This document shows positions 1 through 52,215 of a stretch of 52,215 bases of DNA, one piece after another. Position 1 is the stretch's first letter, and every line of letters starts with the position of its first letter. The DNA comes from Deltaproteobacteria bacterium. GTDB lineage: Bacteria > Desulfobacterota > RBG-13-43-22. Both the position numbers and the translations under genes were made by a program. Below the pieces are notes generated by a model that had not been told where the DNA came from, searched no databases, and was given only the letters and a program-made list of their open reading frames with translations. The stretch covers positions 1-52,215 of the forward strand of contig JACRBX010000046.1 in assembly GCA_016219225.1 (NCBI GenBank). The letters are read 5' to 3'.

Positions 1-6
1 AAAACA

Positions 7-115
7 CCGTCCGTCGTTCGGCGTTCGGTGAAAACCCTTTCATGTTTCGTGGTACTCCCCTGAGCACAAAATATTTGTCTTTATTTCGCCGAACGCCGAA
101 CGCTGAACGACGAAC
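7..115. repeat. Inverted heptad-repeat element
   Basis: Two facing arms of GAACGNN-type heptads. The right arm, about 88-115, reads as GAACGCC, GAACGCT, GAACGAC, GAACG. The left arm, about 7-30, is its imperfect reverse complement. A spacer of about 60 bp holds a divergent minus-strand copy (38-66) of a short repeat seen elsewhere in the window. It lies upstream of the first gene and codes for nothing visible. Confidence 0.6.
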
Positions 116-176
116 GTTATTTTCATGTTAAACTTGCATCTTGAAACTTAAATTTTTTATTAAAAGGAGGGTGTTT

Positions 177-1367
177 ATGAAAAAAAGAATTGGGATTTGC
201 GGAATTTTTATTCTGGCCGTGCTGATCGGTTTGGCCGGCCTCAACAGCCCGGTTTGGGCAGCGGAAAAAGTCAGGCTGGGTATCCTGTGTGCTTTGAGCG
301 GGCCGGCAGCCCCCTGGGGTATTCCGAACTCCCGGGGTATTACCCTGGATGCGGAAACCATTAATAAAAAGGGCGGATTCAAAGTCGCCGGGAAGACCTA
401 TGAACTCGAAGTGCTGGTATACGACCACAAATATGTCCCGGCCGAATCGGCTAAGGCCGCCAATAAGGCGATTTTTGCCGACAAATGTAACTTTTTAGCC
501 ATCCAGGGCGGCGCCCCTACTATGGCCGCCGCCCCGCTGATGAAGGAAAATAACATCCTGTCTCTTAATTTCGCCGGTGGAGCGGATACCTTGATCAAAA
601 AGGAAAACCCCCTGCTTTTCATATACAACCCCTCCATCGAGCTCATGTACGCCTCGGTCTTCCCCTTTCTGAAGAAAAAAGAAAATATCAAGACCCTGAT
701 CATCGTTAATCCAAATGATACTTCAGGGAAATCCGGTACGGTGGCCTCGAAGGCGGCTGCCGATCGAGAAGGCCTGAAGGTGATCTCCGAAGAGTTTTTT
801 GAAAGAGGAACCAAAGATCTTACCTCCTTGCTCACCAGGATCATCGCTAAAAAACCCGATTTGATTGATACCAGTTTTACGGATCCCACGACTTCCGCCC
901 TGATCTGTAAGCAAGCCCGGGAGCTCGGGTTCAAAGGGGCCGTATTATTAGCCTGGGGTCCGGCCCCGGCCCAAGTGAAAAAGATTGCCGGTCCCCATTC
1001 TGAAAAGGCCTATATGGTCGTAGCCGGTCCCCTTGATCCCCGGACCGACTCTCAAAAGAAAATTCATAAGGCCTTTATGGATAAATGGGGAGAAAAGGAA
1101 TGGGATTCCAATGTCTGGCCCCAATATGGACTGGCCAGCAGTCTGGTCAAAGGCATTGAAGCGGCCCAAAGCCTTGATCCTAACAAAATTGCAGCGGCCT
1201 TGGAAAAAGTAACCTGGGATACCCCCGTGGGCGTTCTTCGATTCGGCGGCTCCAAGCTTTTCGGCGCCAAGCGGCACCTGCTTTATCCGATCACCCTCTA
1301 CCAGTTCCAGCAGGGAGAAGCCGTCTTCCTGGGAACACTCGATATCAAGGAAGGGGTCATGGATTAG
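177..1367 (+). CDS. Branched-chain amino-acid type ABC transporter substrate-binding protein
   Basis: A periplasmic binding protein of the LivJ/LivK family (396 aa), which catches a small organic solute and presents it to a Liv-type permease. The first 30 residues form a signal peptide with a Lys-rich start, a hydrophobic core and a cleavage site near VWAA. The mature part begins EKVRLGILCALSG, the usual start of this fold, and has a GAPTMAAAPLMKE stretch typical of the first lobe. An in-frame TTG lies upstream at 141, but the ATG at 177 is preceded at 6 bp by AAGGAGG and gives a proper signal peptide, so 177 is used. No permease or ATPase genes follow; its partners may lie left of the window or be the livHMGF genes at 29-32.7 kb. 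The ligand is unknown: in this phylum such proteins often bind aromatic or short-chain acids rather than amino acids. Confidence 0.9.
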   Translation: MKKRIGICGIFILAVLIGLAGLNSPVWAAEKVRLGILCALSGPAAPWGIPNSRGITLDAETINKKGGFKVAGKTYELEVLVYDHKYVPAESAKAANKAIFADKCNFLAIQGGAPTMAAAPLMKENNILSLNFAGGADTLIKKENPLLFIYNPSIELMYASVFPFLKKKENIKTLIIVNPNDTSGKSGTVASKAAADREGLKVISEEFFERGTKDLTSLLTRIIAKKPDLIDTSFTDPTTSALICKQARELGFKGAVLLAWGPAPAQVKKIAGPHSEKAYMVVAGPLDPRTDSQKKIHKAFMDKWGEKEWDSNVWPQYGLASSLVKGIEAAQSLDPNKIAAALEKVTWDTPVGVLRFGGSKLFGAKRHLLYPITLYQFQQGEAVFLGTLDIKEGVMD

Positions 1368-1401
1368 AATAGGGGAAGGAGATCTTTTCTTAGAGGTAAT
1401 G

Positions 1402-1445
1402 AAGAGGCCCGAAGACCCTGGCCGGCCAGGATTTTCGGGCCTCTT
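1402..1445 (+). terminator. Hairpin terminator after the binding-protein gene
   Basis: A perfect 12-bp stem, AAGAGGCCCGAA (1402-1413) with TTCGGGCCTCTT (1434-1445), encloses a second self-complementary stretch CCTGGCCGGCCAGG (1417-1430). A weak T-rich tail follows. It lies 35 bp after the stop codon, so it probably ends that transcript. Confidence 0.7.
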
Positions 1446-1744
1446 GATTTTGATCGGAATTTTATTGTAACAAAAGCCCTGATCGGATAGGGTGTTGCTG
1501 AAATTAAGGGAATAAAGGGGACATCCATGTTTCTATTCTTTTGGAAAGGATTTAAGCGGGGAGCATAAAGCAAAAATAAAATCCTATAACGATTGATTCT
1601 CCCATTTCCATGTCTCCTCAACTACTTCCTTTATCGAAGGTTTTTCGCAGGCAATCACCGCTTTTTGTGAATGCCGGTGATGTGGGAAGGTGGCAATATC
1701 TCAGAAATGAGGGGTGTTATCATATTCAGTAGCTTTTTAGGGAA
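1446..1744. other. Intergenic stretch without a convincing gene
   Basis: About 300 bp between the terminator and the small minus-strand gene. The only visible structure is an imperfect CCGGTGAT-type inverted motif near 1655-1685 and a motif resembling AAAGGGGACATCC near 1515-1530, which resembles dispersed repeats of deltaproteobacteria. No reading frame here has a ribosome-binding site and protein-like composition. Confidence 0.4.
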
Positions 1745-1975
1745 TCATGCAGCATGCTGTAAACGTTCTTCTATTTCCTCGCGCATCGCCAAATAGTGCT
1801 GATAGTCGTTTGCCCATTCAACGAATTTTTCTGAATCATCGAGATTTCCCTTAGTGTATTGATCAAAGAACTCCTCGGTTTCCAATCCATATCCATGTTC
1901 ATATATTGCTAAACGTTTTGCCAATGCTACCAAAGCATCCACCCGCGAGTCGTATTCGATAGTCCTTTTCTTCAT
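1745..1975 (-). CDS. Small acidic protein, antitoxin-like orphan
   Basis: 76 residues, strongly acidic and predicted mostly helical (KKRTIEYDSRVDALVALAKRL at the start, then EEFFDQYTKG and FVEWANDYQHYL). I recall similar short proteins annotated as antitoxin-like or hypothetical, but no catalytic or DNA-binding motif is visible. The frame stays open for 20 codons upstream of the chosen ATG, but that part is AT-rich and lacks a ribosome-binding site. AAGGG lies 9 bp before the ATG at 1975. It points away from the AbrB/RelE-like pair and no toxin gene adjoins it, so it may be the survivor of a broken module. Confidence 0.55.
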   Translation of the reverse strand: MKKRTIEYDSRVDALVALAKRLAIYEHGYGLETEEFFDQYTKGNLDDSEKFVEWANDYQHYLAMREEIEERLQHAA

Positions 1976-2119
1976 TTCATTGAGCCCTTTTTTGTAAAGA
2001 TATTCAGTTGATAAGAAATTATTTGATAAAATCAAGTATAAAATAGAGTGGAAATAAGAGTCAAGAAAAAATCACGGAAAATTTGTTTTCTGAATCGAAG
2101 ACTTTTCGGACAGTTTGAG

Positions 2120-2166
2120 CAAGTGGGATTTTCCCACTTGACTATTTATCCACTTTGAGATAATAG
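2120..2166 (+). promoter_or_regulatory. Promoter with overlapping palindromic operator
   Basis: The perfect palindrome CAAGTGGG-ATTTT-CCCACTTG (2120-2140) overlaps a -35-like TTGACT at 2138-2143. A -10-like TAATAG follows 17 bp later at 2161-2166, 20 bp before the antitoxin ATG. This arrangement is typical of toxin-antitoxin operons repressed by their own antitoxin. Operator function is inferred. Confidence 0.6.
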
Positions 2167-2185
2167 TTTTAAAGGAGGTGTAATT

Positions 2186-2434
2186 ATGGAAAATTTAACC
2201 AAAGTGGCCGATTCGAAGGGAAGAGTTACCTTGGGGCCTGAATATGCCAGGAAGACTTTTCTGGTTGAAAAAAATGAAAACGATACCATAACCCTGAAGT
2301 TGGCGGAAGTCGTCCCCATAAGAGAAGCCTGGTTGTGGAAAAATAAATTAGCTTTTACTAAAGTAATGGAAGGGTTGGAGGATGCCCAAAAAGGCAGGTT
2401 TGAAAAAGTCGATCTAAAGAAATACGAAGATTAA
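2186..2434 (+). CDS. AbrB-like antitoxin of a RelE-type module
   Basis: 82 residues. The first half (KVADSKGRVTLGPEYARKTF) resembles a swapped-hairpin AbrB/MazE-type DNA-binding domain, in which S-K-G-R-V/I-T-L is the hallmark. The second half is charged and helical and would wrap the toxin. A strong AAAGGAGGTG lies 6 bp before the ATG. The stop is 1 bp from the start of the toxin gene, so the two are co-translated. It probably neutralises the next product and represses the palindrome at 2120-2140. Confidence 0.75.
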   Translation: MENLTKVADSKGRVTLGPEYARKTFLVEKNENDTITLKLAEVVPIREAWLWKNKLAFTKVMEGLEDAQKGRFEKVDLKKYED

Positions 2435-2435
2435 T

Positions 2436-2723
2436 ATGGGCTATCAAATCATTTATACCGCCAGGGCCAGCAAGGATTTGGAGGAATTAAAGAGGGATAA
2501 AAGTCAGAAGAAAATCTTAAAAGCCGTTTGTAAGGCGATTCGATTCCTTGCGGAAAATCCTAAACACCCAAGTCTTCAAACTCACCAATACCATTCGCTT
2601 CTTGAGATTTACCCCGGACAAAAGGTCTGGGAAGCCTATGCCCAAGATAAAACCCCCGCAGCTTACCGATTATTCTGGTCCTATGGGCCGTCAAAAGATC
2701 AAATAACCATTTTAGCCATTTAG
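2436..2723 (+). CDS. RelE/ParE-superfamily toxin-like protein
   Basis: 95 residues with the RelE/ParE pattern: an N-terminal strand (YQIIYTARASKDLEEL), a helical hairpin (KKILKAVCKAIRFLAENPKHPSLQTHQY), then strands KVWEAYAQDK and AAYRLFWSYGP, ending ITILAI. Members of this superfamily cut ribosome-bound mRNA or poison gyrase; which applies here is not visible. Homologues usually continue a few residues past ITILAI (often TPHP), so this copy ends slightly early. It starts 1 bp after the antitoxin stop. Confidence 0.75.
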   Translation: MGYQIIYTARASKDLEELKRDKSQKKILKAVCKAIRFLAENPKHPSLQTHQYHSLLEIYPGQKVWEAYAQDKTPAAYRLFWSYGPSKDQITILAI

Positions 2724-2878
2724 CTCATGGTGTTAGGAAAACCTGCCACCTTTTGGAAAAAGATTGACAAAAAGATCAAATAAATTAGGATATATAAAAT
2801 TTCCTGTTCCATGAAGCGATTTAAGAAATCCAGGGAAAAAACGGGTGCAAACTGCGACGGCCAGAAAAGGAATAAGCT

Positions 2879-3175
2879 ATGGCAAAATTGGGAACTAAGA
2901 AAAACCCTATCATAGCCCGAGTTCAAACTATGGAACGGGCCGAGGAAATTATTTCTATTTGTGAACGTAATAAATGGATTTTTACCATCGGTCTTGAACC
3001 GGACCAGCCGGAGGACATTTCGGATGTACTCAAACTACTCAATAAAAAACAACCGGATTCCCAGCCCGCCACCGTTGTTCCACGCTATAGTCGCAATGAT
3101 TATTGCCCCTGCGGGAGCGGAGAAAAATATAAGAATTGTTGTTGGGACCAAGACCACCCCGGATCGGAAGCTTGA
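2879..3175 (+). CDS. SEC-C metal-binding motif protein (PBPRA1643-like)
   Basis: 98 residues. The C-terminus carries a SEC-C zinc motif, YCPCGSGEKYKNCC (residues 79-92), the same zinc finger found at the end of SecA. The N-terminal part (KNPIIARVQTMERAEEIISICE and IGLEPDQPEDISDVLKLLN) matches my recollection of the small PBPRA1643-type SWIM/SEC-C family. The function of that family is unknown; the zinc finger suggests ribosome or protein binding. Only a weak AAAAGG-type ribosome-binding site precedes the ATG. It stands alone. Confidence 0.75.
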   Translation: MAKLGTKKNPIIARVQTMERAEEIISICERNKWIFTIGLEPDQPEDISDVLKLLNKKQPDSQPATVVPRYSRNDYCPCGSGEKYKNCCWDQDHPGSEA

Positions 3176-3271
3176 GGCCATTCGGGAGTTGATGTGCCCT
3201 CCCGAGATCCCTGTTTCATCAAAACGAAAAACCGGCGTCCCTCTCAAAGAAAAGCACGGAGACCGGGCACT

Positions 3272-3982
3272 ATGATTACCATCAATTATTCGGACGTTTC
3301 TGCGAGTTCTTTGTCTGAAGCTAATAAAATCCTCCCAAAATGTCTGGAATGCGACAAGTTTTATAGGAGCCGGGTCGGCCATCAATGCCGCGTTTGCCGG
3401 GACCTGGAATTTGAGGAAAAGATTCTGTGTGATCTGAACCGGGCCGTTCAAGATGACCACAACTTCATTTGCCATGCCTTTCGCCCAAGATTGAATCTTG
3501 TAGGTTCAGCTGCACCTGAGATATTAACCGGTCCTGGCTCAGTGGATCGAAAGGCGAGGCACAAAACTATTGAAGAAATAATGGCCTCCGATAAGTTTAA
3601 GTATCAGAAAGCCCTGGCGCTGCAAAAATTAAACCAGAATCCGGATGAAATCTTTGTAGAACTCAAGTACCATTTGGCCTGGAATGTCAGCCACAGGAAG
3701 CCCGTCTTTTCTCCTGGAAAAAAATATTTTGATTTTGTACTCGATACGGTTATGGGCTGCGGGGATCTTGTCGGTGGGATAGCCCGTCTGCTTTGGCTGG
3801 CCCCGGATCACCTGCATATCTATGTCGAATCTGATGGAGAAAAATCCATAGAGGCGATTGTCCGGAAAATCAAGCCATTCTTAAAAAAAGCGCTCCTGGC
3901 CAATTTCCCCGAGATCAAAAAGTGCCTTGATAAAGGAACGGCTCTTTGGGATAATGCCTATTTTTCAGAAACATTGGGATAA
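3272..3982 (+). CDS. Zinc-ribbon protein with Y1-transposase-like domain
   Basis: 236 residues. The N-terminal part has four cysteines as CLEC (24-27) and CRVC (39-42), a likely zinc ribbon. The C-terminal half (about 129-236) resembles the IS200/REP-associated Y1 transposase fold: VELKYHLAWNVSHRKPVF, then DHLHIYVES with the metal-binding H180-L-H182 pair, and LWDNAYFSETLG. In IS200-type enzymes the catalytic tyrosine lies about 10-20 residues after the equivalent of YFSETLG, but this protein stops there and the next in-frame codons do not supply one. It may therefore be a domesticated or disabled single-strand DNA binder. An upstream in-frame ATG at 3194 exists, but that part overlaps low-complexity coding; GGAG before 3272 and the start of conserved-looking sequence favour 3272. 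Confidence 0.65.
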   Translation: MITINYSDVSASSLSEANKILPKCLECDKFYRSRVGHQCRVCRDLEFEEKILCDLNRAVQDDHNFICHAFRPRLNLVGSAAPEILTGPGSVDRKARHKTIEEIMASDKFKYQKALALQKLNQNPDEIFVELKYHLAWNVSHRKPVFSPGKKYFDFVLDTVMGCGDLVGGIARLLWLAPDHLHIYVESDGEKSIEAIVRKIKPFLKKALLANFPEIKKCLDKGTALWDNAYFSETLG

Positions 3983-4066
3983 GACTTTGACAGTCCGGGT
4001 GAAAGTCAAGGCGAAGAAGATGGTCTGATCAGAAGAAATGATTGAATTTAGAGTTGAATGATTATG

Positions 4067-4414
4067 TTACGCGCCTTCGCTATTAGATAAATATTTCTCC
4101 AGCGCATCGGTAATAATTGAATTCATATTCAGCCCTTTAGATTTTGCAAACAGCATTGTTCTTCGATGCAAATCAGGACCTGTTCGAACATTAAAACTTC
4201 CTTTAAATGGCATTTCCGGTTCCTTACGCTCCTCTTTACATAATTCCAGGTAATCATCAACTGCCTCTTCAAATGCCTTCCGCAGACTTTTAACATCTGT
4301 TCCTTCATAGCTGACAAGGCTTCGGATAAACTCAATTTTCCCATGAAATACCTGGTCTTCATCGCTATAATGAACCGAGCCATAGTATCCCTTATAGGCC
4401 ATCATATCTTTCAT
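4067..4414 (-). CDS. hicB: HicB-family antitoxin
   Basis: 115 residues. The N-terminal 60 residues form the partly degenerate RNase H-like HicB fold (YYGSVHYSDEDQVFHGKIEF, then a helix KSLRKAFEEAVDDYLELC). The C-terminus has a ribbon-helix-helix-like segment (FNVRTGPDLHRRTMLFAKSKG, then NSIITDALEKYL) for DNA binding and self-repression. Its ATG overlaps the hicA stop by 4 bp (ATGA), the standard hicA-hicB order. It neutralises HicA by binding its active site. Confidence 0.85.
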   Translation of the reverse strand: MKDMMAYKGYYGSVHYSDEDQVFHGKIEFIRSLVSYEGTDVKSLRKAFEEAVDDYLELCKEERKEPEMPFKGSFNVRTGPDLHRRTMLFAKSKGLNMNSIITDALEKYLSNSEGA

Positions 4415-4665
4415 ACCATTCCCTCTTTTCTAATATGAACCAAAATATCATTAATCACATACTTTTTAACAATATTGTTAGGATGAGGTTTGTGCAGAGT
4501 AATAGGTGGAGCTGCGGGGTGTACAAATCTCGTCCTTGAACCTCCCGTTTTTCCGGTTTTTTTTTGCGTATAGCCCAAAATTTTTAGCAGGCTTGTCAGC
4601 TCATTCCAGGAAAAATCCTTTGGCCTTTGCTGCAACCTTTCCAATAATTTTTCTTTTCGACCCAT
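4411..4665 (-). CDS. hicA: HicA-family mRNA interferase toxin
   Basis: 84 residues with the small double-stranded-RNA-binding-like HicA fold: an N-terminal helix pair (KLLERLQQRP and SWNELTSLLKILGY), the strand GSRTRFVHP with the likely catalytic histidine, then ITLHKPHP and the C-terminal helix YVINDILVHIRKEG. HicA toxins cut mRNA without needing the ribosome. AAAGGGG precedes the ATG at good spacing. It is first in the operon with hicB. Confidence 0.85.
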   Translation of the reverse strand: MGRKEKLLERLQQRPKDFSWNELTSLLKILGYTQKKTGKTGGSRTRFVHPAAPPITLHKPHPNNIVKKYVINDILVHIRKEGMV

Positions 4666-4767
4666 TTATCCCCTTTAATAAAAATAATATAACTCATTAA
4701 TATCGATGTTGCAACTAAATATAGTTGCTGAAATGGGAATCGTAAGTAAGGAAAGACGAATAACCAA

Positions 4768-5277
4768 TCAGGGTTCTTGATATCGTTTGGCCAACTCCTG
4801 GTAGGTCTTCAGGCTTTGATGAATTCGTTTTTTTTGATCCTCCGATAAGGCTTTGACTATTCGGGCGGGATTTCCGGCGACCAGCAGGCCGGCGGGGATA
4901 TGAAAATCTTCTTTGACCACGGAACCGGCGGCGATCATGACATGCTCCTCGATGGTAACGCCGGACATCAGGATCGACCCCATGCCGATCAAAACATAAT
5001 AATCGATGGTGACGTCATGCAGGATGGCCCCGTGGCCGATGGTAACCTGGCCGGCGATGGAAACCCCTTCCCGGAAGCCGACATGAATGACACAATTATC
5101 CTGAATGCTGGTCCCCGGTCCGATTCTTATTTTATCAAAGTCCCCCCGCAGGACGGCCCCGGGACCGATAAAACAATCCCCGGCTATTTCCACATCGCCG
5201 ATGATGGTAGCCTGGGGATGGACGTAAGTGGATCCGTGGATTATGGGCGTTTTGTTTTCAAATGTATAAATCCCCAT
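4768..5277 (-). CDS. Gamma-carbonic anhydrase-like hexapeptide-repeat protein
   Basis: 169 residues forming a left-handed beta-helix of hexapeptide repeats (IIGDVEIAGDCFIGPGAVLRGD onward) with a C-terminal helix. The three zinc-ligand positions of this family are present as His65, His82 and His87, and the RGD and DN elements (RGDFDKI, IQDNCVIHV) are conserved. The YrdA/PaaY/CaiE-like subgroup includes active carbonic anhydrases and thioesterases, so activity is uncertain. It starts 13 bp after lipB with AAGGA in front, and is probably the last gene of an acoR-like / lipB / this-gene operon. Confidence 0.85.
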   Translation of the reverse strand: MGIYTFENKTPIIHGSTYVHPQATIIGDVEIAGDCFIGPGAVLRGDFDKIRIGPGTSIQDNCVIHVGFREGVSIAGQVTIGHGAILHDVTIDYYVLIGMGSILMSGVTIEEHVMIAAGSVVKEDFHIPAGLLVAGNPARIVKALSEDQKKRIHQSLKTYQELAKRYQEP

Positions 5278-5290
5278 AAAAGTTCCTTAT

Positions 5291-5974
5291 TCAGATTGAC
5301 CGTGTTTGTCCGTTTTTTGAGTGGGACCATTCTCTTAAATCGAGTTTAAATTGTCGGCTAAAATGCCCGGTTATTACCGATCTGAGATCTGATGCGTTTA
5401 TCGGCCTGCCAAGGATCTTTCGCATAGAGGTCATTCGGACCCCGCTCAATCCGCAGGGGTTGATCAGGTCAAAATGGGCCAGGTCCGGGTCGTAATTGAG
5501 GGCCAGGCCATGAAAGGAGACCCCTCCCCGGACAGCGACTCCGATAGAAGCTATTTTTTCCTTTCCCACCCAGACGCCCCTTTTCCCCGCCTCCCGTTCG
5601 GCGGTAATACCAAAATCAGACAGGGTTTGGAGGATAATTTCCTCCAAGCCGTAAACCAATTCAGGTACAGACAGCCCCATGGACCGAAGGTTGAAAATGG
5701 GGTAGGCCACCAACTGGCCGGGTCCGTGGTAGGTGATCAGCCCCCCACGTTCCACGTTATGGACCTGGATGCCCTTTTCTGCGAGAACCGCTTCAGGGGC
5801 CAGAATATCGGTGGGTCCCGCCCGCCGGCCCATAGTCAGGACCGGCTCATGTTCGAGGAGAATCAACACTTCCGGGAATGGAAACCGGCGTTTTTGGTCC
5901 ACCAGGCCTCGCATGAGTTCAAGGGCTTCTATGTAAGGAAGGTAGGGGAGATTGAGTAACTTTGTTGAAAACAT
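5291..5974 (-). CDS. lipB: Octanoyl-[ACP]:protein N-octanoyltransferase LipB
   Basis: LipB moves an octanoyl group from acyl carrier protein to the lipoyl lysine of 2-oxoacid dehydrogenase E2 or GcvH; LipA then adds sulfur. The 227-residue product has the signature RGGLITYHGPGQ (77-88), the catalytic lysine in GKEKIASIG (K140) and the catalytic cysteine in NPCG (C174). The frame can be extended 17 codons to 6025, which would overlap the upstream regulator; the ATG at 5974 matches the normal N-terminus and is preferred, although its ribosome-binding site is weak. Its position behind the AcoR-like regulator and near lipA fits supplying lipoate to the dehydrogenase at 14.9-19.6 kb. Confidence 0.93.
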   Translation of the reverse strand: MFSTKLLNLPYLPYIEALELMRGLVDQKRRFPFPEVLILLEHEPVLTMGRRAGPTDILAPEAVLAEKGIQVHNVERGGLITYHGPGQLVAYPIFNLRSMGLSVPELVYGLEEIILQTLSDFGITAEREAGKRGVWVGKEKIASIGVAVRGGVSFHGLALNYDPDLAHFDLINPCGLSGVRMTSMRKILGRPINASDLRSVITGHFSRQFKLDLREWSHSKNGQTRSI

Positions 5975-6014
5975 TTCTACCGGAAACTTCTTGGAAAAAA
6001 TTATGAGACCGTTT

Positions 6015-8000
6015 TTACATTCCAAATTCTTTCATTTTTCTATAAAGGGTACTTCTGGCTATTCCAAGTTCCCGGACTGCCATGGTGACATTTCCACCGC
6101 ACCGGTTCAGGGTGCCTTCGATCATTTCCTTGTAACCCTGGCGAAGAGACGCCGGCCCGGATGGAAAATCGCTCGCTCTTTTTTGGGGACGCATAGAAAG
6201 ATGCTCTTTTTGGAGGGTACTGCCCTCGGAAATCAATAAAGCCCGTTCAATGCAATTTTCCAGTTCACGGACATTGCCAGGCCAATGGTAGGTCCTCATT
6301 ACTTCAATGGCTCCATTAGAGATTTCAGGTTTTTCAATACCCATCTCTTTACAGTGCCGACTCAAAATGTAATCGATCAACACGATTAAATCCTCGGCCC
6401 TTTCTCTTAAAGGGGGAATTATGACTTCCACAACGTTGAGTCTATAATAAAGGTCTTCACGAAAGTTCTTGTTCTCCACCTCGCTGATCAAATCGATATT
6501 ACTGGCGGCAATCACCTTAACATCAACGGGGATGGTCCTTCTGTCTCCCAATCTGGTGATCTCCCTTTGCTGAATAACCCGAAGCAGCTTGGCTTGCCGA
6601 TCCAAAGGCAGGCCGTTTACCTCATCCAGAAATAAGGTGCCTTTGTTGGCAAGCTCGAATTTCCCCATCTGTCCTTCACGGCGGGCGCCGGTGAAGGCCC
6701 CGCCCTTGTAGCCGAAGAGCTCGGATTCAATTAAATCACGAGGGATGGCTGCGCAGGAAATGGCCACGAAGGGTTCGTTCCTCCGGTGGCTATAGTTATG
6801 AATCGCCTGAGCAAACAGCTCCTTACCCGTGCCGCTTTCTCCGATGATCAGTACTTTTGAATTCGTTCTGGCCGCAATTTTGGCAATTTCTATTTGTTTA
6901 TTGAAGGTGGAGCTGTTACCTATGATGTCCTTGAACTCATATTTGGCATAATTTCCACTGAATTTTTGGGCGATGTTTATCACCTGCCGCTTTTCGGTCA
7001 TTGTGATGATCGCGCCCAGAATGTGGCCGGATGTGTTACGAACGGGATCGCTCGAACATATATAACTTTTTTGTCCAATAGGGCTATTAAAGCCGATCTC
7101 CACATTGCTCAGGTAATTTTTTTCTTTAAGCGATCGAATAAGGGAATCATCGGACTTAACCACCTTGGTTAATAAATGGCCCACGACCGAAATGGTGTTC
7201 AAACCAAGCATTTCTGCGGCCTTTTTATTAAACCGGATAACTTCCAGATTATTGTCCACAGCGATGAGACCGTCCGATATAGCATTAAAGATCATATTGA
7301 GTATGGAACTGAGCCGTTGTTTGTCTTCGGTCAAAGCCCGTTCCCGCAGTTGGCTTTCGATGGTTTCTGCCGCTGCCGTGACTAAGGCCAAGGTATGCTT
7401 GTGCCTTCCCATGGACTTTCCTGAAAGGGTAATGGCTCCAAGGAGATTGCCCTGCCTATCGCATAGGGGAGCCGAAGAGCAGGTCCAGGGATGGTGATGG
7501 ATCTTATAATGTTCGGCTCCCGTAATTTGAATAGGTTTTTTTTCGGCTAAACATACGCCAATGGCGTTGGTCCCGGCATGTTCAATAGACCTCAGGCAGC
7601 CAAGTACATAATAGTTTTGTTCGGCCATTTCCAGGATGTCTTTATCTCCATGGACCACCAATACATAACCGTCTTTATCGGTCAAGGTGAATATGAAACC
7701 GGTTTCTCTGATCGAAATTTCGATCATATCGATCACCGGTTTGGAGATCTCGATCAGTTCCCTGTTGCGAGTGAGCAGACTTTTTAACTCGTTATTGGAG
7801 AGTACTATCGGGGTACATTTAGTGAAGGGATCAACTCCGATCTCCCGGCATCTGGCCCACGATCTTAAAATCTCCGGTCTGACTTGTGAAGGTGAATTCT
7901 GCCCTTTTAAAATGAAATCCTCCCAGGCGCTCTTGACCGGGTCCCCATCAAGGGAAGAAGCAATTTCCAACCGGAAAGCTTTTGCACCGATTGATTTCAT
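6015..8000 (-). CDS. AcoR-like sigma-54-dependent transcriptional activator
   Basis: 661 residues in AcoR-type order: N-terminal conserved segment RPEILRSWARC (41-51), a GAF-like sensor with HAGTNAIGVCLAE (141-153), a PAS domain (about 230-345), the AAA+ sigma-54 domain (about 355-590) and a Fis-type helix-turn-helix (about 637-658). The AAA+ domain has Walker A GESGTGKE (387-394), the sigma-54 contact loop GAFTGA (434-439) and Walker B TLFLDE (455-460). It would bind upstream sites and drive sigma-54 RNA polymerase when its ligand is present; AcoR relatives sense acetoin or similar small ketones. GAGAGGGTGAT precedes the ATG. Candidate targets are the palindromes at 8120, 9243, 10534 and 14684. 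The link to those sites is inferred from position and sequence. Confidence 0.9.
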   Translation of the reverse strand: MKSIGAKAFRLEIASSLDGDPVKSAWEDFILKGQNSPSQVRPEILRSWARCREIGVDPFTKCTPIVLSNNELKSLLTRNRELIEISKPVIDMIEISIRETGFIFTLTDKDGYVLVVHGDKDILEMAEQNYYVLGCLRSIEHAGTNAIGVCLAEKKPIQITGAEHYKIHHHPWTCSSAPLCDRQGNLLGAITLSGKSMGRHKHTLALVTAAAETIESQLRERALTEDKQRLSSILNMIFNAISDGLIAVDNNLEVIRFNKKAAEMLGLNTISVVGHLLTKVVKSDDSLIRSLKEKNYLSNVEIGFNSPIGQKSYICSSDPVRNTSGHILGAIITMTEKRQVINIAQKFSGNYAKYEFKDIIGNSSTFNKQIEIAKIAARTNSKVLIIGESGTGKELFAQAIHNYSHRRNEPFVAISCAAIPRDLIESELFGYKGGAFTGARREGQMGKFELANKGTLFLDEVNGLPLDRQAKLLRVIQQREITRLGDRRTIPVDVKVIAASNIDLISEVENKNFREDLYYRLNVVEVIIPPLRERAEDLIVLIDYILSRHCKEMGIEKPEISNGAIEVMRTYHWPGNVRELENCIERALLISEGSTLQKEHLSMRPQKRASDFPSGPASLRQGYKEMIEGTLNRCGGNVTMAVRELGIARSTLYRKMKEFGM

Positions 8001-8084
8001 TCGATCACCCTCTCAGATAAAAAATGTTCTTTTGTTTGATAGGCTCAACAGTTAACACTTTATATGCGGTGTGGATTGGCTATT

Positions 8085-8113
8085 GCTATACCATAGGAGG
8101 GTAATCAAGTCAA
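8085..8113 (-). promoter_or_regulatory. Sigma-70-type promoter of the activator gene
   Basis: On the minus strand TTGACT (8113-8108) and TATAGC (8090-8085) are separated by exactly 17 bp, about 85-110 bp before the activator start. This fits a housekeeping promoter for the regulator/lipB operon. Confidence 0.6.
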
Positions 8114-8119
8114 TAGGAA

Positions 8120-8136
8120 TGTATCATTTTGAGACG
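8120..8136. promoter_or_regulatory. Candidate activator operator, site 1
   Basis: TGTATCATTTTGAGACG is an imperfect palindrome (TGTATCA / TGAGACG around TTT) with the same 17-bp length and TGT-N-TC...GAC layout as the sites at 9243, 10534 and 14684. It lies directly upstream of the -35 box of the activator promoter, so it may mediate autoregulation. Confidence 0.45.
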
Positions 8137-8152
8137 GATTTGAGCAATAAGG

Positions 8153-9034
8153 TTATCGGCAGAAAAGCCGACTACGAGCAATCCTGAAAAGTTGTTCGGC
8201 TTGGTATGAGCTTCTGACCAGGGGGGCGCTGGCTACACCCGAGAAGCCCCTGGCTAGGGCCTCGGTCTCGAATTCGGCGAATTCTTCGGGGTGAATATAC
8301 CGGGCGACTGCATGGTGCTGTTTTGAAGGGGCCAGGTACTGGCCCAGGGTCAGGATGTGGCAGCCGGCCTTTCGCAAGTCATCCATGACCCGCAAGACCT
8401 CTTCCTTTTTTTCGCCAAGACCCAGCATCATCCCTGATTTGGTGACAATCGGGGGAACATTTTCAGAAGCAATAGACAGCAGTTTCAAAGAGCGTTGATA
8501 ATCGGCCTGAGGGCGAACCCGGGGGTATAATCCGGAAACGGTTTCTATATTATGATTCAGGACCTCCGGTAATGCGGCAAGTACGGTCCCCAGAGCCTTC
8601 CAGTTGCCGTCCAGGTCTGAAATGAGCAATTCAATCCCCACCCCGGGGCAATTACGGCGAATGGCCGCAACGGTTCGGGCCACCTGGGCAGCGCCGCCGT
8701 CGGAAAGATCATCACGGGTAACCATGGTCAGGACGCAGAAAGTCAACTTAAGTCGGGCCACGGCCTCGGCCGTCCGGGCCGGCTCGTCCAAATCCGGGGG
8801 TTGGACGGCGGACTTGTCCACCGCGCAGAAGGTACACCGCCGGGTGCAACTGGGCCCCAAAAGGAGGAAAGTGGCCGTGCCTTTGTTGAAACACTCCATT
8901 TGGTTCGGACAGAGGGCTTCGCCGCAGACCGTGTGGAGTTTGTTTTCCCGGATAGCCGATACGACTTTCGAGAAAGATCCCGAGTTCGGTATTTTTAATC
9001 TGAGCCAGGGAGGTTTTGATTTTGATAAGGTCAT
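8153..9034 (-). CDS. lipA: Lipoyl synthase LipA
   Basis: A radical-SAM enzyme that inserts two sulfurs into protein-bound octanoyl groups to make lipoyl. The 293-residue product has both iron-sulfur cluster motifs: the auxiliary cluster C37-x4-C42-x5-C48 (CGEALCPNQMEC) and the radical-SAM cluster C63-x3-C67-x2-C70 (CTRRCTFC). The C-terminal RSSYQAEQ carries the conserved RSSY serine ligand. AGGAAAG precedes the ATG at 9034. It is transcribed away from a divergent sigma-54 promoter region and is followed by the activator gene and lipB. A short fragment of a second lipA survives at 10388-10498. Confidence 0.95.
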   Translation of the reverse strand: MTLSKSKPPWLRLKIPNSGSFSKVVSAIRENKLHTVCGEALCPNQMECFNKGTATFLLLGPSCTRRCTFCAVDKSAVQPPDLDEPARTAEAVARLKLTFCVLTMVTRDDLSDGGAAQVARTVAAIRRNCPGVGIELLISDLDGNWKALGTVLAALPEVLNHNIETVSGLYPRVRPQADYQRSLKLLSIASENVPPIVTKSGMMLGLGEKKEEVLRVMDDLRKAGCHILTLGQYLAPSKQHHAVARYIHPEEFAEFETEALARGFSGVASAPLVRSSYQAEQLFRIARSRLFCR

Positions 9035-9119
9035 TGCACTTTCCTACCAACATTCTTTCCGCCAAGAGACATTTCATAATAGAGATCAGTATTATTATAC
9101 TGAAAATCAACTCATAAGT

Positions 9120-9134
9120 ACAATAATTATGCCA
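9120..9134 (-). promoter_or_regulatory. Possible sigma-54 promoter of lipA
   Basis: On the minus strand TGGCATAATTATTGT has the -24 GG and a TTGT in place of TTGC at -12, with 10 bp between GG and GT. It is 86 bp before the lipA ATG and about 110 bp from the palindrome at 9243, mirroring the plus-strand promoter on the other side. Confidence 0.4.
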
Positions 9135-9242
9135 AATCATTTATTGGGCTGTCTCAAGCGGGTAAGCGATCAAATACCAAAGGGATTCTTCCTTAGGAAT
9201 ATTCCAATATAGGTTTGTCCAACCCCAATTCCGGTCAAAAAT

Positions 9243-9259
9243 TGTCTCATAATAGGACA
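9243..9259. promoter_or_regulatory. Candidate activator operator, site 2
   Basis: TGTCTCATAATAGGACA, an imperfect palindrome with TGTC/GACA ends, sits about midway between the possible lipA promoter (9120) and the plus-strand sigma-54 promoter (9383), at 110-125 bp from each, the usual distance of an enhancer site for a sigma-54 activator. Confidence 0.6.
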
Positions 9260-9382
9260 CCATTATTTGATTTTGCAACAGTGGTTTGAATGCGTTCGAT
9301 TTCATAACCCGATACCTCCGAATATGATTATCACAAAGATATTGAAAAGATACAACCCGGACTTAAATCCATTTTGGAGGAA

Positions 9383-9397
9383 TGGCCCGACTTTTGC
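9383..9397 (+). promoter_or_regulatory. Sigma-54 promoter, copy A
   Basis: TGGCCCGACTTTTGC matches the -24/-12 consensus with exactly 10 bp between GG and GC. Transcription would begin near 9409 and now runs into the HEPN/MNT genes, which are probably not its original target. A perfect anti-16S sequence AAGGAGGTGA (9411-9420) follows with no nearby start codon. Confidence 0.7.
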
Positions 9398-9494
9398 GAA
9401 AAGGGAGGCCAAGGAGGTGATAAAGATAAGTCGGAGAAATGCGAAGGAGAGATACCAACTTGACACCACAACCTGATGCTGTTATCATTTCAGC

Positions 9495-9899
9495 ATGAAA
9501 AAGGCTACCCTTAACTGGCTTAAATCCTCTGATTATGATCTCAAGACCGCCGCCTTTTTGCTTAAAAGCAAACGATATATCTATGTGGTTTTCATGTGCC
9601 ATTTGTCTTTGGAAAAAACTTTAAAGGCCATCTTGTCCGAAGTGTTCGGCGAACTGCCGCCGTATACCCACAATCTCAATCGACTTTTGGAACTTGGCGG
9701 CATTATCTTGCCGGAGGAAATGCAATCGTTCGCAAATACAATAAATCTCCAAAGCGTTCCGACTCGTTATCCAGAGGACTTTTCGAGATTATCAAAGGAG
9801 CTTGATGGCAAAACGGCCGCCGAATATCTGGGGCAGACAAAAAGGATCATCCGATGGTTAAAGAAAAATATACCGTGTCTGAAATTAAAAAAATCATAA
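9495..9899 (+). CDS. HEPN-domain protein of a HEPN/MNT module
   Basis: 134 residues, all-helical, with the HEPN pattern LKSSDYDLKTAAFLLKSKRY followed by CHLSLEKTLKAILSE. In two-gene HEPN/MNT modules the HEPN protein is usually the RNase toxin. The catalytic R-x4-6-H motif is not clearly present here, so it may be a weak or different HEPN class. No good ribosome-binding site precedes the ATG. It overlaps the next gene by 46 bp, confirming a coupled pair. It lies between two copies of a duplicated regulatory segment. Confidence 0.8.
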   Translation: MKKATLNWLKSSDYDLKTAAFLLKSKRYIYVVFMCHLSLEKTLKAILSEVFGELPPYTHNLNRLLELGGIILPEEMQSFANTINLQSVPTRYPEDFSRLSKELDGKTAAEYLGQTKRIIRWLKKNIPCLKLKKS

Positions 9900-10195
9900 A
9901 TAATCTTGCCAAGATATTGACCGCGAATCGCATAGCGGTGGAGAAAATCATACTTTACGGTTCATACGCAAAAGGAACCCCGCGGGCACATTCCGATATT
10001 GATCTGGCCATCATCTCCCCTGATTTTAAAGGGAAGAAGATGTTTGAAATTCAGGCGACTCTGGCCGGATTGCTGGCCCAATACCTATCTGCAGCGGAAA
10101 TGGTCGGATATTCTTCTGACGAGTACCGGTCTGCATCTCCTGAAACATTCATCGGCGAAATCAAACGAACCGGGAAAGTTCTCTATACCCCATAG
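9854..10195 (+). CDS. MNT-domain nucleotidyltransferase of a HEPN/MNT module
   Basis: 113 residues with the minimal nucleotidyltransferase motif GSYAKGTPRAHSDIDL (36-51), in which D48 and D50 bind the catalytic metal. In studied HepT/MntA pairs the MNT protein disables the HEPN toxin by adding AMP to it. AAGGA lies about 8 bp before the ATG. The stop codon is only 13 bp before a 5S rRNA tail, so the pair was probably brought in by a rearrangement. Confidence 0.85.
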   Translation: MVKEKYTVSEIKKIINNLAKILTANRIAVEKIILYGSYAKGTPRAHSDIDLAIISPDFKGKKMFEIQATLAGLLAQYLSAAEMVGYSSDEYRSASPETFIGEIKRTGKVLYTP

Positions 10196-10208
10196 CGGCC
10201 CTTCTTAG

Positions 10209-10238
10209 CGGGATGGGAGAGTAGGACACTGCCGGGAA
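10209..10238 (+). rRNA. 3' end fragment of a 5S rRNA gene
   Basis: The run GGGATGGGAGAGTAGGACAC followed by TGCCGGGAA matches the 3' end of bacterial 5S rRNA, and a strong terminator follows directly, as it would at the end of an rRNA operon. Only about 30-40 bp remain; the rest of the gene is absent. This is a leftover and not a functional rRNA. Confidence 0.65.
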
Positions 10239-10245
10239 TTTTTTT

Positions 10246-10283
10246 AAGCCCGTCTTCAATTTTGATTGAAGACGGGCTTTTTT
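10246..10283 (+). terminator. Strong intrinsic terminator
   Basis: A perfect 15-bp stem AAGCCCGTCTTCAAT / ATTGAAGACGGGCTT with a TTTG loop is followed by a run of six T. It is the terminator that belongs to the 5S fragment and now also ends the HEPN/MNT transcript. Confidence 0.92.
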
Positions 10284-10387
10284 ATTGGTTTGCCTGTCAC
10301 TTTTAACCTCTTTTTGGAAGGCCCAGTAGCTTCCTGACCTGCTGAACCCCGCACCGATTAAGCTCGTCTAAGTCCGGTTAAATGGGT

Positions 10388-10498
10388 TTACCTCCGCTCA
10401 AAATCGATGAGCAGGGCTTCTACGGTTACCCAACTATCGGCTGTGCGGGCCGGCTCACTTAAATCGGGAGGATGAACGGCTGATTTGTCTACCACCAT
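10388..10498 (-). pseudogene. Remnant of a second lipA
   Basis: The minus strand reads VVDKSAVHPPDLSEPARTAD, clearly matching AVDKSAVQPPDLDEPARTAE just after the radical-SAM cysteines of the intact LipA (residues 71-90). After this the frame diverges (SWVTVEALLIDFERR) and stops. The N-terminal third of the gene with the cysteine motifs is missing, so it cannot be active. It adjoins copy B of the duplicated regulatory segment. Confidence 0.8.
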
Positions 10499-10533
10499 AG
10501 TCGGTTTATCCAACCCCAATTCCGGTCAAAAAT

Positions 10534-10550
10534 TGTCTCATAATAGGACA
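10534..10550. promoter_or_regulatory. Candidate activator operator, site 3
   Basis: TGTCTCATAATAGGACA, identical to the site at 9243, 123 bp upstream of the sigma-54 promoter at 10673. Confidence 0.6.
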
Positions 10551-10672
10551 CCATTATTTGATTTTGCAACAGTGGCTTGAATGCGTTCGATTTCATAACC
10601 CGTGCCCCTTGAATATGATTATTACAAATAAATCGAAAAGATACAACCCTATTAAAAATTATTTGTGAGAAA

Positions 10673-10687
10673 TGGCCCGTTAATTGC
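10673..10687 (+). promoter_or_regulatory. Sigma-54 promoter of the cyclase-family gene
   Basis: TGGCCCGTTAATTGC has the -24 GG and -12 GC exactly 10 bp apart. Transcription would start near 10699, giving a leader of about 160 nt before the cyclase ATG at 10863. Confidence 0.75.
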
Positions 10688-10862
10688 TTTTAGATAAGGC
10701 CGGGGAGGTGATCGAGATATGATTTATCGGTAATGTTATAAATCGAAAGGAGAGATACGACAGTACGATTCCTAAATAGCGGCTTTGTAGGTGGAAGTCT
10801 TCAAACTGAGCATATTACCAAGGATTAATAAATTCAAAATAAATGAAAGGAAAGGTACAAAA

Positions 10863-11963
10863 ATGAAGAAGAGAGTGAACAGGATAGTTTTGGTCAGTAT
10901 GATGTTAGCCATTTGTTTTTTGATCAGTACCCCTTTCACCACTGTTTCCTTCGGCGAAGGAAATAGAGATTACATAATTAAAGCAGCTCCGAACGTTACA
11001 GACAACCCATTACAAGCAGAGAAACTCAAGGGGTACCCATCGAACTGGGGTAAATGGGGACCCGATGATGAAATTGGTACCTTGAACTATCTGACTCCAG
11101 AAGTGGTTGCCAAAGCCAGCCAGGCGATAAAGTCCGGAAAAGTATTTACCCTTCAAAGGGTCTGGAAAGGTGGGGCAAACGATCCGATATTTCCAGGGCG
11201 AACAGGTATGGTCAGGTTCAATGCCGCCGATTTTGGCACTTATCTGGATGGTAAATATCCATCCAAATGGCTGTCTGACATGTGGTACGGTGATGACTGG
11301 TTTGGAGCGTGGACACATGGAACCTCACATATTGATGCGCTGGGTCATGGAACTTATGGAAATCAGATATATAACGGGTATCCTGCTGAAACCTCTTTCA
11401 CTAAGTATACTAAGGCTTCAGTCTTACCGTTGGCAGAAAAGGGTATCGTGGCTCGAGGGGTTCTGCTTGATGTCGCTCGTTTCAAGGGCAAAGGCACAGG
11501 CGAATGGCTCGCGCCGGGTACTCAGATCACATTTAAGGACCTTATGGATACAGCCAAAGCACAAGGTGTGACCATTCAACCGAACGACTGGCTGCTTATA
11601 CGCACGGGTTGGCTCAACACCTTTGATAAAGATCCCAAATTTCATGCAGCTAATATTATAAATGAGCCCGGGATCACTGCGGAGAAAGAACTCGTTGAGT
11701 GGTGGGCGAAATTACCGATTATTGGCTGGTCTTCTGACACTATCGCTTGCGAGCAAACTACTTCCAGTGTTACAGGGACTTTGCTCCCTCTTCATGGGGC
11801 TCTGTTGCGTAATCTCGGATCTACTATGAATGAAATCGTCACCTTGGAAAAGTTGGCTGAGGACTGCGCCAAGGATGGGCAATATACCGGTCTTTTCATT
11901 GCCTCTCCTTTGAAGATCGATGGAGCCACCGGTGCTCCGACCAATCCAGTTTTCATCAAATAG
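10863..11963 (+). CDS. Secreted cyclase-family hydrolase (kynurenine formamidase-like)
   Basis: 366 residues of the cyclase superfamily (PF04199), metal-dependent hydrolases acting on amides, lactones or cyclic ketones. The metal motif HGTSHIDALGH (152-162) is the H-x-G-T-H-x-D-x-x-x-H type of kynurenine formamidases and cyclohexane-1,2-dione-type hydrolases. Residues 1-30 form a signal peptide (KKRVNRIVLVSMMLAICFLI), so it should act in the periplasm. The frame extends 24 codons upstream, but GAAAGGAAAGG lies about 8 bp before the ATG at 10863. It follows a sigma-54 promoter with an activator palindrome, which links it to the dehydrogenase regulon. The substrate is unknown; opening a cyclic compound before uptake is a reasonable guess. 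Confidence 0.85.
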   Translation: MKKRVNRIVLVSMMLAICFLISTPFTTVSFGEGNRDYIIKAAPNVTDNPLQAEKLKGYPSNWGKWGPDDEIGTLNYLTPEVVAKASQAIKSGKVFTLQRVWKGGANDPIFPGRTGMVRFNAADFGTYLDGKYPSKWLSDMWYGDDWFGAWTHGTSHIDALGHGTYGNQIYNGYPAETSFTKYTKASVLPLAEKGIVARGVLLDVARFKGKGTGEWLAPGTQITFKDLMDTAKAQGVTIQPNDWLLIRTGWLNTFDKDPKFHAANIINEPGITAEKELVEWWAKLPIIGWSSDTIACEQTTSSVTGTLLPLHGALLRNLGSTMNEIVTLEKLAEDCAKDGQYTGLFIASPLKIDGATGAPTNPVFIK

Positions 11964-12125
11964 AATAGAAGGCTTTTCAAATCTTACGAGGAAATACATG
12001 ATGTTCTATTTGTCTACAAGCCCTACTACTCGTGCAAGCGGAATTACCGGTTTAAGTGAAATGAAAGGGGCGCTACTTTGGTTTTTTAGATCTTCATTGT
12101 AAAAATTATTGTGTAGGGGTCCGCT

Positions 12126-12217
12126 ATAGGGTCGGCCAACCCTATGGTGCGGCGTAAGAAATAGAAAAGCGGCTTGGTAAGGAGCCCTTACCCTTCTTCC
12201 AAGCCGCTTTTCTATTT
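12126..12217. repeat. Hairpins after the cyclase gene (intergenic 11964-12387)
   Basis: The 424-bp gap after the cyclase gene has no convincing gene. It holds a small stem ATAGGGT/ACCCTAT (about 12126-12145) and then a perfect 19-bp inverted repeat, AAATAGAAAAGCGGCTTGG (12159-12177) with its complement at 12199-12217, whose 21-nt loop itself contains TAAGGAGCCCTTA. No T run follows, so termination is possible but not certain. Confidence 0.65.
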
Positions 12218-12387
12218 GCCCCTGATAACTCAAAAATAAAACTTGTGGAAAGGAGGGAATGAAAAAGGGGTGAGTTACAAAATTAAAAATAAAGTAAAAA
12301 AATGAGTGGAATTGAGTTGAACGACTGAATTTTAGGTTAATTGTAACAGAGAAGATTAAAAAACGAAAATTAAGGAGATAAAAACAG

Positions 12388-12498
12388 ATGATGGCAAAAA
12401 TAGCGTTCGTGGTTGCTTTAATTGTTATGTTGACAGGTACGGCATTGGCCAATGACCCTAAAGACTATATAGAATTAGTTGTGAAAGTTGGGGTTTGA
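12388..12498 (+). CDS. Tiny secreted peptide
   Basis: A 36-codon frame with a good TAAGGAG 10 bp before the ATG. The product starts MMAKIAFVVALIVMLTGTAL and looks like a complete signal peptide cleaved after ALA, leaving a 14-residue tail NDPKDYIELVVKVG plus V. It may be a genuine small peptide or the stump of a truncated exported protein. It precedes the porin by 58 bp in the same direction. Confidence 0.45.
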   Translation: MMAKIAFVVALIVMLTGTALANDPKDYIELVVKVGV

Positions 12499-12556
12499 AA
12501 TTGAGGGATAACCTTTTTTTAAATAAAAAATTTTTAAATCAAAAAAGAAAGGAAAG

Positions 12557-13708
12557 ATGATGAAAAAATCAGTCCTGTTTGCTTTGGTAGTGGGCCTGGT
12601 CATTGCGGTGGCCATGCCGGTCCTGGCCTTTACCCTTGAGGGCGCCAAAGGCGAAAAGATGTACATCGGCGGTTTGATAGTGAACGATTTCGGCTACTGG
12701 AACCGGAGTAAGGAATTAACCGGTACAGGTAGCGATCAAACCCAGTTTATCTCCTCGGTGGCCACCTATTCCCAGGTAAGAGGGTCCATGGAAGTGGGTA
12801 ACACCGGCATGTACTGGGAATTGGGTAACGGTGGTAGTGTGACCGGGGGCACCGGCTCCGGCGTGGGCGTCAACAACTACATCGAAACCCGTAAATTGTA
12901 CGGCTGGTATAAATTCGGCAACTGCGAATTACGAGTTGGAAAAGACGATCGGTACGTATATACCCTTTCTACGGCTTCGTTATTGGGCATGAATAATAAT
13001 TTTCACGTGGCCAACTTAGGTTGGGGAGCGGTGTATGATTCTCGTAATCCGCAGATCCGTTTCACTCAGAACGTGTCCAAGCAGTTCGGGTGGCAGATTA
13101 CCTTACTGCAACCCAATACCTACGTCGATCAGACCAGGACCTCTTATGCCAGCCTGCCGGCTGTAGCCATCAAGTTGAATATGAACTTCGGCGCCATCAG
13201 CCTTTATCCTGCCGGTTTGTGGCAGCAAGTCAAGTGGGATAAAATGCCCTCTGGCTTTGATGATAACATGACTGCCTGGTATGTCGTACTGCCGGTGAAG
13301 GTGTCAATGGGTGGTTTTACCGGTATCGTTCAGGCTGGCTACGGCCAGAACCTCAATGGGGTCCTGGCTTTGGAAAGTGCTTTCCATGCCTATCAGCGGG
13401 TAAACGGAGCGATCAAGAATGCCACGGGTCTGAATGGCTTTGTGGATCTGTCCTATGCCTTCGGTCCGGTTGCACCTCATATCTATTTCGGTTATGACAA
13501 TGCCAAGAACAGCGATTTCTATACCAGTGGGGACGACAATAACACGAGGACCTCTTACGGTATTGCTATCAATTACACTGTGACTCCTAATTTCTATGTG
13601 GTTCCGGAATTCACCATGTATGATTATGGCAAGACTCCCGGTGTGGCTGGCTCGCCTGATATCGGCAAGGAATGGCTCGGCGGTCTGTCCTTTATGTTTG
13701 CTTTCTAA
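12557..13708 (+). CDS. Outer-membrane porin-like beta-barrel protein
   Basis: 383 residues. A signal peptide (MMKKSVLFALVVGLVIAVAM, cleaved after VLA) is followed by alternating polar/aromatic strands typical of a trimeric porin (YIGGLIVNDFGYWNRS, YGWYKFGNCELRVGKDDRY, HIYFGYDNAKN) and the protein ends in F (LSFMFAF), the usual C-terminal signal for barrel insertion. GAAAGGAAAG precedes the ATG. It would admit the small substrate handled by nearby genes. The exact porin family is not recognised; uncharacterised porins of this shape are common in Desulfobacterota. Confidence 0.8.
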   Translation: MMKKSVLFALVVGLVIAVAMPVLAFTLEGAKGEKMYIGGLIVNDFGYWNRSKELTGTGSDQTQFISSVATYSQVRGSMEVGNTGMYWELGNGGSVTGGTGSGVGVNNYIETRKLYGWYKFGNCELRVGKDDRYVYTLSTASLLGMNNNFHVANLGWGAVYDSRNPQIRFTQNVSKQFGWQITLLQPNTYVDQTRTSYASLPAVAIKLNMNFGAISLYPAGLWQQVKWDKMPSGFDDNMTAWYVVLPVKVSMGGFTGIVQAGYGQNLNGVLALESAFHAYQRVNGAIKNATGLNGFVDLSYAFGPVAPHIYFGYDNAKNSDFYTSGDDNNTRTSYGIAINYTVTPNFYVVPEFTMYDYGKTPGVAGSPDIGKEWLGGLSFMFAF

Positions 13709-13712
13709 TTAA

Positions 13713-13756
13713 GCGCTCATGCCTGCCTGAAGCAGGCACCGACGAAGCATGAAAAT
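13713..13756 (+). repeat. Short dispersed repeat, copy with hairpin
   Basis: Contains CGCTCATG, then GGCACCGACGAAGCATGAAAAT. Related copies lie at 28701-28741, 40655-40693, 40811-40848 and, inverted, 38-66. This copy has an extra stem GCCTGC/GCAGGC (13721-13737) right after the porin stop, which could aid termination. Confidence 0.55.
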
Positions 13757-13836
13757 GGTTTACTCCGAACTCTAAACCCCGAACTGGTTTTCCGGACCTT
13801 GAACCGTATTTTCGAACTAAAGTTAACACTTGACTA

Positions 13837-13867
13837 AAAACTCTGGAGGGACAACCCTCCAGGGTTT
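13837..13867. terminator. Hairpin before the oxidoreductase remnant
   Basis: AAAACTCTGGAGGG-ACAA-CCCTCCAGGGTTTT forms an 8-bp GC-rich stem (13843-13850 with 13855-13862), extended by A/T pairs so that T runs lie on both strands. It could stop transcription from either side. Confidence 0.6.
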
Positions 13868-14311
13868 TGAATAGATTCAAAACGCTCTTGAGTGGAGAGG
13901 TCTCCCCTGAGGATAACGTGGTGGTCATCGGCGGCGGCGGATTTTCTCTGTGAGAAGGGGGGCAAGAATGTGACCCTGGTGGAGATGCTGGCCAAAATGC
14001 CCGTCCGGCCCATATCTTCTCATGGCGTGATGCTTCACCGGCGCCTGGGTGCCGCCGGGGTCAAGCTTTTGCTCAATACGAGGGTGATAAGAATCGAAGA
14101 AGGTGCCGTTCATGTCAGCACCGAAGGCAAGGATCAGAGGCTCGAGCCGGTCAACCAGGTAGTTGTTGCCGTGGGTGTCACCCCGAGGCAGGATCTGAAG
14201 GAAATGCTTGACCGGGAGAATATCCGGCATTTCATTATCGGGGATGCCAAAGAGCCACGCCGCATCATCGAAGCAACCGAAGAAGGGGCCAGCGCGGCCT
14301 GGGCAATTTGA
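13867..14311 (+). pseudogene. Broken FAD/NAD-binding C-terminus of an Old-Yellow-Enzyme-type reductase
   Basis: The first frame reads LLSGEVSPEDNVVVIGGGG and hits a stop at about 13954. The +1 frame then continues ADFLCEKGGKNVTLVEMLAK to RRIIEATEEGASAAWAI, the usual end of 2,4-dienoyl-CoA reductase / NADH:flavin oxidoreductase family proteins (second Rossmann fold and C-terminal FAD-binding GDA). Part of the nucleotide-binding loop (normally GGGxVGAETADFL) is deleted, which makes the frameshift. The flavin-barrel domain and the first half are absent. It is decayed DNA upstream of the dehydrogenase operon. Confidence 0.75.
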
Positions 14312-14683
14312 AATGACTTACGGTCGAAGGGCGTCTCGGATCAAAGGCCGCCAGGACACTTCGATCTTCTGTTTCGCCTGGAAGAAGATTGTTGACTATC
14401 GTCCCGGCGGCCCCGGTTTATCGGCACGGGATTATGTCCTAACGGTCCTTAACCATTCAGAATTTAAGAATTTAAATAGCTCTGTTTAAAATGGGGTCGT
14501 TCGTCACCTGAGATGCAAAGGCTCCTGGTTTCGTTCCACCCGGCGGATGTTTTCTGCCACGGTCTTGACAATCCCCCTCATGGAGACATCAAAGGGTCAC
14601 GAATATATAGTTCTTTATACCAAGGTACTGGGGATCCCGACTGCAGATACGAAGTCCTCAAGGATTGTTGCAAAGTAGGACAC
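14312..14683. other. Decayed intergenic stretch
   Basis: About 370 bp without a gene. On the minus strand 14581-14504 reads MRGIVKTVAENIRRVERNQE then PLHLR and stop, faintly like the C-terminal tail of a D-2-hydroxyacid dehydrogenase (VAENIRRF-GEPL pattern), but it is short and has no upstream frame. The rest shows no recognisable domain. Confidence 0.3.
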
Positions 14684-14700
14684 TGTTTCTATTTGGGACA
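14684..14700. promoter_or_regulatory. Candidate activator operator, site 4
   Basis: TGTTTCTATTTGGGACA matches the 17-bp site TGTCTCATAATAGGACA at 11 of 17 positions, including the TGT-TC and GGACA ends. It lies 100 bp upstream of the sigma-54 promoter of the dehydrogenase operon. Confidence 0.55.
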
Positions 14701-14800
14701 ATAGTTTAATTGGCTTTTCATTTAAAGATCGCGGAGTTCAAAAACAATTATTTTAATGATTACAATATGATTGTTATAAGCACGAAGACTTTTAGGGCAT

Positions 14801-14815
14801 TGGCATATTGTTTGC
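14801..14815 (+). promoter_or_regulatory. Sigma-54 promoter of the dehydrogenase operon
   Basis: TGGCATATTGTTTGC followed by T is an excellent -24/-12 match (TGGCAY-N5-TTGCW) with 10 bp between GG and GC. Predicted start is near 14827, 64 bp before the E1-alpha ATG. Confidence 0.85.
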
Positions 14816-14890
14816 TTTTTCAATGTAATCACATACGGGTCTCTGATGAAAAACACCCGACAAACTCATTATTAAACGGTGAGGATTTTT

Positions 14891-15874
14891 ATGGATATAA
14901 AAAATGACAGGCTATGCGGACTCTATACCACAATGTTAAAAATTCGCCTCTTTGAAGAGCGGATTATCGATCTTTACGCCAGGGGCATGGTGCCGGGATT
15001 GGCCCATTTGTACATCGGGGAGGAGGCGGTGGCCGCCGGGGTCTGTGCGACCCTGAGGGAGGATGATTACATTACCAGCACCCATCGCGGACACGGCCAT
15101 GTCATTGCCAAGGGAGCGGAACTCAATCCCATGATGGCCGAGCTGTTCGGAAAGAAGAGTGGCTATTGCAAGGGAAAGGGAGGTTCCATGCACATTGCGG
15201 ACATGGCCATCGGTATCCTGGGGGCCAATGGAATTGCCGGTGGTGGACTTCCCATTGCCGTGGGCGCGGGGATGTCTGCCAAATGGCGGGGGACCGACCA
15301 GGTAACCGCCTGTTTCTTTGGGGATGGATCTTCCAACAACGGGACGTTTCATGAGAGCCTGAACCTGGCCTCTCTGCATAAGCTGCCGGTTGTTTTTGTC
15401 TGCGAAAACAATGGGTACGGGATATCGGTCAGCCAGGAAATGCACCAACCCATAAAAGACATTGCCATCCGGGCCATTGGTTTTGATATGCCCGGGGTGG
15501 TAGTGGACGGCAACGATGTCATCGAAGTCTATAAGGAGGCGGAAAAAGCCGTCAGACGGGCTAGGGCAAAGGAGGGTCCGACCCTTATTGAGTGTAAAAC
15601 CTATCGGTGGCGCGGACACCATGAAGGCGACCCCAATCAAGGCGGGCGCTATCGCACCAAAGAGGAGATCGAAGCCTGGAAAGAAAAGGATCCCATTAAA
15701 CGGTTGGCCCAAAAGCTGATTGTGGAGAAGATCATATTAAAGAAAAGGCTAACCGCCCTTGAACAGGAGATCAACGAGGAGATTGATCGGGCCGTGGATT
15801 TTGCCGATAAAAGTGCCTTTCCGGCCATGGAAGCGTTATACGAAGATGTTTATGTACAGGAAGGTGAGAAATAA
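14891..15874 (+). CDS. acoA: Acetoin/2-oxoacid dehydrogenase E1 component, alpha subunit
   Basis: Alpha half of the thiamine-diphosphate E1 that decarboxylates or cleaves the substrate and passes the acyl group to the lipoyl arm. The 327-residue product has the thiamine-diphosphate motif GDGSSNNGTFHESLNLA through ENN, plus HRGHGH and the KGKGGSMHI segment typical of the AcoA/PdhA family. A GTG at 14879 is in frame, but GGTGAGG sits 6 bp before the ATG at 14891. It overlaps the beta subunit by one base (TAATG). The nearby AcoR-like activator supports an acetoin-type complex, but pyruvate or another 2-oxoacid or diketone cannot be excluded. Confidence 0.9.
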   Translation: MDIKNDRLCGLYTTMLKIRLFEERIIDLYARGMVPGLAHLYIGEEAVAAGVCATLREDDYITSTHRGHGHVIAKGAELNPMMAELFGKKSGYCKGKGGSMHIADMAIGILGANGIAGGGLPIAVGAGMSAKWRGTDQVTACFFGDGSSNNGTFHESLNLASLHKLPVVFVCENNGYGISVSQEMHQPIKDIAIRAIGFDMPGVVVDGNDVIEVYKEAEKAVRRARAKEGPTLIECKTYRWRGHHEGDPNQGGRYRTKEEIEAWKEKDPIKRLAQKLIVEKIILKKRLTALEQEINEEIDRAVDFADKSAFPAMEALYEDVYVQEGEK

Positions 15875-16854
15875 TGAGAATGATCACGTATGCCCAGGCG
15901 CTGAATGAAGCCTTGCGGGAATGTATGAGACAGGACGAGAAAGTGGTTTTGCTCGGAGAAGATATCGGCCGATACGGTGGTATCTTTCAGGTGAGCGCTG
16001 GACTGCTGGATGAGTTTGGGCCCCAGCGGGTGATGGATACGCCCATATCCGAGGCCGGATTCGTCGGCGCCTGTGTCGGGGCGGCCTTGACGGGAATGCG
16101 GCCGGTGGCTGAAATTATGTTCATTGATTTTTCCACGGTCGCTATGGATATGATAATCAATCAAATGGCCAAGATGCACTATATGTTCGGGGGCAGGGGT
16201 CGGGTCCCGATGGTTTTGCGGGTCAATATCGGGGCCGGCCGGGGCACGGCGGCCCAACATTCCCAGAGCTTCCATGCCCTGTTTATGCACATACCCGGCC
16301 TATTGGTTGCAGCCCCTTCGACGGCCTATGATGCCAAAGGGTTGATGATCGAGGCCATCAGAAATGATAATCCGGTTATCTTTGTAGAGCACAAAAAACT
16401 CTATAATGAAAAAGGCCCTGTCCCCGAAGAGAGCTATACCATTCCCTTTGGTCAGGCTGAAGTCAAAAGAGAAGGAAAAGACCTGACCATCGTCGCCACC
16501 CATGCCATGGTGGTGCGTTCTCTCGGGATAGCTGAAGCGTTGGCCAGGGAAGGAATTGAAATCGAGATTGTCGATCCAAGAACATTAACCCCTTTGGATA
16601 AGGGAACCATTCTCGATTCCGTCAAAAAAACCGGGAGATTGTTGGTGGCCGATGAGGGCCACAAGACCTGTGGTGTGGCCGCTGAGATATCGGCCATGGT
16701 CGCTGAGGAAGCCCTCTATTACTTAAAGGCCCCTGTCTTGAGAGTATGCTCGCCCGATACACCTGTGCCGTTTTCGCCACCACTGGAGAAGGCCTTCATC
16801 CCCGATGAAAAAGACTTATTACCGGCCATCAGGCATCTGATGGAGTATGTCTGA
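15874..16854 (+). CDS. acoB: Acetoin/2-oxoacid dehydrogenase E1 component, beta subunit
   Basis: 326 residues of the transketolase pyrimidine-binding plus C-terminal domains. Recognisable parts are the start ITYAQALNEALRECMRQDEK, GEDIGRYGGIFQVSAGL, DTPISEAGFVGACVGAALTG, and the C-terminal IEIVDPRTLTPLD. The E in SEAGF activates thiamine diphosphate. Together with the alpha subunit it forms the alpha2beta2 E1. The ATG overlaps the alpha stop and the E2 gene follows after 14 bp with GAGAGGAGG, so translation is tightly coupled. Confidence 0.92.
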   Translation: MRMITYAQALNEALRECMRQDEKVVLLGEDIGRYGGIFQVSAGLLDEFGPQRVMDTPISEAGFVGACVGAALTGMRPVAEIMFIDFSTVAMDMIINQMAKMHYMFGGRGRVPMVLRVNIGAGRGTAAQHSQSFHALFMHIPGLLVAAPSTAYDAKGLMIEAIRNDNPVIFVEHKKLYNEKGPVPEESYTIPFGQAEVKREGKDLTIVATHAMVVRSLGIAEALAREGIEIEIVDPRTLTPLDKGTILDSVKKTGRLLVADEGHKTCGVAAEISAMVAEEALYYLKAPVLRVCSPDTPVPFSPPLEKAFIPDEKDLLPAIRHLMEYV

Positions 16855-16868
16855 GAGGAGGATGTTCT

Positions 16869-18215
16869 ATGGCCATTGAAGTTGTTATTCCCATGCTCGG
16901 TATAACTATTGAGAAGGGAACGATCGTGGAATGGTTGAAGCAGGAAGGGGACGCCGTTGAGAAGGGGGAGATCATTTTAATCCTCGAGGTGGAAAAGGCG
17001 ACCACGGAAGTTGAATCACCGGCCTCCGGGATCCTGGCTAAAATACTGATCCCCAAAGGGGTTGAGGTGCCCATACTCTCCGTGGCCGCCATCATAACCC
17101 GGCCCGGGGAGGAGTTGCCGGCCCAATATGCTGCTCACGTATCAGGGGGGGGTGCGCCAAAACCTTCAGGGGAAGGGGTTAGTCCGGTGATGTCGGTTGA
17201 GGTCTCTACCGCATCAACCCGGTCCCAGGAAGGGATTGGGGCCGTACCTGCTGCCCGAAGATTGGCCAAGGAGCATGGTATTGATCTGATCGGTATTACC
17301 GGCACTGGACCTGGCGGGAGCATCCTGCTCAGAGATGTGGAGACGTCTCTGAGCAGGACTCCCAAAGAGGTTGAACCGGCTGCCTCAACCCTGGCCCGTA
17401 AACTGGCTGAAAAGAAGGCCGTCCCGCTGGGGGAGGTTGAAGGCCACGGGATCAGGGGACGGATCATGCGGGCTGATGTTATAACCTATATCGAAAAGGT
17501 TGAGCAGGCTGGTCCGGGATTGGGTGTCACCATTCCTATGAGCAGCATCCGACAGGTCATTGCCAGACGGATGTCGGAGAGCGCCTTTACCGCACCTCAT
17601 ATCTATTTTTTTGCCGAAGTTTGTCTTGATCCGTTAATGGAGTACCGGAAAGCGGTATTGCCCGATTTCGAGAAGGCCTTTAAGTTACGTCCCTCCATAA
17701 ACGATTTTCTGATCAAGGCGGTGGCCTTGAACCTCTGTGATTTCCCTATGCTTAATGCCCGAATCAAGGGGGATGGGATTCAAATCATGCCCGAGATCAA
17801 TATGGGTCTGGCCGTCGCCGTTCCCGAGGGATTGGTCGTACCGGCCATTGCCCTGGCCGATCGCTGTGGGCTGGTGGAGATAGTCCGGCAGCGGACCGAT
17901 CTGGTGAAACGGGCCAGGGAAGGGAATTTGAGCCTTGAAGAGATGCAGCGAGGCACCTTCACCATTTCCAGTCTGGCCCAGTACGACATCACCCATTTTA
18001 CGGCCATACTCAATCCACCGCAGAGTGGTATCCTGTCCGTGGCCAAGACCGATGAGAAGCTGGCCCTGGTGGATGGACGGGTCGAGGTCAAACACGTGGT
18101 CCAATTGGGGCTATCAGTGGATCACCGGATCATTGACGGGGCCATGGCGGCTGATTTTCTCCAGAATCTCAAATGGAAAATGGAGAGACCGGCTTTCACG
18201 TTTCTCACTTTGTAG
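16869..18215 (+). CDS. acoC: Dihydrolipoamide acyltransferase (E2)
   Basis: 448 residues. An N-terminal lipoyl domain (1-78) has the modified lysine K43 in EVEKATTE. Two peripheral-subunit-binding segments follow: about 122-158 (VPAARRLAKEHGIDLIGITG) and about 172-208 (ASTLARKLAEKKAVPLGEVE, then GRIMRADV). The catalytic core (about 215-448) carries the active-site DHRIIDG. E2 moves the acyl group from lipoyl to CoA and forms the core of the complex. Two binding segments are unusual, since one is normal. LipA and LipB encoded at 5.3-9.0 kb would make its cofactor. Confidence 0.93.
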   Translation: MAIEVVIPMLGITIEKGTIVEWLKQEGDAVEKGEIILILEVEKATTEVESPASGILAKILIPKGVEVPILSVAAIITRPGEELPAQYAAHVSGGGAPKPSGEGVSPVMSVEVSTASTRSQEGIGAVPAARRLAKEHGIDLIGITGTGPGGSILLRDVETSLSRTPKEVEPAASTLARKLAEKKAVPLGEVEGHGIRGRIMRADVITYIEKVEQAGPGLGVTIPMSSIRQVIARRMSESAFTAPHIYFFAEVCLDPLMEYRKAVLPDFEKAFKLRPSINDFLIKAVALNLCDFPMLNARIKGDGIQIMPEINMGLAVAVPEGLVVPAIALADRCGLVEIVRQRTDLVKRAREGNLSLEEMQRGTFTISSLAQYDITHFTAILNPPQSGILSVAKTDEKLALVDGRVEVKHVVQLGLSVDHRIIDGAMAADFLQNLKWKMERPAFTFLTL

Positions 18216-18233
18216 ATGGATCAGGGAGGAGTC

Positions 18234-19628
18234 ATGTACGATCTGGCAATTATCGGTGGAGGTCCGGGCGGCTACGTGGCGGCCATCAGGGGGGCACAGA
18301 ATGGTTTGAAGGTCCTGTTGATTGAGAAGGATTCCCTGGGTGGGACCTGCCTGAACCGAGGGTGTATTCCTACCAAGTGTTTTATCCACGACGTTAAACT
18401 TCTGGAAGAGGCCAAAAGGTCTCCGGTTATAAAGGGGACCGAGGCCCTTTCCATTGATCTGGACAAGATGGTGGCCCGTAAGCGCAAAACGGTAAAAACC
18501 CTGGTAGGTGGGCTCGGGTCCCTGATGAAAGCTAACGGCATAGACGTGGAACAGGGCCAGGGGGAGTTGATTGCCCCGGGGCGGATAAGGATACAGTCTC
18601 ATCAGGGGACAGACAGGGAGCATGAGGCCAGGCAGGTGATCCTGGCTACGGGATCAAAACCGGCTGTTCCTTCTTTCATTGAAGCGGATGGCCGGTTTGT
18701 TCAGACTACCGATGAGGCCCTGGATCCCGAAGATATACCGGAAAAATTGACGATCATCGGCGGCGGTGTGATCGGTCTGGAGATGGCCACTATCTATCGA
18801 AACTTAGGCTCTGAGGTCACAATTCTGGAGCTGCTTACGGATATTATCACTAATGAAGAGATTGAGATCCGACGGGCCATGCGGATGCTTATGGAGAAAC
18901 GGGGGGTAAAGATCCACCTCAAGACCAAGGTCCAGGAGGTAGTTCGTCGGAAAGGGAAGGTCCAGGTCGTCTATGAGGGGAATGACGGTCTTACTGAGCG
19001 TATTCAGTCAGACAGAGTACTCATGGCCACCGGGCGGGTTCCCGTTCTCGACGGTATTAATGCCAATAAACTGGGATTAGGCCTGAATGGGATCTTTGTC
19101 AAGGTAAACGCAAGGCTTGAAACCAATTTGCCGGGGGTCTATGCCATAGGGGATCTGAACGGAGGCCTGATGCTGGCACACAAGGCTTCGGCCGAGGCCG
19201 AGGCGGTTATTGTCAACATCTTGGGAGGGTGCAAGGAAATAAGGCCGGAATTGATCCCGCGCTGCATCTGGGGATTTACTGAAATCGGTTCCGTCGGCTT
19301 GACAGAGGAAGAGGCAAAGAAGACCGGACGGTCGATAAAGGTAGGCAAGTTTCTTTATCTGAACAGTCCGGCAGCCCAGGCCAGGGAGGATGTGGATGGT
19401 ATGGTAAAGATCATCGGTGATGCCGAGACAGGGGAAATACTGGGGGTCCATATCATCGGTCCCCGGGCCACGGATCTTATCGGAGAGCCGGTCATGGCCA
19501 TGACCATGGAATCGGTGGTGGAGGACCTGTCCGAGGTGATCAAACCTCACCCGACCTTGAGTGAAACCATTGTGGAGGCGGCCATGGATTGGAATGGTCG
19601 GGCCATCCACCGTCCTGGTAAGAGATAG
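18234..19628 (+). CDS. lpd: Dihydrolipoyl dehydrogenase (E3)
   Basis: 464 residues. It reoxidises the dihydrolipoyl arm of E2 with FAD and NAD+. Motifs: FAD-binding IIGGGPGGYVAAIRGAQNG near the start, redox-active disulfide GGTCLNRGCIPTK, NAD-binding IIGGGVIGLEMATIYRNLG, FAD-binding YAIGDLNGG and the C-terminal HPTLSE with the active-site His-Glu pair. An in-frame ATG at 18216 abuts the E2 stop, but AGGGAGGA lies right before the ATG at 18234 and the protein then begins MYDLAIIGGG, so 18234 is used. Its last 177 bp are repeated 7.7 kb downstream. Confidence 0.94.
   Translation: MYDLAIIGGGPGGYVAAIRGAQNGLKVLLIEKDSLGGTCLNRGCIPTKCFIHDVKLLEEAKRSPVIKGTEALSIDLDKMVARKRKTVKTLVGGLGSLMKANGIDVEQGQGELIAPGRIRIQSHQGTDREHEARQVILATGSKPAVPSFIEADGRFVQTTDEALDPEDIPEKLTIIGGGVIGLEMATIYRNLGSEVTILELLTDIITNEEIEIRRAMRMLMEKRGVKIHLKTKVQEVVRRKGKVQVVYEGNDGLTERIQSDRVLMATGRVPVLDGINANKLGLGLNGIFVKVNARLETNLPGVYAIGDLNGGLMLAHKASAEAEAVIVNILGGCKEIRPELIPRCIWGFTEIGSVGLTEEEAKKTGRSIKVGKFLYLNSPAAQAREDVDGMVKIIGDAETGEILGVHIIGPRATDLIGEPVMAMTMESVVEDLSEVIKPHPTLSETIVEAAMDWNGRAIHRPGKR
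19452..19628 (+). repeat. Direct repeat of the lpd 3' end, copy 1
   Basis: The last 59 codons of lpd. Position by position it matches 27188-27364 with 11 differences in 177 bp (about 94%), nearly all at third codon positions. The intact gene carries this copy. Confidence 0.95.
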
Positions 19629-19896
19629 AAAATGATGAATAAAAAATCGAAACCAAATGACTTGATTTGTGGGATTAACGAATTGATATTATTTAATGAT
19701 TCTTTATTGTGAAGCGCGAGTTTAATCCCCCGCACCTTGGGGCATTCATTTTAGATGAATAAGATTTTGCTGGGATTTATAACCTGAAAAGATTTGCCAC
19801 GTCACTAACGCGGCAACGGCTTTTATCGAGAGACTTGATTTCCTGGCTGTCGAGAAAGATGTACAAACACATTCAGGTAAATCAGAAGAGGGCCAA

Positions 19897-20952
19897 ATGA
19901 AAAAAAGCAAATACAGCGATTCCTCAGGCAATGCACGCCAAGAAGGCATATCTGATGTTGGTAAAGCGGAAGTTCAAAGAAACCAAGGCAGGTACAAGCC
20001 AAGCCAGGAGACCATCGTCCTGGGGACTTCGGCCCTCATCGCTATCATCCTGAGTATCACTTTAGAGGGTTTTTTTTCCCTGGGCAATTTTTTTGCACTG
20101 CTTCGATCGATTTCTGTCCTTGGCGTTTTTGGCCTTGGCATGGCCATTGTGGTGATCGGCAAGGGAATCGATCTTTCAATAGTGGCGATTGGCTTTGCAA
20201 CGGGCGCATTGTCCGTCAAGATGATCAATGCGGATTACTCCCTTGTTTTGACGCTGTGCGTATGTATTGCGATTGCATGTGGTTTGGGGATAATAAATGG
20301 TTTCCTTATCTCCATTGTGGAGATTCCGGCTCTGTTCGCAACGTTGGCTTCTTCGTTTCTATCTCTCGGGATCGTCCGCAGTACATATGTTCCGAATAAC
20401 GTGGCGAATCTGGCTCAAGAGCACAATGAACTACTGCGTTTGGGAGGGAATATTGCGGGCCATATCCCCATACCCGTGATCATTTTCACCCTTTGCGCTT
20501 TAGTGGTGTACCTGTTTCTTTCTCGAACAGTCCGTGGACGCTTCATCTATGCCCATGGAGATAATGCAGATGCGGCACGCTTAACCGGAATCGCGGTGCG
20601 TCCCTTGACCATGGTGGAATATGGATTATCAGCCGTCATCGGATACATCGGGGGTATGATGATGGTGATATCGAGCGGAGTGCTGCAATATCAAGTTGTA
20701 GAGGGCACCTTTATTTATGATATCATCCTGGTGGTGGTTCTCGGAGGCGTCAGTCTGGTGGGGGGACGCGGGAGCGTGATATGTGTCATTGCCGGGTCCC
20801 TGCTGATTGGTGTGATGAGAAATGCCATGACGATTATGAATATAGATGCACAGATCCAAAATATCATTATGGGGGGGGTGTTGCTTATGGCTCTTGTGGT
20901 GGACAGTTATGTACATCCTCGGGATGACGAAACGGCAAAGCAAGGCGACTGA
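19897..20952 (+). CDS. Ribose-class (CUT2) ABC transporter permease
   Basis: 351 residues of the RbsC/BPD_transp_2 family, about eight to ten membrane segments after a hydrophilic 45-residue N-terminus. The signature GKGIDLSIVAIGFATGALS and the C-terminal VVLGGVSLVGGRGS ... GSLLIGVMRNAM are typical. With the other permease (22312), binding protein (20985) and ATPase (25661) it makes a complete importer of the sugar type. The long charged N-terminus is unusual. A 268-bp gap before it has only a small CCCC/GGGG hairpin near 19727-19741. Confidence 0.9.
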   Translation: MKKSKYSDSSGNARQEGISDVGKAEVQRNQGRYKPSQETIVLGTSALIAIILSITLEGFFSLGNFFALLRSISVLGVFGLGMAIVVIGKGIDLSIVAIGFATGALSVKMINADYSLVLTLCVCIAIACGLGIINGFLISIVEIPALFATLASSFLSLGIVRSTYVPNNVANLAQEHNELLRLGGNIAGHIPIPVIIFTLCALVVYLFLSRTVRGRFIYAHGDNADAARLTGIAVRPLTMVEYGLSAVIGYIGGMMMVISSGVLQYQVVEGTFIYDIILVVVLGGVSLVGGRGSVICVIAGSLLIGVMRNAMTIMNIDAQIQNIIMGGVLLMALVVDSYVHPRDDETAKQGD

Positions 20953-20984
20953 TGAAAACTCACTAAAAAGAAGGGAGAGAACTA

Positions 20985-22028
20985 ATGTTTGGATTAAGAA
21001 ATTTAAAGGCAAGTAAATTTTTTTTGAAGGGTATGCTTATTCTCGGGATTCTATGTGCACTAGTGGTCTGGTCTACTATGGCTTTCGCGAAAGAAGATCA
21101 GCGCACCGAACTTAGCGAGAAATTCACTAAAGCCGTCAAAGGAAAGACAGTGGCGTGGTCGTATTGTTGGGCCGGCATCCTGGAGACAGAATGGACCGAC
21201 ATAATGCGGCTGAACTTTGCGCGCTATGGAATTAAATTCATTGCAAGGGATAGCGATTTAAAGCCTGATGTCCAGCGTCAGGCGATTGAAAGCCTTATTG
21301 TCCAGCGCCCGGATGTTCTGGTGGTGCAGAGTGTAAACCAGACCAATACGGCGCAGGTAATCAAAAAGGCCATGCAACAGGGAATTTTTGTGGTGCAGGT
21401 TAACATGCCCTCGGTTCAGGTGAGTGATGGATTTGTAGGTATTAATGTTCCCCAGGTGGGCCGCATGATCGCCCAAGACATGATCAAGGAGATTGGCGGA
21501 GGTAAAACTTCCGGCAAGGTCGCGATCATTGAGGGTGATACGGCTGCGCCCTATTCCCGCGACCAAGCGGAAGCCGCAATAGCCGAGTTCAAAAAAGATC
21601 CCACCATTAAGGTCGTTTCACGTCAGCCCGCTGTTTGGGATCCCAACAAAGGCAACGAGATCATTTCCACCGTGATTCAGGCGCATCCCGATTTGGCCGC
21701 CGTTTACAGTGTCTGGGGACCGCAGTCCGCCGGTGTGGGCCAGGCTTTGAAACATGCCGGATCGAAAGCGAAGGTGTGGGTTGCCAGCGACGGCCAGATG
21801 CCCGACTGTGACCTGCTGAAGCAGGGGTTTTTTCACAAGGCTCTGTCTTATCGGGGAGATATTCTAGGAGAAGATATCGTAGCAATGGTTCTGCATTTGT
21901 TGCAGAACAAAGATGTTGTCAAGCCTGGGCAAAGGCAAATTGCCCATTATACGGCTCTTTTCTGGGTCAATGGACCGGCGGAAATTCCATACTATTGCTG
22001 GCCGCCGATAAAAAAATCGATGAATTAA
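20985..22028 (+). CDS. Ribose-class ABC transporter substrate-binding protein
   Basis: 347 residues of the periplasmic_binding_protein_4 (RbsB-like) family. A signal or anchor segment (FFLKGMLILGILCALVVWST, ending MAFA) precedes the two-lobed body, with RQAIESLIVQRPDVLVVQSV, then GKVAIIEGD and AVYSVWGPQSAGVGQALKHAG. AAGAAGGGAGAG precedes the ATG. It starts 32 bp after the permease, in one operon. The ligand is not evident; the accompanying lactonase-like propellers suggest a sugar lactone, glycoside or similar cyclic compound. Confidence 0.88.
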   Translation: MFGLRNLKASKFFLKGMLILGILCALVVWSTMAFAKEDQRTELSEKFTKAVKGKTVAWSYCWAGILETEWTDIMRLNFARYGIKFIARDSDLKPDVQRQAIESLIVQRPDVLVVQSVNQTNTAQVIKKAMQQGIFVVQVNMPSVQVSDGFVGINVPQVGRMIAQDMIKEIGGGKTSGKVAIIEGDTAAPYSRDQAEAAIAEFKKDPTIKVVSRQPAVWDPNKGNEIISTVIQAHPDLAAVYSVWGPQSAGVGQALKHAGSKAKVWVASDGQMPDCDLLKQGFFHKALSYRGDILGEDIVAMVLHLLQNKDVVKPGQRQIAHYTALFWVNGPAEIPYYCWPPIKKSMN

Positions 22029-22090
22029 AGTGAAATAGCCTGACGGGCTTCTGATATTGCTGGAAACTAATAGAAGACCTCGATGTTGCA

Positions 22091-22189
22091 AAAGCCGAGG
22101 ATGCCGGAGATCCGAGACGTCAGAGGCGAAGTAGTACTAAGGTACTGCGAGCCCTTGACAACAAAGGAGATGTGGCATCTCACGGCTTT
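22091..22189. repeat. Imperfect inverted-repeat element in the transporter operon
   Basis: The 283-bp gap 22029-22311 holds an element with AAAGCCG at the left end (22091) and CGGCTTT at the right (22183-22189). Internal parts pair as GATGCC/GGCATC and GGCGA/GCGAG-like stretches, meeting at AGTACTAAGGTACT near 22133-22146. It looks like a non-autonomous, MITE-like palindromic repeat of deltaproteobacterial type. Confidence 0.55.
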
Positions 22190-22311
22190 ACCGAAGGGTA
22201 AAAATTGATCGAGTGACATAAGCAAAATCTATTTAATTAATAAAGTATCACTTCTGTTCAATTTTTATGCAACAATGTGGTAGACTGATAAAGTAAAAGG
22301 AAGGCAAAAAT

Positions 22312-24468
22312 ATGAGTTCAACCGCCTCGGGCTTCAGGCTTAATGAAGTGATAATGCGCTTCTGGTACAGGCACACGCCTCAATTATTCCTGAGCGAATT
22401 GCTCGAAAAAAGATGGATGGAACCGATTATTCCGTTCACCATGCTGTGCTTAGTGTTTCTGACGTCCATTCTGTTTATACCCGGCTATATGTCCATAGTC
22501 CAGCAACAAATTTTGATGCAGGAGTTCGCCGATTTGGGTCTGGTGACGATAGCGATGGCGGTGACCATCATGTCCGGTGGTATCGATTTGTCGGTTGGCG
22601 CGGTATTCGCTTTGGGATGCTTTCTTGCGATATACCTGCACCTGGTCCTGGGATTGCCTTTACTGGTGGTTTTTATCAGTGAACTAGTGTTAGGTGCGTT
22701 ATTAGGGATGGTGAATGGCGGTCTGATCGCTTATGCGAAAACACGACCCTTTTTGACAACCATAGTTACCCTCATTATTGGTCGAGCCGTCTACACAAAG
22801 CTGGTAACAACGTCCGCCTCCGCGTTTGCTGACGTTGCCGGCAGGGAAGGTGGGGCCGTTTGGGATTTTTTGGGCAGTGGCGCCATTTTGGGTGTGCCTA
22901 CCAACATGGTTATCCTTATTGTTGTGGGGGTGGGGTTTCATTTTTATTTAACCAGGCTGCGGCCAGGTGTGCATATAATGGCCGTCGGCTCCAGCCGTAA
23001 GGCGGCTCGGCATGCTGGTATCAACGATAAGTGCGCGATTTTTTTCGCTTATGTGATATCCAGCATGCTCGCCACATTGGCTGGCATGCTGTTCGCTTGC
23101 CAACAGAACAATGCAGGTGTCCAAGTGGGAGATGGGTGGGAAATAAATGCTCTGGCCGGGGCCGTGCTTGGCGGCATAAGCCTTTCAGGGGGCCGGGGAA
23201 CCATGGCGCGAGCCCTGATAGGCGGCTTAATCGTTTACATTGTGCTTAACGGCCTTACAAACATAGGTTTGTTGGGAGGAATGATTAAAGGCGCCGCGGG
23301 GCTTCTTCTGTTGATAGCGGTGGGCCTCGATGTCAAGTGGTTTAAGAATAAAAGCAAAGCCTTGCAGAAGATATACGTGACTCCAAGTTGGGTCGATTTT
23401 CAAAAGGCGCCTTCTATAGCTCGAGTTAGTGGCAGTCCCTATGCTGAGAATGATCGCCTGCTCAATGCCGAAGCCCTTGGCTTCGATCAAATCGAAGGCC
23501 CGGAAGACATTATTCTGGATTGCCAGGACAATCTTTACGGTGTTGATCGTCGAGGTCATATCATGCGTTTCCAACCTCCTGATTATAACGTTGGAAAAGT
23601 GTTTGCCAGAATTGGTGGACGTCCCTTGGGAATGACACTTGATCGGGATGAAAACCTTCTGGTCTGCGTAGCTGGCATGGGTGTGTATGGCGTTAAACCC
23701 GACCGTACGGTTTTCAAAGTCACAGACGAGACAAATCGTACCAGGTTCAGGTTGAAGGATGACTCACGCATTCTCCTGGCGGACGATCTGGACATTGCAC
23801 CGGACGGGAAAATTTACTTCAGTGACCCATCTATACGGTATCCTCTGGAAGAATGGGCGCTGGACGGATTCGAAGGACGCGGCAATGGACGGGTTATCTG
23901 TCATGATCCCGGGACGGGAAAAACCAAAACTATACTAAGAAATTTAAACTTCACGAATGGTATTTGCCTCTCACACGACGGGAACTCAATTTTGATAGCC
24001 AGTACATATGGATGCCGGATTTACCGTTATTGGATCGCAACAGGGAGGGCTGGGACTTTAGAGGTGCTCATTGACAACCTGCCCGGTTATCCAGACAACA
24101 TTAACCGGGCTTCGGATGGAAGATATTGGCTTGCTTTAGTGGGGCTTCGCGCGCCAGCCTATGATATCGCGATGGCTGCCCCTTCATTTCGGCGACGTAT
24201 GGTCAAGCAAATCCCGTCAGACGAGTGGCTGATTCCTGGGATCAATTACGGTTGTATCGTTAAGTTCGATGACCAGGGAAAGGTGATTGAGTCATTATGG
24301 GACCCATCTGCGGATTCGCACCCGACGATTACTTCAATCCGCGAGCATAAGGGTTACCTATACATCGGCGGCCTTGAAAATAATCGAATCGGACGCGTGC
24401 GGTTACCGAATGCCGATCCGGATTGGACAGGATGGGAGTCGTATTGGGGCCAGAAGCGGCAATATTAA
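22312..24468 (+). CDS. ABC permease fused to a strictosidine-synthase/SMP-30-like propeller
   Basis: 718 residues in one uninterrupted frame. Residues about 35-345 are an RbsC-like permease (TIMSGGIDLSVGAVFALGCF, then GAVLGGISLSGGRGTMARAL). After a short linker (about 346-385), residues about 386-718 are a six-bladed propeller of the strictosidine-synthase/SMP-30 type: GPEDIILDCQDNLYGVDRRG, DDLDIAPDGKIYFSDPSIRY, GRGNGRVICHDPGTGKTKTI, LNFTNGICLSHDGNSILIAS and NLPGYPDNINRASDGRYWLA. Whether the propeller lies in periplasm or cytoplasm depends on the number of membrane segments and was not computed. It could hydrolyse a lactone as it arrives, or be a binding module. Ribosome-binding site AAAGGAAGG is good. 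Confidence 0.88.
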   Translation: MSSTASGFRLNEVIMRFWYRHTPQLFLSELLEKRWMEPIIPFTMLCLVFLTSILFIPGYMSIVQQQILMQEFADLGLVTIAMAVTIMSGGIDLSVGAVFALGCFLAIYLHLVLGLPLLVVFISELVLGALLGMVNGGLIAYAKTRPFLTTIVTLIIGRAVYTKLVTTSASAFADVAGREGGAVWDFLGSGAILGVPTNMVILIVVGVGFHFYLTRLRPGVHIMAVGSSRKAARHAGINDKCAIFFAYVISSMLATLAGMLFACQQNNAGVQVGDGWEINALAGAVLGGISLSGGRGTMARALIGGLIVYIVLNGLTNIGLLGGMIKGAAGLLLLIAVGLDVKWFKNKSKALQKIYVTPSWVDFQKAPSIARVSGSPYAENDRLLNAEALGFDQIEGPEDIILDCQDNLYGVDRRGHIMRFQPPDYNVGKVFARIGGRPLGMTLDRDENLLVCVAGMGVYGVKPDRTVFKVTDETNRTRFRLKDDSRILLADDLDIAPDGKIYFSDPSIRYPLEEWALDGFEGRGNGRVICHDPGTGKTKTILRNLNFTNGICLSHDGNSILIASTYGCRIYRYWIATGRAGTLEVLIDNLPGYPDNINRASDGRYWLALVGLRAPAYDIAMAAPSFRRRMVKQIPSDEWLIPGINYGCIVKFDDQGKVIESLWDPSADSHPTITSIREHKGYLYIGGLENNRIGRVRLPNADPDWTGWESYWGQKRQY

Positions 24469-24510
24469 CTCTCAATAACAAATTAAAATAATTTATGAAG
24501 GAATATTGTT

Positions 24511-25623
24511 ATGTCAGTCATTAAAGAGTTTATTTACTCACTAATATTCCGTAATCAGGATATTTCGGGGTTCCACGTGAAGCCTGTAATGGACGGCGAT
24601 TTTGCCGCCAACAACAGGCTGGATGAAGCTATCGTGCTGAAGTCCGAGGTGACTGCCCCTGATGATTTATTGTCAGGGTCCGAAGGGAAATATTATGTTT
24701 CGAGCGGTAAGGAAATACTAGTGTTCGATGGTCCGGATTTTACTCGTCGAGGTTTGTTTGCCAAGTTTGAGGCGGAAGTAGGCGGGCTGGAATGGTCGCA
24801 AGACGGAGAATTGTTAGCCTGTGTGTCAGGACGAGGAGTTTGTGTGTTGAGTGAAAGTGGTGTTGTTAGTAAATGGTTGGAATCAGTCGGTGGTGTGAAG
24901 TTGGCGTGCCCGACAGCAGTGACTACGGCTGCGGACGGAACAGTGTATGTAACGGACGGCTCCCGCCGGAATCCAACTGATAAATGGCTACAAGATTTGA
25001 TGACGAATGAAAAAGGAAGCGGACGATTGATATCCTGGGAGAACGACTTGGGCAATGCGCGCGTCGTTGCCGAAGGGCTTTCTTGGCCGGCGGGAGCAGT
25101 TGTATCACATGATGAGAATCAAGTCTTGGTTACGGAGGCCTGGTCCCATAAACTATGCGCAGTGGAGCGGCAGAGCGGTGAAAGACGTTATCTTGTAGCC
25201 AATTATGCGGGCTATCCATGGCGTATCACGCGAGGCCTGAAAGGTGATTACTGGCTTGCTTTTTTTGCCGTGCGCTCGCAATTAATCGACTTTGTCTTGC
25301 GTGAACGTGATTATTGCGACAGAATGATGGCGGAGGTACCGACCGAGTTTTGGGTCGGACCGGCGCTTTCGTCCAAATCCCACTATCTCCATCCTACCCA
25401 GTACGGACGTATAAAGACGCTGGGTGTGCAGAAACCTTGGGCGCCTGCCCGTTCTTACGGCCTAGTTGCAAGATTAGATGCTGATGGCCAGGCGGTGGAG
25501 AGTTTTCACAGTCGGGTGGGTGGAAAAGTACATGGGGTGACAAGTGTGCGATGCATAGACAAAAGGATCATCGCTTGCTCGAAAGGAGATGACAAGCTCG
25601 TGGAGGTAGACCAGTCCACCTAG
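24511..25623 (+). CDS. Strictosidine-synthase/SMP-30-like propeller protein
   Basis: 370 residues resembling the propeller part of the upstream fusion: CPTAVTTAADGTVYVTDGSR, GSGRLISWENDLGNARVVAE, GLSWPAGAVVSHDENQVLVT, YAGYPWRITRGLKGDYWLAF, and a C-terminal GKVHGVTSVRCIDKRIIACS. The N-terminus has no clear signal peptide, so a cytoplasmic place is likely. Family members include gluconolactonases and other calcium-dependent esterases. The calcium ligands cannot be confirmed by eye. It is co-directional with the fusion gene (42 bp gap) and the ATPase gene (37 bp gap). Confidence 0.75.
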   Translation: MSVIKEFIYSLIFRNQDISGFHVKPVMDGDFAANNRLDEAIVLKSEVTAPDDLLSGSEGKYYVSSGKEILVFDGPDFTRRGLFAKFEAEVGGLEWSQDGELLACVSGRGVCVLSESGVVSKWLESVGGVKLACPTAVTTAADGTVYVTDGSRRNPTDKWLQDLMTNEKGSGRLISWENDLGNARVVAEGLSWPAGAVVSHDENQVLVTEAWSHKLCAVERQSGERRYLVANYAGYPWRITRGLKGDYWLAFFAVRSQLIDFVLRERDYCDRMMAEVPTEFWVGPALSSKSHYLHPTQYGRIKTLGVQKPWAPARSYGLVARLDADGQAVESFHSRVGGKVHGVTSVRCIDKRIIACSKGDDKLVEVDQST

Positions 25624-25660
25624 AGAGACCGTAATCATTAGAAGATAGGAAATAAAGATA

Positions 25661-27187
25661 ATGATAGCTATGGCAAGTGAAACGTCGGCGCAACTTACGG
25701 AATTACACATTGTAAAGGGAAGCAAAATTTACGGTGGTGTTCATGCAATTGAAGATCTCGACTTCGATGTGCATGGCGGGGAAATTCACGCGTTGCTGGG
25801 TGAAAACGGATCCGGTAAATCGACGCTTTGCAAGGCAATCGCAGGGGCGATCGAACTGACTTCAGGCAGTATTCGTTTGAACGGCAAAGAGGTGCATTTC
25901 CATTCGCCGGCAGAGGCATTGGGAAAAGGGATCACAATGGTTTATCAGGAGACCAGTTTGGTTCCCTCAATGACTGTTGCGCAAAACCTCGAACTCGGTA
26001 TGGAGGATTTATTCACGATCTATCGCAAGATTAATATCAGGGCGCAACAATCGCAAGAATCGCTTAATTTTCACGTTAACCCGTTAGCATTGGTAGAGAC
26101 ATTAGGAACCGCTCAACGGCTGATGGTGGAGATAGCACGAGCGGTACGGCAAAAAGCGAAAATCATCATCTTTGATGAACCAACCGCCAGCCTGACACCA
26201 GAAGAAATTCAGCATTTGTTTCATCTCTTCAATCGGCTGAGGGCCGAGAATGTCGCTATTATTTTTATTTCGCACGCGATTGAAGAGGCTCTGAAAATGG
26301 CAGATCGTATAACTATTCTGCGGGATGGAAAACTTATCACCACAACTAAAGCAAGTAACCTGGATCGGCCTCAGATCGTTCGAATGATGGTTGGCCGTGA
26401 TATCTCCAATCACAAAGCACCGGGTGGAGCTAAATCATCTGCCCAAAAGCACCGAGAGAAGGTTTTATCGGTGGAAAATGTTACGATGGGCAATATCGTG
26501 AAGAACATGTCGTTTTCTGTGTATTCTGGCGAAGTGCTTGGCATCTTCGGCCTTGTGGGAGCCGGTCGTACCGAGATTGCCCACATCATTGCCGGAGTAA
26601 GGAAGCGCAATCTTATTTACGGAGGTATGATCTACCTGAAAGGCAAACCGATTCGCTACCGGGTCCCGCGGCAAGCAATCAAAGAAGGTATTGTGTATAT
26701 CACCGAGGATCGCAAGAACAACGGCTTTTTCGAAACTATGACTGTGGATGACAATATATATATCGGCTATGTCGCTTCCCTAAAAGGACACAGGATGTTG
26801 TACTCGCGTCCTGAACGAAAGCGTGTGGCTGATCATTGGGTTAAGACCCTAGGGATATCCGCGCTTAAACGCAGCCTTAAGATCATAGAATACTCAGGGG
26901 GTAATCAGCAAAAAGTTACGGTGGCAAAATCTCTGGCTCAGGACCCTTCAGTGATAATCTTTGACGAACCGACTCGCGGTGTGGATGTCGGTGCCATTAC
27001 TCAGATTCATGAGTCCATACGTTCCATAGCCGCAGAAGGCAAGGCTGTTGTGGTTATATCGTCTTATCTGCCAGAGATTCTTACAATCTCCAATCGCATC
27101 CTCGTGGCTCGATCCGGCAAGATTGTAGAAGAGATAAATAGAAGCGATGCAACGGAAGAAAAAATTATGTTCGCTGCCGTTCACTAA
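25661..27187 (+). CDS. Ribose-class ABC transporter ATPase
   Basis: 508 residues with two nucleotide-binding domains, as in RbsA. The first has Walker A GENGSGKST and Walker B IIIFDEPTASLTPEE. The second has the degenerate Walker A GLVGAGRTE, the signature YSGGNQQKV and Walker B IIFDEPTRGVDVG. The degenerate second Walker A is normal in this family. The first ABC signature in domain one (normally LSGG) reads LGTAQRLMVEIARA, which is weak. An alternative ATG lies at 25670. The stop codon directly abuts the second lpd-end copy. Confidence 0.93.
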   Translation: MIAMASETSAQLTELHIVKGSKIYGGVHAIEDLDFDVHGGEIHALLGENGSGKSTLCKAIAGAIELTSGSIRLNGKEVHFHSPAEALGKGITMVYQETSLVPSMTVAQNLELGMEDLFTIYRKINIRAQQSQESLNFHVNPLALVETLGTAQRLMVEIARAVRQKAKIIIFDEPTASLTPEEIQHLFHLFNRLRAENVAIIFISHAIEEALKMADRITILRDGKLITTTKASNLDRPQIVRMMVGRDISNHKAPGGAKSSAQKHREKVLSVENVTMGNIVKNMSFSVYSGEVLGIFGLVGAGRTEIAHIIAGVRKRNLIYGGMIYLKGKPIRYRVPRQAIKEGIVYITEDRKNNGFFETMTVDDNIYIGYVASLKGHRMLYSRPERKRVADHWVKTLGISALKRSLKIIEYSGGNQQKVTVAKSLAQDPSVIIFDEPTRGVDVGAITQIHESIRSIAAEGKAVVVISSYLPEILTISNRILVARSGKIVEEINRSDATEEKIMFAAVH

Positions 27188-27364
27188 ATTATCGGTCCAC
27201 GGGCCACGGATCTTATCGGAGAACCGGTCATGGCCATGACCATGGAATCGGTGGTGGAGGACCTGTCCGAGGTGATCAAACCTCACCCGAATTTGAGTGA
27301 AACCATTGTGGAGGCGGCTATGGATTGGAATGGTCGGGCCATTCATCGTCCGGGGAAGAAATAG
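27188..27364 (+). pseudogene. Isolated lpd 3' end, repeat copy 2
   Basis: The last 59 codons of a dihydrolipoyl dehydrogenase without the rest of the gene, starting the base after the ATPase stop. It reads IIGPRATDLIGEPVMAMTME through AIHRPGKK and stop. It differs from 19452-19628 at 11 of 177 bases, mostly silent; the only amino-acid changes are Thr to Asn in HPTLSE and the final Arg to Lys. It lies 38 bp before the livK ATG. Confidence 0.92.
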
Positions 27365-27402
27365 AAGTATCAGGATTAAATAAAACCAAAGGAGGCAAGA
27401 AA

Positions 27403-28671
27403 ATGTTTGAAAAGATGAGGAGAAAAACATGGAGTTTCTTGAAGGTTGGGTTGTCGCTGGCAGTGTTTAGTATTTTCTTTGTCACCGCCGCATTAGGGGC
27501 ACCGCTCAAAGTGGGAATAGTCGAAACACTCAGCGGCCCCCAGGCTTCAACCGGCTTGAAATGCCTCGCGGCTGTCAAGTATGTGTTAAACGCTTTTAAT
27601 GCCGCCGGCGGCTGGGGTGGGGCGCCGGTCCAACTGCTTGAATATGACAGTCAAGGCAATCCGGCTGGCGCGGCTGATAAAGTAAAGGCGGCCATTGCCG
27701 ACGGGGTTCAAATAATTTTCCAAGGATCATCATCGGCTATAGGTGGACAGGTTTCGGATGATGTGCGCAAACATAATCTGCGTAATCCCGGCAACGAGAT
27801 TATCTATCATAACTTAGGCGCCCAGGCAATGGAGTTTACCGGTAAGAGAAATCATTTTTACCACTTTCGGTATTCCCCCAACGCGGAAATCTACGTGAAG
27901 GCACTGGTGTCGGCCATGAAGAAAGCCGGTGTTCTTGGGAAGCGAGTCTATTCCATGAACCAGAACTATTCGTGGGGTCAGGATGTGCAAAAGGCTATTC
28001 TTGATTACGCTTCCCAGGGGGGCTACCAGGTGGTGGGGGCGACGCTCCATGACGTGAATAAGATTCAGGATTTTGCCCCATATGTAGCCAAGATCAAAGA
28101 TTCCAATGCAGAAACAGTCATTACGGGAAATTGGTCCAATGATTTATTGCTGTTGATGAAGGGTGTCCATGCAGCCAATCTGAAAGTCCGTTTTGCAACG
28201 ATCTTCCTCGATCAGCCCGGCAATATAGGCAATGCCGGTGAGGTGGCCCTCGGCTACTATCTCGCCAATGGTTTCAATGCCGAAGGCGGGGGGAAAGAAG
28301 GGGAAAAATTTGCCGGGGATTACAAGGCGAAAACAGGCCACTATCCGGATTTTGTCGAGCCACCAATAGTCTTTGGTATGCAAATGCTCTGTGAGGCTTT
28401 GAAGAAGGTAAAACCTGAGGGAGGTAAGCTGAACACCACTACCCTGGTCAAGGCGATTGAAGCTGTTCAGATCACTACTCCTGTCGGAAAATGGAGGATG
28501 CGCGCCGAGGATCACCAAGTCCTGTTGCCCATTGTCTTATCCGTAGTGTCTAAGGATGCCAAGTATAAAGTTGATGATACCGACATGGGCTTTAAGCCAG
28601 TCAAAGTACTAACCGCCGATGAGGCAGCCTGTCCGGTGCAGGCCGACAACGCTATGCAACGGCCTAAATGA
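27403..28671 (+). CDS. livK: Branched-chain amino-acid type ABC transporter substrate-binding protein
   Basis: 422 residues of the LivK family with a signal peptide (KTWSFLKVGLSLAVFSIFFV, cleaved near LGA) and the typical mature start PLKVGIVETLSGPQASTGL. AAAGGAGG lies 8 bp before the ATG. The frame runs back into the lpd-end repeat, but that part is clearly not native. It is the first gene of a full Liv transporter set. The ligand may be a short organic acid. Confidence 0.9.
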   Translation: MFEKMRRKTWSFLKVGLSLAVFSIFFVTAALGAPLKVGIVETLSGPQASTGLKCLAAVKYVLNAFNAAGGWGGAPVQLLEYDSQGNPAGAADKVKAAIADGVQIIFQGSSSAIGGQVSDDVRKHNLRNPGNEIIYHNLGAQAMEFTGKRNHFYHFRYSPNAEIYVKALVSAMKKAGVLGKRVYSMNQNYSWGQDVQKAILDYASQGGYQVVGATLHDVNKIQDFAPYVAKIKDSNAETVITGNWSNDLLLLMKGVHAANLKVRFATIFLDQPGNIGNAGEVALGYYLANGFNAEGGGKEGEKFAGDYKAKTGHYPDFVEPPIVFGMQMLCEALKKVKPEGGKLNTTTLVKAIEAVQITTPVGKWRMRAEDHQVLLPIVLSVVSKDAKYKVDDTDMGFKPVKVLTADEAACPVQADNAMQRPK

Positions 28672-28700
28672 AAGAACATTCGGGTTGTTTACTGTGTTAA

Positions 28701-28741
28701 GCCCTCATACTCCACGGGGCACCGGCGAATCATGAAAATTT
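28701..28741 (+). repeat. Short dispersed repeat copy
   Basis: CCCTCATAC...GGGGCACCGGCGAATCATGAAAATT, related to the copies at 13713, 40655, 40811 and 38-66. Confidence 0.55.
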
Positions 28742-28759
28742 AGTTTAACGCGCGTAACC

Positions 28760-28845
28760 CATCATTCCTCGCGAAGGCGGGAATCCAGGCAAGGCAAAAC
28801 CAGATATAACCACTGGATTCCCGATAGAGACATTCGGGAATGATG
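28760..28845. repeat. REP-like inverted repeat between livK and livH
   Basis: Left arm CATCATTCC...GCGGGAATCCAG (28760-28788) pairs with right arm CTGGATTCCCG...CGGGAATGATG (28813-28845) around a 24-bp spacer. This is the widespread ATTCCCGC/GCGGGAAT intergenic palindrome type. It occupies most of the 273-bp gap before livH and may reduce downstream transcript. Confidence 0.7.
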
Positions 28846-28944
28846 GAGGAAAGAGCAACCGTAATACTAATTCAGACCTACTTTCGTATTAAGGGTCAGC
28901 CGGCCGCTTCAAAAATGTTTCTGTAATAAAAAGGGGGAGATTCC

Positions 28945-29886
28945 ATGGACTATTTTGTCACTTCCTTGCTCAACGGGACTATTTACGGCTTATTACTGTT
29001 CATGGTCTCGGCCGGCTTGACCCTTATTTTCGGCATGATGGGGGTTCTTAACTTCGCCCATGCCTCTTTTTACATGGTAGGGGCCTATTTCGCTTATACC
29101 CTGCAAAAACCTCTGGGGTTCTGGCCGGCCATCGTGGTAGCAACGCTTCTGGTTGGAGGGGTCGGGAGTATCACCGAGCGCTATTTTCTCCGGCGGGTGC
29201 ATCGATACGGACACGCCCATGAGTTACTGTTGACCTTCGGGCTGTCTTTTATTATCGCCGAACTGATCAAAATGTTTTATGGCAATTATCCGGTGGATTA
29301 CCGGCTGCCGAAATTCCTGGATTTTGCCGCCTTTAATCTATTCGGTTCCGATTATCCGGTTTACCGGCTTATCATGGGGGGTATCGCCATAGGAATGTTT
29401 ATTATTATTTATCTATTACTCACTCTGACACGGGTCGGAATCGTAGTCCGCTCGGCCATCTATAAGCCCCGTATGGCCGAGGCCCTCGGTCACAATGTGC
29501 CCCTGGTCTTTATGGGTGTCTTCGGTATGGGGGCGGCTTTGGCCGCCCTGGCCGGTGCCGTGGCCGGTCCCTTTTATACCACCAATCCCAATATGGCTCT
29601 GGAACTCGGTGTTCTGGTATTTGTAGTAGTGGTAGTCGGAGGCCTGGGTTCCCTGGAAGGGGCTCTTCTGGCCTCTCTCCTCATCGGACTGGTTACTTCC
29701 TTTGCCGTTGGTATCGATCTTAGTCTGTCTGACTTTTTTGCCCTTTTTGGGGCCCGGGCCTGGGCTGAAAAGATGGGGGACCTGATGACGCTTAAAATTT
29801 CCAGTCTGGCGGCAACCATCCCCTATCTGTTTATGCTGATCATATTACTGGTTCGCCCCTCCGGCCTGATGGGGGAAAAAGAATGA
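28945..29886 (+). CDS. livH: Liv-type ABC transporter permease LivH
   Basis: 313 residues, about eight membrane segments. Family signatures: GLTLIFGMMGVLNFAHASFYMVGAY near the start and VVVVGGLGSLEGALLASLLIGL near the end. AAAGGGGGAG precedes the ATG. It overlaps livM by 4 bp. It pairs with LivM to form the membrane channel. Confidence 0.93.
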   Translation: MDYFVTSLLNGTIYGLLLFMVSAGLTLIFGMMGVLNFAHASFYMVGAYFAYTLQKPLGFWPAIVVATLLVGGVGSITERYFLRRVHRYGHAHELLLTFGLSFIIAELIKMFYGNYPVDYRLPKFLDFAAFNLFGSDYPVYRLIMGGIAIGMFIIIYLLLTLTRVGIVVRSAIYKPRMAEALGHNVPLVFMGVFGMGAALAALAGAVAGPFYTTNPNMALELGVLVFVVVVVGGLGSLEGALLASLLIGLVTSFAVGIDLSLSDFFALFGARAWAEKMGDLMTLKISSLAATIPYLFMLIILLVRPSGLMGEKE

Positions 29887-31205
29887 TAAAGAAATCGTCA
29901 CGTTGGTTGATTACCGCCGCGGTCGTTCTTTTGAGCGTAATGCCTCTTGTTTTGTCCCAGTCGCTGATCAATGCGGCCATACAGATGTTGATCGCCTTGT
30001 TGTTCGCCTGCGCTTTCAACTTGCTTTGCGGCCAGGGGGGGATGCTCTCTTTTGGTCATTCGGCTTATTTTGGTGTGGGGGCTTTTACCACCATACATAT
30101 AATGAGTGACATAGGGGGGAAAGGCCTTTTGCCTACACCGCTGCTGCCCCTGGCAGGCATGTGCGGAGGGTTCCTTTTCGGTCTGGCCGCCGGCTGGTTT
30201 TCCACCAAGAGGACCGGGGTCTACTTCTCGATGATCACCCTGGCCATTGCAGAGTTGTTGCATGCTATCTCTTCCCAACTCAAGGGGTTGTTCGGCGGTG
30301 AGGCTGGCATTTCGGTCATGCGGGCGCCGGCCTGGGGTTTGAGCTTCGGCAATGCCACCCAGATGTATTATCTGACTCTCGGATGGGTGCTCCTCTCGCT
30401 TGTCATGCTTTATTTTTATACCGGCACCCCGGTCGGCCGGCTCACCCTGGCGGTCCGTGAAAATTCCCACCGCCTGAGATTCCTGGGTTATAAAGTGCAC
30501 ACTTTAAAGGTTCTGGCTTTTGCCGTCTCGGCCATGTTTGTCGGTGTCGCCGGGAGCCTGCAGGCCATCAACAACGAGGCCTGCAACTATGTGATCTTTG
30601 ATCTGCGTCTCTCCGCAGAGGTGGTGCTCAATACCTATATCGGTGGAGTCAATGTTTTTCTCGGACCGGCTTTGGGTGCGGCGGTGATGACCTTTTTCGG
30701 CTATGCCGTCTCCGACCTGACCCGGTCATGGCTCTTGTATCAGGGGGTTTTGTTTGTCCTAGTGATGTTATTCATGCCGACGGGGCTTGCCGGTCTGATG
30801 CAGTGGTGGATGGAGGCCCGTCGAAATCATTCTTTTGTGGCGTTATTGCCGATTCTGGCCCTTTCCCTCCTGTCCGCCCTGCTGCTTATCGTGGGGAGCG
30901 TGTTCATGGTGGAAATGACCCAGCGCATATTCTCCCAGGATTATCAATCCCTGTTGAGGGTGGCCCAATCGAGCGCCTGGCCGCCGGTGTCCCTTTTCGG
31001 CCGCCAGTGGCCGCCGGGGTCTTTGTTGACCTGGTCAGCGCCCCTGCTGTGCCTGATCTGCGGTTTATTCATGGTGAAAATGACGCGAAAGCAATGGTTC
31101 ATCCTGAAGGAGAACAATTCGGATCCTGAAGGGGCGGCTATCCAGGATAGCGAGGTCGGAAAAGCTTCAAGTCAGCCGAACCGCCTTCTCGTTGATGAGG
31201 AATGA
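29883..31205 (+). CDS. livM: Liv-type ABC transporter permease LivM with C-terminal extension
   Basis: 440 residues. The first 310 are a normal LivM permease (NLLCGQGGMLSFGHSAYFGVG and YIGGVNVFLGPALGAAVMTF). About 130 extra residues follow, with two further hydrophobic segments (FVALLPILALSLLSALLLIV and LLTWSAPLLCLICGLFMVKM) joined by a polar loop and ending in a charged tail. The role of the extension is unknown. The ATG overlaps the livH stop by 4 bp. Confidence 0.92.
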   Translation: MIKKSSRWLITAAVVLLSVMPLVLSQSLINAAIQMLIALLFACAFNLLCGQGGMLSFGHSAYFGVGAFTTIHIMSDIGGKGLLPTPLLPLAGMCGGFLFGLAAGWFSTKRTGVYFSMITLAIAELLHAISSQLKGLFGGEAGISVMRAPAWGLSFGNATQMYYLTLGWVLLSLVMLYFYTGTPVGRLTLAVRENSHRLRFLGYKVHTLKVLAFAVSAMFVGVAGSLQAINNEACNYVIFDLRLSAEVVLNTYIGGVNVFLGPALGAAVMTFFGYAVSDLTRSWLLYQGVLFVLVMLFMPTGLAGLMQWWMEARRNHSFVALLPILALSLLSALLLIVGSVFMVEMTQRIFSQDYQSLLRVAQSSAWPPVSLFGRQWPPGSLLTWSAPLLCLICGLFMVKMTRKQWFILKENNSDPEGAAIQDSEVGKASSQPNRLLVDEE

Positions 31206-31207
31206 GC

Positions 31208-31963
31208 ATGAACACTTCGATACTTTCTTTGCACAACGTGCATAAATCATTTGGCGAGGCCCTTATTCTGAACGGCGTTAATCTGGAACTTTTCCCGGGG
31301 GAGCGCCACGCCGTGATCGGTCCGAACGGCGCCGGCAAATCGACCTTGTTTCACCTGATTTCCGGCCAGTATTCCCCTGACCAAGGAGAGATTTTATTAA
31401 AAGGCCGCCCGATTCAAGGGCTGGCACCCCAAAAAATCAATCATCTGGGACTGGCCCGTTCTTTTCAGATTACCAATATCTTTCCCCGGCTTACCGTGTA
31501 TGAGAACCTGAGGATTGCGGTTATGCAACGTTTCGGCCTGCAATACACGCTGTGGAAACGGATCTCCGGGATCGCTTCCGTCAGTGAAAAAACCGAACAT
31601 CTTATGGAACTCCTGCGGTTAAGCCCCCGCCGGGGGACGCCGGCCGGGGAATTATCCTATTCGGAGCAGCGCTCGCTGGAGATCGGTATGACCCTGGCCT
31701 CAGACCCGGAGATCATTTTACTCGACGAACCCATGGCGGGTATGTCCCGGGAAGAAACCGACTATACCATCACACTCATCCGCGAGTTGACGAAAAACCA
31801 TTCCTTATTTATTGTAGAGCACGATATGGATGTAGTCTTCTCTCTGAGCGATAGAATCAGCGTGTTGGTCTATGGTACCATCATCGCTACCGGAACGCCT
31901 GATGAAATTCGCAACAACAACAAAGTACGGGAGGCCTATCTGGGCCAGGAGGCGGGCCGATGA
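31208..31963 (+). CDS. livG: Liv-type ABC transporter ATPase LivG
   Basis: 251 residues: Walker A GPNGAGKST, signature LSYSEQRSLEIGM, Walker B IILLDEPMAGM, H-loop IVEHDMD. An ATG at 31202 overlaps the livM stop, but GAGGA is 6 bp before the ATG at 31208, which is preferred. It overlaps livF by 4 bp. It powers the LivHM channel together with LivF. Confidence 0.92.
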   Translation: MNTSILSLHNVHKSFGEALILNGVNLELFPGERHAVIGPNGAGKSTLFHLISGQYSPDQGEILLKGRPIQGLAPQKINHLGLARSFQITNIFPRLTVYENLRIAVMQRFGLQYTLWKRISGIASVSEKTEHLMELLRLSPRRGTPAGELSYSEQRSLEIGMTLASDPEIILLDEPMAGMSREETDYTITLIRELTKNHSLFIVEHDMDVVFSLSDRISVLVYGTIIATGTPDEIRNNNKVREAYLGQEAGR

Positions 31964-32685
31964 ATGGAAGATCGAATTCCTCTTTGCTAACCGTTCACGA
32001 CCTGCACGCTCACTATGGGAAAAGCCATATTTTGCGGGGGGTGGATTTTCAAGTGGGAGCCGGTGAGATCGTCAGCCTTCTCGGTCGCAACGGGTCGGGA
32101 CGTTCCACAACTCTCAAATCGATCATGGGGCTGGTAGTGCCTTCCGCGGGCAAAATCTCGTTGAGGGGGAAAGATCTGACCGGTGCGAGGTCATTCACCA
32201 TATGCCGTGCCGGCATCGGCTATGTGCCCGAGGAACGGGAGATATTTACCAATCTGACCGTGGACGAGAACCTGCGTATGGGTGAACAGCCCCCCGCTGA
32301 AGGAGCCTCGGCCTGGACCGTCGAACAGATGTTTGATTACTTTCCTAATCTGAGAGAGCGCCGCAAAACGAAGGCCGGTAACATTTCCGGTGGAGAGCAG
32401 CAGATGCTGACCATTTGCCGTTCCTTGTTGGGAAATCCAAAGGTACTTTTAATCGATGAGCCGACGGAGGGCCTGGCACCGCTAACCGTTTCCATAGTCG
32501 AAGAAGCCATCCGGGACATCCACCTACGCGGCGTTTCCATTGTCCTGGTGGAGCAGAAACTGGCCATCGCTCTTAAGGTTTCAAGCCATGTCTGCGTCAT
32601 GGGCCATGGTCAAATTGTTTTCGAGGGCACACCCGAAGAGCTGATTAACAATCCGGACCTATTAAAAAAATGGCTGGCGGTCTGA
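31960..32685 (+). CDS. livF: Liv-type ABC transporter ATPase LivF
   Basis: 241 residues: Walker A GRNGSGRST (the usual Lys is Arg), signature ISGGEQQML, Walker B VLLIDEPTEGLAP and H-loop LVEQK. In Walker A the lysine that contacts the phosphates is replaced by arginine (G-S-G-R-S-T), which could lower ATP turnover at this site. The ATG overlaps the livG stop. It ends the transporter part of the operon. Confidence 0.92.
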   Translation: MNGRSNSSLLTVHDLHAHYGKSHILRGVDFQVGAGEIVSLLGRNGSGRSTTLKSIMGLVVPSAGKISLRGKDLTGARSFTICRAGIGYVPEEREIFTNLTVDENLRMGEQPPAEGASAWTVEQMFDYFPNLRERRKTKAGNISGGEQQMLTICRSLLGNPKVLLIDEPTEGLAPLTVSIVEEAIRDIHLRGVSIVLVEQKLAIALKVSSHVCVMGHGQIVFEGTPEELINNPDLLKKWLAV

Positions 32686-32707
32686 CTTTATCGGAGGTAA
32701 AGAGATC

Positions 32708-33136
32708 ATGGAAATAAACTGGCATCACGTGGCAATTTCGGTAAAAGACCTAAACAAAGCACTTACGTTTTACTGCAACCTTTTGGGATTCGAAGTGGAT
32801 TGGGACAGGGACCACTACAGTGGTGAGCAGATGTCCAGGGTGGTCGGCCTTTCCGGCGCCGATGCCCATGTGGTGATGCACAAGGGCCACGGCACCCGCC
32901 TGGAGCTTTTCCAATATTATACACCGGAGGGGGAAGATGGCCGGCCGATACGCCAGTGCGATTTTGGGCTGACCCATTTTGCCCTTTCCGTTAAAAATAT
33001 TCACGCCCTTTACGAACGACTCTTGGAAGCCGGGGTCGAGTTCAATTGTCCGCCACAAAATCTTCGTCCAGGGGTCTGGGCGACCTACATGAAGGATCAT
33101 GAAGGTGTGACTATAGAATTGGTGCAATATGATTAA
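32708..33136 (+). CDS. VOC-family (glyoxalase/dioxygenase-fold) protein
   Basis: 142 residues with two beta-alpha-beta-beta-beta modules: HHVAISVKDLNKALTFYCNL and LTHFALSVKNIHALYERLLE, ending GVTIELVQYD. Metal ligands of the fold are probably His7, the Glu in RLELF, His in LTHFA and the Glu in IELVQ. Members include glyoxalase I, methylmalonyl-CoA epimerase and ring-cleaving dioxygenases; which reaction applies is unclear. GGAGGTAA precedes the ATG. Its place after livF suggests a catabolic step. Confidence 0.8.
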   Translation: MEINWHHVAISVKDLNKALTFYCNLLGFEVDWDRDHYSGEQMSRVVGLSGADAHVVMHKGHGTRLELFQYYTPEGEDGRPIRQCDFGLTHFALSVKNIHALYERLLEAGVEFNCPPQNLRPGVWATYMKDHEGVTIELVQYD

Positions 33137-33149
33137 ATAGGAGGGCATG

Positions 33150-33896
33150 ATGAGATGTGAAGGAAAAGTGGCAATCGTTACCGGCGGCGGATGCGGGATT
33201 GGCTTGGCTATTGCGCTGGCCTTGGCTAAGGAAGGAGCAAAAGTTGCTGTCTGGGATGTAAAGGAACCGGAAGCAACGCAAGCCGCTGACAAAATAAATT
33301 TAGGCGGTTATTTGGCAATGGCTATAAAAGTGGATGTATCTGCCGGCCCTGAGGTGAAGTCGGCCGTCCGGCAAGTGCTTGATAATTGGGGCCGGATCGA
33401 TATCTTAGTCAATAATGCCGGCATCTGCCAGGTGGCACCCATCGAGGAGATCACAGAAACAGACTGGGACCGGGTATTGGCGGTCAATCTCAAGGGCACC
33501 TTTCTCTGCTCCCAGGCTGTGATGGGCGTAATGAAGCGCCAAAAAAGTGGTAAGATCATTAACCTGGGATCGGTCTCCGGTAAGGTAGGCGGCATTGCCG
33601 TGGGCTCACATTATTCCGCCTCAAAAGCGGCGGTGATGTGCTTTACCAAGTCTCTTGCACGGGAACTGGCTCCATTCAATGTTAATGTAAATGCCATAGC
33701 GCCTGGGATAATCGAGACCGATATGACTCAGGGCATTACCGGTGGTAACTGGGACAATTACCTTTCGATGATCCCCTTGGGCCGTGTGGGAACAGTCGAC
33801 GAAGTAGCCAAGGTGGCCCTGTTTCTGGCATCGGACGAATCCAGCTATCTGACCGGCGAGATCATTGATGTAAACGGCGGTCAGTTTATGGATTGA
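33150..33896 (+). CDS. SDR-family oxidoreductase
   Basis: 248 residues of the classical short-chain dehydrogenase family. Cofactor loop TGGGCGIG near the start, NNAG, the catalytic tetrad with Ser in LGSVSG and YSASK, and C-terminal SYLTGEIIDVNGGQ. The Asp in AVWDVKE suggests NAD(H). An ATG at 33147 is one codon earlier, but AGGAGG lies 5 bp before 33150 and only 2 bp before 33147. It resembles 3-oxoacyl-ACP reductase/alcohol dehydrogenase types; the substrate is unknown. Confidence 0.88.
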   Translation: MRCEGKVAIVTGGGCGIGLAIALALAKEGAKVAVWDVKEPEATQAADKINLGGYLAMAIKVDVSAGPEVKSAVRQVLDNWGRIDILVNNAGICQVAPIEEITETDWDRVLAVNLKGTFLCSQAVMGVMKRQKSGKIINLGSVSGKVGGIAVGSHYSASKAAVMCFTKSLARELAPFNVNVNAIAPGIIETDMTQGITGGNWDNYLSMIPLGRVGTVDEVAKVALFLASDESSYLTGEIIDVNGGQFMD

Positions 33897-33925
33897 TCTG
33901 AAATTGAAAGCTCAAAGGAGGCTGT

Positions 33926-34945
33926 ATGCCTGACAATCTAATTCTTGATCCAAGATGGTTCAGCCCCGACTCTTTTGACCAGGAAATCGCTGAGTTTAAT
34001 GAAAGCATCCATAAAATCCTTTCAGAACTTCCACCCACCTACACCCAGACACCGCAAGCCTTACGGGATGCCCGGGAACGGGGAGAGGGCTTATGGCCCA
34101 TGCGACGCCTTGAAGAAGTTGAGGATAGGTCCATCCCTGGACCGGCAGGCGATATTCCTTTGCGTGTCTATGTCCCGAACAGGGTTAGGGGCGTTTATCT
34201 GCATATCCATGGCGGGGGGTTCATGTTCGGCCGGCCCTATCAATACGACGAACCTTGCGTTAGAATCGCCAAAGCCTGTCAAGTGGTATCGATCAGCGTC
34301 GATTATCGACTGGCCCCTGAACATCCCTTTCCTGCCGGCCTCGATGACTGCGAAGCCTCTGCCCTTTGGGCCATCAGGCACATGAAGGCCGAGTTTGGGG
34401 TGGATCTGATCCTGATCGGAGGAGAATCCGCCGGAGCTAATCTCAGTGTGGCCACATTGCTGAGGATGAGAGATCGTCATGGCTATATGGATTTTGCAGG
34501 TGCGAACTTGATCTATGGGGTCTATCTTTTATCCGGAACTCCCAGTTGCAGGATATGGGGGGAAGAGAGAAAGTTGATTCTAACCTCAAGGACTATGGAA
34601 TGGTTTAATGAGAATTATGCACCCCGGAAGCAATGGGACAATCCCGAGGCATCACCGCTTTTTGCGGACCTGAAGAGTCTGCCCCCGGCCCTTTTCACTA
34701 TCGGCACCATGGATCCCCTTCTCGACGATTCCCTGTTTATGTCTTCCCGTTGGACGGCTGCGGGCAATAAAGCCGTTCTGGCCGTATACCCTGGAGGTAT
34801 CCATGCTTTTAATTTATTTCCCTCTGGATTGGCTGAAAAGGCTAACGATCGTATGGCGGATTTTATAAGGGGAATTGTTGATTTCGAGATTGGACCATCT
34901 GCGGATTTAGAAAATCGTAAAGGAGATTCCATTGAAAGCTCTTAG
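33926..34945 (+). CDS. Alpha/beta-hydrolase, hormone-sensitive-lipase type esterase
   Basis: 339 residues. The oxyanion-hole motif HIHGGGFMFG and nucleophile elbow GESAGAN (Ser) define the HSL/GDXG family; Asp in DPLLDD and His in GGIHAFN complete the triad. There is no signal peptide, so it acts in the cytoplasm. AAAGGAGG precedes the ATG. It overlaps the next gene by 14 bp. It probably cleaves an ester or lactone of the imported compound. Confidence 0.88.
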   Translation: MPDNLILDPRWFSPDSFDQEIAEFNESIHKILSELPPTYTQTPQALRDARERGEGLWPMRRLEEVEDRSIPGPAGDIPLRVYVPNRVRGVYLHIHGGGFMFGRPYQYDEPCVRIAKACQVVSISVDYRLAPEHPFPAGLDDCEASALWAIRHMKAEFGVDLILIGGESAGANLSVATLLRMRDRHGYMDFAGANLIYGVYLLSGTPSCRIWGEERKLILTSRTMEWFNENYAPRKQWDNPEASPLFADLKSLPPALFTIGTMDPLLDDSLFMSSRWTAAGNKAVLAVYPGGIHAFNLFPSGLAEKANDRMADFIRGIVDFEIGPSADLENRKGDSIESS

Positions 34946-35966
34946 AAAAACAGCCCAGGGCGCTGGTTATGTTGAGTTGACAGAGATCCCCGAACCGGAG
35001 ATTGGGGAAGGTCAGGTTTTGATAAAAGTCGAAAGGGCCGGTATTTGTGGAACAGATCTGCACATCTTACACGGCTTTTTTTCAAAAACGAGACCTCCGG
35101 TCACCATGGGGCATGAGTTTGCCGGAGTGGTCGCCAAAGCAGGATCGGCCGTAACGGGTTGGCTTCCGGGAGACCGGGTTGCCGTGGAAAGTAAGTCCTC
35201 ATCCTGCGGAAAGTGCCGATATTGCCTTTCCGGGATGACGAACTTATGTTCGGAAAGGCTGGCCTTTGGCTACAGCCTGGATGGCGGATTCGCCTCTCTG
35301 GTAGCGGTCCGATCCACCGCCCTTCATCGTTTGCCGGATGAAACGACTTTTCAGGAAGGCGCACTTTGCGAGCCCCTGGCCTGTGCCGTCCATGCGGTAT
35401 TTGAAATTGCCATGATCAAACCCAATGATCTGGTGTTAATCACCGGTCCTGGTCCGATCGGGTTATTGATGGTTCTGGTAGCCAAGGCCGCTGGCGCTCG
35501 GGTGATCATCACGGGCACGGAAAAGGATCAGGAACGACTCGACCTTGCTGTTGGTATCGGTGCGGATTATGTGGTCCGGGTTGACAGGACCAATCTTTTC
35601 GATTTGGTGATGGATTTGACCGGCGGTCTGGGTGTCGATACGGCCATTGAATGCTCGGGTGTCTCTGCTGCGATAAGCGATTGTCTGGCCTGCGTGGCCA
35701 GAAGGGGCCAGATTGTTCAGATGGGCTTGTCCGGACGTCCGGTTGAAACGGTTATGGACCATCTGGCGCTAAAGGAAATCACTTTGAAAGGCTCTTTCGG
35801 CCATAACCATGAGACCTGGAACAAGGTTATCGATCTCTTGGAAAAGAAGAGGATTGATTTGAAACCGCTGGTGTCGGGTGAATTTCCCCTCGATAATTGG
35901 CAGGAAGCTTTCAGGCTATCAGAAGAGGGCAAAGGGATTAAATATCTGCTCTATCCCGCCGATTAG
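34932..35966 (+). CDS. Zinc-dependent medium-chain alcohol dehydrogenase
   Basis: 344 residues of the sorbitol/threonine-dehydrogenase type. Catalytic zinc: Cys in GICGTD, His-Glu in MGHEFAG. Structural zinc: C-G-K-C-R-Y-C then LSGMTNLC. The NAD-binding loop is GPGPIGLLMVLVAKAAGARV. Translation appears to start at a TTG inside the end of the esterase gene, with AAGGAG 7 bp ahead; no ATG fits the conserved N-terminus (KALRKTAQGAGYVELTEIPE). It would oxidise a secondary alcohol to a ketone. Confidence 0.88.
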   Translation: MKALRKTAQGAGYVELTEIPEPEIGEGQVLIKVERAGICGTDLHILHGFFSKTRPPVTMGHEFAGVVAKAGSAVTGWLPGDRVAVESKSSSCGKCRYCLSGMTNLCSERLAFGYSLDGGFASLVAVRSTALHRLPDETTFQEGALCEPLACAVHAVFEIAMIKPNDLVLITGPGPIGLLMVLVAKAAGARVIITGTEKDQERLDLAVGIGADYVVRVDRTNLFDLVMDLTGGLGVDTAIECSGVSAAISDCLACVARRGQIVQMGLSGRPVETVMDHLALKEITLKGSFGHNHETWNKVIDLLEKKRIDLKPLVSGEFPLDNWQEAFRLSEEGKGIKYLLYPAD

Positions 35967-36082
35967 ACTGATATAGCCATAAGACCTGAAGCCGGCCAGA
36001 CAAACGATATTTCACAAAAGCGAGCGGCGTTCACATATTCTCCTGCCGTTCATTCCCGTTATTTTAAGTAAAGGTGAAGCAT

Positions 36083-37837
36083 ATGAAAGGGTTTTTCAAT
36101 CGTATCTTAAAAATTGACGTGGGTGAACAATCCTTTTCCATCCAGGAATTGACCGATCAGGAATTGGGATCGGGTTTGGGAGGTAAAGGCTTGGCCACCA
36201 GACTGTTGCTGGAAAATAATCCTCCCGGGGTGGACCCCTTTTCACCGGAAAACAGTCTGATCATAGCCCTTGGTCCGATTACCGACAGTCCGATTTATGG
36301 GTCCTGTCGTCACGGGATCTATACCAAGAGTCCCCAGACCGGGCTCTATGCCGAATCCTATTCCGGGGGCAAGGCGGCCGAAAGCATCAGCCGGACCGGG
36401 TATGATGCCCTGGTCATCCGGGGCATTTCCAAGGAGCCGGTCTTTTTGGAGATCAGCGATGAAACCGTGCGCTTTCATCCGGGACAGGATTTATGGGGCC
36501 TGGACACCTATGCCACGGAAGATGCGGTCCTAAAAAGGATCGGGAAAAAGAGGATAGGCCAAGCTGCGGACCGGGCCGCGGCCCTGGTGATCGGTCCAGC
36601 AGGGGAAAACCTGATCCGCTTTTCGGTGATCGAAAACGATTACTGGCGCTCGGCCGGCCGGACCGGAACCGGTGCGGTTATGGGCTCCAAAAAGATCAAG
36701 GCAATGTGTTTTTATGGAAACCGGAAACGACCCCTGGCCTTTCCGGATGAGGCCAAGGCCTTTGTCCAGGAGATTATGGAAAAGGGCAAGACCGATGCCG
36801 GGGTGGCCAATTACCGGAAAATGGGGACCCCCATGATGGTCGGGGTCTTAAATAAGGCCCAAGCCTTTCCGACCCAGTACTGGTCCAAAGGGGTTCTGGA
36901 GGGCTGGGAAGCCATTGGGGCGGACAGCCTCCATGAACGCTGTGAAGTCCAACCCCGGGCCTGCGCCCGCTGTTTTATCGCCTGTGGCCGCTTGAGCAGG
37001 GTCAAGGAAGGCCCCCATAAAGGAATGACGCTGGAAGGTCCTGAATATGAGACCATCTATGCCTTCGGTGGTTTGTGCCTCATCAAAAGCATCGAAGACA
37101 TCCTGTATTTAAATGATATCTGCGACCGTCTCGGATTGGATACCATCACGGCCGGGAATCTGGCCGGACTGACGATTGAGGCCTCTAAGCGGGGAAAGAT
37201 TCCGGAAAAAATAGAATACGGCGATGTGCCGGCCATTGCGGCCTTGCTGAAACAAATAGCTTATCGACAAGGCCCCGGGGCTGTTCTGGCCGAGGGGATC
37301 CAAACAGCCGCCGCCGAGTGGGGGCTGGAAGATATCGCCATTCATGTTAAAGGGCTGGAGCCGGCCGGTTATGACCCCCGGGTGCTCAAAGGCGTGGGCC
37401 TGGGCTATGCCACTTCGGACCGGGGGGCCTGCCATCTACGGGCCACTTTTTACAAACCCGAACTTTCCAGGATGATCGATCCGGATCAGATTGAAGGCAA
37501 GGCCGAAATGTTTATTGATTTTGAAGACCGGCTGTGCCTTTTTGACACCCTGATCCTCTGCCGTTTTTACCGGGACCTCTATCCCTGGTCGGAACTGTCC
37601 CGGATCATCCATATGTCCACAGGCCTGAATTGGGGTAAAGCCGAAATACAAAAAATGACCAACCGGGTGATCTCCCAGTGTCGGGAATTCAACCTGCGGG
37701 AAGGCATGACCCGGGACCAGGACTCACTGCCTCCCCGATTTCACAAAGAGGCCCTGCCGGAGAGCGGTAAAGTGATCACCGAAGACGAACTGAATCGTCT
37801 GATCACGGATTATTATCGATTGAGGGGGTGGGAATAG
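36083..37837 (+). CDS. Aldehyde:ferredoxin oxidoreductase family protein
   Basis: 584 residues of the tungsten/molybdenum-bispyranopterin AOR family, which oxidises aldehydes to acids with ferredoxin. Recognisable parts: start GFFNRILKIDVGEQSFSIQE, the cofactor segment GRTGTGAVMGSKKIKAM, the iron-sulfur motif CARCFIACG (C-x2-C-x3-C), GPEYETIYAFGG, and the last cluster cysteine in FDTLILCRF. The frame allows a GTG at 36074, but AAAGGTGA fits the ATG at 36083. It stands 117 bp after the ADH gene and may complete alcohol to aldehyde to acid. The substrate is unknown; related benzoyl and other specialised AORs exist. Confidence 0.9.
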   Translation: MKGFFNRILKIDVGEQSFSIQELTDQELGSGLGGKGLATRLLLENNPPGVDPFSPENSLIIALGPITDSPIYGSCRHGIYTKSPQTGLYAESYSGGKAAESISRTGYDALVIRGISKEPVFLEISDETVRFHPGQDLWGLDTYATEDAVLKRIGKKRIGQAADRAAALVIGPAGENLIRFSVIENDYWRSAGRTGTGAVMGSKKIKAMCFYGNRKRPLAFPDEAKAFVQEIMEKGKTDAGVANYRKMGTPMMVGVLNKAQAFPTQYWSKGVLEGWEAIGADSLHERCEVQPRACARCFIACGRLSRVKEGPHKGMTLEGPEYETIYAFGGLCLIKSIEDILYLNDICDRLGLDTITAGNLAGLTIEASKRGKIPEKIEYGDVPAIAALLKQIAYRQGPGAVLAEGIQTAAAEWGLEDIAIHVKGLEPAGYDPRVLKGVGLGYATSDRGACHLRATFYKPELSRMIDPDQIEGKAEMFIDFEDRLCLFDTLILCRFYRDLYPWSELSRIIHMSTGLNWGKAEIQKMTNRVISQCREFNLREGMTRDQDSLPPRFHKEALPESGKVITEDELNRLITDYYRLRGWE

Positions 37838-38017
37838 ACAAGTAACCGTTTGGTTTCTCTTCATCCGATTGAACAGAGTGACCATAAACGACGCCAGTCC
37901 GGACGGTATACCTCTATCTTGTGCTATTCTTCCCCTGAGGAAACTCGGTATCTGTCTCTTATGTTTTGTGTTAAGCTTCCTTCCAGCGATTTCGAGGTAG
38001 GCCTTCAAGAGCTTACT

Positions 38018-38866
38018 TCAAGTCTCAGTAGTAATGCCGAGGCCGGCCCGCATCAGATTCAGTCCTTCCTGCTGGATGGACCATTGTTTGCCTCCGACCA
38101 GACCGCCGTCCACCACCAGGTTGTGGCCGTTGACGAAAGTTGATTCATCGGAAGCGAGAAAAACAGCCGCCATGGCGATATCCTCCGGAAGACCGGCCCG
38201 GCGGATGGGTTGAAAGGTCGTAAATGCCTGTTTGACCAATTCGGCTGATTTTTCGGCTTCCTCCGTCGGCAGGCCCAGGGCCTTGCCGAAGATGCCGGTG
38301 GCGATGCCGCCGGGGGAGATGCTGTTGACCCGGATGTTCTTCTCACCCAACTCCATGGCTACGCATCGGGTCAGGTGGATCACGGCCGCCTTGGCCGCCG
38401 CGTAGATCATGGAAGAAGAATAGCCGGCCAGCACCCCGGCCACGCTGCCGTTATTGATGATGCTGCCCGAGCCCTGGGCCTTCATGACCGGAGTCACATG
38501 TTTCATGCCCAGCATGACCCCGCCCAGAAGAACTGACAGGGCGGCTTCATACTTGTCCAAAGGAATAGTCTCTATGCCCCCCACCGGGGCCGGGCAGCCG
38601 GCATTATTAAAAAGACAATCCACCCGGCCGAAGCGTTCCACGGCATAGGCGATCATGGTCTTGACGTCGGCCTCTTTGGAGACATCGGTTTTTAAAAAAT
38701 CGACCTTGGGGCCCAAGGCCTTGGCCAGTTCCCGCCCTTCCTTTTCCCGGCGGGCCGCGATAAGCACATAAGCCCCTTCGTCAGCAAAAACCTCAACGGT
38801 TCGTTTGCCGATCCCGCTGGTCCCGCCGGTAATAATCGCCGTCTTCCCTCTGAGTCGTCCGCTCAT
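38018..38866 (-). CDS. SDR-family oxidoreductase, convergent with the AOR gene
   Basis: 282 residues. Cofactor loop TGGTSGIGKR, NNAG, catalytic YAAAK and C-terminal TFVNGHNLVVDGGLVGG. The Arg-rich AARREKE after the second strand suggests NADP(H). A tail of about 25 residues (KQWSIQQEGLNLMRAGLGIT) extends past the usual end. AAAGGGAGA precedes the ATG. It resembles secoisolariciresinol/cyclohexanol-dehydrogenase-like members. Its promoter region has a 52-bp sequence repeated before nadC. Confidence 0.88.
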   Translation of the reverse strand: MSGRLRGKTAIITGGTSGIGKRTVEVFADEGAYVLIAARREKEGRELAKALGPKVDFLKTDVSKEADVKTMIAYAVERFGRVDCLFNNAGCPAPVGGIETIPLDKYEAALSVLLGGVMLGMKHVTPVMKAQGSGSIINNGSVAGVLAGYSSSMIYAAAKAAVIHLTRCVAMELGEKNIRVNSISPGGIATGIFGKALGLPTEEAEKSAELVKQAFTTFQPIRRAGLPEDIAMAAVFLASDESTFVNGHNLVVDGGLVGGKQWSIQQEGLNLMRAGLGITTET

Positions 38867-38934
38867 TTCCGTTCTCCCTTTATATCGTTCAGTTGTTTCA
38901 ATTGAAACCGCCCATCCACCATGGCGGATTTAAA

Positions 38935-38986
38935 GAATTTCCTATTCCTTATTCAGTAAAAAGTCAATAAGTTTGGTTCTTCTCTT
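38935..38986 (-). promoter_or_regulatory. Repeated promoter-like sequence before the SDR gene
   Basis: On the minus strand TTATTGACTTTTTACTGAAT is followed by AAGGAATAGGAAATTC. It is nearly identical (about 48 of 52 bp) to 43412-43462 before nadC. TTGACT with TAGGAA 17 bp later may be the -35/-10 boxes, although the -10 is poor. Function as promoter is inferred. Confidence 0.5.
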
Positions 38987-39068
38987 GGGATGAACTAATA
39001 AAGCTTGACAAAAAAACGGAAGTTATACCAATATTATTAAAAGGAAACCTATTTAAATAGGGGGAGTT

Positions 39069-39362
39069 ATGGTTCTTGAGTCAATTGAAACCACTGAAAA
39101 AATTGTCAGGTCTATTCCAATCGATGAAATTAAAGAAGCCTTGGTCAACGAATATCGGAGACGTCTTATTCGATATAAAATGATTGACGAGGTAATGAAA
39201 AAAAAATATGGAATGGATTTTAACAAATTTGAATCAGAAAATATTGTTGAAAAAAGAAAATTCTCTTGGGAAGTTGAATCGGATGCCATGGAATGGGAAC
39301 ATGCCGTGGAAGGAATACGGTATGCCTCTGAAAGATTAGAGGATTTTAAAAACCTATGCTGA
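39069..39362 (+). CDS. Small hypothetical protein, first of a coupled pair
   Basis: 97 residues, charged and helical (IPIDEIKEALVNEYRRRLIR, then KMIDEVMKKKYGMDFNKFES), without a recognised domain. A strong TAGGGGGAG precedes the ATG, and the stop overlaps the next gene by 7 bp. The size, coupling and AT-richness compared with the neighbours fit a toxin-antitoxin pair, this being the antitoxin-like partner. Confidence 0.6.
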   Translation: MVLESIETTEKIVRSIPIDEIKEALVNEYRRRLIRYKMIDEVMKKKYGMDFNKFESENIVEKRKFSWEVESDAMEWEHAVEGIRYASERLEDFKNLC

Positions 39363-39685
39363 CTTCGAATCAACTGATTCATCTTACTGAAAAATATGGT
39401 CTTAAAATAGTTCGCCTTGATACCACCGATATAACCTTGATTGCGAGGATCGAAATTCTCCCCATGGTTTTTATTGAAATCTATGAAAATTTAAGAAAAG
39501 AAAAACTGAATTTGGCATTAATTTTTGGGAATACCAGGGTCTTTGGAGTAGACAGAGAAGGAGGTTTTTACCATGAACATCCCCCTGAAGACCCGGAGCA
39601 GCACATTCCAATCAAGAAAAGTTTGGACCTCGAAGATTTTATTATTAGGTCCATCGAAATATTAAACAGTAAACACTTATTATAA
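39356..39685 (+). CDS. Small hypothetical protein, possible toxin partner
   Basis: 109 residues, predicted mixed alpha/beta. The central part LALIFGNTRVFGVDREGGFY followed by HEHPPEDPEQHIP is reminiscent of TumE-like (DUF6516) proteins, in which a strand naming an R-x-G-x-D pattern is followed by a His-rich loop. The likeness is by eye only. It overlaps the upstream gene by 7 bp. Base composition is lower in GC than the flanking genes, a sign of transfer. Confidence 0.55.
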   Translation: MLTSNQLIHLTEKYGLKIVRLDTTDITLIARIEILPMVFIEIYENLRKEKLNLALIFGNTRVFGVDREGGFYHEHPPEDPEQHIPIKKSLDLEDFIIRSIEILNSKHLL

Positions 39686-39714
39686 ATTCCAATAGATTTT
39701 TTTTTCTGGAATCC

Positions 39715-40635
39715 TTATGGTCCAATCGCCAGCATTCTATCGACGGTCGATAACGCTTTGTCCCTGATGGATTGGGGTACGGTGACCATAAACTGCATTT
39801 CCTGTAGGGCACGGAGGACCTTCTCCAAAGTAATTTTTTTCATATTGGGGCAAACGGCTTTGCTGTTGACGGGAAGGAAGGTTTTTCCGGGATTTTCTTT
39901 TTTCAGACGGTCAATGATGCCCGTCTCTGTTCCGATAATGAATTCTCTCCCAGAACTTTCCCGGGCATAACGCAGCATGCCGCCGGTGCTGAGTACTTCA
40001 TCCGCCGCTTCCTTGGCATCGGCGCGGCATTCCGGATGCACCAGCGCCATCGCACCGGGGTGTTTTCTCTTTTCCTCGATGATTTTTCGGCCTAAGATCC
40101 GCAGGTGGGTGGGACAAAATCCCGGCCATAAATGCATTTTTCTGCCTGTTTTTTGGGCCACCCATTGTCCCAGATACTGGTCCGGAATAAAAAGGATTTC
40201 TCCCTGGGAGGGTAAACTCTGGACGACCCTGACGGCGTTGGCCGAGGTACAGCAAATATCCGATTCGGCCTTGACTGCAGCCGAGGAATTTACATAACAG
40301 ACGACCATAGCCCCGGGGAACTTTTTCTTTTCTTTAATTAATTGTTCCGCCGTAATCATATCCGCCATCGGACAACCGGCTTCGATATCAGGCAATAATA
40401 CCGTCTTCCCCGGATTGACCAGATAGGCCGTTTCGGCCATAAAATGAACCCCGCAGAAAACAATGACCTCCGCTTCGGTTTGAGCCGCCTTCCGGCTTAG
40501 TTCAAGTGAATCCCCAATAAAATCGGCAATATTTTGAACTTCCGGTCGTTGGTAATTATGAACCAGTATGACGGCATTCTTTTGTTTTTTCAGGTTTGTT
40601 ATCTCTGCAATAATTTTATCAGGGTTAATAGCCAT
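39715..40635 (-). CDS. nadA: Quinolinate synthase NadA
   Basis: 306 residues. It condenses iminoaspartate with dihydroxyacetone phosphate to quinolinate in NAD synthesis, using a 4Fe-4S cluster. Cluster cysteines are likely those in VFCGVHFMAETA, in the middle SDICCTSANA/HPECR region and in AVCPNMKKITLEKV. HPECR and FLPVNSKAVCPNMK are family hallmarks. GGAGACTA precedes the ATG. It is separated from nadB by a 303-bp repeat-rich gap, so it may have its own promoter. Confidence 0.94.
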   Translation of the reverse strand: MAINPDKIIAEITNLKKQKNAVILVHNYQRPEVQNIADFIGDSLELSRKAAQTEAEVIVFCGVHFMAETAYLVNPGKTVLLPDIEAGCPMADMITAEQLIKEKKKFPGAMVVCYVNSSAAVKAESDICCTSANAVRVVQSLPSQGEILFIPDQYLGQWVAQKTGRKMHLWPGFCPTHLRILGRKIIEEKRKHPGAMALVHPECRADAKEAADEVLSTGGMLRYARESSGREFIIGTETGIIDRLKKENPGKTFLPVNSKAVCPNMKKITLEKVLRALQEMQFMVTVPQSIRDKALSTVDRMLAIGP

Positions 40636-40654
40636 TATTTAGTCTCCAACAAAA

Positions 40655-40693
40655 CGCTCATGACCCTGGTGGGGCACCGACAAATCATCAAAA
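40655..40693 (+). repeat. Short dispersed repeat copy
   Basis: CGCTCATGACC...GGGGCACCGACAAATCATCAAAAT. Related to 13713, 28701 and 40811. It lies in the nadA-nadB gap just upstream of nadA. Confidence 0.55.
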
Positions 40694-40703
40694 TATTGCC
40701 GTC

Positions 40704-40733
40704 GTAGGGGCGGGTTTTTAAACCCGCCCCTAC
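40704..40733. repeat. Perfect 14-bp palindromic hairpin
   Basis: GTAGGGGCGGGTTT-TT-AAACCCGCCCCTAC, a near-seamless palindrome of the class often scattered between genes in related bacteria. In the nadA-nadB gap it could act as a terminator or transcript stabiliser. Confidence 0.75.
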
Positions 40734-40810
40734 ATCACCCCAATATAGGCCAAGGTCCAAGATTTGCCACACTTGAAACTTACATCTTGAAACTTTCTTT
40801 TCGTATTAAA

Positions 40811-40848
40811 CTCGCCTGTCCCATGGGGGCACCACGCATCAGGAAAAC
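40811..40848 (+). repeat. Short dispersed repeat, divergent copy
   Basis: CTCGCCTGTCCCATGGGGGC then ACCACGCATCAGGAAAAC, a more decayed member of the same repeat as 40655. The nearby CATCTTGAAACTT (about 40783-40795) also occurs near 136-149 beside the copy at 38-66. Confidence 0.45.
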
Positions 40849-40894
40849 AACAAAGTGAAAGATGAAATGGAAAGGGATAAACCCCATGGACCGG

Positions 40895-40919
40895 CCCCTG
40901 ACCCCTGATCCCCGACCCC
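40895..40919 (-). other. Four G-runs after nadB (possible G-quadruplex)
   Basis: On the minus (nadB) strand four runs of GGGG are spaced 2, 4 and 3 bp apart: GGGGTCGGGGATCAGGGG then TCAGGGG. This satisfies the standard quadruplex pattern. It lies 20 bp after the nadB stop. It is also a heptad-like tandem repeat (TGACCCC). Confidence 0.5.
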
Positions 40920-40938
40920 ATAATTATAGGGGATGCGC

Positions 40939-42543
40939 TCACAACCACCTGTCCCCGCCATCGACGCTATCGGCCCTGAAATGACAGCCGCGGCTCTGGC
41001 GGTTGTGGCGGGCCGCCTGGGAAATGATCAGGGCTACCTCGACGGCGTTACGCAGACCGATCAGGCCGTCGCTCAACTTGGTCCTGCGATAGAAGGTCTC
41101 AATCTCGTTTTGCAAATGTCGCAGCTCGCGGATGGCCCGCGAGAGCCGGTCACCGGAGCGGATGAGTCCCACATAATGCCACATGATATTCTGGATGGTC
41201 TGCATGTCCCCTTGAATGAGGGCCGGATCGGAGTCCTGGGTCAGCCCGGATTCGTCCCAGGCCGGGATGTCCTCCGGGGTGGGCACTGCCGACTCCGGGC
41301 CATCAGCCAAACGGGAAGCGATATCGCGGGCCGCCCGGGTGCCCCAAACCAGTCCTTCCAGCAGAGAAGTCGAAGCCAGACGGTTTGCCCCGTGCAATCC
41401 GGTGCAGGTCACTTCACCGGCAGCATAGAGACGGTCGATGCTGGTGCGGCCCCGCTCGTCCACGGCCACCCCGCCGCAAAAATAGTGGGCCGCCGGGACA
41501 ACGGGAATCGGTTCCCTGGTCATGTCAAGGCCGACCCGTTGGCATTCCGAGTAAATATTAGGAAATCGAACCTTGATTTCCCCGGCCGGCAGGTGCGAGG
41601 CAATATCCAGCAGGACGTAGGAATAGCCGTGGGTTTCCATTTCGGTATGGATGGCCCGGGCCACCACGTCCCGCGGGGCCAGATCTTTCCATTCGGGAGA
41701 ATAGGCTTCCATAAAGGGCCTGCCGTCCGGCCTGAGCAGTACCCCCCCTTCACCACGCACGGCCTCACTGATAAGGAAACCCTCCGCCCCGGGAACGGCC
41801 AGGGCCGTCGGGTGAAATTGAATATACTCGGCGTTAAGGATACGGGCCCCGGCGCGGTTGGCCATGGCCAGCCCGTCGCCCCTGGCCCCGGCCGGATTGG
41901 TGGTGTTGCGATAGAGGCGGCCAATGCCGCCGGAGGCCAGAATGGTGAAAGGGGCCAAGGTACGGTGAACGGCTTTTCCCTTGCGGTCGAAGACATAACC
42001 GCCATGGCAGGTGACCGGCTCGTAAGCCGCCAGTGGGTCCCGGGAGTGGTGGGGATAGGTGATCAGGTCCACAGCGGTGGCCTCGGTAATCAACTCGATG
42101 TTGGGTGTTTGTCGGACGCCCCGCATCATGGCCGAGATGATCGCCTGCCCCGTCCCGTCGCCGACGTGTAGAATACGCCGGCGGGAATGGGCCCCTTCCT
42201 GTCCCCAGGCCGGTTCTCCGTTGCCTTGTGCATCAAAAGGGACTTCGGCCGTTTCAATCAGGACTTCCTGCAAAAGGGCCGGTCCTTCTTCGGCCAGGAT
42301 GCGTGCTGCACGGGGCAGAGAGGCTCCGGCACCGGCGGCCAGGATGTCTTCAACCAACAGCTCCGGGGAGTCTCCCGGCCCTCGTCCGATAATCCCGCCT
42401 TGAGCGTACCGCGAATTGGATTCGCAGGGATCAGGTGCCCTGGTGATCAGGATGATGCGGCGTTGCGGGTTCCGGGCCAGGTTCAGGGCGGCTGTTGCTC
42501 CGGCTATGCCGGAGCCGATGATCAATACATCGGTTGTTTTCAT
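40939..42543 (-). CDS. nadB: L-aspartate oxidase NadB
   Basis: 534 residues. A flavoprotein that oxidises aspartate to iminoaspartate, the partner reaction to NadA. FAD-binding VLIIGSGIAGATAALNLARN at the N-terminus, then SNSRYAQGG, HRTLAPFTILASGGIGRLYR, EYIQFHPTALAVPG, PVVPAAHYFCGGVAVDERGR and LYAAGEVTCTGLHGANRLAS are clear family blocks. The C-terminal helical bundle is full. In anaerobes fumarate is the likely acceptor. The ATG overlaps the nadC stop by 4 bp. Confidence 0.95.
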   Translation of the reverse strand: MKTTDVLIIGSGIAGATAALNLARNPQRRIILITRAPDPCESNSRYAQGGIIGRGPGDSPELLVEDILAAGAGASLPRAARILAEEGPALLQEVLIETAEVPFDAQGNGEPAWGQEGAHSRRRILHVGDGTGQAIISAMMRGVRQTPNIELITEATAVDLITYPHHSRDPLAAYEPVTCHGGYVFDRKGKAVHRTLAPFTILASGGIGRLYRNTTNPAGARGDGLAMANRAGARILNAEYIQFHPTALAVPGAEGFLISEAVRGEGGVLLRPDGRPFMEAYSPEWKDLAPRDVVARAIHTEMETHGYSYVLLDIASHLPAGEIKVRFPNIYSECQRVGLDMTREPIPVVPAAHYFCGGVAVDERGRTSIDRLYAAGEVTCTGLHGANRLASTSLLEGLVWGTRAARDIASRLADGPESAVPTPEDIPAWDESGLTQDSDPALIQGDMQTIQNIMWHYVGLIRSGDRLSRAIRELRHLQNEIETFYRRTKLSDGLIGLRNAVEVALIISQAARHNRQSRGCHFRADSVDGGDRWL

Positions 42544-43394
42544 AAATTCTTCGATAAATACTCAAAGGATAGGTCAAATACCCTCGGTGAATGGGTCAAG
42601 GCGCCGGATGAGATGAAATCCACCCCGGTCTCGGCAATCCGGCGGACGGTCTGAAGGGTTACATTGCCGCTGGCTTCCAGTTTGGCGCGTCTGGCGGTCA
42701 GGCGGACGGCTGCGGCCATCATTTCAAGGGTCATGTTATCGAGCAGGATCCGTTCGACCTGGATGGCCAGGGCTTCCCGGACATCATCCAGGGAGCGGGC
42801 CTCCACCTCGATCTCCATCTCGGTCTGAGCGGACCGGGCCCGCCTCACCGCCTCGGTAATAGACCCGGCATAGTCTATATGGTTATCTTTGATCAGGATC
42901 ATATCGTACAGCCCGATGCGGTGGTTTTCCCCTCCGCCCCGTTTCACGGCCAGCTTATCGGCCAGGCGCAAACCGGGGGCCGTTTTTCGCGTATCCAGAA
43001 TGACCGCCTTGGTCCCGGCCACCGCGTCCACGAATAGACGGGTCAGGGTGGCGATCCCGGACATCCTCCCCAGGAAGTTGAGGGCGGTCCTTTCGGCAGT
43101 CAACAGGCTTCGTGTCCGGCCTGAGACCAGGGCCAGCACCTGCCGGTTGGCAATCCGGTCGCCTTCGTCCCATTCCGGGCGGAAGTCCACGTCAGGGTCC
43201 ACCATCCGGAAGACGGCCTGGGCCACATCCAGTCCGGCGATGATTCCGTCCTGTTTGGCGATAATCCGGCCGTCCATTCCGGCGGTGGCGGGAACAATGC
43301 TGTAGGTGGTGACGTCGCCGGGTCCAATGTCTTCGGCCAGGGCACGGCGGATGGTCTCAAGGATATCAGGATGAAGAGAGTGTTGAATGGTCAT
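42540..43394 (-). CDS. nadC: Quinolinate phosphoribosyltransferase NadC
   Basis: 284 residues. It turns quinolinate and PRPP into nicotinate mononucleotide. Blocks: EDIGPGDVTTYSIVPATAG near the N-terminus, ERTALNFLGRMSGIATLTR, DTRKTAPGLRLADKLAVKRG GGENHRIGLYDMILIKDNH, and the C-terminal LEASGNVTLQTVRRIAETGV DFISSGALTHS. AAGGAA precedes the ATG. It is first in a nadC-nadB unit; nadA follows after the repeat-rich gap. A repeated promoter-like sequence lies just upstream. Confidence 0.95.
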   Translation of the reverse strand: MTIQHSLHPDILETIRRALAEDIGPGDVTTYSIVPATAGMDGRIIAKQDGIIAGLDVAQAVFRMVDPDVDFRPEWDEGDRIANRQVLALVSGRTRSLLTAERTALNFLGRMSGIATLTRLFVDAVAGTKAVILDTRKTAPGLRLADKLAVKRGGGENHRIGLYDMILIKDNHIDYAGSITEAVRRARSAQTEMEIEVEARSLDDVREALAIQVERILLDNMTLEMMAAAVRLTARRAKLEASGNVTLQTVRRIAETGVDFISSGALTHSPRVFDLSFEYLSKNL

Positions 43395-43411
43395 TTCCTT
43401 AATTTATTTAT

Positions 43412-43462
43412 GAATTCCTATTCCTTATTCGTTAAAAAGTCAATAAATTTGGTTCTTCTCTT
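43412..43462 (-). promoter_or_regulatory. Repeated promoter-like sequence before nadC
   Basis: Second copy of the 38935-38986 sequence. On the minus strand TTATTGACTTTTTAACGAAT then AAGGAATAGGAATTC, ending about 18 bp before the nadC ATG. No NAD-responsive operator could be recognised. Confidence 0.5.
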
Positions 43463-43525
43463 AATCATTTGGGAGAAAGGGGGCGAGGATCCCAGGATTC
43501 AATAGGTCAAGCTATTTATTTTAAA

Positions 43526-43554
43526 TTGACTTTAAGTGATGGATATGTTTTATT
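43526..43554 (+). promoter_or_regulatory. Possible promoter of the restriction operon
   Basis: TTGACT (43526-43531) and TTTATT (43549-43554) are 17 bp apart in an AT-rich stretch, about 110 bp before the methyltransferase ATG. The -10 is weak. Confidence 0.35.
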
Positions 43555-43662
43555 TTGTTTATCTGAAATCGGCGTTCTATCGTAATTGTCTTTGCAAATA
43601 ATCACTGAAAACTCTAAAATTTAAATACTTTTTACAGGGACTTGCAGGGATAAAACCAGATA

Positions 43663-46494
43663 ATGGTGACATCTAAGAAGACGGGAAACTATAAGAAATC
43701 GCAGGTCGGCAGGAAAGGCGGAACGGCAGAGAAAGGTCTTACAGAGCCGTATCGCCATCCAACTGCGGAGAGTTTGATGCGGCCTGAAGTGGGGACCCAG
43801 GCTCAGTTCAGGAAAAAGAAGCCGCCTGTCAGCTATCGCTACGATTCTTCTCTTTCGCCGGCCCTCGAGTGGGACGGGCAGAACCCGGCGCGTGAACAGG
43901 GTGAGGTCCTTATCGCCAAGCTCTATGACGTGTCTGCCTCCTTGGCGGAGCTCCAGGCAAAGATAAAAGTCGCGGAATCTGAAAAAGAACGGGCAAAGAT
44001 TCGGGCAGAGATCGACAAAGCGCAGGGCACGGTCGTCTCGATTGCGGATGGGCTCAAGGCCCTTGGCAAGCCGTTTCTGAATTGGGCCGGCAAGGCCGAA
44101 AGGTTGTCTTTCGACGTGCCGACGCTGCCTTTGTTTGTCCATGAGCGGCTTTCGACTAAGGCCATTATTGAAACGCTCGCCAGCCATAAAAAAGACAGGC
44201 AGCTTGACCTGTTCAGCCTCTTCGGCGACCCGCAGCATTCGATTACCGACCAGATCCTGAAGGCCTACGAATATAAGGACAAGTGGGTGAATCGCCTGGT
44301 GCTCGGTGATTCGCTGGTCGTGATGAACTCGCTGGTGCATTACGAAGGACTCGGCGGGCAGGTCCAGATGATTTACATGGACCCACCCTATGGCGTGAAA
44401 TTCGGCTCCAACTTCCAGCCCTTTGTCCGCAAGCGCGATGTGAAGCACAACGAAGACGACGACATGACCCGGGAGCCCGAGATGGTAAAGGCCTATCGCG
44501 ACACCTGGGAGCTCGGCCTTCATTCGTATCTCACTTACATGCGCGACAGGTTACTGATTGCAAGGGAACTCCTTACTCCAAGCGGAAGCATCTTTGTGCA
44601 GATCAGTGATGAGAATTTGCATCATGTAAGGGAAGTGATGGATGAAGTTTTTGGGGCGGAGAATTTTGCTTCATTGATTACATTCCAAAAAACTACAGGA
44701 TCTACAACAAAAACAATTCCTGCTACCTCTGATTATCTGCTCTGGTATGCCAAGGAAATGGATCATGTGAAGTTTCGAAAGCTCTTTGAGCGGCAGAGTC
44801 CGGGGTTATCGGGTGCGCTTGAATATAAACGTTTGGAGTTGGCGGACGGATCGCATGTACCAATAAGCCATTTTAATAATGAAGGTGTATTGTCTTTGCC
44901 TCCGGGAGCTAAGATCTTCGCAACGGACAGCATTGTATCAAAGGGTGGAGACGATCTCGATATAGACCTCGAATGGGAGGGAAAGCGCTTCCGACTGTCA
45001 TGTAAACCTAACCGCCATTGGAAGCCCGGAGTAGAAGGCATTAAAAGACTTTGGGATGTTGGTCGGTTACTTCGTCAGGAAGGTCTGCGCATCTACAAAC
45101 GGTACTTCGAAGACTTCCCTTTCAGAGAGTTAGTTCATGTTTGGGCTGATACAAGAGGTGAGGATGATCCGGATTACGTAGTACAAACACACACTAAAGT
45201 CTTGGAACGTTGTATTAATATGACCACCGACCCCGGCGACCTTGTTCTCGACCCCACCTGCGGCAGTGGAACGACTGCTTATGTTGCCGAGCAGTGGGGC
45301 AGGCGTTGGATCACAATCGATACGAGCCGGGTGCCTCTTGCGCTTGCACGCCAGAGGTTGCTGACAGCTACCTTTCCATATTATGAGCTGAGAGAACCCG
45401 ACCATGGACCGGCTGGCGGCTTTATTTACAAGCGCAAGCAAAACAATAAAGGCGAAGAGGTCGGCGGCATTGTACCCCATGTTACGCTCAAATCCATCGC
45501 AAACAATGAACCCCCCGCAGAAGAAGTGCTGGTGGACAGACCGGAGACCGTAAACAGCATCACCCGCGTTTCCGGTCCTTTCTGCCTTGAAGCGACGATC
45601 CCGACTCCGGTTGACTGGGAAGGTGACGGGGTTGAAGATTGGGGGGCGCCGGAAGCCGGTGAGTACGGGTCATTCATCGACCGGATGCTCGAGGTCCTGC
45701 GGCGGTCTCCGGTGCTTCATTTAGACGGCGGCAAGACCGTTGAGTTCAAAGTTATCCGCAAGCCAGCCAAGACACTGTCCCTTTCGGCAGAAGCGCTTGT
45801 AACTAATGGCAGCGATAAACCCGTGGCCATTCTCTTCGGCCCTGAAAACGGAGCGATCAGCGAAAAGCTTGTATACGAAGCTGCGCGTGAGGCGCATGCC
45901 AAGAATTATTCCCACCTTTTTGTGATCGGCTTTGCCATTCAACCGGGCGCGCGGAATTTTGTCGATAATTGCGAGGCCGCCGTGGGCGTGCCGGCAACAT
46001 ACGTGCAGGCCACACCAGACCTTTTAATGGGCGATCTCCTGAAGAACATGCGCTCAAGTCAGATATTCAGCGTCTGCGGTCTGCCGGAGGTTGTGCTGAG
46101 AAAATTGTCTAAAGGCGCCTCCAAACCTTCTCATACCAAGGGAGAGGGGAATGCTAAGTATCAGGTGGAACTGCTGGGGCTCGATGTCTTCGATCCGGTC
46201 ACGATGATGGTCGATCACCGTAAGGGTAACGATGTCCCTGCCTGGTTCCTCGATACCGATTACAACGGTCTTTGCTTCCATGTCAGCCAGGCATTTTTCC
46301 CCCGCACAAGCGCCTGGGATAATTTGAAACGGGCGCTGAAGTCTACCCATGAAGACAGTGTCTGGGACCATCTTGCCGGAACGATCAGCGCGTCGTTTGA
46401 AGCCGGGGAGCATGGACAGATTGCGGTTAAGGTGATCGACGACCGTGGAAATGAGTTGCTGGTTTTGAAAAACCTCGCGGAGGCAAAGGAATGA
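43663..46494 (+). CDS. Type III-like DNA methyltransferase (Mod), long form
   Basis: 943 residues. It would add a methyl group to adenine in the recognition site and supply target recognition for the restriction complex. Catalytic DPPYG (240-244) comes before the SAM motif VLDPTCGSGTT (about 526-537), the beta-class order used by type III Mod enzymes. A helical N-terminal part (about 60-210) precedes the catalytic domain, the target-recognition region lies between the motifs, and about 340 residues follow the SAM motif. Typical Mod proteins have about 600-700 residues, so this is long. The stop overlaps the next gene by 4 bp. The ribosome-binding site is poor. Confidence 0.9.
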   Translation: MVTSKKTGNYKKSQVGRKGGTAEKGLTEPYRHPTAESLMRPEVGTQAQFRKKKPPVSYRYDSSLSPALEWDGQNPAREQGEVLIAKLYDVSASLAELQAKIKVAESEKERAKIRAEIDKAQGTVVSIADGLKALGKPFLNWAGKAERLSFDVPTLPLFVHERLSTKAIIETLASHKKDRQLDLFSLFGDPQHSITDQILKAYEYKDKWVNRLVLGDSLVVMNSLVHYEGLGGQVQMIYMDPPYGVKFGSNFQPFVRKRDVKHNEDDDMTREPEMVKAYRDTWELGLHSYLTYMRDRLLIARELLTPSGSIFVQISDENLHHVREVMDEVFGAENFASLITFQKTTGSTTKTIPATSDYLLWYAKEMDHVKFRKLFERQSPGLSGALEYKRLELADGSHVPISHFNNEGVLSLPPGAKIFATDSIVSKGGDDLDIDLEWEGKRFRLSCKPNRHWKPGVEGIKRLWDVGRLLRQEGLRIYKRYFEDFPFRELVHVWADTRGEDDPDYVVQTHTKVLERCINMTTDPGDLVLDPTCGSGTTAYVAEQWGRRWITIDTSRVPLALARQRLLTATFPYYELREPDHGPAGGFIYKRKQNNKGEEVGGIVPHVTLKSIANNEPPAEEVLVDRPETVNSITRVSGPFCLEATIPTPVDWEGDGVEDWGAPEAGEYGSFIDRMLEVLRRSPVLHLDGGKTVEFKVIRKPAKTLSLSAEALVTNGSDKPVAILFGPENGAISEKLVYEAAREAHAKNYSHLFVIGFAIQPGARNFVDNCEAAVGVPATYVQATPDLLMGDLLKNMRSSQIFSVCGLPEVVLRKLSKGASKPSHTKGEGNAKYQVELLGLDVFDPVTMMVDHRKGNDVPAWFLDTDYNGLCFHVSQAFFPRTSAWDNLKRALKSTHEDSVWDHLAGTISASFEAGEHGQIAVKVIDDRGNELLVLKNLAEAKE

Positions 46495-48140
46495 TTTCCA
46501 AAGTTGTTATCCGCAGATTCAAGCGTTTCGAAGAAGTTTCTTTCGACATCCCGGGGCATATTGTTCTCGCCGGGCCGAATAATACAGGGAAAACAACGCT
46601 CTTACAGGCTATTGCCTCGTGGTCTTTAGCCCTGGACCGCTGGAAACAACTCAATGACTTTAATCCGCGGCAAGGCTATGTAAAGGCCCCGATTGCACGT
46701 CAGGCCTTTGCATCAGTGCCACTCAGGAGCTTCGACATGCTCTGGAATCGGCGTCAGTACACCGGAAACCTCGAGATTGAAGTTACTTCAACGGACAACA
46801 AGCCCATAACCATGGAGTTTATTTCCGACAGTACGGAACAGATCTATGTGCGGCCGCGCGCAGAGGTTGACCCCTCAGCGCTTAAGAAAAAAACTTTATC
46901 CGCAGTTTACATACCTCCGATGACCGGTTTGGGGACTGAAGAACCCCTTTACCAACCTCCAAAGATTGCTCAGCTTCTTGGCCAGGCTAAACCAGGGGAA
47001 GTAATAAGAAACCTTCTGGTTCAGGCAAAATACTCCGAAACGGCCTGGCAGGCTCTTACAGAATCGATCAAACGTTTATTCGGGTATGAACTTATTCCTC
47101 CCGATGAAACGGGCGCCGACATTCTTGCCCAATATCGCCATGGATCCGGTGAGAAAGAATTGGACATAGCCAGCGCCGGGAGCGGGTTTCAGCAGATATT
47201 GATGCTGCTCACTTTCCTTCATACCCGCCCGGCCTCGATTCTTCTCATTGACGAACCGGATGCCCATCTGCATGTGGTTCTTCAAGATGCCATTTACAGT
47301 GAACTACGATCTGTAGCCATGGACCAGCATTCACAACTCATCATTGCGACGCATTCAGAGGTCATCATCGATTCGGTCGAACCAAGGGAGTTGTTTGCCA
47401 TGTTTGATGGCCCGCGGCCGATAGCGGATAATAAAGAACGCGCCAGCCTGATGCGGTCCCTGTCCATCCTTTCAAACGTCGATATCATCATGGCCCAGGA
47501 CGCACCGGGCATTCTTTATGTGGAAGGCCATACCGATATCGCCATATTGCGTGAATGGGCGCGGATTCTAAACCATAAAGCTTATGACTTGCTGACACGA
47601 ACCCTTTTCTGGAAACCAACCGTTTGGGAGAGCAGACTCGGGGCCGGCGACGTGCAGGCCCGCGAACATTATGACGCCTTACAGCTTGTTAAACCCGGCA
47701 TTCCCGGTTTGATGCTGCTTGACGGCGACTGCCGGGTGGAAGTCACCGCGTCCCAGATTACCGGAATCGGCTTACAGCGCGTCCGCTGGAAAAGATATGA
47801 AATCGAAAGCTATCTGGTTCATCCCGCCGCCTTAAGACGTTTTGTCGAAAACCAGGTTGGGGAAGATGCGGCAGAACCGCATTTGGCCGATCTCGACAAA
47901 TATTTTCAGGCCAATTTTCCGCCACCCTTTATCGAGAATCCATTATCCGACCCGGCATTCCTGATAAGCACCAAAGCCCGTGTTGAATTTATTCCTCCGG
48001 CTTTGGAGGCGGCAGGCCTTTTCAACATTCCCTATACAAAATATAATGAAATTGCAGCGGTTATGCTGCCAGAAGAGATACACCCGGAAATAATAGAAAA
48101 ACTTGACGCCATCTGTAGCGCTTTTAATATACCCCTATGA
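46491..48140 (+). CDS. OLD/PARIS-like AAA ATPase with TOPRIM domain
   Basis: 549 residues. The N-terminal ABC-type ATPase has Walker A AGPNNTGKTTL (27-37), a signature-like DIASAGSGFQQILMLL and Walker B ILLIDEPDAHLH (about 250-261), then IIATHSEVIIDSV with the H-loop. The C-terminal part has a TOPRIM-like pair: LYVEGHTDIAILRE (about 342-355) and LMLLDGDCR (about 407-415). This matches OLD-family nucleases and the AriA/AriB pair of PARIS joined in one chain. It overlaps both neighbours by 4 bp (ATGA), so it is made with the Mod and Res proteins. Its role inside a type III-like locus is unknown; it may sense broken or foreign DNA or act as a back-up effector. Confidence 0.85.
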   Translation: MISKVVIRRFKRFEEVSFDIPGHIVLAGPNNTGKTTLLQAIASWSLALDRWKQLNDFNPRQGYVKAPIARQAFASVPLRSFDMLWNRRQYTGNLEIEVTSTDNKPITMEFISDSTEQIYVRPRAEVDPSALKKKTLSAVYIPPMTGLGTEEPLYQPPKIAQLLGQAKPGEVIRNLLVQAKYSETAWQALTESIKRLFGYELIPPDETGADILAQYRHGSGEKELDIASAGSGFQQILMLLTFLHTRPASILLIDEPDAHLHVVLQDAIYSELRSVAMDQHSQLIIATHSEVIIDSVEPRELFAMFDGPRPIADNKERASLMRSLSILSNVDIIMAQDAPGILYVEGHTDIAILREWARILNHKAYDLLTRTLFWKPTVWESRLGAGDVQAREHYDALQLVKPGIPGLMLLDGDCRVEVTASQITGIGLQRVRWKRYEIESYLVHPAALRRFVENQVGEDAAEPHLADLDKYFQANFPPPFIENPLSDPAFLISTKARVEFIPPALEAAGLFNIPYTKYNEIAAVMLPEEIHPEIIEKLDAICSAFNIPL

Positions 48141-51100
48141 ACCAGTACGAAGTTCCCGAACCGATCCTGAATTCACCTTATCTTGAACCTTCGTCCTACT
48201 GGCGCATTATCGAAGGCGAGCCTCCTGTGCAGATAGAAGGCCGGAGACCGGCCATGTACTATTATCGTCCCCCTTTGAAATCCCTGTCTGAATCTCCTGA
48301 AGGCATCGGCACGGCTATCGAACTGAAGCTTGTTAATCGTGTTCGGGGCCGGATGAAGGAGTGGCTGCCGTTGGCGCTCAAAGGGGATGGCGGAGTGACC
48401 GGGATTAGCTGTGAACTCCTTAATTACTGGCGCCGCGAAGGCCGACAGCAACGGCTTTTCTTTGCCCAGCTTGAGGCCGCCGAGACCATTATTTTTCTGA
48501 AGGAAGCCCGCGCTGATTTTCTGCAGGGCATTTCTGTTCCACCTGACGAGCCGAGCGAGGAGCGAAAAGCCGAAGGGTTCAAGGCATTCGGTCGTTATGC
48601 CTGTAAGATGGCCACGGGGTCCGGCAAGACCACCGTCATGGGCATGATAACCGCCTGGAGCATATTGAACAAGATTAATAGCCGGAATGACAGCCGCTTT
48701 TCTGACGCCGTGCTCGTCGTCTGTCCCAATGTGACGATCCGAAGCAGGCTTCAGGAACTCGATCCTGAACGAGGAGAGGCAAGCATTTATCGCACGCGTG
48801 ATCTTGTGCCGTCTCATCTTATGCCGGATCTTACAAAAGGGAAAATACTCATAACGAACTGGCATGTTTTTGAGCCCCAGGTCATGCAGACAGCGGGGGT
48901 CAGCGCCAAAGTAGCCAAAACCGGCGTGCCGGTAAGCATCACGGAAACGATTATTATCGGCGAAAAGACCACTACCGCCCGTGGGACGCGTTATTTGACA
49001 TTAGAAGATCTGACCAAACAGGTGGATGCCGGGATATTGCATATCCTTTCGGAAGAGCGTGATAAGCAAGGCCATCTCAAAAAAGTAAAGATCGAATCCA
49101 CCAAGTATGTTGAAAGCGATACGGCGCTGTTGAATCGTGTGCTCGGACGTGACATTGGAGGAAAGCGGAATATCCTGGTGCTTAATGATGAGGCCCATCA
49201 CGCTTACCGGATCAGAAGGCCTGAACCCGAAGAAGGAGAAGAAGACCTTTTTGGCGAGGAAGAGGAAATCGAAGAGTTTTTTAAAGAGGCCACTGTCTGG
49301 GTTGAGGGGCTTGATCGTATCAACAAAAACCGTGGCATCAATTTCTGTGTGGACCTCTCCGCAACGCCTTATTTTCTCGGCCGGATGGGACCGGACAGCA
49401 ACCGCATCTTCCCCTGGGTGGTCAGCGAATTCGGGCTGACGGATGCCATAGAATCAGGGCTTACCAAAATTCCCCAGCTTGCCGTGCGTGACACGACCGG
49501 CAAAGAAATACCGGGCTACTTCAATATCTGGCGATGGATTTTGCCACACCTGACAACTTCCGAGCGTGGCGGTAAGAAGGAGGCTCCAAAACCGGAGGCG
49601 ATCCTCAAGTGGGCCCATACCCCGATTGTCATGCTGGCCGGACTCTGGGCTGAACTCTGTCAGGAATGGGAAGGGAACAAGGAAGACCCCCGACCTCCGG
49701 TGTTTATCCTCGTCTGCAAAAATACAAAGATTGCCAAGGTCATTTACGAGTGGCTGGCTGAGAATAATCCTCCTGCCGGAATTCCACCGTCGAAAATCGA
49801 CGGGTTTCGCAATAACGGAAGAATCAGCACGATTCGGGTCGACTCTAAGGTGGTCCATGAGACTGACACGGGCGAGGCCAAGAGTGATGAATCCCGTTGG
49901 ATGCGTTTTACCCTTGATACCGTCGGCAAGCTGGAGTGGCCCCGGGACAGACAAGGTCGGACGCTCTATCCTGAAGGTTTCGAGGAATTAGGAAAGAAGC
50001 TGGACAGGCCGTTATACCCACCCGGCAGAGACATTCGTTGTATCGTCAGTGTCGGTATGCTTACCGAAGGCTGGGATTGCAATACCGTGACGCATATCAT
50101 CGGACTCCGTCCCTTTATGTCTCAACTGCTTTGTGAACAAGTTGTAGGCCGTGGGCTGCGGAGATCAAACTACGAGGTGGGGGAGGACGGAAAACTGACT
50201 GAAGAGGTCGCTAAGGTTTTTGGTGTTCCCTTTGAAATAATTCCCTTTAAGGAAACGAAAGATGGCCCGCGGATACCCCCGGTCAAGCGGCACCATGTCT
50301 ATGCTATCCCGGCCAAGGCCCGCTATGAAATCAAGTTCCCTCGTGTTGAGGGGTATACGCAGGCCATACGCAACAGGATATCGGTGGACTGGAATGGGAT
50401 TCCTGAACTCATTCTGAACCCTCTCCACATTCCTCCTGAGGTGCAGATGAAAGCGGCCCTTCTCAGTAATCAAGGAAGGCCGTCTCTTTTGGGGCCGGGA
50501 AAGCTGGAAAGTGTAGACTTGAGTCCATTCAGAACAGGACGTCGATTTCAGGAATTGGTCTTTGAGCTTGCTCGTGACTTGACTCGGGTGTATGCATCAC
50601 AGCCAGGTTGCGAGGTTCCCGTTCAGGTCCTTTTCCCGCAGCTTGCCGGAATCGTTGATTATTATTTAAGCGAAAAAGTAAAACCAGTCGATCCGGCAAG
50701 TATCCTTGATGTTTTTCTTTCTCCGTATTATGGCTGGGCCATAGAAAGCCTTTTAAGCGGTATAAAACCTGATGTCATGACAGGTGAAACTCCTGAGGTA
50801 GCCGTCTATGAGTCAAGCAGAGGGGCGGGTTCGACCTCGGACGTCGATTTTTGGACAAGTAAAGAAGTGCGTGAAGTTGAGCGGTCCCATCTGAACTATA
50901 TCGTTGCTGATACCCGAATATGGGAGCAGTCAGCCGCATACACCATCGATACCCATCCGGCTACCGGGGCTTTTGTGAAAAACCAGGGCTTGGGATTTGC
51001 AATGCCCTATTTCCACAACGGCCAGAGCCACGATTATATTCCCGATTTTATCATTCGATTAGATACTGGGGGTGGAGTGTCTTATTTGATCCTTGAAACC

Positions 51101-51256
51101 AAAGGCTTTGACGAGCTTGAATCCATCAAGAAGGCTGCGGCAGAGCGCTGGATTAACGCCGTCAACGAAGATGGACAATATGGGTATTGGCAGTACGCTG
51201 TTGCTAAAAAGCCAGAAGAAGTCAGGAAGTGCCTGGATAATGCGAGAAAACGATGA
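48137..51256 (+). CDS. Type III-like restriction subunit (Res), helicase-nuclease
   Basis: 1039 residues. A superfamily-2 helicase with Walker A MATGSGKTTVMG (about 158-169), motif II NDEAHHAYR (about 350-358), motif VI-like CEQVVGRGLRRS (about 665-676), and a C-terminal PD-(D/E)xK nuclease: YIPDFIIRLD (about 966-975) and YLILETKGFDE (about 981-991), with Asp, Glu and Lys of the active site. Such subunits move along DNA and cut between unmethylated sites. Length is near normal for Res (about 970-1000). A long acidic insert follows motif II (EEGEEDLFGEEEEIEEFFKE). It starts inside the previous stop codon. Confidence 0.9.
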   Translation: MNQYEVPEPILNSPYLEPSSYWRIIEGEPPVQIEGRRPAMYYYRPPLKSLSESPEGIGTAIELKLVNRVRGRMKEWLPLALKGDGGVTGISCELLNYWRREGRQQRLFFAQLEAAETIIFLKEARADFLQGISVPPDEPSEERKAEGFKAFGRYACKMATGSGKTTVMGMITAWSILNKINSRNDSRFSDAVLVVCPNVTIRSRLQELDPERGEASIYRTRDLVPSHLMPDLTKGKILITNWHVFEPQVMQTAGVSAKVAKTGVPVSITETIIIGEKTTTARGTRYLTLEDLTKQVDAGILHILSEERDKQGHLKKVKIESTKYVESDTALLNRVLGRDIGGKRNILVLNDEAHHAYRIRRPEPEEGEEDLFGEEEEIEEFFKEATVWVEGLDRINKNRGINFCVDLSATPYFLGRMGPDSNRIFPWVVSEFGLTDAIESGLTKIPQLAVRDTTGKEIPGYFNIWRWILPHLTTSERGGKKEAPKPEAILKWAHTPIVMLAGLWAELCQEWEGNKEDPRPPVFILVCKNTKIAKVIYEWLAENNPPAGIPPSKIDGFRNNGRISTIRVDSKVVHETDTGEAKSDESRWMRFTLDTVGKLEWPRDRQGRTLYPEGFEELGKKLDRPLYPPGRDIRCIVSVGMLTEGWDCNTVTHIIGLRPFMSQLLCEQVVGRGLRRSNYEVGEDGKLTEEVAKVFGVPFEIIPFKETKDGPRIPPVKRHHVYAIPAKARYEIKFPRVEGYTQAIRNRISVDWNGIPELILNPLHIPPEVQMKAALLSNQGRPSLLGPGKLESVDLSPFRTGRRFQELVFELARDLTRVYASQPGCEVPVQVLFPQLAGIVDYYLSEKVKPVDPASILDVFLSPYYGWAIESLLSGIKPDVMTGETPEVAVYESSRGAGSTSDVDFWTSKEVREVERSHLNYIVADTRIWEQSAAYTIDTHPATGAFVKNQGLGFAMPYFHNGQSHDYIPDFIIRLDTGGGVSYLILETKGFDELESIKKAAAERWINAVNEDGQYGYWQYAVAKKPEEVRKCLDNARKR

Positions 51257-51271
51257 CGGCAGCCATTTTTT

Positions 51272-51988
51272 TTAAATTTTCCCCTTCAAATAGCCCTGTC
51301 TCAACTCCTCCGGAAACCGTTCGATGGCATACCGGAGCATGGTTCGGGGCATCTGTTCGTAATGTTTTTTAAGGAAAGACTCCTCGGCTTTTTGATCCCG
51401 CTTGCCGACCTCCCGAAGCATCCAGCCCACGGCCTTATGGATCAAGTCTTGGGGATCCTGAAGTAATAACCCTGAAATACGCAGGGTTTCGGAGAATTCC
51501 CCTTTTTTGATGAAGAAAAAGGTGGCCATAATGGCGATGCGGCGGTCCCAGATAAGGCTCGATGCGGCCAATGCCTGGAGAGGCTCGCGGCTGCCGGTCC
51601 ACAAACGAGCGCCCACAATATGCTGAGCCGATAGATCGACCAAATCCCAGCTATTGATAAAGCGGGTATTTCCAAGATAGGTTTGATAGATTCGTTCTTG
51701 ATGTTCTTTATCACCGCGTCTGTAGGCCTGAACCATGATGAGCAGGGCCAGGAGTCTGGCTTCATGGATGGGGGATCGAAGTAATTGAACGGTCTTCGGA
51801 AGGGCCAGGACCTGGTATTCTTTGGCCAGCCTTCTAATCTCCGGCACCTTGAGACCCCCAAAAACATCCCCCTCGCCATATTCTCCGGGCCCGGTCTTAA
51901 AAAATCGTTGCAGTATCTGGGCCTGTTGGGGATTACCCAGTTCCTGTATTTTTTTAAGGATCTCCTGGATGCTTGTCGATCGGATCAT
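51272..51988 (-). CDS. DNA alkylation repair protein (AlkD-like)
   Basis: 238 residues of HEAT-like helical repeats. AlkD/AlkC-type glycosylases remove alkylated bases such as 3-methyladenine. The family block GVKVPEIRRLAK is represented by FGGLKVPEIRRLAKEY, then SWDLVDLSAQHIVGARL and HKAVGWMLREVGKRD, all typical. It converges with the restriction operon (15-bp gap). No strong ribosome-binding site. It may have come with the defence locus, but such genes are also common in the core genome. Confidence 0.88.
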   Translation of the reverse strand: MIRSTSIQEILKKIQELGNPQQAQILQRFFKTGPGEYGEGDVFGGLKVPEIRRLAKEYQVLALPKTVQLLRSPIHEARLLALLIMVQAYRRGDKEHQERIYQTYLGNTRFINSWDLVDLSAQHIVGARLWTGSREPLQALAASSLIWDRRIAIMATFFFIKKGEFSETLRISGLLLQDPQDLIHKAVGWMLREVGKRDQKAEESFLKKHYEQMPRTMLRYAIERFPEELRQGYLKGKI

Positions 51989-52215
51989 TTTTCAATCCAA
52001 TTTCAAGGGCCTGTAGTTATCTGCGGGAATCGGCGAAATTCCGGGTCTTAATTTAACCCAAAGGGGATTGATGTCAAGAAAATTAACCAAAATTTAAATA
52101 GGATGGGCAAGGTCCGGCGGTAGATGGATACTATTTATGTCGGCTCCGGGGTAATTTTACTTTGGGATGATTTTCTTTCGAAGAATAATATTTGCTTTCA
52201 GAACGATAGTAAAGG

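Follow-up and report, generated by a model that had tools for sequence, protein, structure and literature searches.

Gene content of the window and the duplicated lpd end

The window, that is, the whole stretch of DNA analysed here (52,215 nucleotides), is contig 46 of a genome assembly of 5.93 Mb in 353 contigs. Its central part contains, in this order, acoA-acoB-E2-lpd, a block of transporter and propeller genes, a second copy of the lpd 3' end, and livK-livH-livM-livG-livF-VOC-SDR:

14879..18215, + strand: acoA, acoB and E2, coding for E1 alpha, E1 beta and E2 subunits (NCBIfam PDH models; syntenic orthologues)
18216..19628, + strand: lpd, intact dihydrolipoyl dehydrogenase, 470 aa (TIGR01350, 484.8 bits, cut-off 408.8)
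19452..19628, + strand: repeat copy 1, the 3' 177 bp of intact lpd, with the HPTLSE motif kept
19629..19896, + strand: low-GC gap between lpd and the block (268 bp, 37.7% GC), the left edge of the insert
19897..20952, + strand: permease 1 (BPD_transp_2, Pfam PF02653)
20985..22028, + strand: periplasmic binding protein (Peripla_BP_4, Pfam PF13407)
22070..22215, no strand assigned: hairpin-forming intergenic repeat
22312..24468, + strand: permease 2 fused to a strictosidine-synthase/SMP-30-like propeller, 718 aa (Pfam PF02653, PF03088, PF08450, PF20067)
24511..25623, + strand: separate propeller protein, strictosidine-synthase/NHL-like (domain match; order conserved in relatives)
25661..27187, + strand: two-domain sugar-type ABC ATPase, 508 aa, the right end of the cassette
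27188..27364, + strand: repeat copy 2, an orphan lpd 3' end in which the HPT motif is changed to HPN
27403..32685, + strand: livK, livH, livM, livG and livF, branched-chain-type ABC transporter (domain matches; relatives)
32708..33896, + strand: VOC/glyoxalase-family protein and short-chain dehydrogenase (SDR), the last genes of the conserved operon

The products of acoA, acoB and E2 are predicted to be subunits of a 2-oxoacid/acetoin-type dehydrogenase complex. Upstream of these genes, on the opposite strand (6015-9034), lie a gene for a sigma-54-dependent activator that contains GAF and PAS domains and a radical SAM gene resembling that of lipoyl synthase; it is possible that the two provide regulation and cofactor supply for the aco operon. 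An ORF of 139 aa upstream of acoA (13892-14311) resembles lpd only weakly (29%) and was discounted as a second remnant of that gene; it is a fragment of another flavoprotein (pyridine nucleotide-disulphide oxidoreductase).

As stated in the original prediction, the last 177 bp of lpd recur behind the block with 11 mostly silent differences (94% identity): 9 of the 11 mismatches fall on third positions of codons and the other two on second positions, and two of the 58 residues differ, HPTLSE becoming HPNLSE and the last residue changing from R to K. The match found in the repeat search runs just 2 bp beyond the lpd stop codon and includes an exact run of 67 bp (19488-19554 and 27224-27290). Only these two copies were detected in the whole genome (E = 2e-74 for the second), and the next longest direct repeat in the region 12000-36000 is 27 nt long with 78% identity; the lpd-end repeat is far above chance level. 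Copy 2 begins with the base that directly follows the TAA of the ATPase ORF and continues in the ATPase frame, again as the original prediction had it, and the further claim that only transporter and propeller genes lie between the copies holds for all five ORFs. The length of the insert proper can be refined to 7559 bp (19629-27187), with a repeat period of 7736 bp.

The insert thus delimited consists of the five genes and two gaps, one of 268 bp and the other of 283 bp; the 268-bp low-GC sequence that separates copy 1 from the block has no second copy in the genome. Domain searches assigned all five genes to transporters or propellers and detected no integrase, transposase or other mobility gene among them. 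No other copy of the cassette was found in the same genome, and a search of the literature for a permease-strictosidine synthase fusion returned none. The GC content at third codon positions is 0.52 in the cassette, compared with 0.62 in the aco genes and 0.61 in the liv genes; codon usage differs most between the aco genes and the cassette (z 7.5) and less between the cassette and the liv genes (z 3.5). The intergenic repeat within the cassette has a DNA fold z-score of -3.9 and looks like a dispersed palindromic element; related copies (73-86% identity) are present on two other contigs of this genome, C260 and C316, and contig C25 has a short match.

The operon and the cassette in other genomes

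In addition to the relatives at L033 and L034, homologs of Lpd were collected, by a sensitive search, from 292 genomes of the order to which the genome of L034 belongs. Five of these genomes (L065-L069) encode, on one strand, acoA-acoB-E2-lpd-livH-livM-livG-livF-livK-VOC, followed by an SDR gene in the four whose contig extends that far; the remaining one, L069, is a short contig that reaches from inside E2 to inside VOC. The gap between the lpd stop and livH is 6-54 bp, and the gene set is that of the window minus the block, with livK at the end. The VOC proteins are 58-64% identical to that of the window and the SDR proteins 62-72% identical in three relatives and 35% in L065, whereas the liv gene products are just 31-52% identical. 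The original prediction proposed to look in relatives for acoABC-lpd followed directly by livKHMGF; the adjacency of lpd and liv is borne out, with livH first and livK last in the relatives. These comparisons suggest an ancestral operon of the form acoA-acoB-E2-lpd-liv(transporter)-VOC-SDR; the match between the relatives and the window is at the gene level only, the relatives having livK last.

The nearest Lpd relative is 71% identical to that of the window, and those at L033 and L034 are 67-71% identical. The latter two loci were considered as instances of the ancestral joint and rejected, the downstream transporters being non-orthologous (28-36% identity). Because L033, L034 and also L064 carry a different, non-orthologous liv-type transporter nearby, the transporter behind the aco-lpd dehydrogenase appears to have been exchanged in the course of evolution. 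At the cut-offs applied, LivK had no match outside the window, either among the relatives or in the L033 and L034 genomes; no close Lpd was found in members of the same genus and family, and no relative turned up that is near enough to reveal an uninterrupted lpd-livK joint.

Within the window, the start of livK, with an AGGAGG site, is only 38 bp past copy 2, a spacing in keeping with a former operon joint, whereas copy 1 is separated from the cassette by the 268 bp of low-GC sequence. Copy 2 is accordingly read as the scar of the former lpd-livK joint of the operon.

The five cassette genes are found in the same order, with permease 1 likewise first, in three other genomes (L077, L078 and L082), and no aco or lpd gene is present in the 11-20 kb read around each of these cassettes. 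These are the loci around the full-length relatives of the permease-propeller fusion, 48-51% identical, in G230, G272 and G442. The ATPase match reaches the last residue in all three cassettes, and the C-terminus AAVH* is common to the window, L077 and L078. Given that the same five genes occur in the same order without aco or lpd in three genomes, the block can be recognised as a complete, pre-existing transport cassette, and in the window its right edge is where its last gene naturally ends. Together with the adjacency of lpd and liv in the relatives of the host operon, this indicates that a pre-existing cassette entered an aco-lpd-liv operon. The layout expected of a donor, with lpd joined to the cassette, was not found in the genomes searched. 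In two genomes (L078:4910-18692 and L077:27-13607), a liv-type transporter operon is located a few kb from the cassette, and the two transporters may serve one pathway.

Divergence of the lpd ends and the route of insertion

Between the two lpd ends, dS is about 0.26 and dN about 0.015. Had the second copy been mostly neutral, about 6 amino acid changes would be expected, compared with the 2 observed. In simulations that placed about three-quarters of the changes in a dead copy, the share expected if only one of the two copies is under constraint, at most two amino acid changes were obtained in 0.7% (P about 0.007); with half of the changes in the dead copy, the frequency was 9% (P about 0.09). 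The low dN relative to dS therefore suggests that the two lpd ends probably diverged for the most part within working genes, the donor having carried another lpd allele. The T of HPTLSE, which we take to be the active-site His-containing motif of the dihydrolipoyl dehydrogenase family, is kept in copy 1 and in 10 of 10 relatives and is replaced by N in copy 2 only; the position of this change in copy 2 fits an untranslated remnant. Because both copies are about equally distant from the relatives, and silent sites in the relatives are saturated, polarisation of the 11 differences through these sequences singled out neither copy as native.

The explanation that we favor, with a probability of roughly two in three, is that a donor cassette was spliced into the aco-lpd-liv operon by a single crossover in the lpd end. 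The original prediction included this option, recombination in the lpd end by a block that carried another allele of it, and it is the option that best accommodates both the gene orders in relatives and the two-allele pattern. The donor fragment would have carried the five-gene sugar-type transport cassette behind the end of a different lpd allele. It may have been circularised or joined end to end, such that the ATPase stop came to abut an internal point of the donor lpd end, and would then have integrated by one RecA-type crossover within the lpd end. The intact lpd would accordingly combine the recipient 5' part with the donor 3' end and have the cassette behind it, and the untranslated 177-bp lpd end beside livK would combine the donor 5' side with the recipient 3' side. 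The proposed single crossover gives no reason why the joint should lie immediately behind the ATPase stop. The GTTCAC that precedes this stop resembles the GTCCAT of lpd, offset by the TAA; the V-H ending that it encodes is native to the ATPase family.

A possible but unlikely alternative is that a second, diverged aco-lpd operon once lay between the cassette and livK and was deleted save for its last 177 bp. Such a history would likewise produce two functional alleles (dS 0.26, few amino acid changes) and leave a remnant attached to the native liv operon. However, it is less economical than a single crossover because it needs two events, the insertion of aco-lpd and the cassette and then a deletion of more than 4.5 kb that ended exactly at the ATPase stop; moreover, no further aco or lpd remnant was found in the window, and in the three other genomes examined the cassette does not adjoin aco genes. 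Duplication of the lpd end within the genome from an identical copy, followed by decay of the second copy as dead DNA, would account for the loss of the conserved T in copy 2 alone; with 9 of the 11 changes at third positions, no stop or frameshift, and the scarcity of amino acid changes in the simulations above (an argument that weakens if half of the changes fell in the dead copy), we consider it quite improbable.

We are very doubtful that the arrangement is an assembly artefact, whether two strains joined in one contig or the 67-bp run misresolved, such that the true state would be an lpd-livK operon plus a 7.7-kb circle. The assembly is fragmented, with 4.8% contamination, and the exact run gives both layouts the same short words, but neither exact run includes the 27187/27188 joint, and words of at least 13 bases that cross it do not recur in the window, so that the assembler needs a real read at the joint; paired reads, furthermore, normally bridge 177 bp. 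Viral contigs, searched for the exact sequence of the joint, gave no match. An integrase-driven island with an attachment site in the lpd 3' end would restore the gene end on one side and leave a truncated copy on the other, as islands in gene 3' ends do; yet the block encodes no mobility gene, the two repeats differ along their length, by 6%, and relatives of the block elsewhere are not behind lpd, which makes this explanation hardly tenable.

Known rearrangements and the possibility of reversion

In E. coli, circularised linear DNA integrates by a single crossover, with duplication of a homologous segment of 109-950 bp beside the insert, and circularisation involves the loss of part of the homologous segment (PMC3240628). 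The lpd locus is similar to this Campbell-type integration, described at lacZ, in that a foreign block lies between direct homologous copies of a gene end, here 177 bp with 94% identity, a length within the reported range; the uninterrupted arrangement is represented among relatives at the gene level only (L065-L069, with livK last). The difference is that the E. coli case involves a laboratory plasmid and fresh events (PMC3240628), whereas here the case is natural and the alleles are diverged. Homology-facilitated illegitimate recombination, which has been proposed to explain orphan genes and gene ends at T6SS effector/immunity and rhs loci (PMC5361080), also resembles the present case in that a new module appears behind a conserved homologous anchor and the old gene end is moved downstream as a remnant (PMC5361080). 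In that process, however, recipient DNA is usually deleted, mostly at microhomologies of 3-10 bp (PMC3240628), whereas here no recipient DNA is missing at the insert; it is duplicated instead, and no clear microhomology is visible.

The sole transposase-like ORF found is at 3194-3982, and neither edge of the insert carries an IS copy or a transposase, unlike a composite transposon. Some genomic islands insert in the 3' ends of genes such as tRNA genes, ssrA and guaA; like the lpd locus, they leave the host gene intact and a truncated end at the other border, but the present block lacks an integrase and is flanked by a long, diverged repeat. Integrase-type islands would have short, identical core att repeats at the two ends; the lpd locus has a 67-bp exact run within its 94% repeat.

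The insertion is a fresh, clear natural example of a kind of rearrangement that is already known. It cleanly records how, in nature, an entire transport module can become connected to a catabolic operon with the gene at the insertion point left unbroken, the incoming DNA itself supplying the gene end that gets displaced. Two conserved units also come to light, an aco-lpd-liv-VOC-SDR operon and a cassette that includes a permease-propeller fusion.

The prediction that recombination between the repeats would remove the block is mechanically correct: by sequence, a crossover in the 67-bp run would yield an intact lpd of 470 codons, 38 bp before livK, and a free circle of 7.7 kb. We consider it highly improbable that the population carries both states, with the cassette in place or out as the circle and lpd and livK rejoined, through frequent recombination; if true, this would amount to a reversible switch that determines which transporter is connected to the dehydrogenase operon.

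Elsewhere in the window, at 43663-51256, genes for a DNA methylase, an AAA ATPase and a ResIII-type protein occur in a row, an arrangement that resembles a locus for restriction-modification or a related defence system.

What the first reader, a model, noticed from the sequence alone, without database searches (positions are those of the whole stretch)
43663..51256. Three-gene type III-like restriction operon with an embedded OLD/TOPRIM ATPase
mod, an ABC-ATPase/TOPRIM protein and res are fused into one operon by two ATGA overlaps (46491-46494 and 48137-48140), which implies one functional unit. The ATPase has GPNNTGKTT and IDEPDAHLH and the TOPRIM-like EGHTD and LLDGD. Ordinary type III systems have only mod and res. 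OLD and PARIS proteins are anti-phage effectors on their own. Such a merger could couple target recognition with a second effector, or the ATPase could detect phage-coded inhibitors of restriction. I do not recall this exact arrangement as a described system, but cannot search.
Basis: partly seen in the sequence, partly recalled or inferred. Interest (0 to 1): 0.78.

Follow-up and report, generated by a model that had tools for sequence, protein, structure and literature searches.

The report
OLD nuclease inside type III-like restriction operon
A bacterial DNA-cutting defence operon carries, between its DNA-marking gene and its DNA-cutting gene, a third gene for an OLD-family ATPase-nuclease; the same trio recurs in at least six bacterial phyla, and in one case the middle gene was swapped while its neighbours stayed put, which suggests a fast-evolving back-up weapon against viruses that disarm restriction.

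Summary
Res belongs to NCBIfam's BPTD_3080 family. The trio is not unique: I found it in 21 distinct genomes of at least six phyla, plus one divergent case; twelve of the 21 keep both overlaps. In Res-based searches 10 of 13 members of this Res clade carry the ATPase. The trio ATPases form a clade found only in this slot, with all ATPase and TOPRIM catalytic residues conserved. Two related Burkholderiales genomes have Mod and Res 96% identical at the same locus but ATPases only about 50% identical, with sharp breakpoints: the ATPase allele was exchanged. ATPase allele and Mod target-recognition domain vary independently, which argues against the ATPase reading the Mod target. The mod-res gap is a slot that elsewhere is empty or holds toxin or defence genes. 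Cousins of the ATPase sit between hsdS and hsdR of type I systems, as embedded effectors of the PrrC kind do. Most likely it is a back-up effector guarding the restriction system (inferred, untested). I found no published description of this arrangement. New variant of a known kind.

The parts
43663..46494 (+). mod: type III-like beta-class amino-methyltransferase, 943 aa
   Evidence: PADLOC MTase_III 518 bits, Pfam N6_N4_Mtase; sequence match to EcoP15I Mod 4zcf, E 4e-13; DPPY invariant in 14 orthologues
44380..44391 (+). Mod motif IV DPPY (residues 240-243)
   Evidence: sequence; invariant in alignment A4
44650..45174 (+). Mod target-recognition domain (residues about 330-504)
   Evidence: 20-45% identity to relatives whose flanking Mod core is about 90% or more identical
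45250..45276 (+). Mod motif I DPTCGSGTT (residues 530-538)
   Evidence: sequence; invariant in A4
46491..46494 (+). ATGA overlap of mod stop and ATPase start
   Evidence: the same 4-base overlap in 16 of 21 trio loci
46491..48140 (+). OLD-family ABC-ATPase/TOPRIM protein, 549 aa
   Evidence: AlphaFold pLDDT 91.2, pTM 0.84; Foldseek best hit OLD 6P74 E 1.3e-11; AAA_21/AAA_15
46572..46598 (+). Walker A GPNNTGKTT
   Evidence: K34 in 46 of 46 relatives
47241..47273 (+). Walker B region LLIDEPDAHLH
   Evidence: D254 and E255 in 46 of 46
47523..47537 (+). TOPRIM motif EGHTD (E345)
   Evidence: E or D in 46 of 46
47715..47729 (+). TOPRIM motif LLDGD (D411, D413)
   Evidence: D411 in 46 of 46; D413 in 21 of 21 of the near set
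47793..47810 (+). TOPRIM-associated motif RYEIES (E437, E439)
   Evidence: both E in 46 of 46
48137..48140 (+). ATGA overlap of ATPase stop and res start
   Evidence: conserved together with the first overlap in 12 of 21 trio loci
48137..51256 (+). res: BPTD_3080-family SF2 helicase/translocase with C-terminal PD-(D/E)XK nuclease, 1039 aa
   Evidence: NF046055 1013 bits; helicase motifs ATGSGKTT, NDEAHH, SATP, QVVGRGLRR and P969-D970, E987, K989 conserved
51041..51103 (+). predicted PD-(D/E)XK active site of Res (PDFIIRL...ILETKG)
   Evidence: conserved in A3; this end modelled at pLDDT 82-87 in an otherwise poor model; TnsA-like Pfam hint below cut-off
43592..51254 (+). transferable unit: DNA similarity to the sister genome begins 71 bases before mod and ends at res; flanks unrelated
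   Evidence: blastn of window against L020, L046, L047, L225

Best explanation
This is a type III-like restriction-modification operon (BPTD_3080 family) with an OLD-family ATPase-TOPRIM nuclease as an embedded accessory effector. Mod methylates a short site; Mod with Res cuts unmethylated DNA (inferred from family). The ATPase-TOPRIM protein, made from the same message by overlapping stop and start codons, is thought to stay silent while Mod-Res is intact, and to be switched on when a phage factor inhibits or alters the restriction complex, or when its own phage trigger binds. The TOPRIM centre would then cut nucleic acid (DNA as in OLD/GajA, or tRNA as in PARIS AriB) and stop phage growth, probably at the cost of the cell. 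Shown here: gene content, overlaps, conservation of both catalytic centres, recurrence, restriction of this ATPase clade to the slot, absence of the ATPase from some close mod-res pairs, and allele exchange independent of the target-recognition domain. Inferred: silence by default, trigger, substrate and cell-level outcome.
For: Trio in 21 genomes of at least six phyla, most with ATGA coupling. The trio ATPases form one supported clade (96/97) in which no stand-alone member was found; relatives below about 37% identity are mostly stand-alone. Res clade of 22 rows: 19 with the ATPase, fewest-change reading one gain and two losses. K34, D254, E255, H288, D411, E437 and E439 invariant in 46 of 46. 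L181/L182: Mod 96%, Res 96%, ATPase about 50%; four-fold sites 0.76, 0.56 and 0.25; blastn similarity breaks inside the ATPase on both sides while the locus flanks stay about 87-88% identical. Further conflicts of ATPase and Res trees: L056/L063/L064 and window/L046/L047. The same gap elsewhere holds toxin or defence genes: MNT-HEPN-like, PIN-like with PDC-M32A, HicB, DUF3800, PD-T4-4 A/B. Cousins of this ATPase lie between HsdS and HsdR of type I systems. Precedents: PrrC, linked to a type I system, is activated by the anti-restriction peptide Stp, and PARIS by Ocr (PMC3506569, PMC12409349).
Against: No experiment; default silence and trigger are not shown. The slot also accepts PD-T4-4, a defence system named in PADLOC, so the gap may simply be a good landing place. 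Stand-alone relatives suggest that the protein family does not need Mod-Res. The ATPase has no PrrC-type nuclease, so PrrC is an analogy of position and logic only. Most loci come from metagenome bins.
Confidence: 0.5

Rival explanations
1. Independent hitch-hiker: the OLD protein is a self-contained defence gene that uses the mod-res gap as a landing slot and the operon's promoter and translation, with no physical or regulatory link to Mod-Res.
For: The slot takes unrelated modules, including PD-T4-4 A/B next to the ATPase in L057 and L058; stand-alone cousins are common; alleles are swapped without change of Mod or Res.
Against: The ATPase clade of the trio was found only in this slot, both ATGA joints are conserved over large divergence, and gene distances correlate (Mantel r 0.77-0.83 for ATPase against Mod and Res; this also follows from plain linkage).
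Confidence: 0.3
2. Third working subunit of the restriction enzyme: the ATPase-TOPRIM protein takes part in translocation or cleavage of unmethylated DNA together with Mod and Res.
For: One transcript with overlapping genes and conserved order; helicase-like third genes are known 5' of mod in some type III systems (PMC8259958).
Against: Res has its own helicase and nuclease motifs; close relatives G010, G822, G376 and M. avium pS2b lack the ATPase; ATPases differing by half sit beside 96% identical Mod and Res; the ATPase allele does not follow the target-recognition domain.
Confidence: 0.12
3. Addiction or anti-loss gene: the ATPase-TOPRIM protein is a toxin held back by Mod-Res whose main effect is to keep the operon in the genome.
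For: Toxin-antitoxin genes occur in the same slot; the operon moves as a unit between genomes.
Against: The ATPase was lost in some close relatives that keep mod and res, and allele exchange is more typical of an arms race than of addiction.
Confidence: 0.08

Closest known systems
EcoprrI with PrrC (type Ic restriction system with linked anticodon nuclease)
   Same: ABC-type NTPase fused to a nuclease, encoded with the restriction genes; type I cousins of the present ATPase lie between hsdS and hsdR.
   Different: PrrC carries an anticodon-nuclease domain and belongs to a type I system; here a TOPRIM domain in a type III-like system (PMC3506569, PMC12409349).
PARIS (AriA/AriB)
   Same: OLD-type ATPase with TOPRIM nuclease; senses an anti-restriction protein (PMC12409349).
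   Different: Not described between mod and res; two proteins as described; the window ATPase scores only 81 bits against AriA, confined to ATPase segments.
OLD nucleases class 1 (P2 Old, TsOLD), class 2 (GajA of Gabija), class 3 (retron)
   Same: Fold family and catalytic motifs; best structural match 6P74.
   Different: Classes are set by neighbours: none, GajB or a reverse transcriptase (PMC10568477); a mod-res context is not among them.
BPTD_3080 family and other type III systems
   Same: Res is a member by curated cut-off; Mod resembles EcoP15I Mod.
   Different: Most BPTD_3080 loci examined have no ATPase between mod and res.
Type III systems with a third ATPase gene (Eco86II, BspHIV)
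   Same: Three-gene type III systems with an extra ATPase (PMC8259958).
   Different: There the extra gene is an SF2 helicase-like ATPase 5' of mod, not an OLD/TOPRIM protein between mod and res.
BREX and BREX-related systems with TOPRIM/OLD back-up effectors
   Same: OLD/TOPRIM proteins recruited as back-up effectors into methylation-based defence operons (PMC12839542).
   Different: Those have PglZ, BrxC or DUF499 cores; here mod and res only.
Hma (helicase, methylase, ATPase)
   Same: Three-gene set of helicase, methylase and ATPase (PMC8565338).
   Different: Hma has an m5C methylase; Mod here is an amino-methyltransferase, and no Hma model appears among the PADLOC hits listed.

Membership tests
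Type III restriction-modification (BPTD_3080 branch) | Mod: beta-class amino-methyltransferase, motif IV before the target-recognition domain before motif I | tested here: met
   DPPY at 240, variable domain 330-504, DPTCGSG at 530
Type III restriction-modification (BPTD_3080 branch) | Res: SF2 helicase motor plus PD-(D/E)XK nuclease | tested here: met
   by sequence motifs and NF046055 above cut-off; whole-protein fold not confirmed, model poor and no significant PDB match
Type III restriction-modification (BPTD_3080 branch) | cuts unmethylated DNA away from an asymmetric site as a Mod2-Res complex | not testable with these tools
   needs biochemistry and methylome data
OLD family nucleases | N-terminal ABC ATPase and C-terminal TOPRIM with conserved catalytic residues | tested here: met
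OLD family nucleases | metal-dependent nuclease activity | not testable with these tools
   residues conserved; no assay
OLD class 1 / 2 / 3 | gene alone / beside gajB helicase / beside retron reverse transcriptase | tested here: not met
   neighbours are mod and res in 21 loci
PARIS | AriA plus AriB, or an AriAB fusion | tested here: not met
   AriA models match only ATPase segments (81 bits); AriAB model 54 bits, partial
EcoprrI/PrrC | type I hsd genes with PrrC-type anticodon nuclease domain | tested here: not met
   mod-res type, TOPRIM instead
Hma | helicase, m5C methylase, ATPase | tested here: not met
   Mod is N6_N4_Mtase; Hma definition from PMC8565338
BREX / BREX-related | PglZ, BrxC or DUF499 ATPase in the locus | tested here: not met
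   operon consists of mod, ATPase and res only; flanks are nadC and a DNA-alkylation repair gene
Guarded back-up effector (works like) | silent until the partner immune system is inhibited | not tested
   needs phage and anti-restriction assays

The most novel reading that the evidence does not exclude
A dedicated class of OLD nucleases serves as exchangeable guard of type III-like restriction systems: it senses phage inhibition of Mod-Res (the type III counterpart of Stp-EcoprrI-PrrC), and its alleles are swapped in place because phage triggers or inhibitors change quickly.
Probability: 0.4. Interest if true: 0.78.

Novelty: new variant of a known kind. Interest (0 to 1): 0.62.

Why it matters
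It adds a mod-res context to the known contexts of OLD nucleases and suggests that the restriction-guarding logic of PrrC and PARIS also exists in type III-like systems. The pair of related genomes with near-identical Mod and Res but swapped ATPases is a natural experiment: it separates what the ATPase senses from what Mod recognises and can be tested directly with phages. The mod-res gap as an accessory-gene slot is also a place to look for unknown defence genes.

Tried and rejected
Uniqueness or a recent one-off insertion in this genome: rejected by 21 genomes and an old clade. The ATPase as partner of the Mod target-recognition domain: rejected, no correlation (r 0.007) and opposite natural swaps. 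Membership in Hma, PARIS, Gabija, retron or BREX classes: see membership test. Viral origin: the scan of viral contigs gave only four distant matches. Plasmids: only weak ATPase matches (about 22-31% identity), while the Res family is common there without this ATPase. Empty-site test: the sister genome has the nad genes without the operon beside nadC, but the far flanking gene was not found in four related genomes, so exact insertion ends rest on similarity breaks only. Structure of Res: model too poor (pTM 0.45) and no significant PDB match. L065 shows an internally rearranged copy, possibly mis-assembly, and was left out of the counts. Literature searches for OLD or TOPRIM with type III or mod/res found no description of this arrangement; a paper I looked up from memory as the ABC-ATPase survey cited in PMC12839542 is not held, so a prior mention cannot be excluded.
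Full report
1. What is in the window. mod (43663-46494, 943 aa), an ATPase/TOPRIM gene (46491-48140, 549 aa) and res (48137-51256, 1039 aa) lie on the + strand with ATGA overlaps at both joints. Mod is an amino-methyltransferase of the type III kind (PADLOC MTase_III 518 bits; N6_N4_Mtase; EcoP15I Mod by sequence). Res is a BPTD_3080-family restriction endonuclease, 1013 bits against a curated cut-off of 800, with helicase motifs and a C-terminal PD...ETK signature conserved in relatives. The middle protein has AAA_21/AAA_15 segments. Its AlphaFold model is confident (pLDDT 91.2, pTM 0.84), and its best solved match is the OLD nuclease 6P74, E 1.3e-11, with PtuA and GajA structures next. Whole-chain TM-scores are low (about 0.3-0.4), so the fold family rather than the exact architecture is supported.

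2. Recurrence. A scan of 84,980 species genomes with the ATPase gave 80 loci. In these, ATPases of 42% identity or more to the window's are next to mod and res, with two provisos: some contigs end early, and L065 is internally rearranged. Those of 36% or less are mostly not next to them. With loci from whole-genome searches there are 21 distinct trio genomes: Deltaproteobacteria-type, Nitrospirota, Acidobacteriota, Planctomycetota, Verrucomicrobiota and Pseudomonadota. L061 is a divergent 22nd case with other genes between. L069 shows an ATPase of another clade directly before a 63% identical res. One member (L181) lies in a 3.39 Mb contig, so the trio is not only a binning artefact. Twelve of 21 keep both 4-base overlaps and 16 keep the mod/ATPase one.

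3. Phylogeny. In a tree of 39 Res proteins, 22 form a group in which 19 have the ATPase and three (G010, G822, G376) do not; the fewest-change reading is one gain and two losses, with L061 separate. Because many loci were found through the ATPase, I counted the Res-based searches alone: 3 of 4 in the window's phylum sample, 4 of 5 in the Burkholderiales-type order sample, 3 of 4 in the Planctomycetota-type phylum sample, that is 10 of 13 within this Res clade. In a tree of 35 ATPases, 21 trio ATPases form a clade (96/97) with no non-trio member. The same genome has a second BPTD_3080 mod-res pair (G000:C208) without an ATPase.

4. Catalytic residues. K34, D254, E255 and H288 of the ATPase and D411, E437 and E439 of the TOPRIM part are identical in 46 of 46 relatives; E345 is E or D in all; D413 is D in all 21 of the near set. 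Both centres are under selection.

5. Allele exchange. L181 and L182 come from two related genomes with the operon at the same locus: flanks and mod/res align at 87-91% DNA identity, but similarity stops inside the ATPase on both sides. Protein identities are Mod 96%, Res 96%, ATPase 50%; identity at four-fold degenerate sites is 0.76, 0.56 and 0.25, so the ATPase alleles are anciently diverged rather than merely fast. The target-recognition domain is 100% identical in this pair. Conversely L046 and L047 share the ATPase (91%) but not the target-recognition domain (37%). Over all pairs the correlation of TRD and ATPase identity is 0.007; the pairs are not independent, so this is descriptive. 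Res and ATPase trees also conflict for L056/L063/L064 and for window/L046/L047. In 11 of 12 pairs with Res above 80% identical the ATPase is less conserved than Res.

6. The slot. Across BPTD_3080 systems the mod-res gap is empty (for example G010, M. avium pS2b, L185, L186, L194, L199) or holds a MNT-HEPN-like pair (L017, L211), a PDC-M32A-like gene with a PIN-like gene (L037), a HicB antitoxin (L180), ORF6N (L189), DUF3800 (L164; a similar-looking gene in L204), IS200-like genes (L187, L190) or PD-T4-4 A/B before the ATPase (L057, L058). The labels MNT-HEPN, PIN and IS200 are from my reading of the sequence, not from a profile search. Makarova and colleagues noted toxin-like domains in type I and III systems in general (PMC3506569).

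7. Cousins. The same ATPase lineage lies between HsdS and HsdR in L072, L095, L097 and L122 (in L095 and L102 with a 4-base overlap to hsdR), next to a HEPN-DUF499 gene in L116 (and a homologue in L094), and in a multiubiquitin/E2/E1-JAB operon in L062. From my own knowledge, the hsdS-hsdR position is that of prrC in EcoprrI.

8. Mechanism. Absence from some close mod-res pairs, intact nuclease and ATPase centres, conserved translational coupling, a clade restricted to the slot, replacement of the slot content by toxin-like genes, and allele exchange independent of target recognition are best explained by an accessory effector with its own trigger, most likely guarding the restriction system as PrrC (triggered by Stp) and PARIS (triggered by Ocr) do (PMC12409349). 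Silence by default, trigger and substrate are inferred. The plain hitch-hiker model is the main rival and cannot be excluded from sequence.

9. Mobility. Similarity to the sister genome covers only 43592-51254; in that genome nadA-nadB-nadC lie on another contig, without the operon beside nadC, and the trio is elsewhere. The three-gene block itself is what moves.

10. Novelty. Third ATPase genes in type III systems (helicase-like, 5' of mod; PMC8259958) and OLD/TOPRIM back-up effectors in BREX (PMC12839542) are published; an OLD/TOPRIM gene between mod and res was not found in the literature searched. New variant of a known kind.

Noticed in passing
L181 7554-9218 and L182 5077-6723 (oriented so that res is on +): ATPase genes only about 50% identical between 96% identical Mod and Res at the same chromosomal locus of two related genomes (order of Burkholderiales type).
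   Followed up: yes
L057 585-16241: The mod-PD-T4-4-ATPase-res operon sits between JetB and JetC of a Wadjet system; in L066 Wadjet-like genes follow res.
   Followed up: partly
L057 6043-8004, L058 6038-8004: PD-T4-4 A/B (a defence system named in PADLOC) lies between mod and the OLD ATPase.
   Followed up: partly
L062 4881-9330: A relative of the ATPase is overlapped by a DUF6527 gene in an operon with multiubiquitin-E2 and ThiF-JAB proteins.
   Followed up: partly
L072, L095, L097, L122: Cousin ATPases lie between HsdS and HsdR of type I restriction systems; in L095 the ATPase and hsdR overlap by 4 bases.
   Followed up: partly
L116 9825-13226, L094 2970-6299: Cousin ATPase next to a HEPN-DUF499 gene (core of BREX-related type 1 systems).
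   Followed up: no
L020 2144-5263 (G002): In the sister genome res has an in-frame TAA that splits off the nuclease end while mod and ATPase are intact; could be a sequencing error in a metagenome bin.
   Followed up: no
G000:C208:14283-17249: Second BPTD_3080 mod-res pair in the same genome, without ATPase.
   Followed up: partly
L065 6999-10154: Mod and ATPase appear fused with internal deletions and res is also deleted inside; decay or mis-assembly.
   Followed up: no
L163 and L165 (Shinella and Agrobacterium plasmids): BPTD_3080 mod-res preceded by helicase genes; a phospholipase D family gene is also annotated upstream in L163.
   Followed up: no
L160 5934-6998 (Planktothrix plasmid): A 354-aa protein without any Pfam or PADLOC match fills the mod-res gap, overlapping res by 4 bases.
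   Followed up: no
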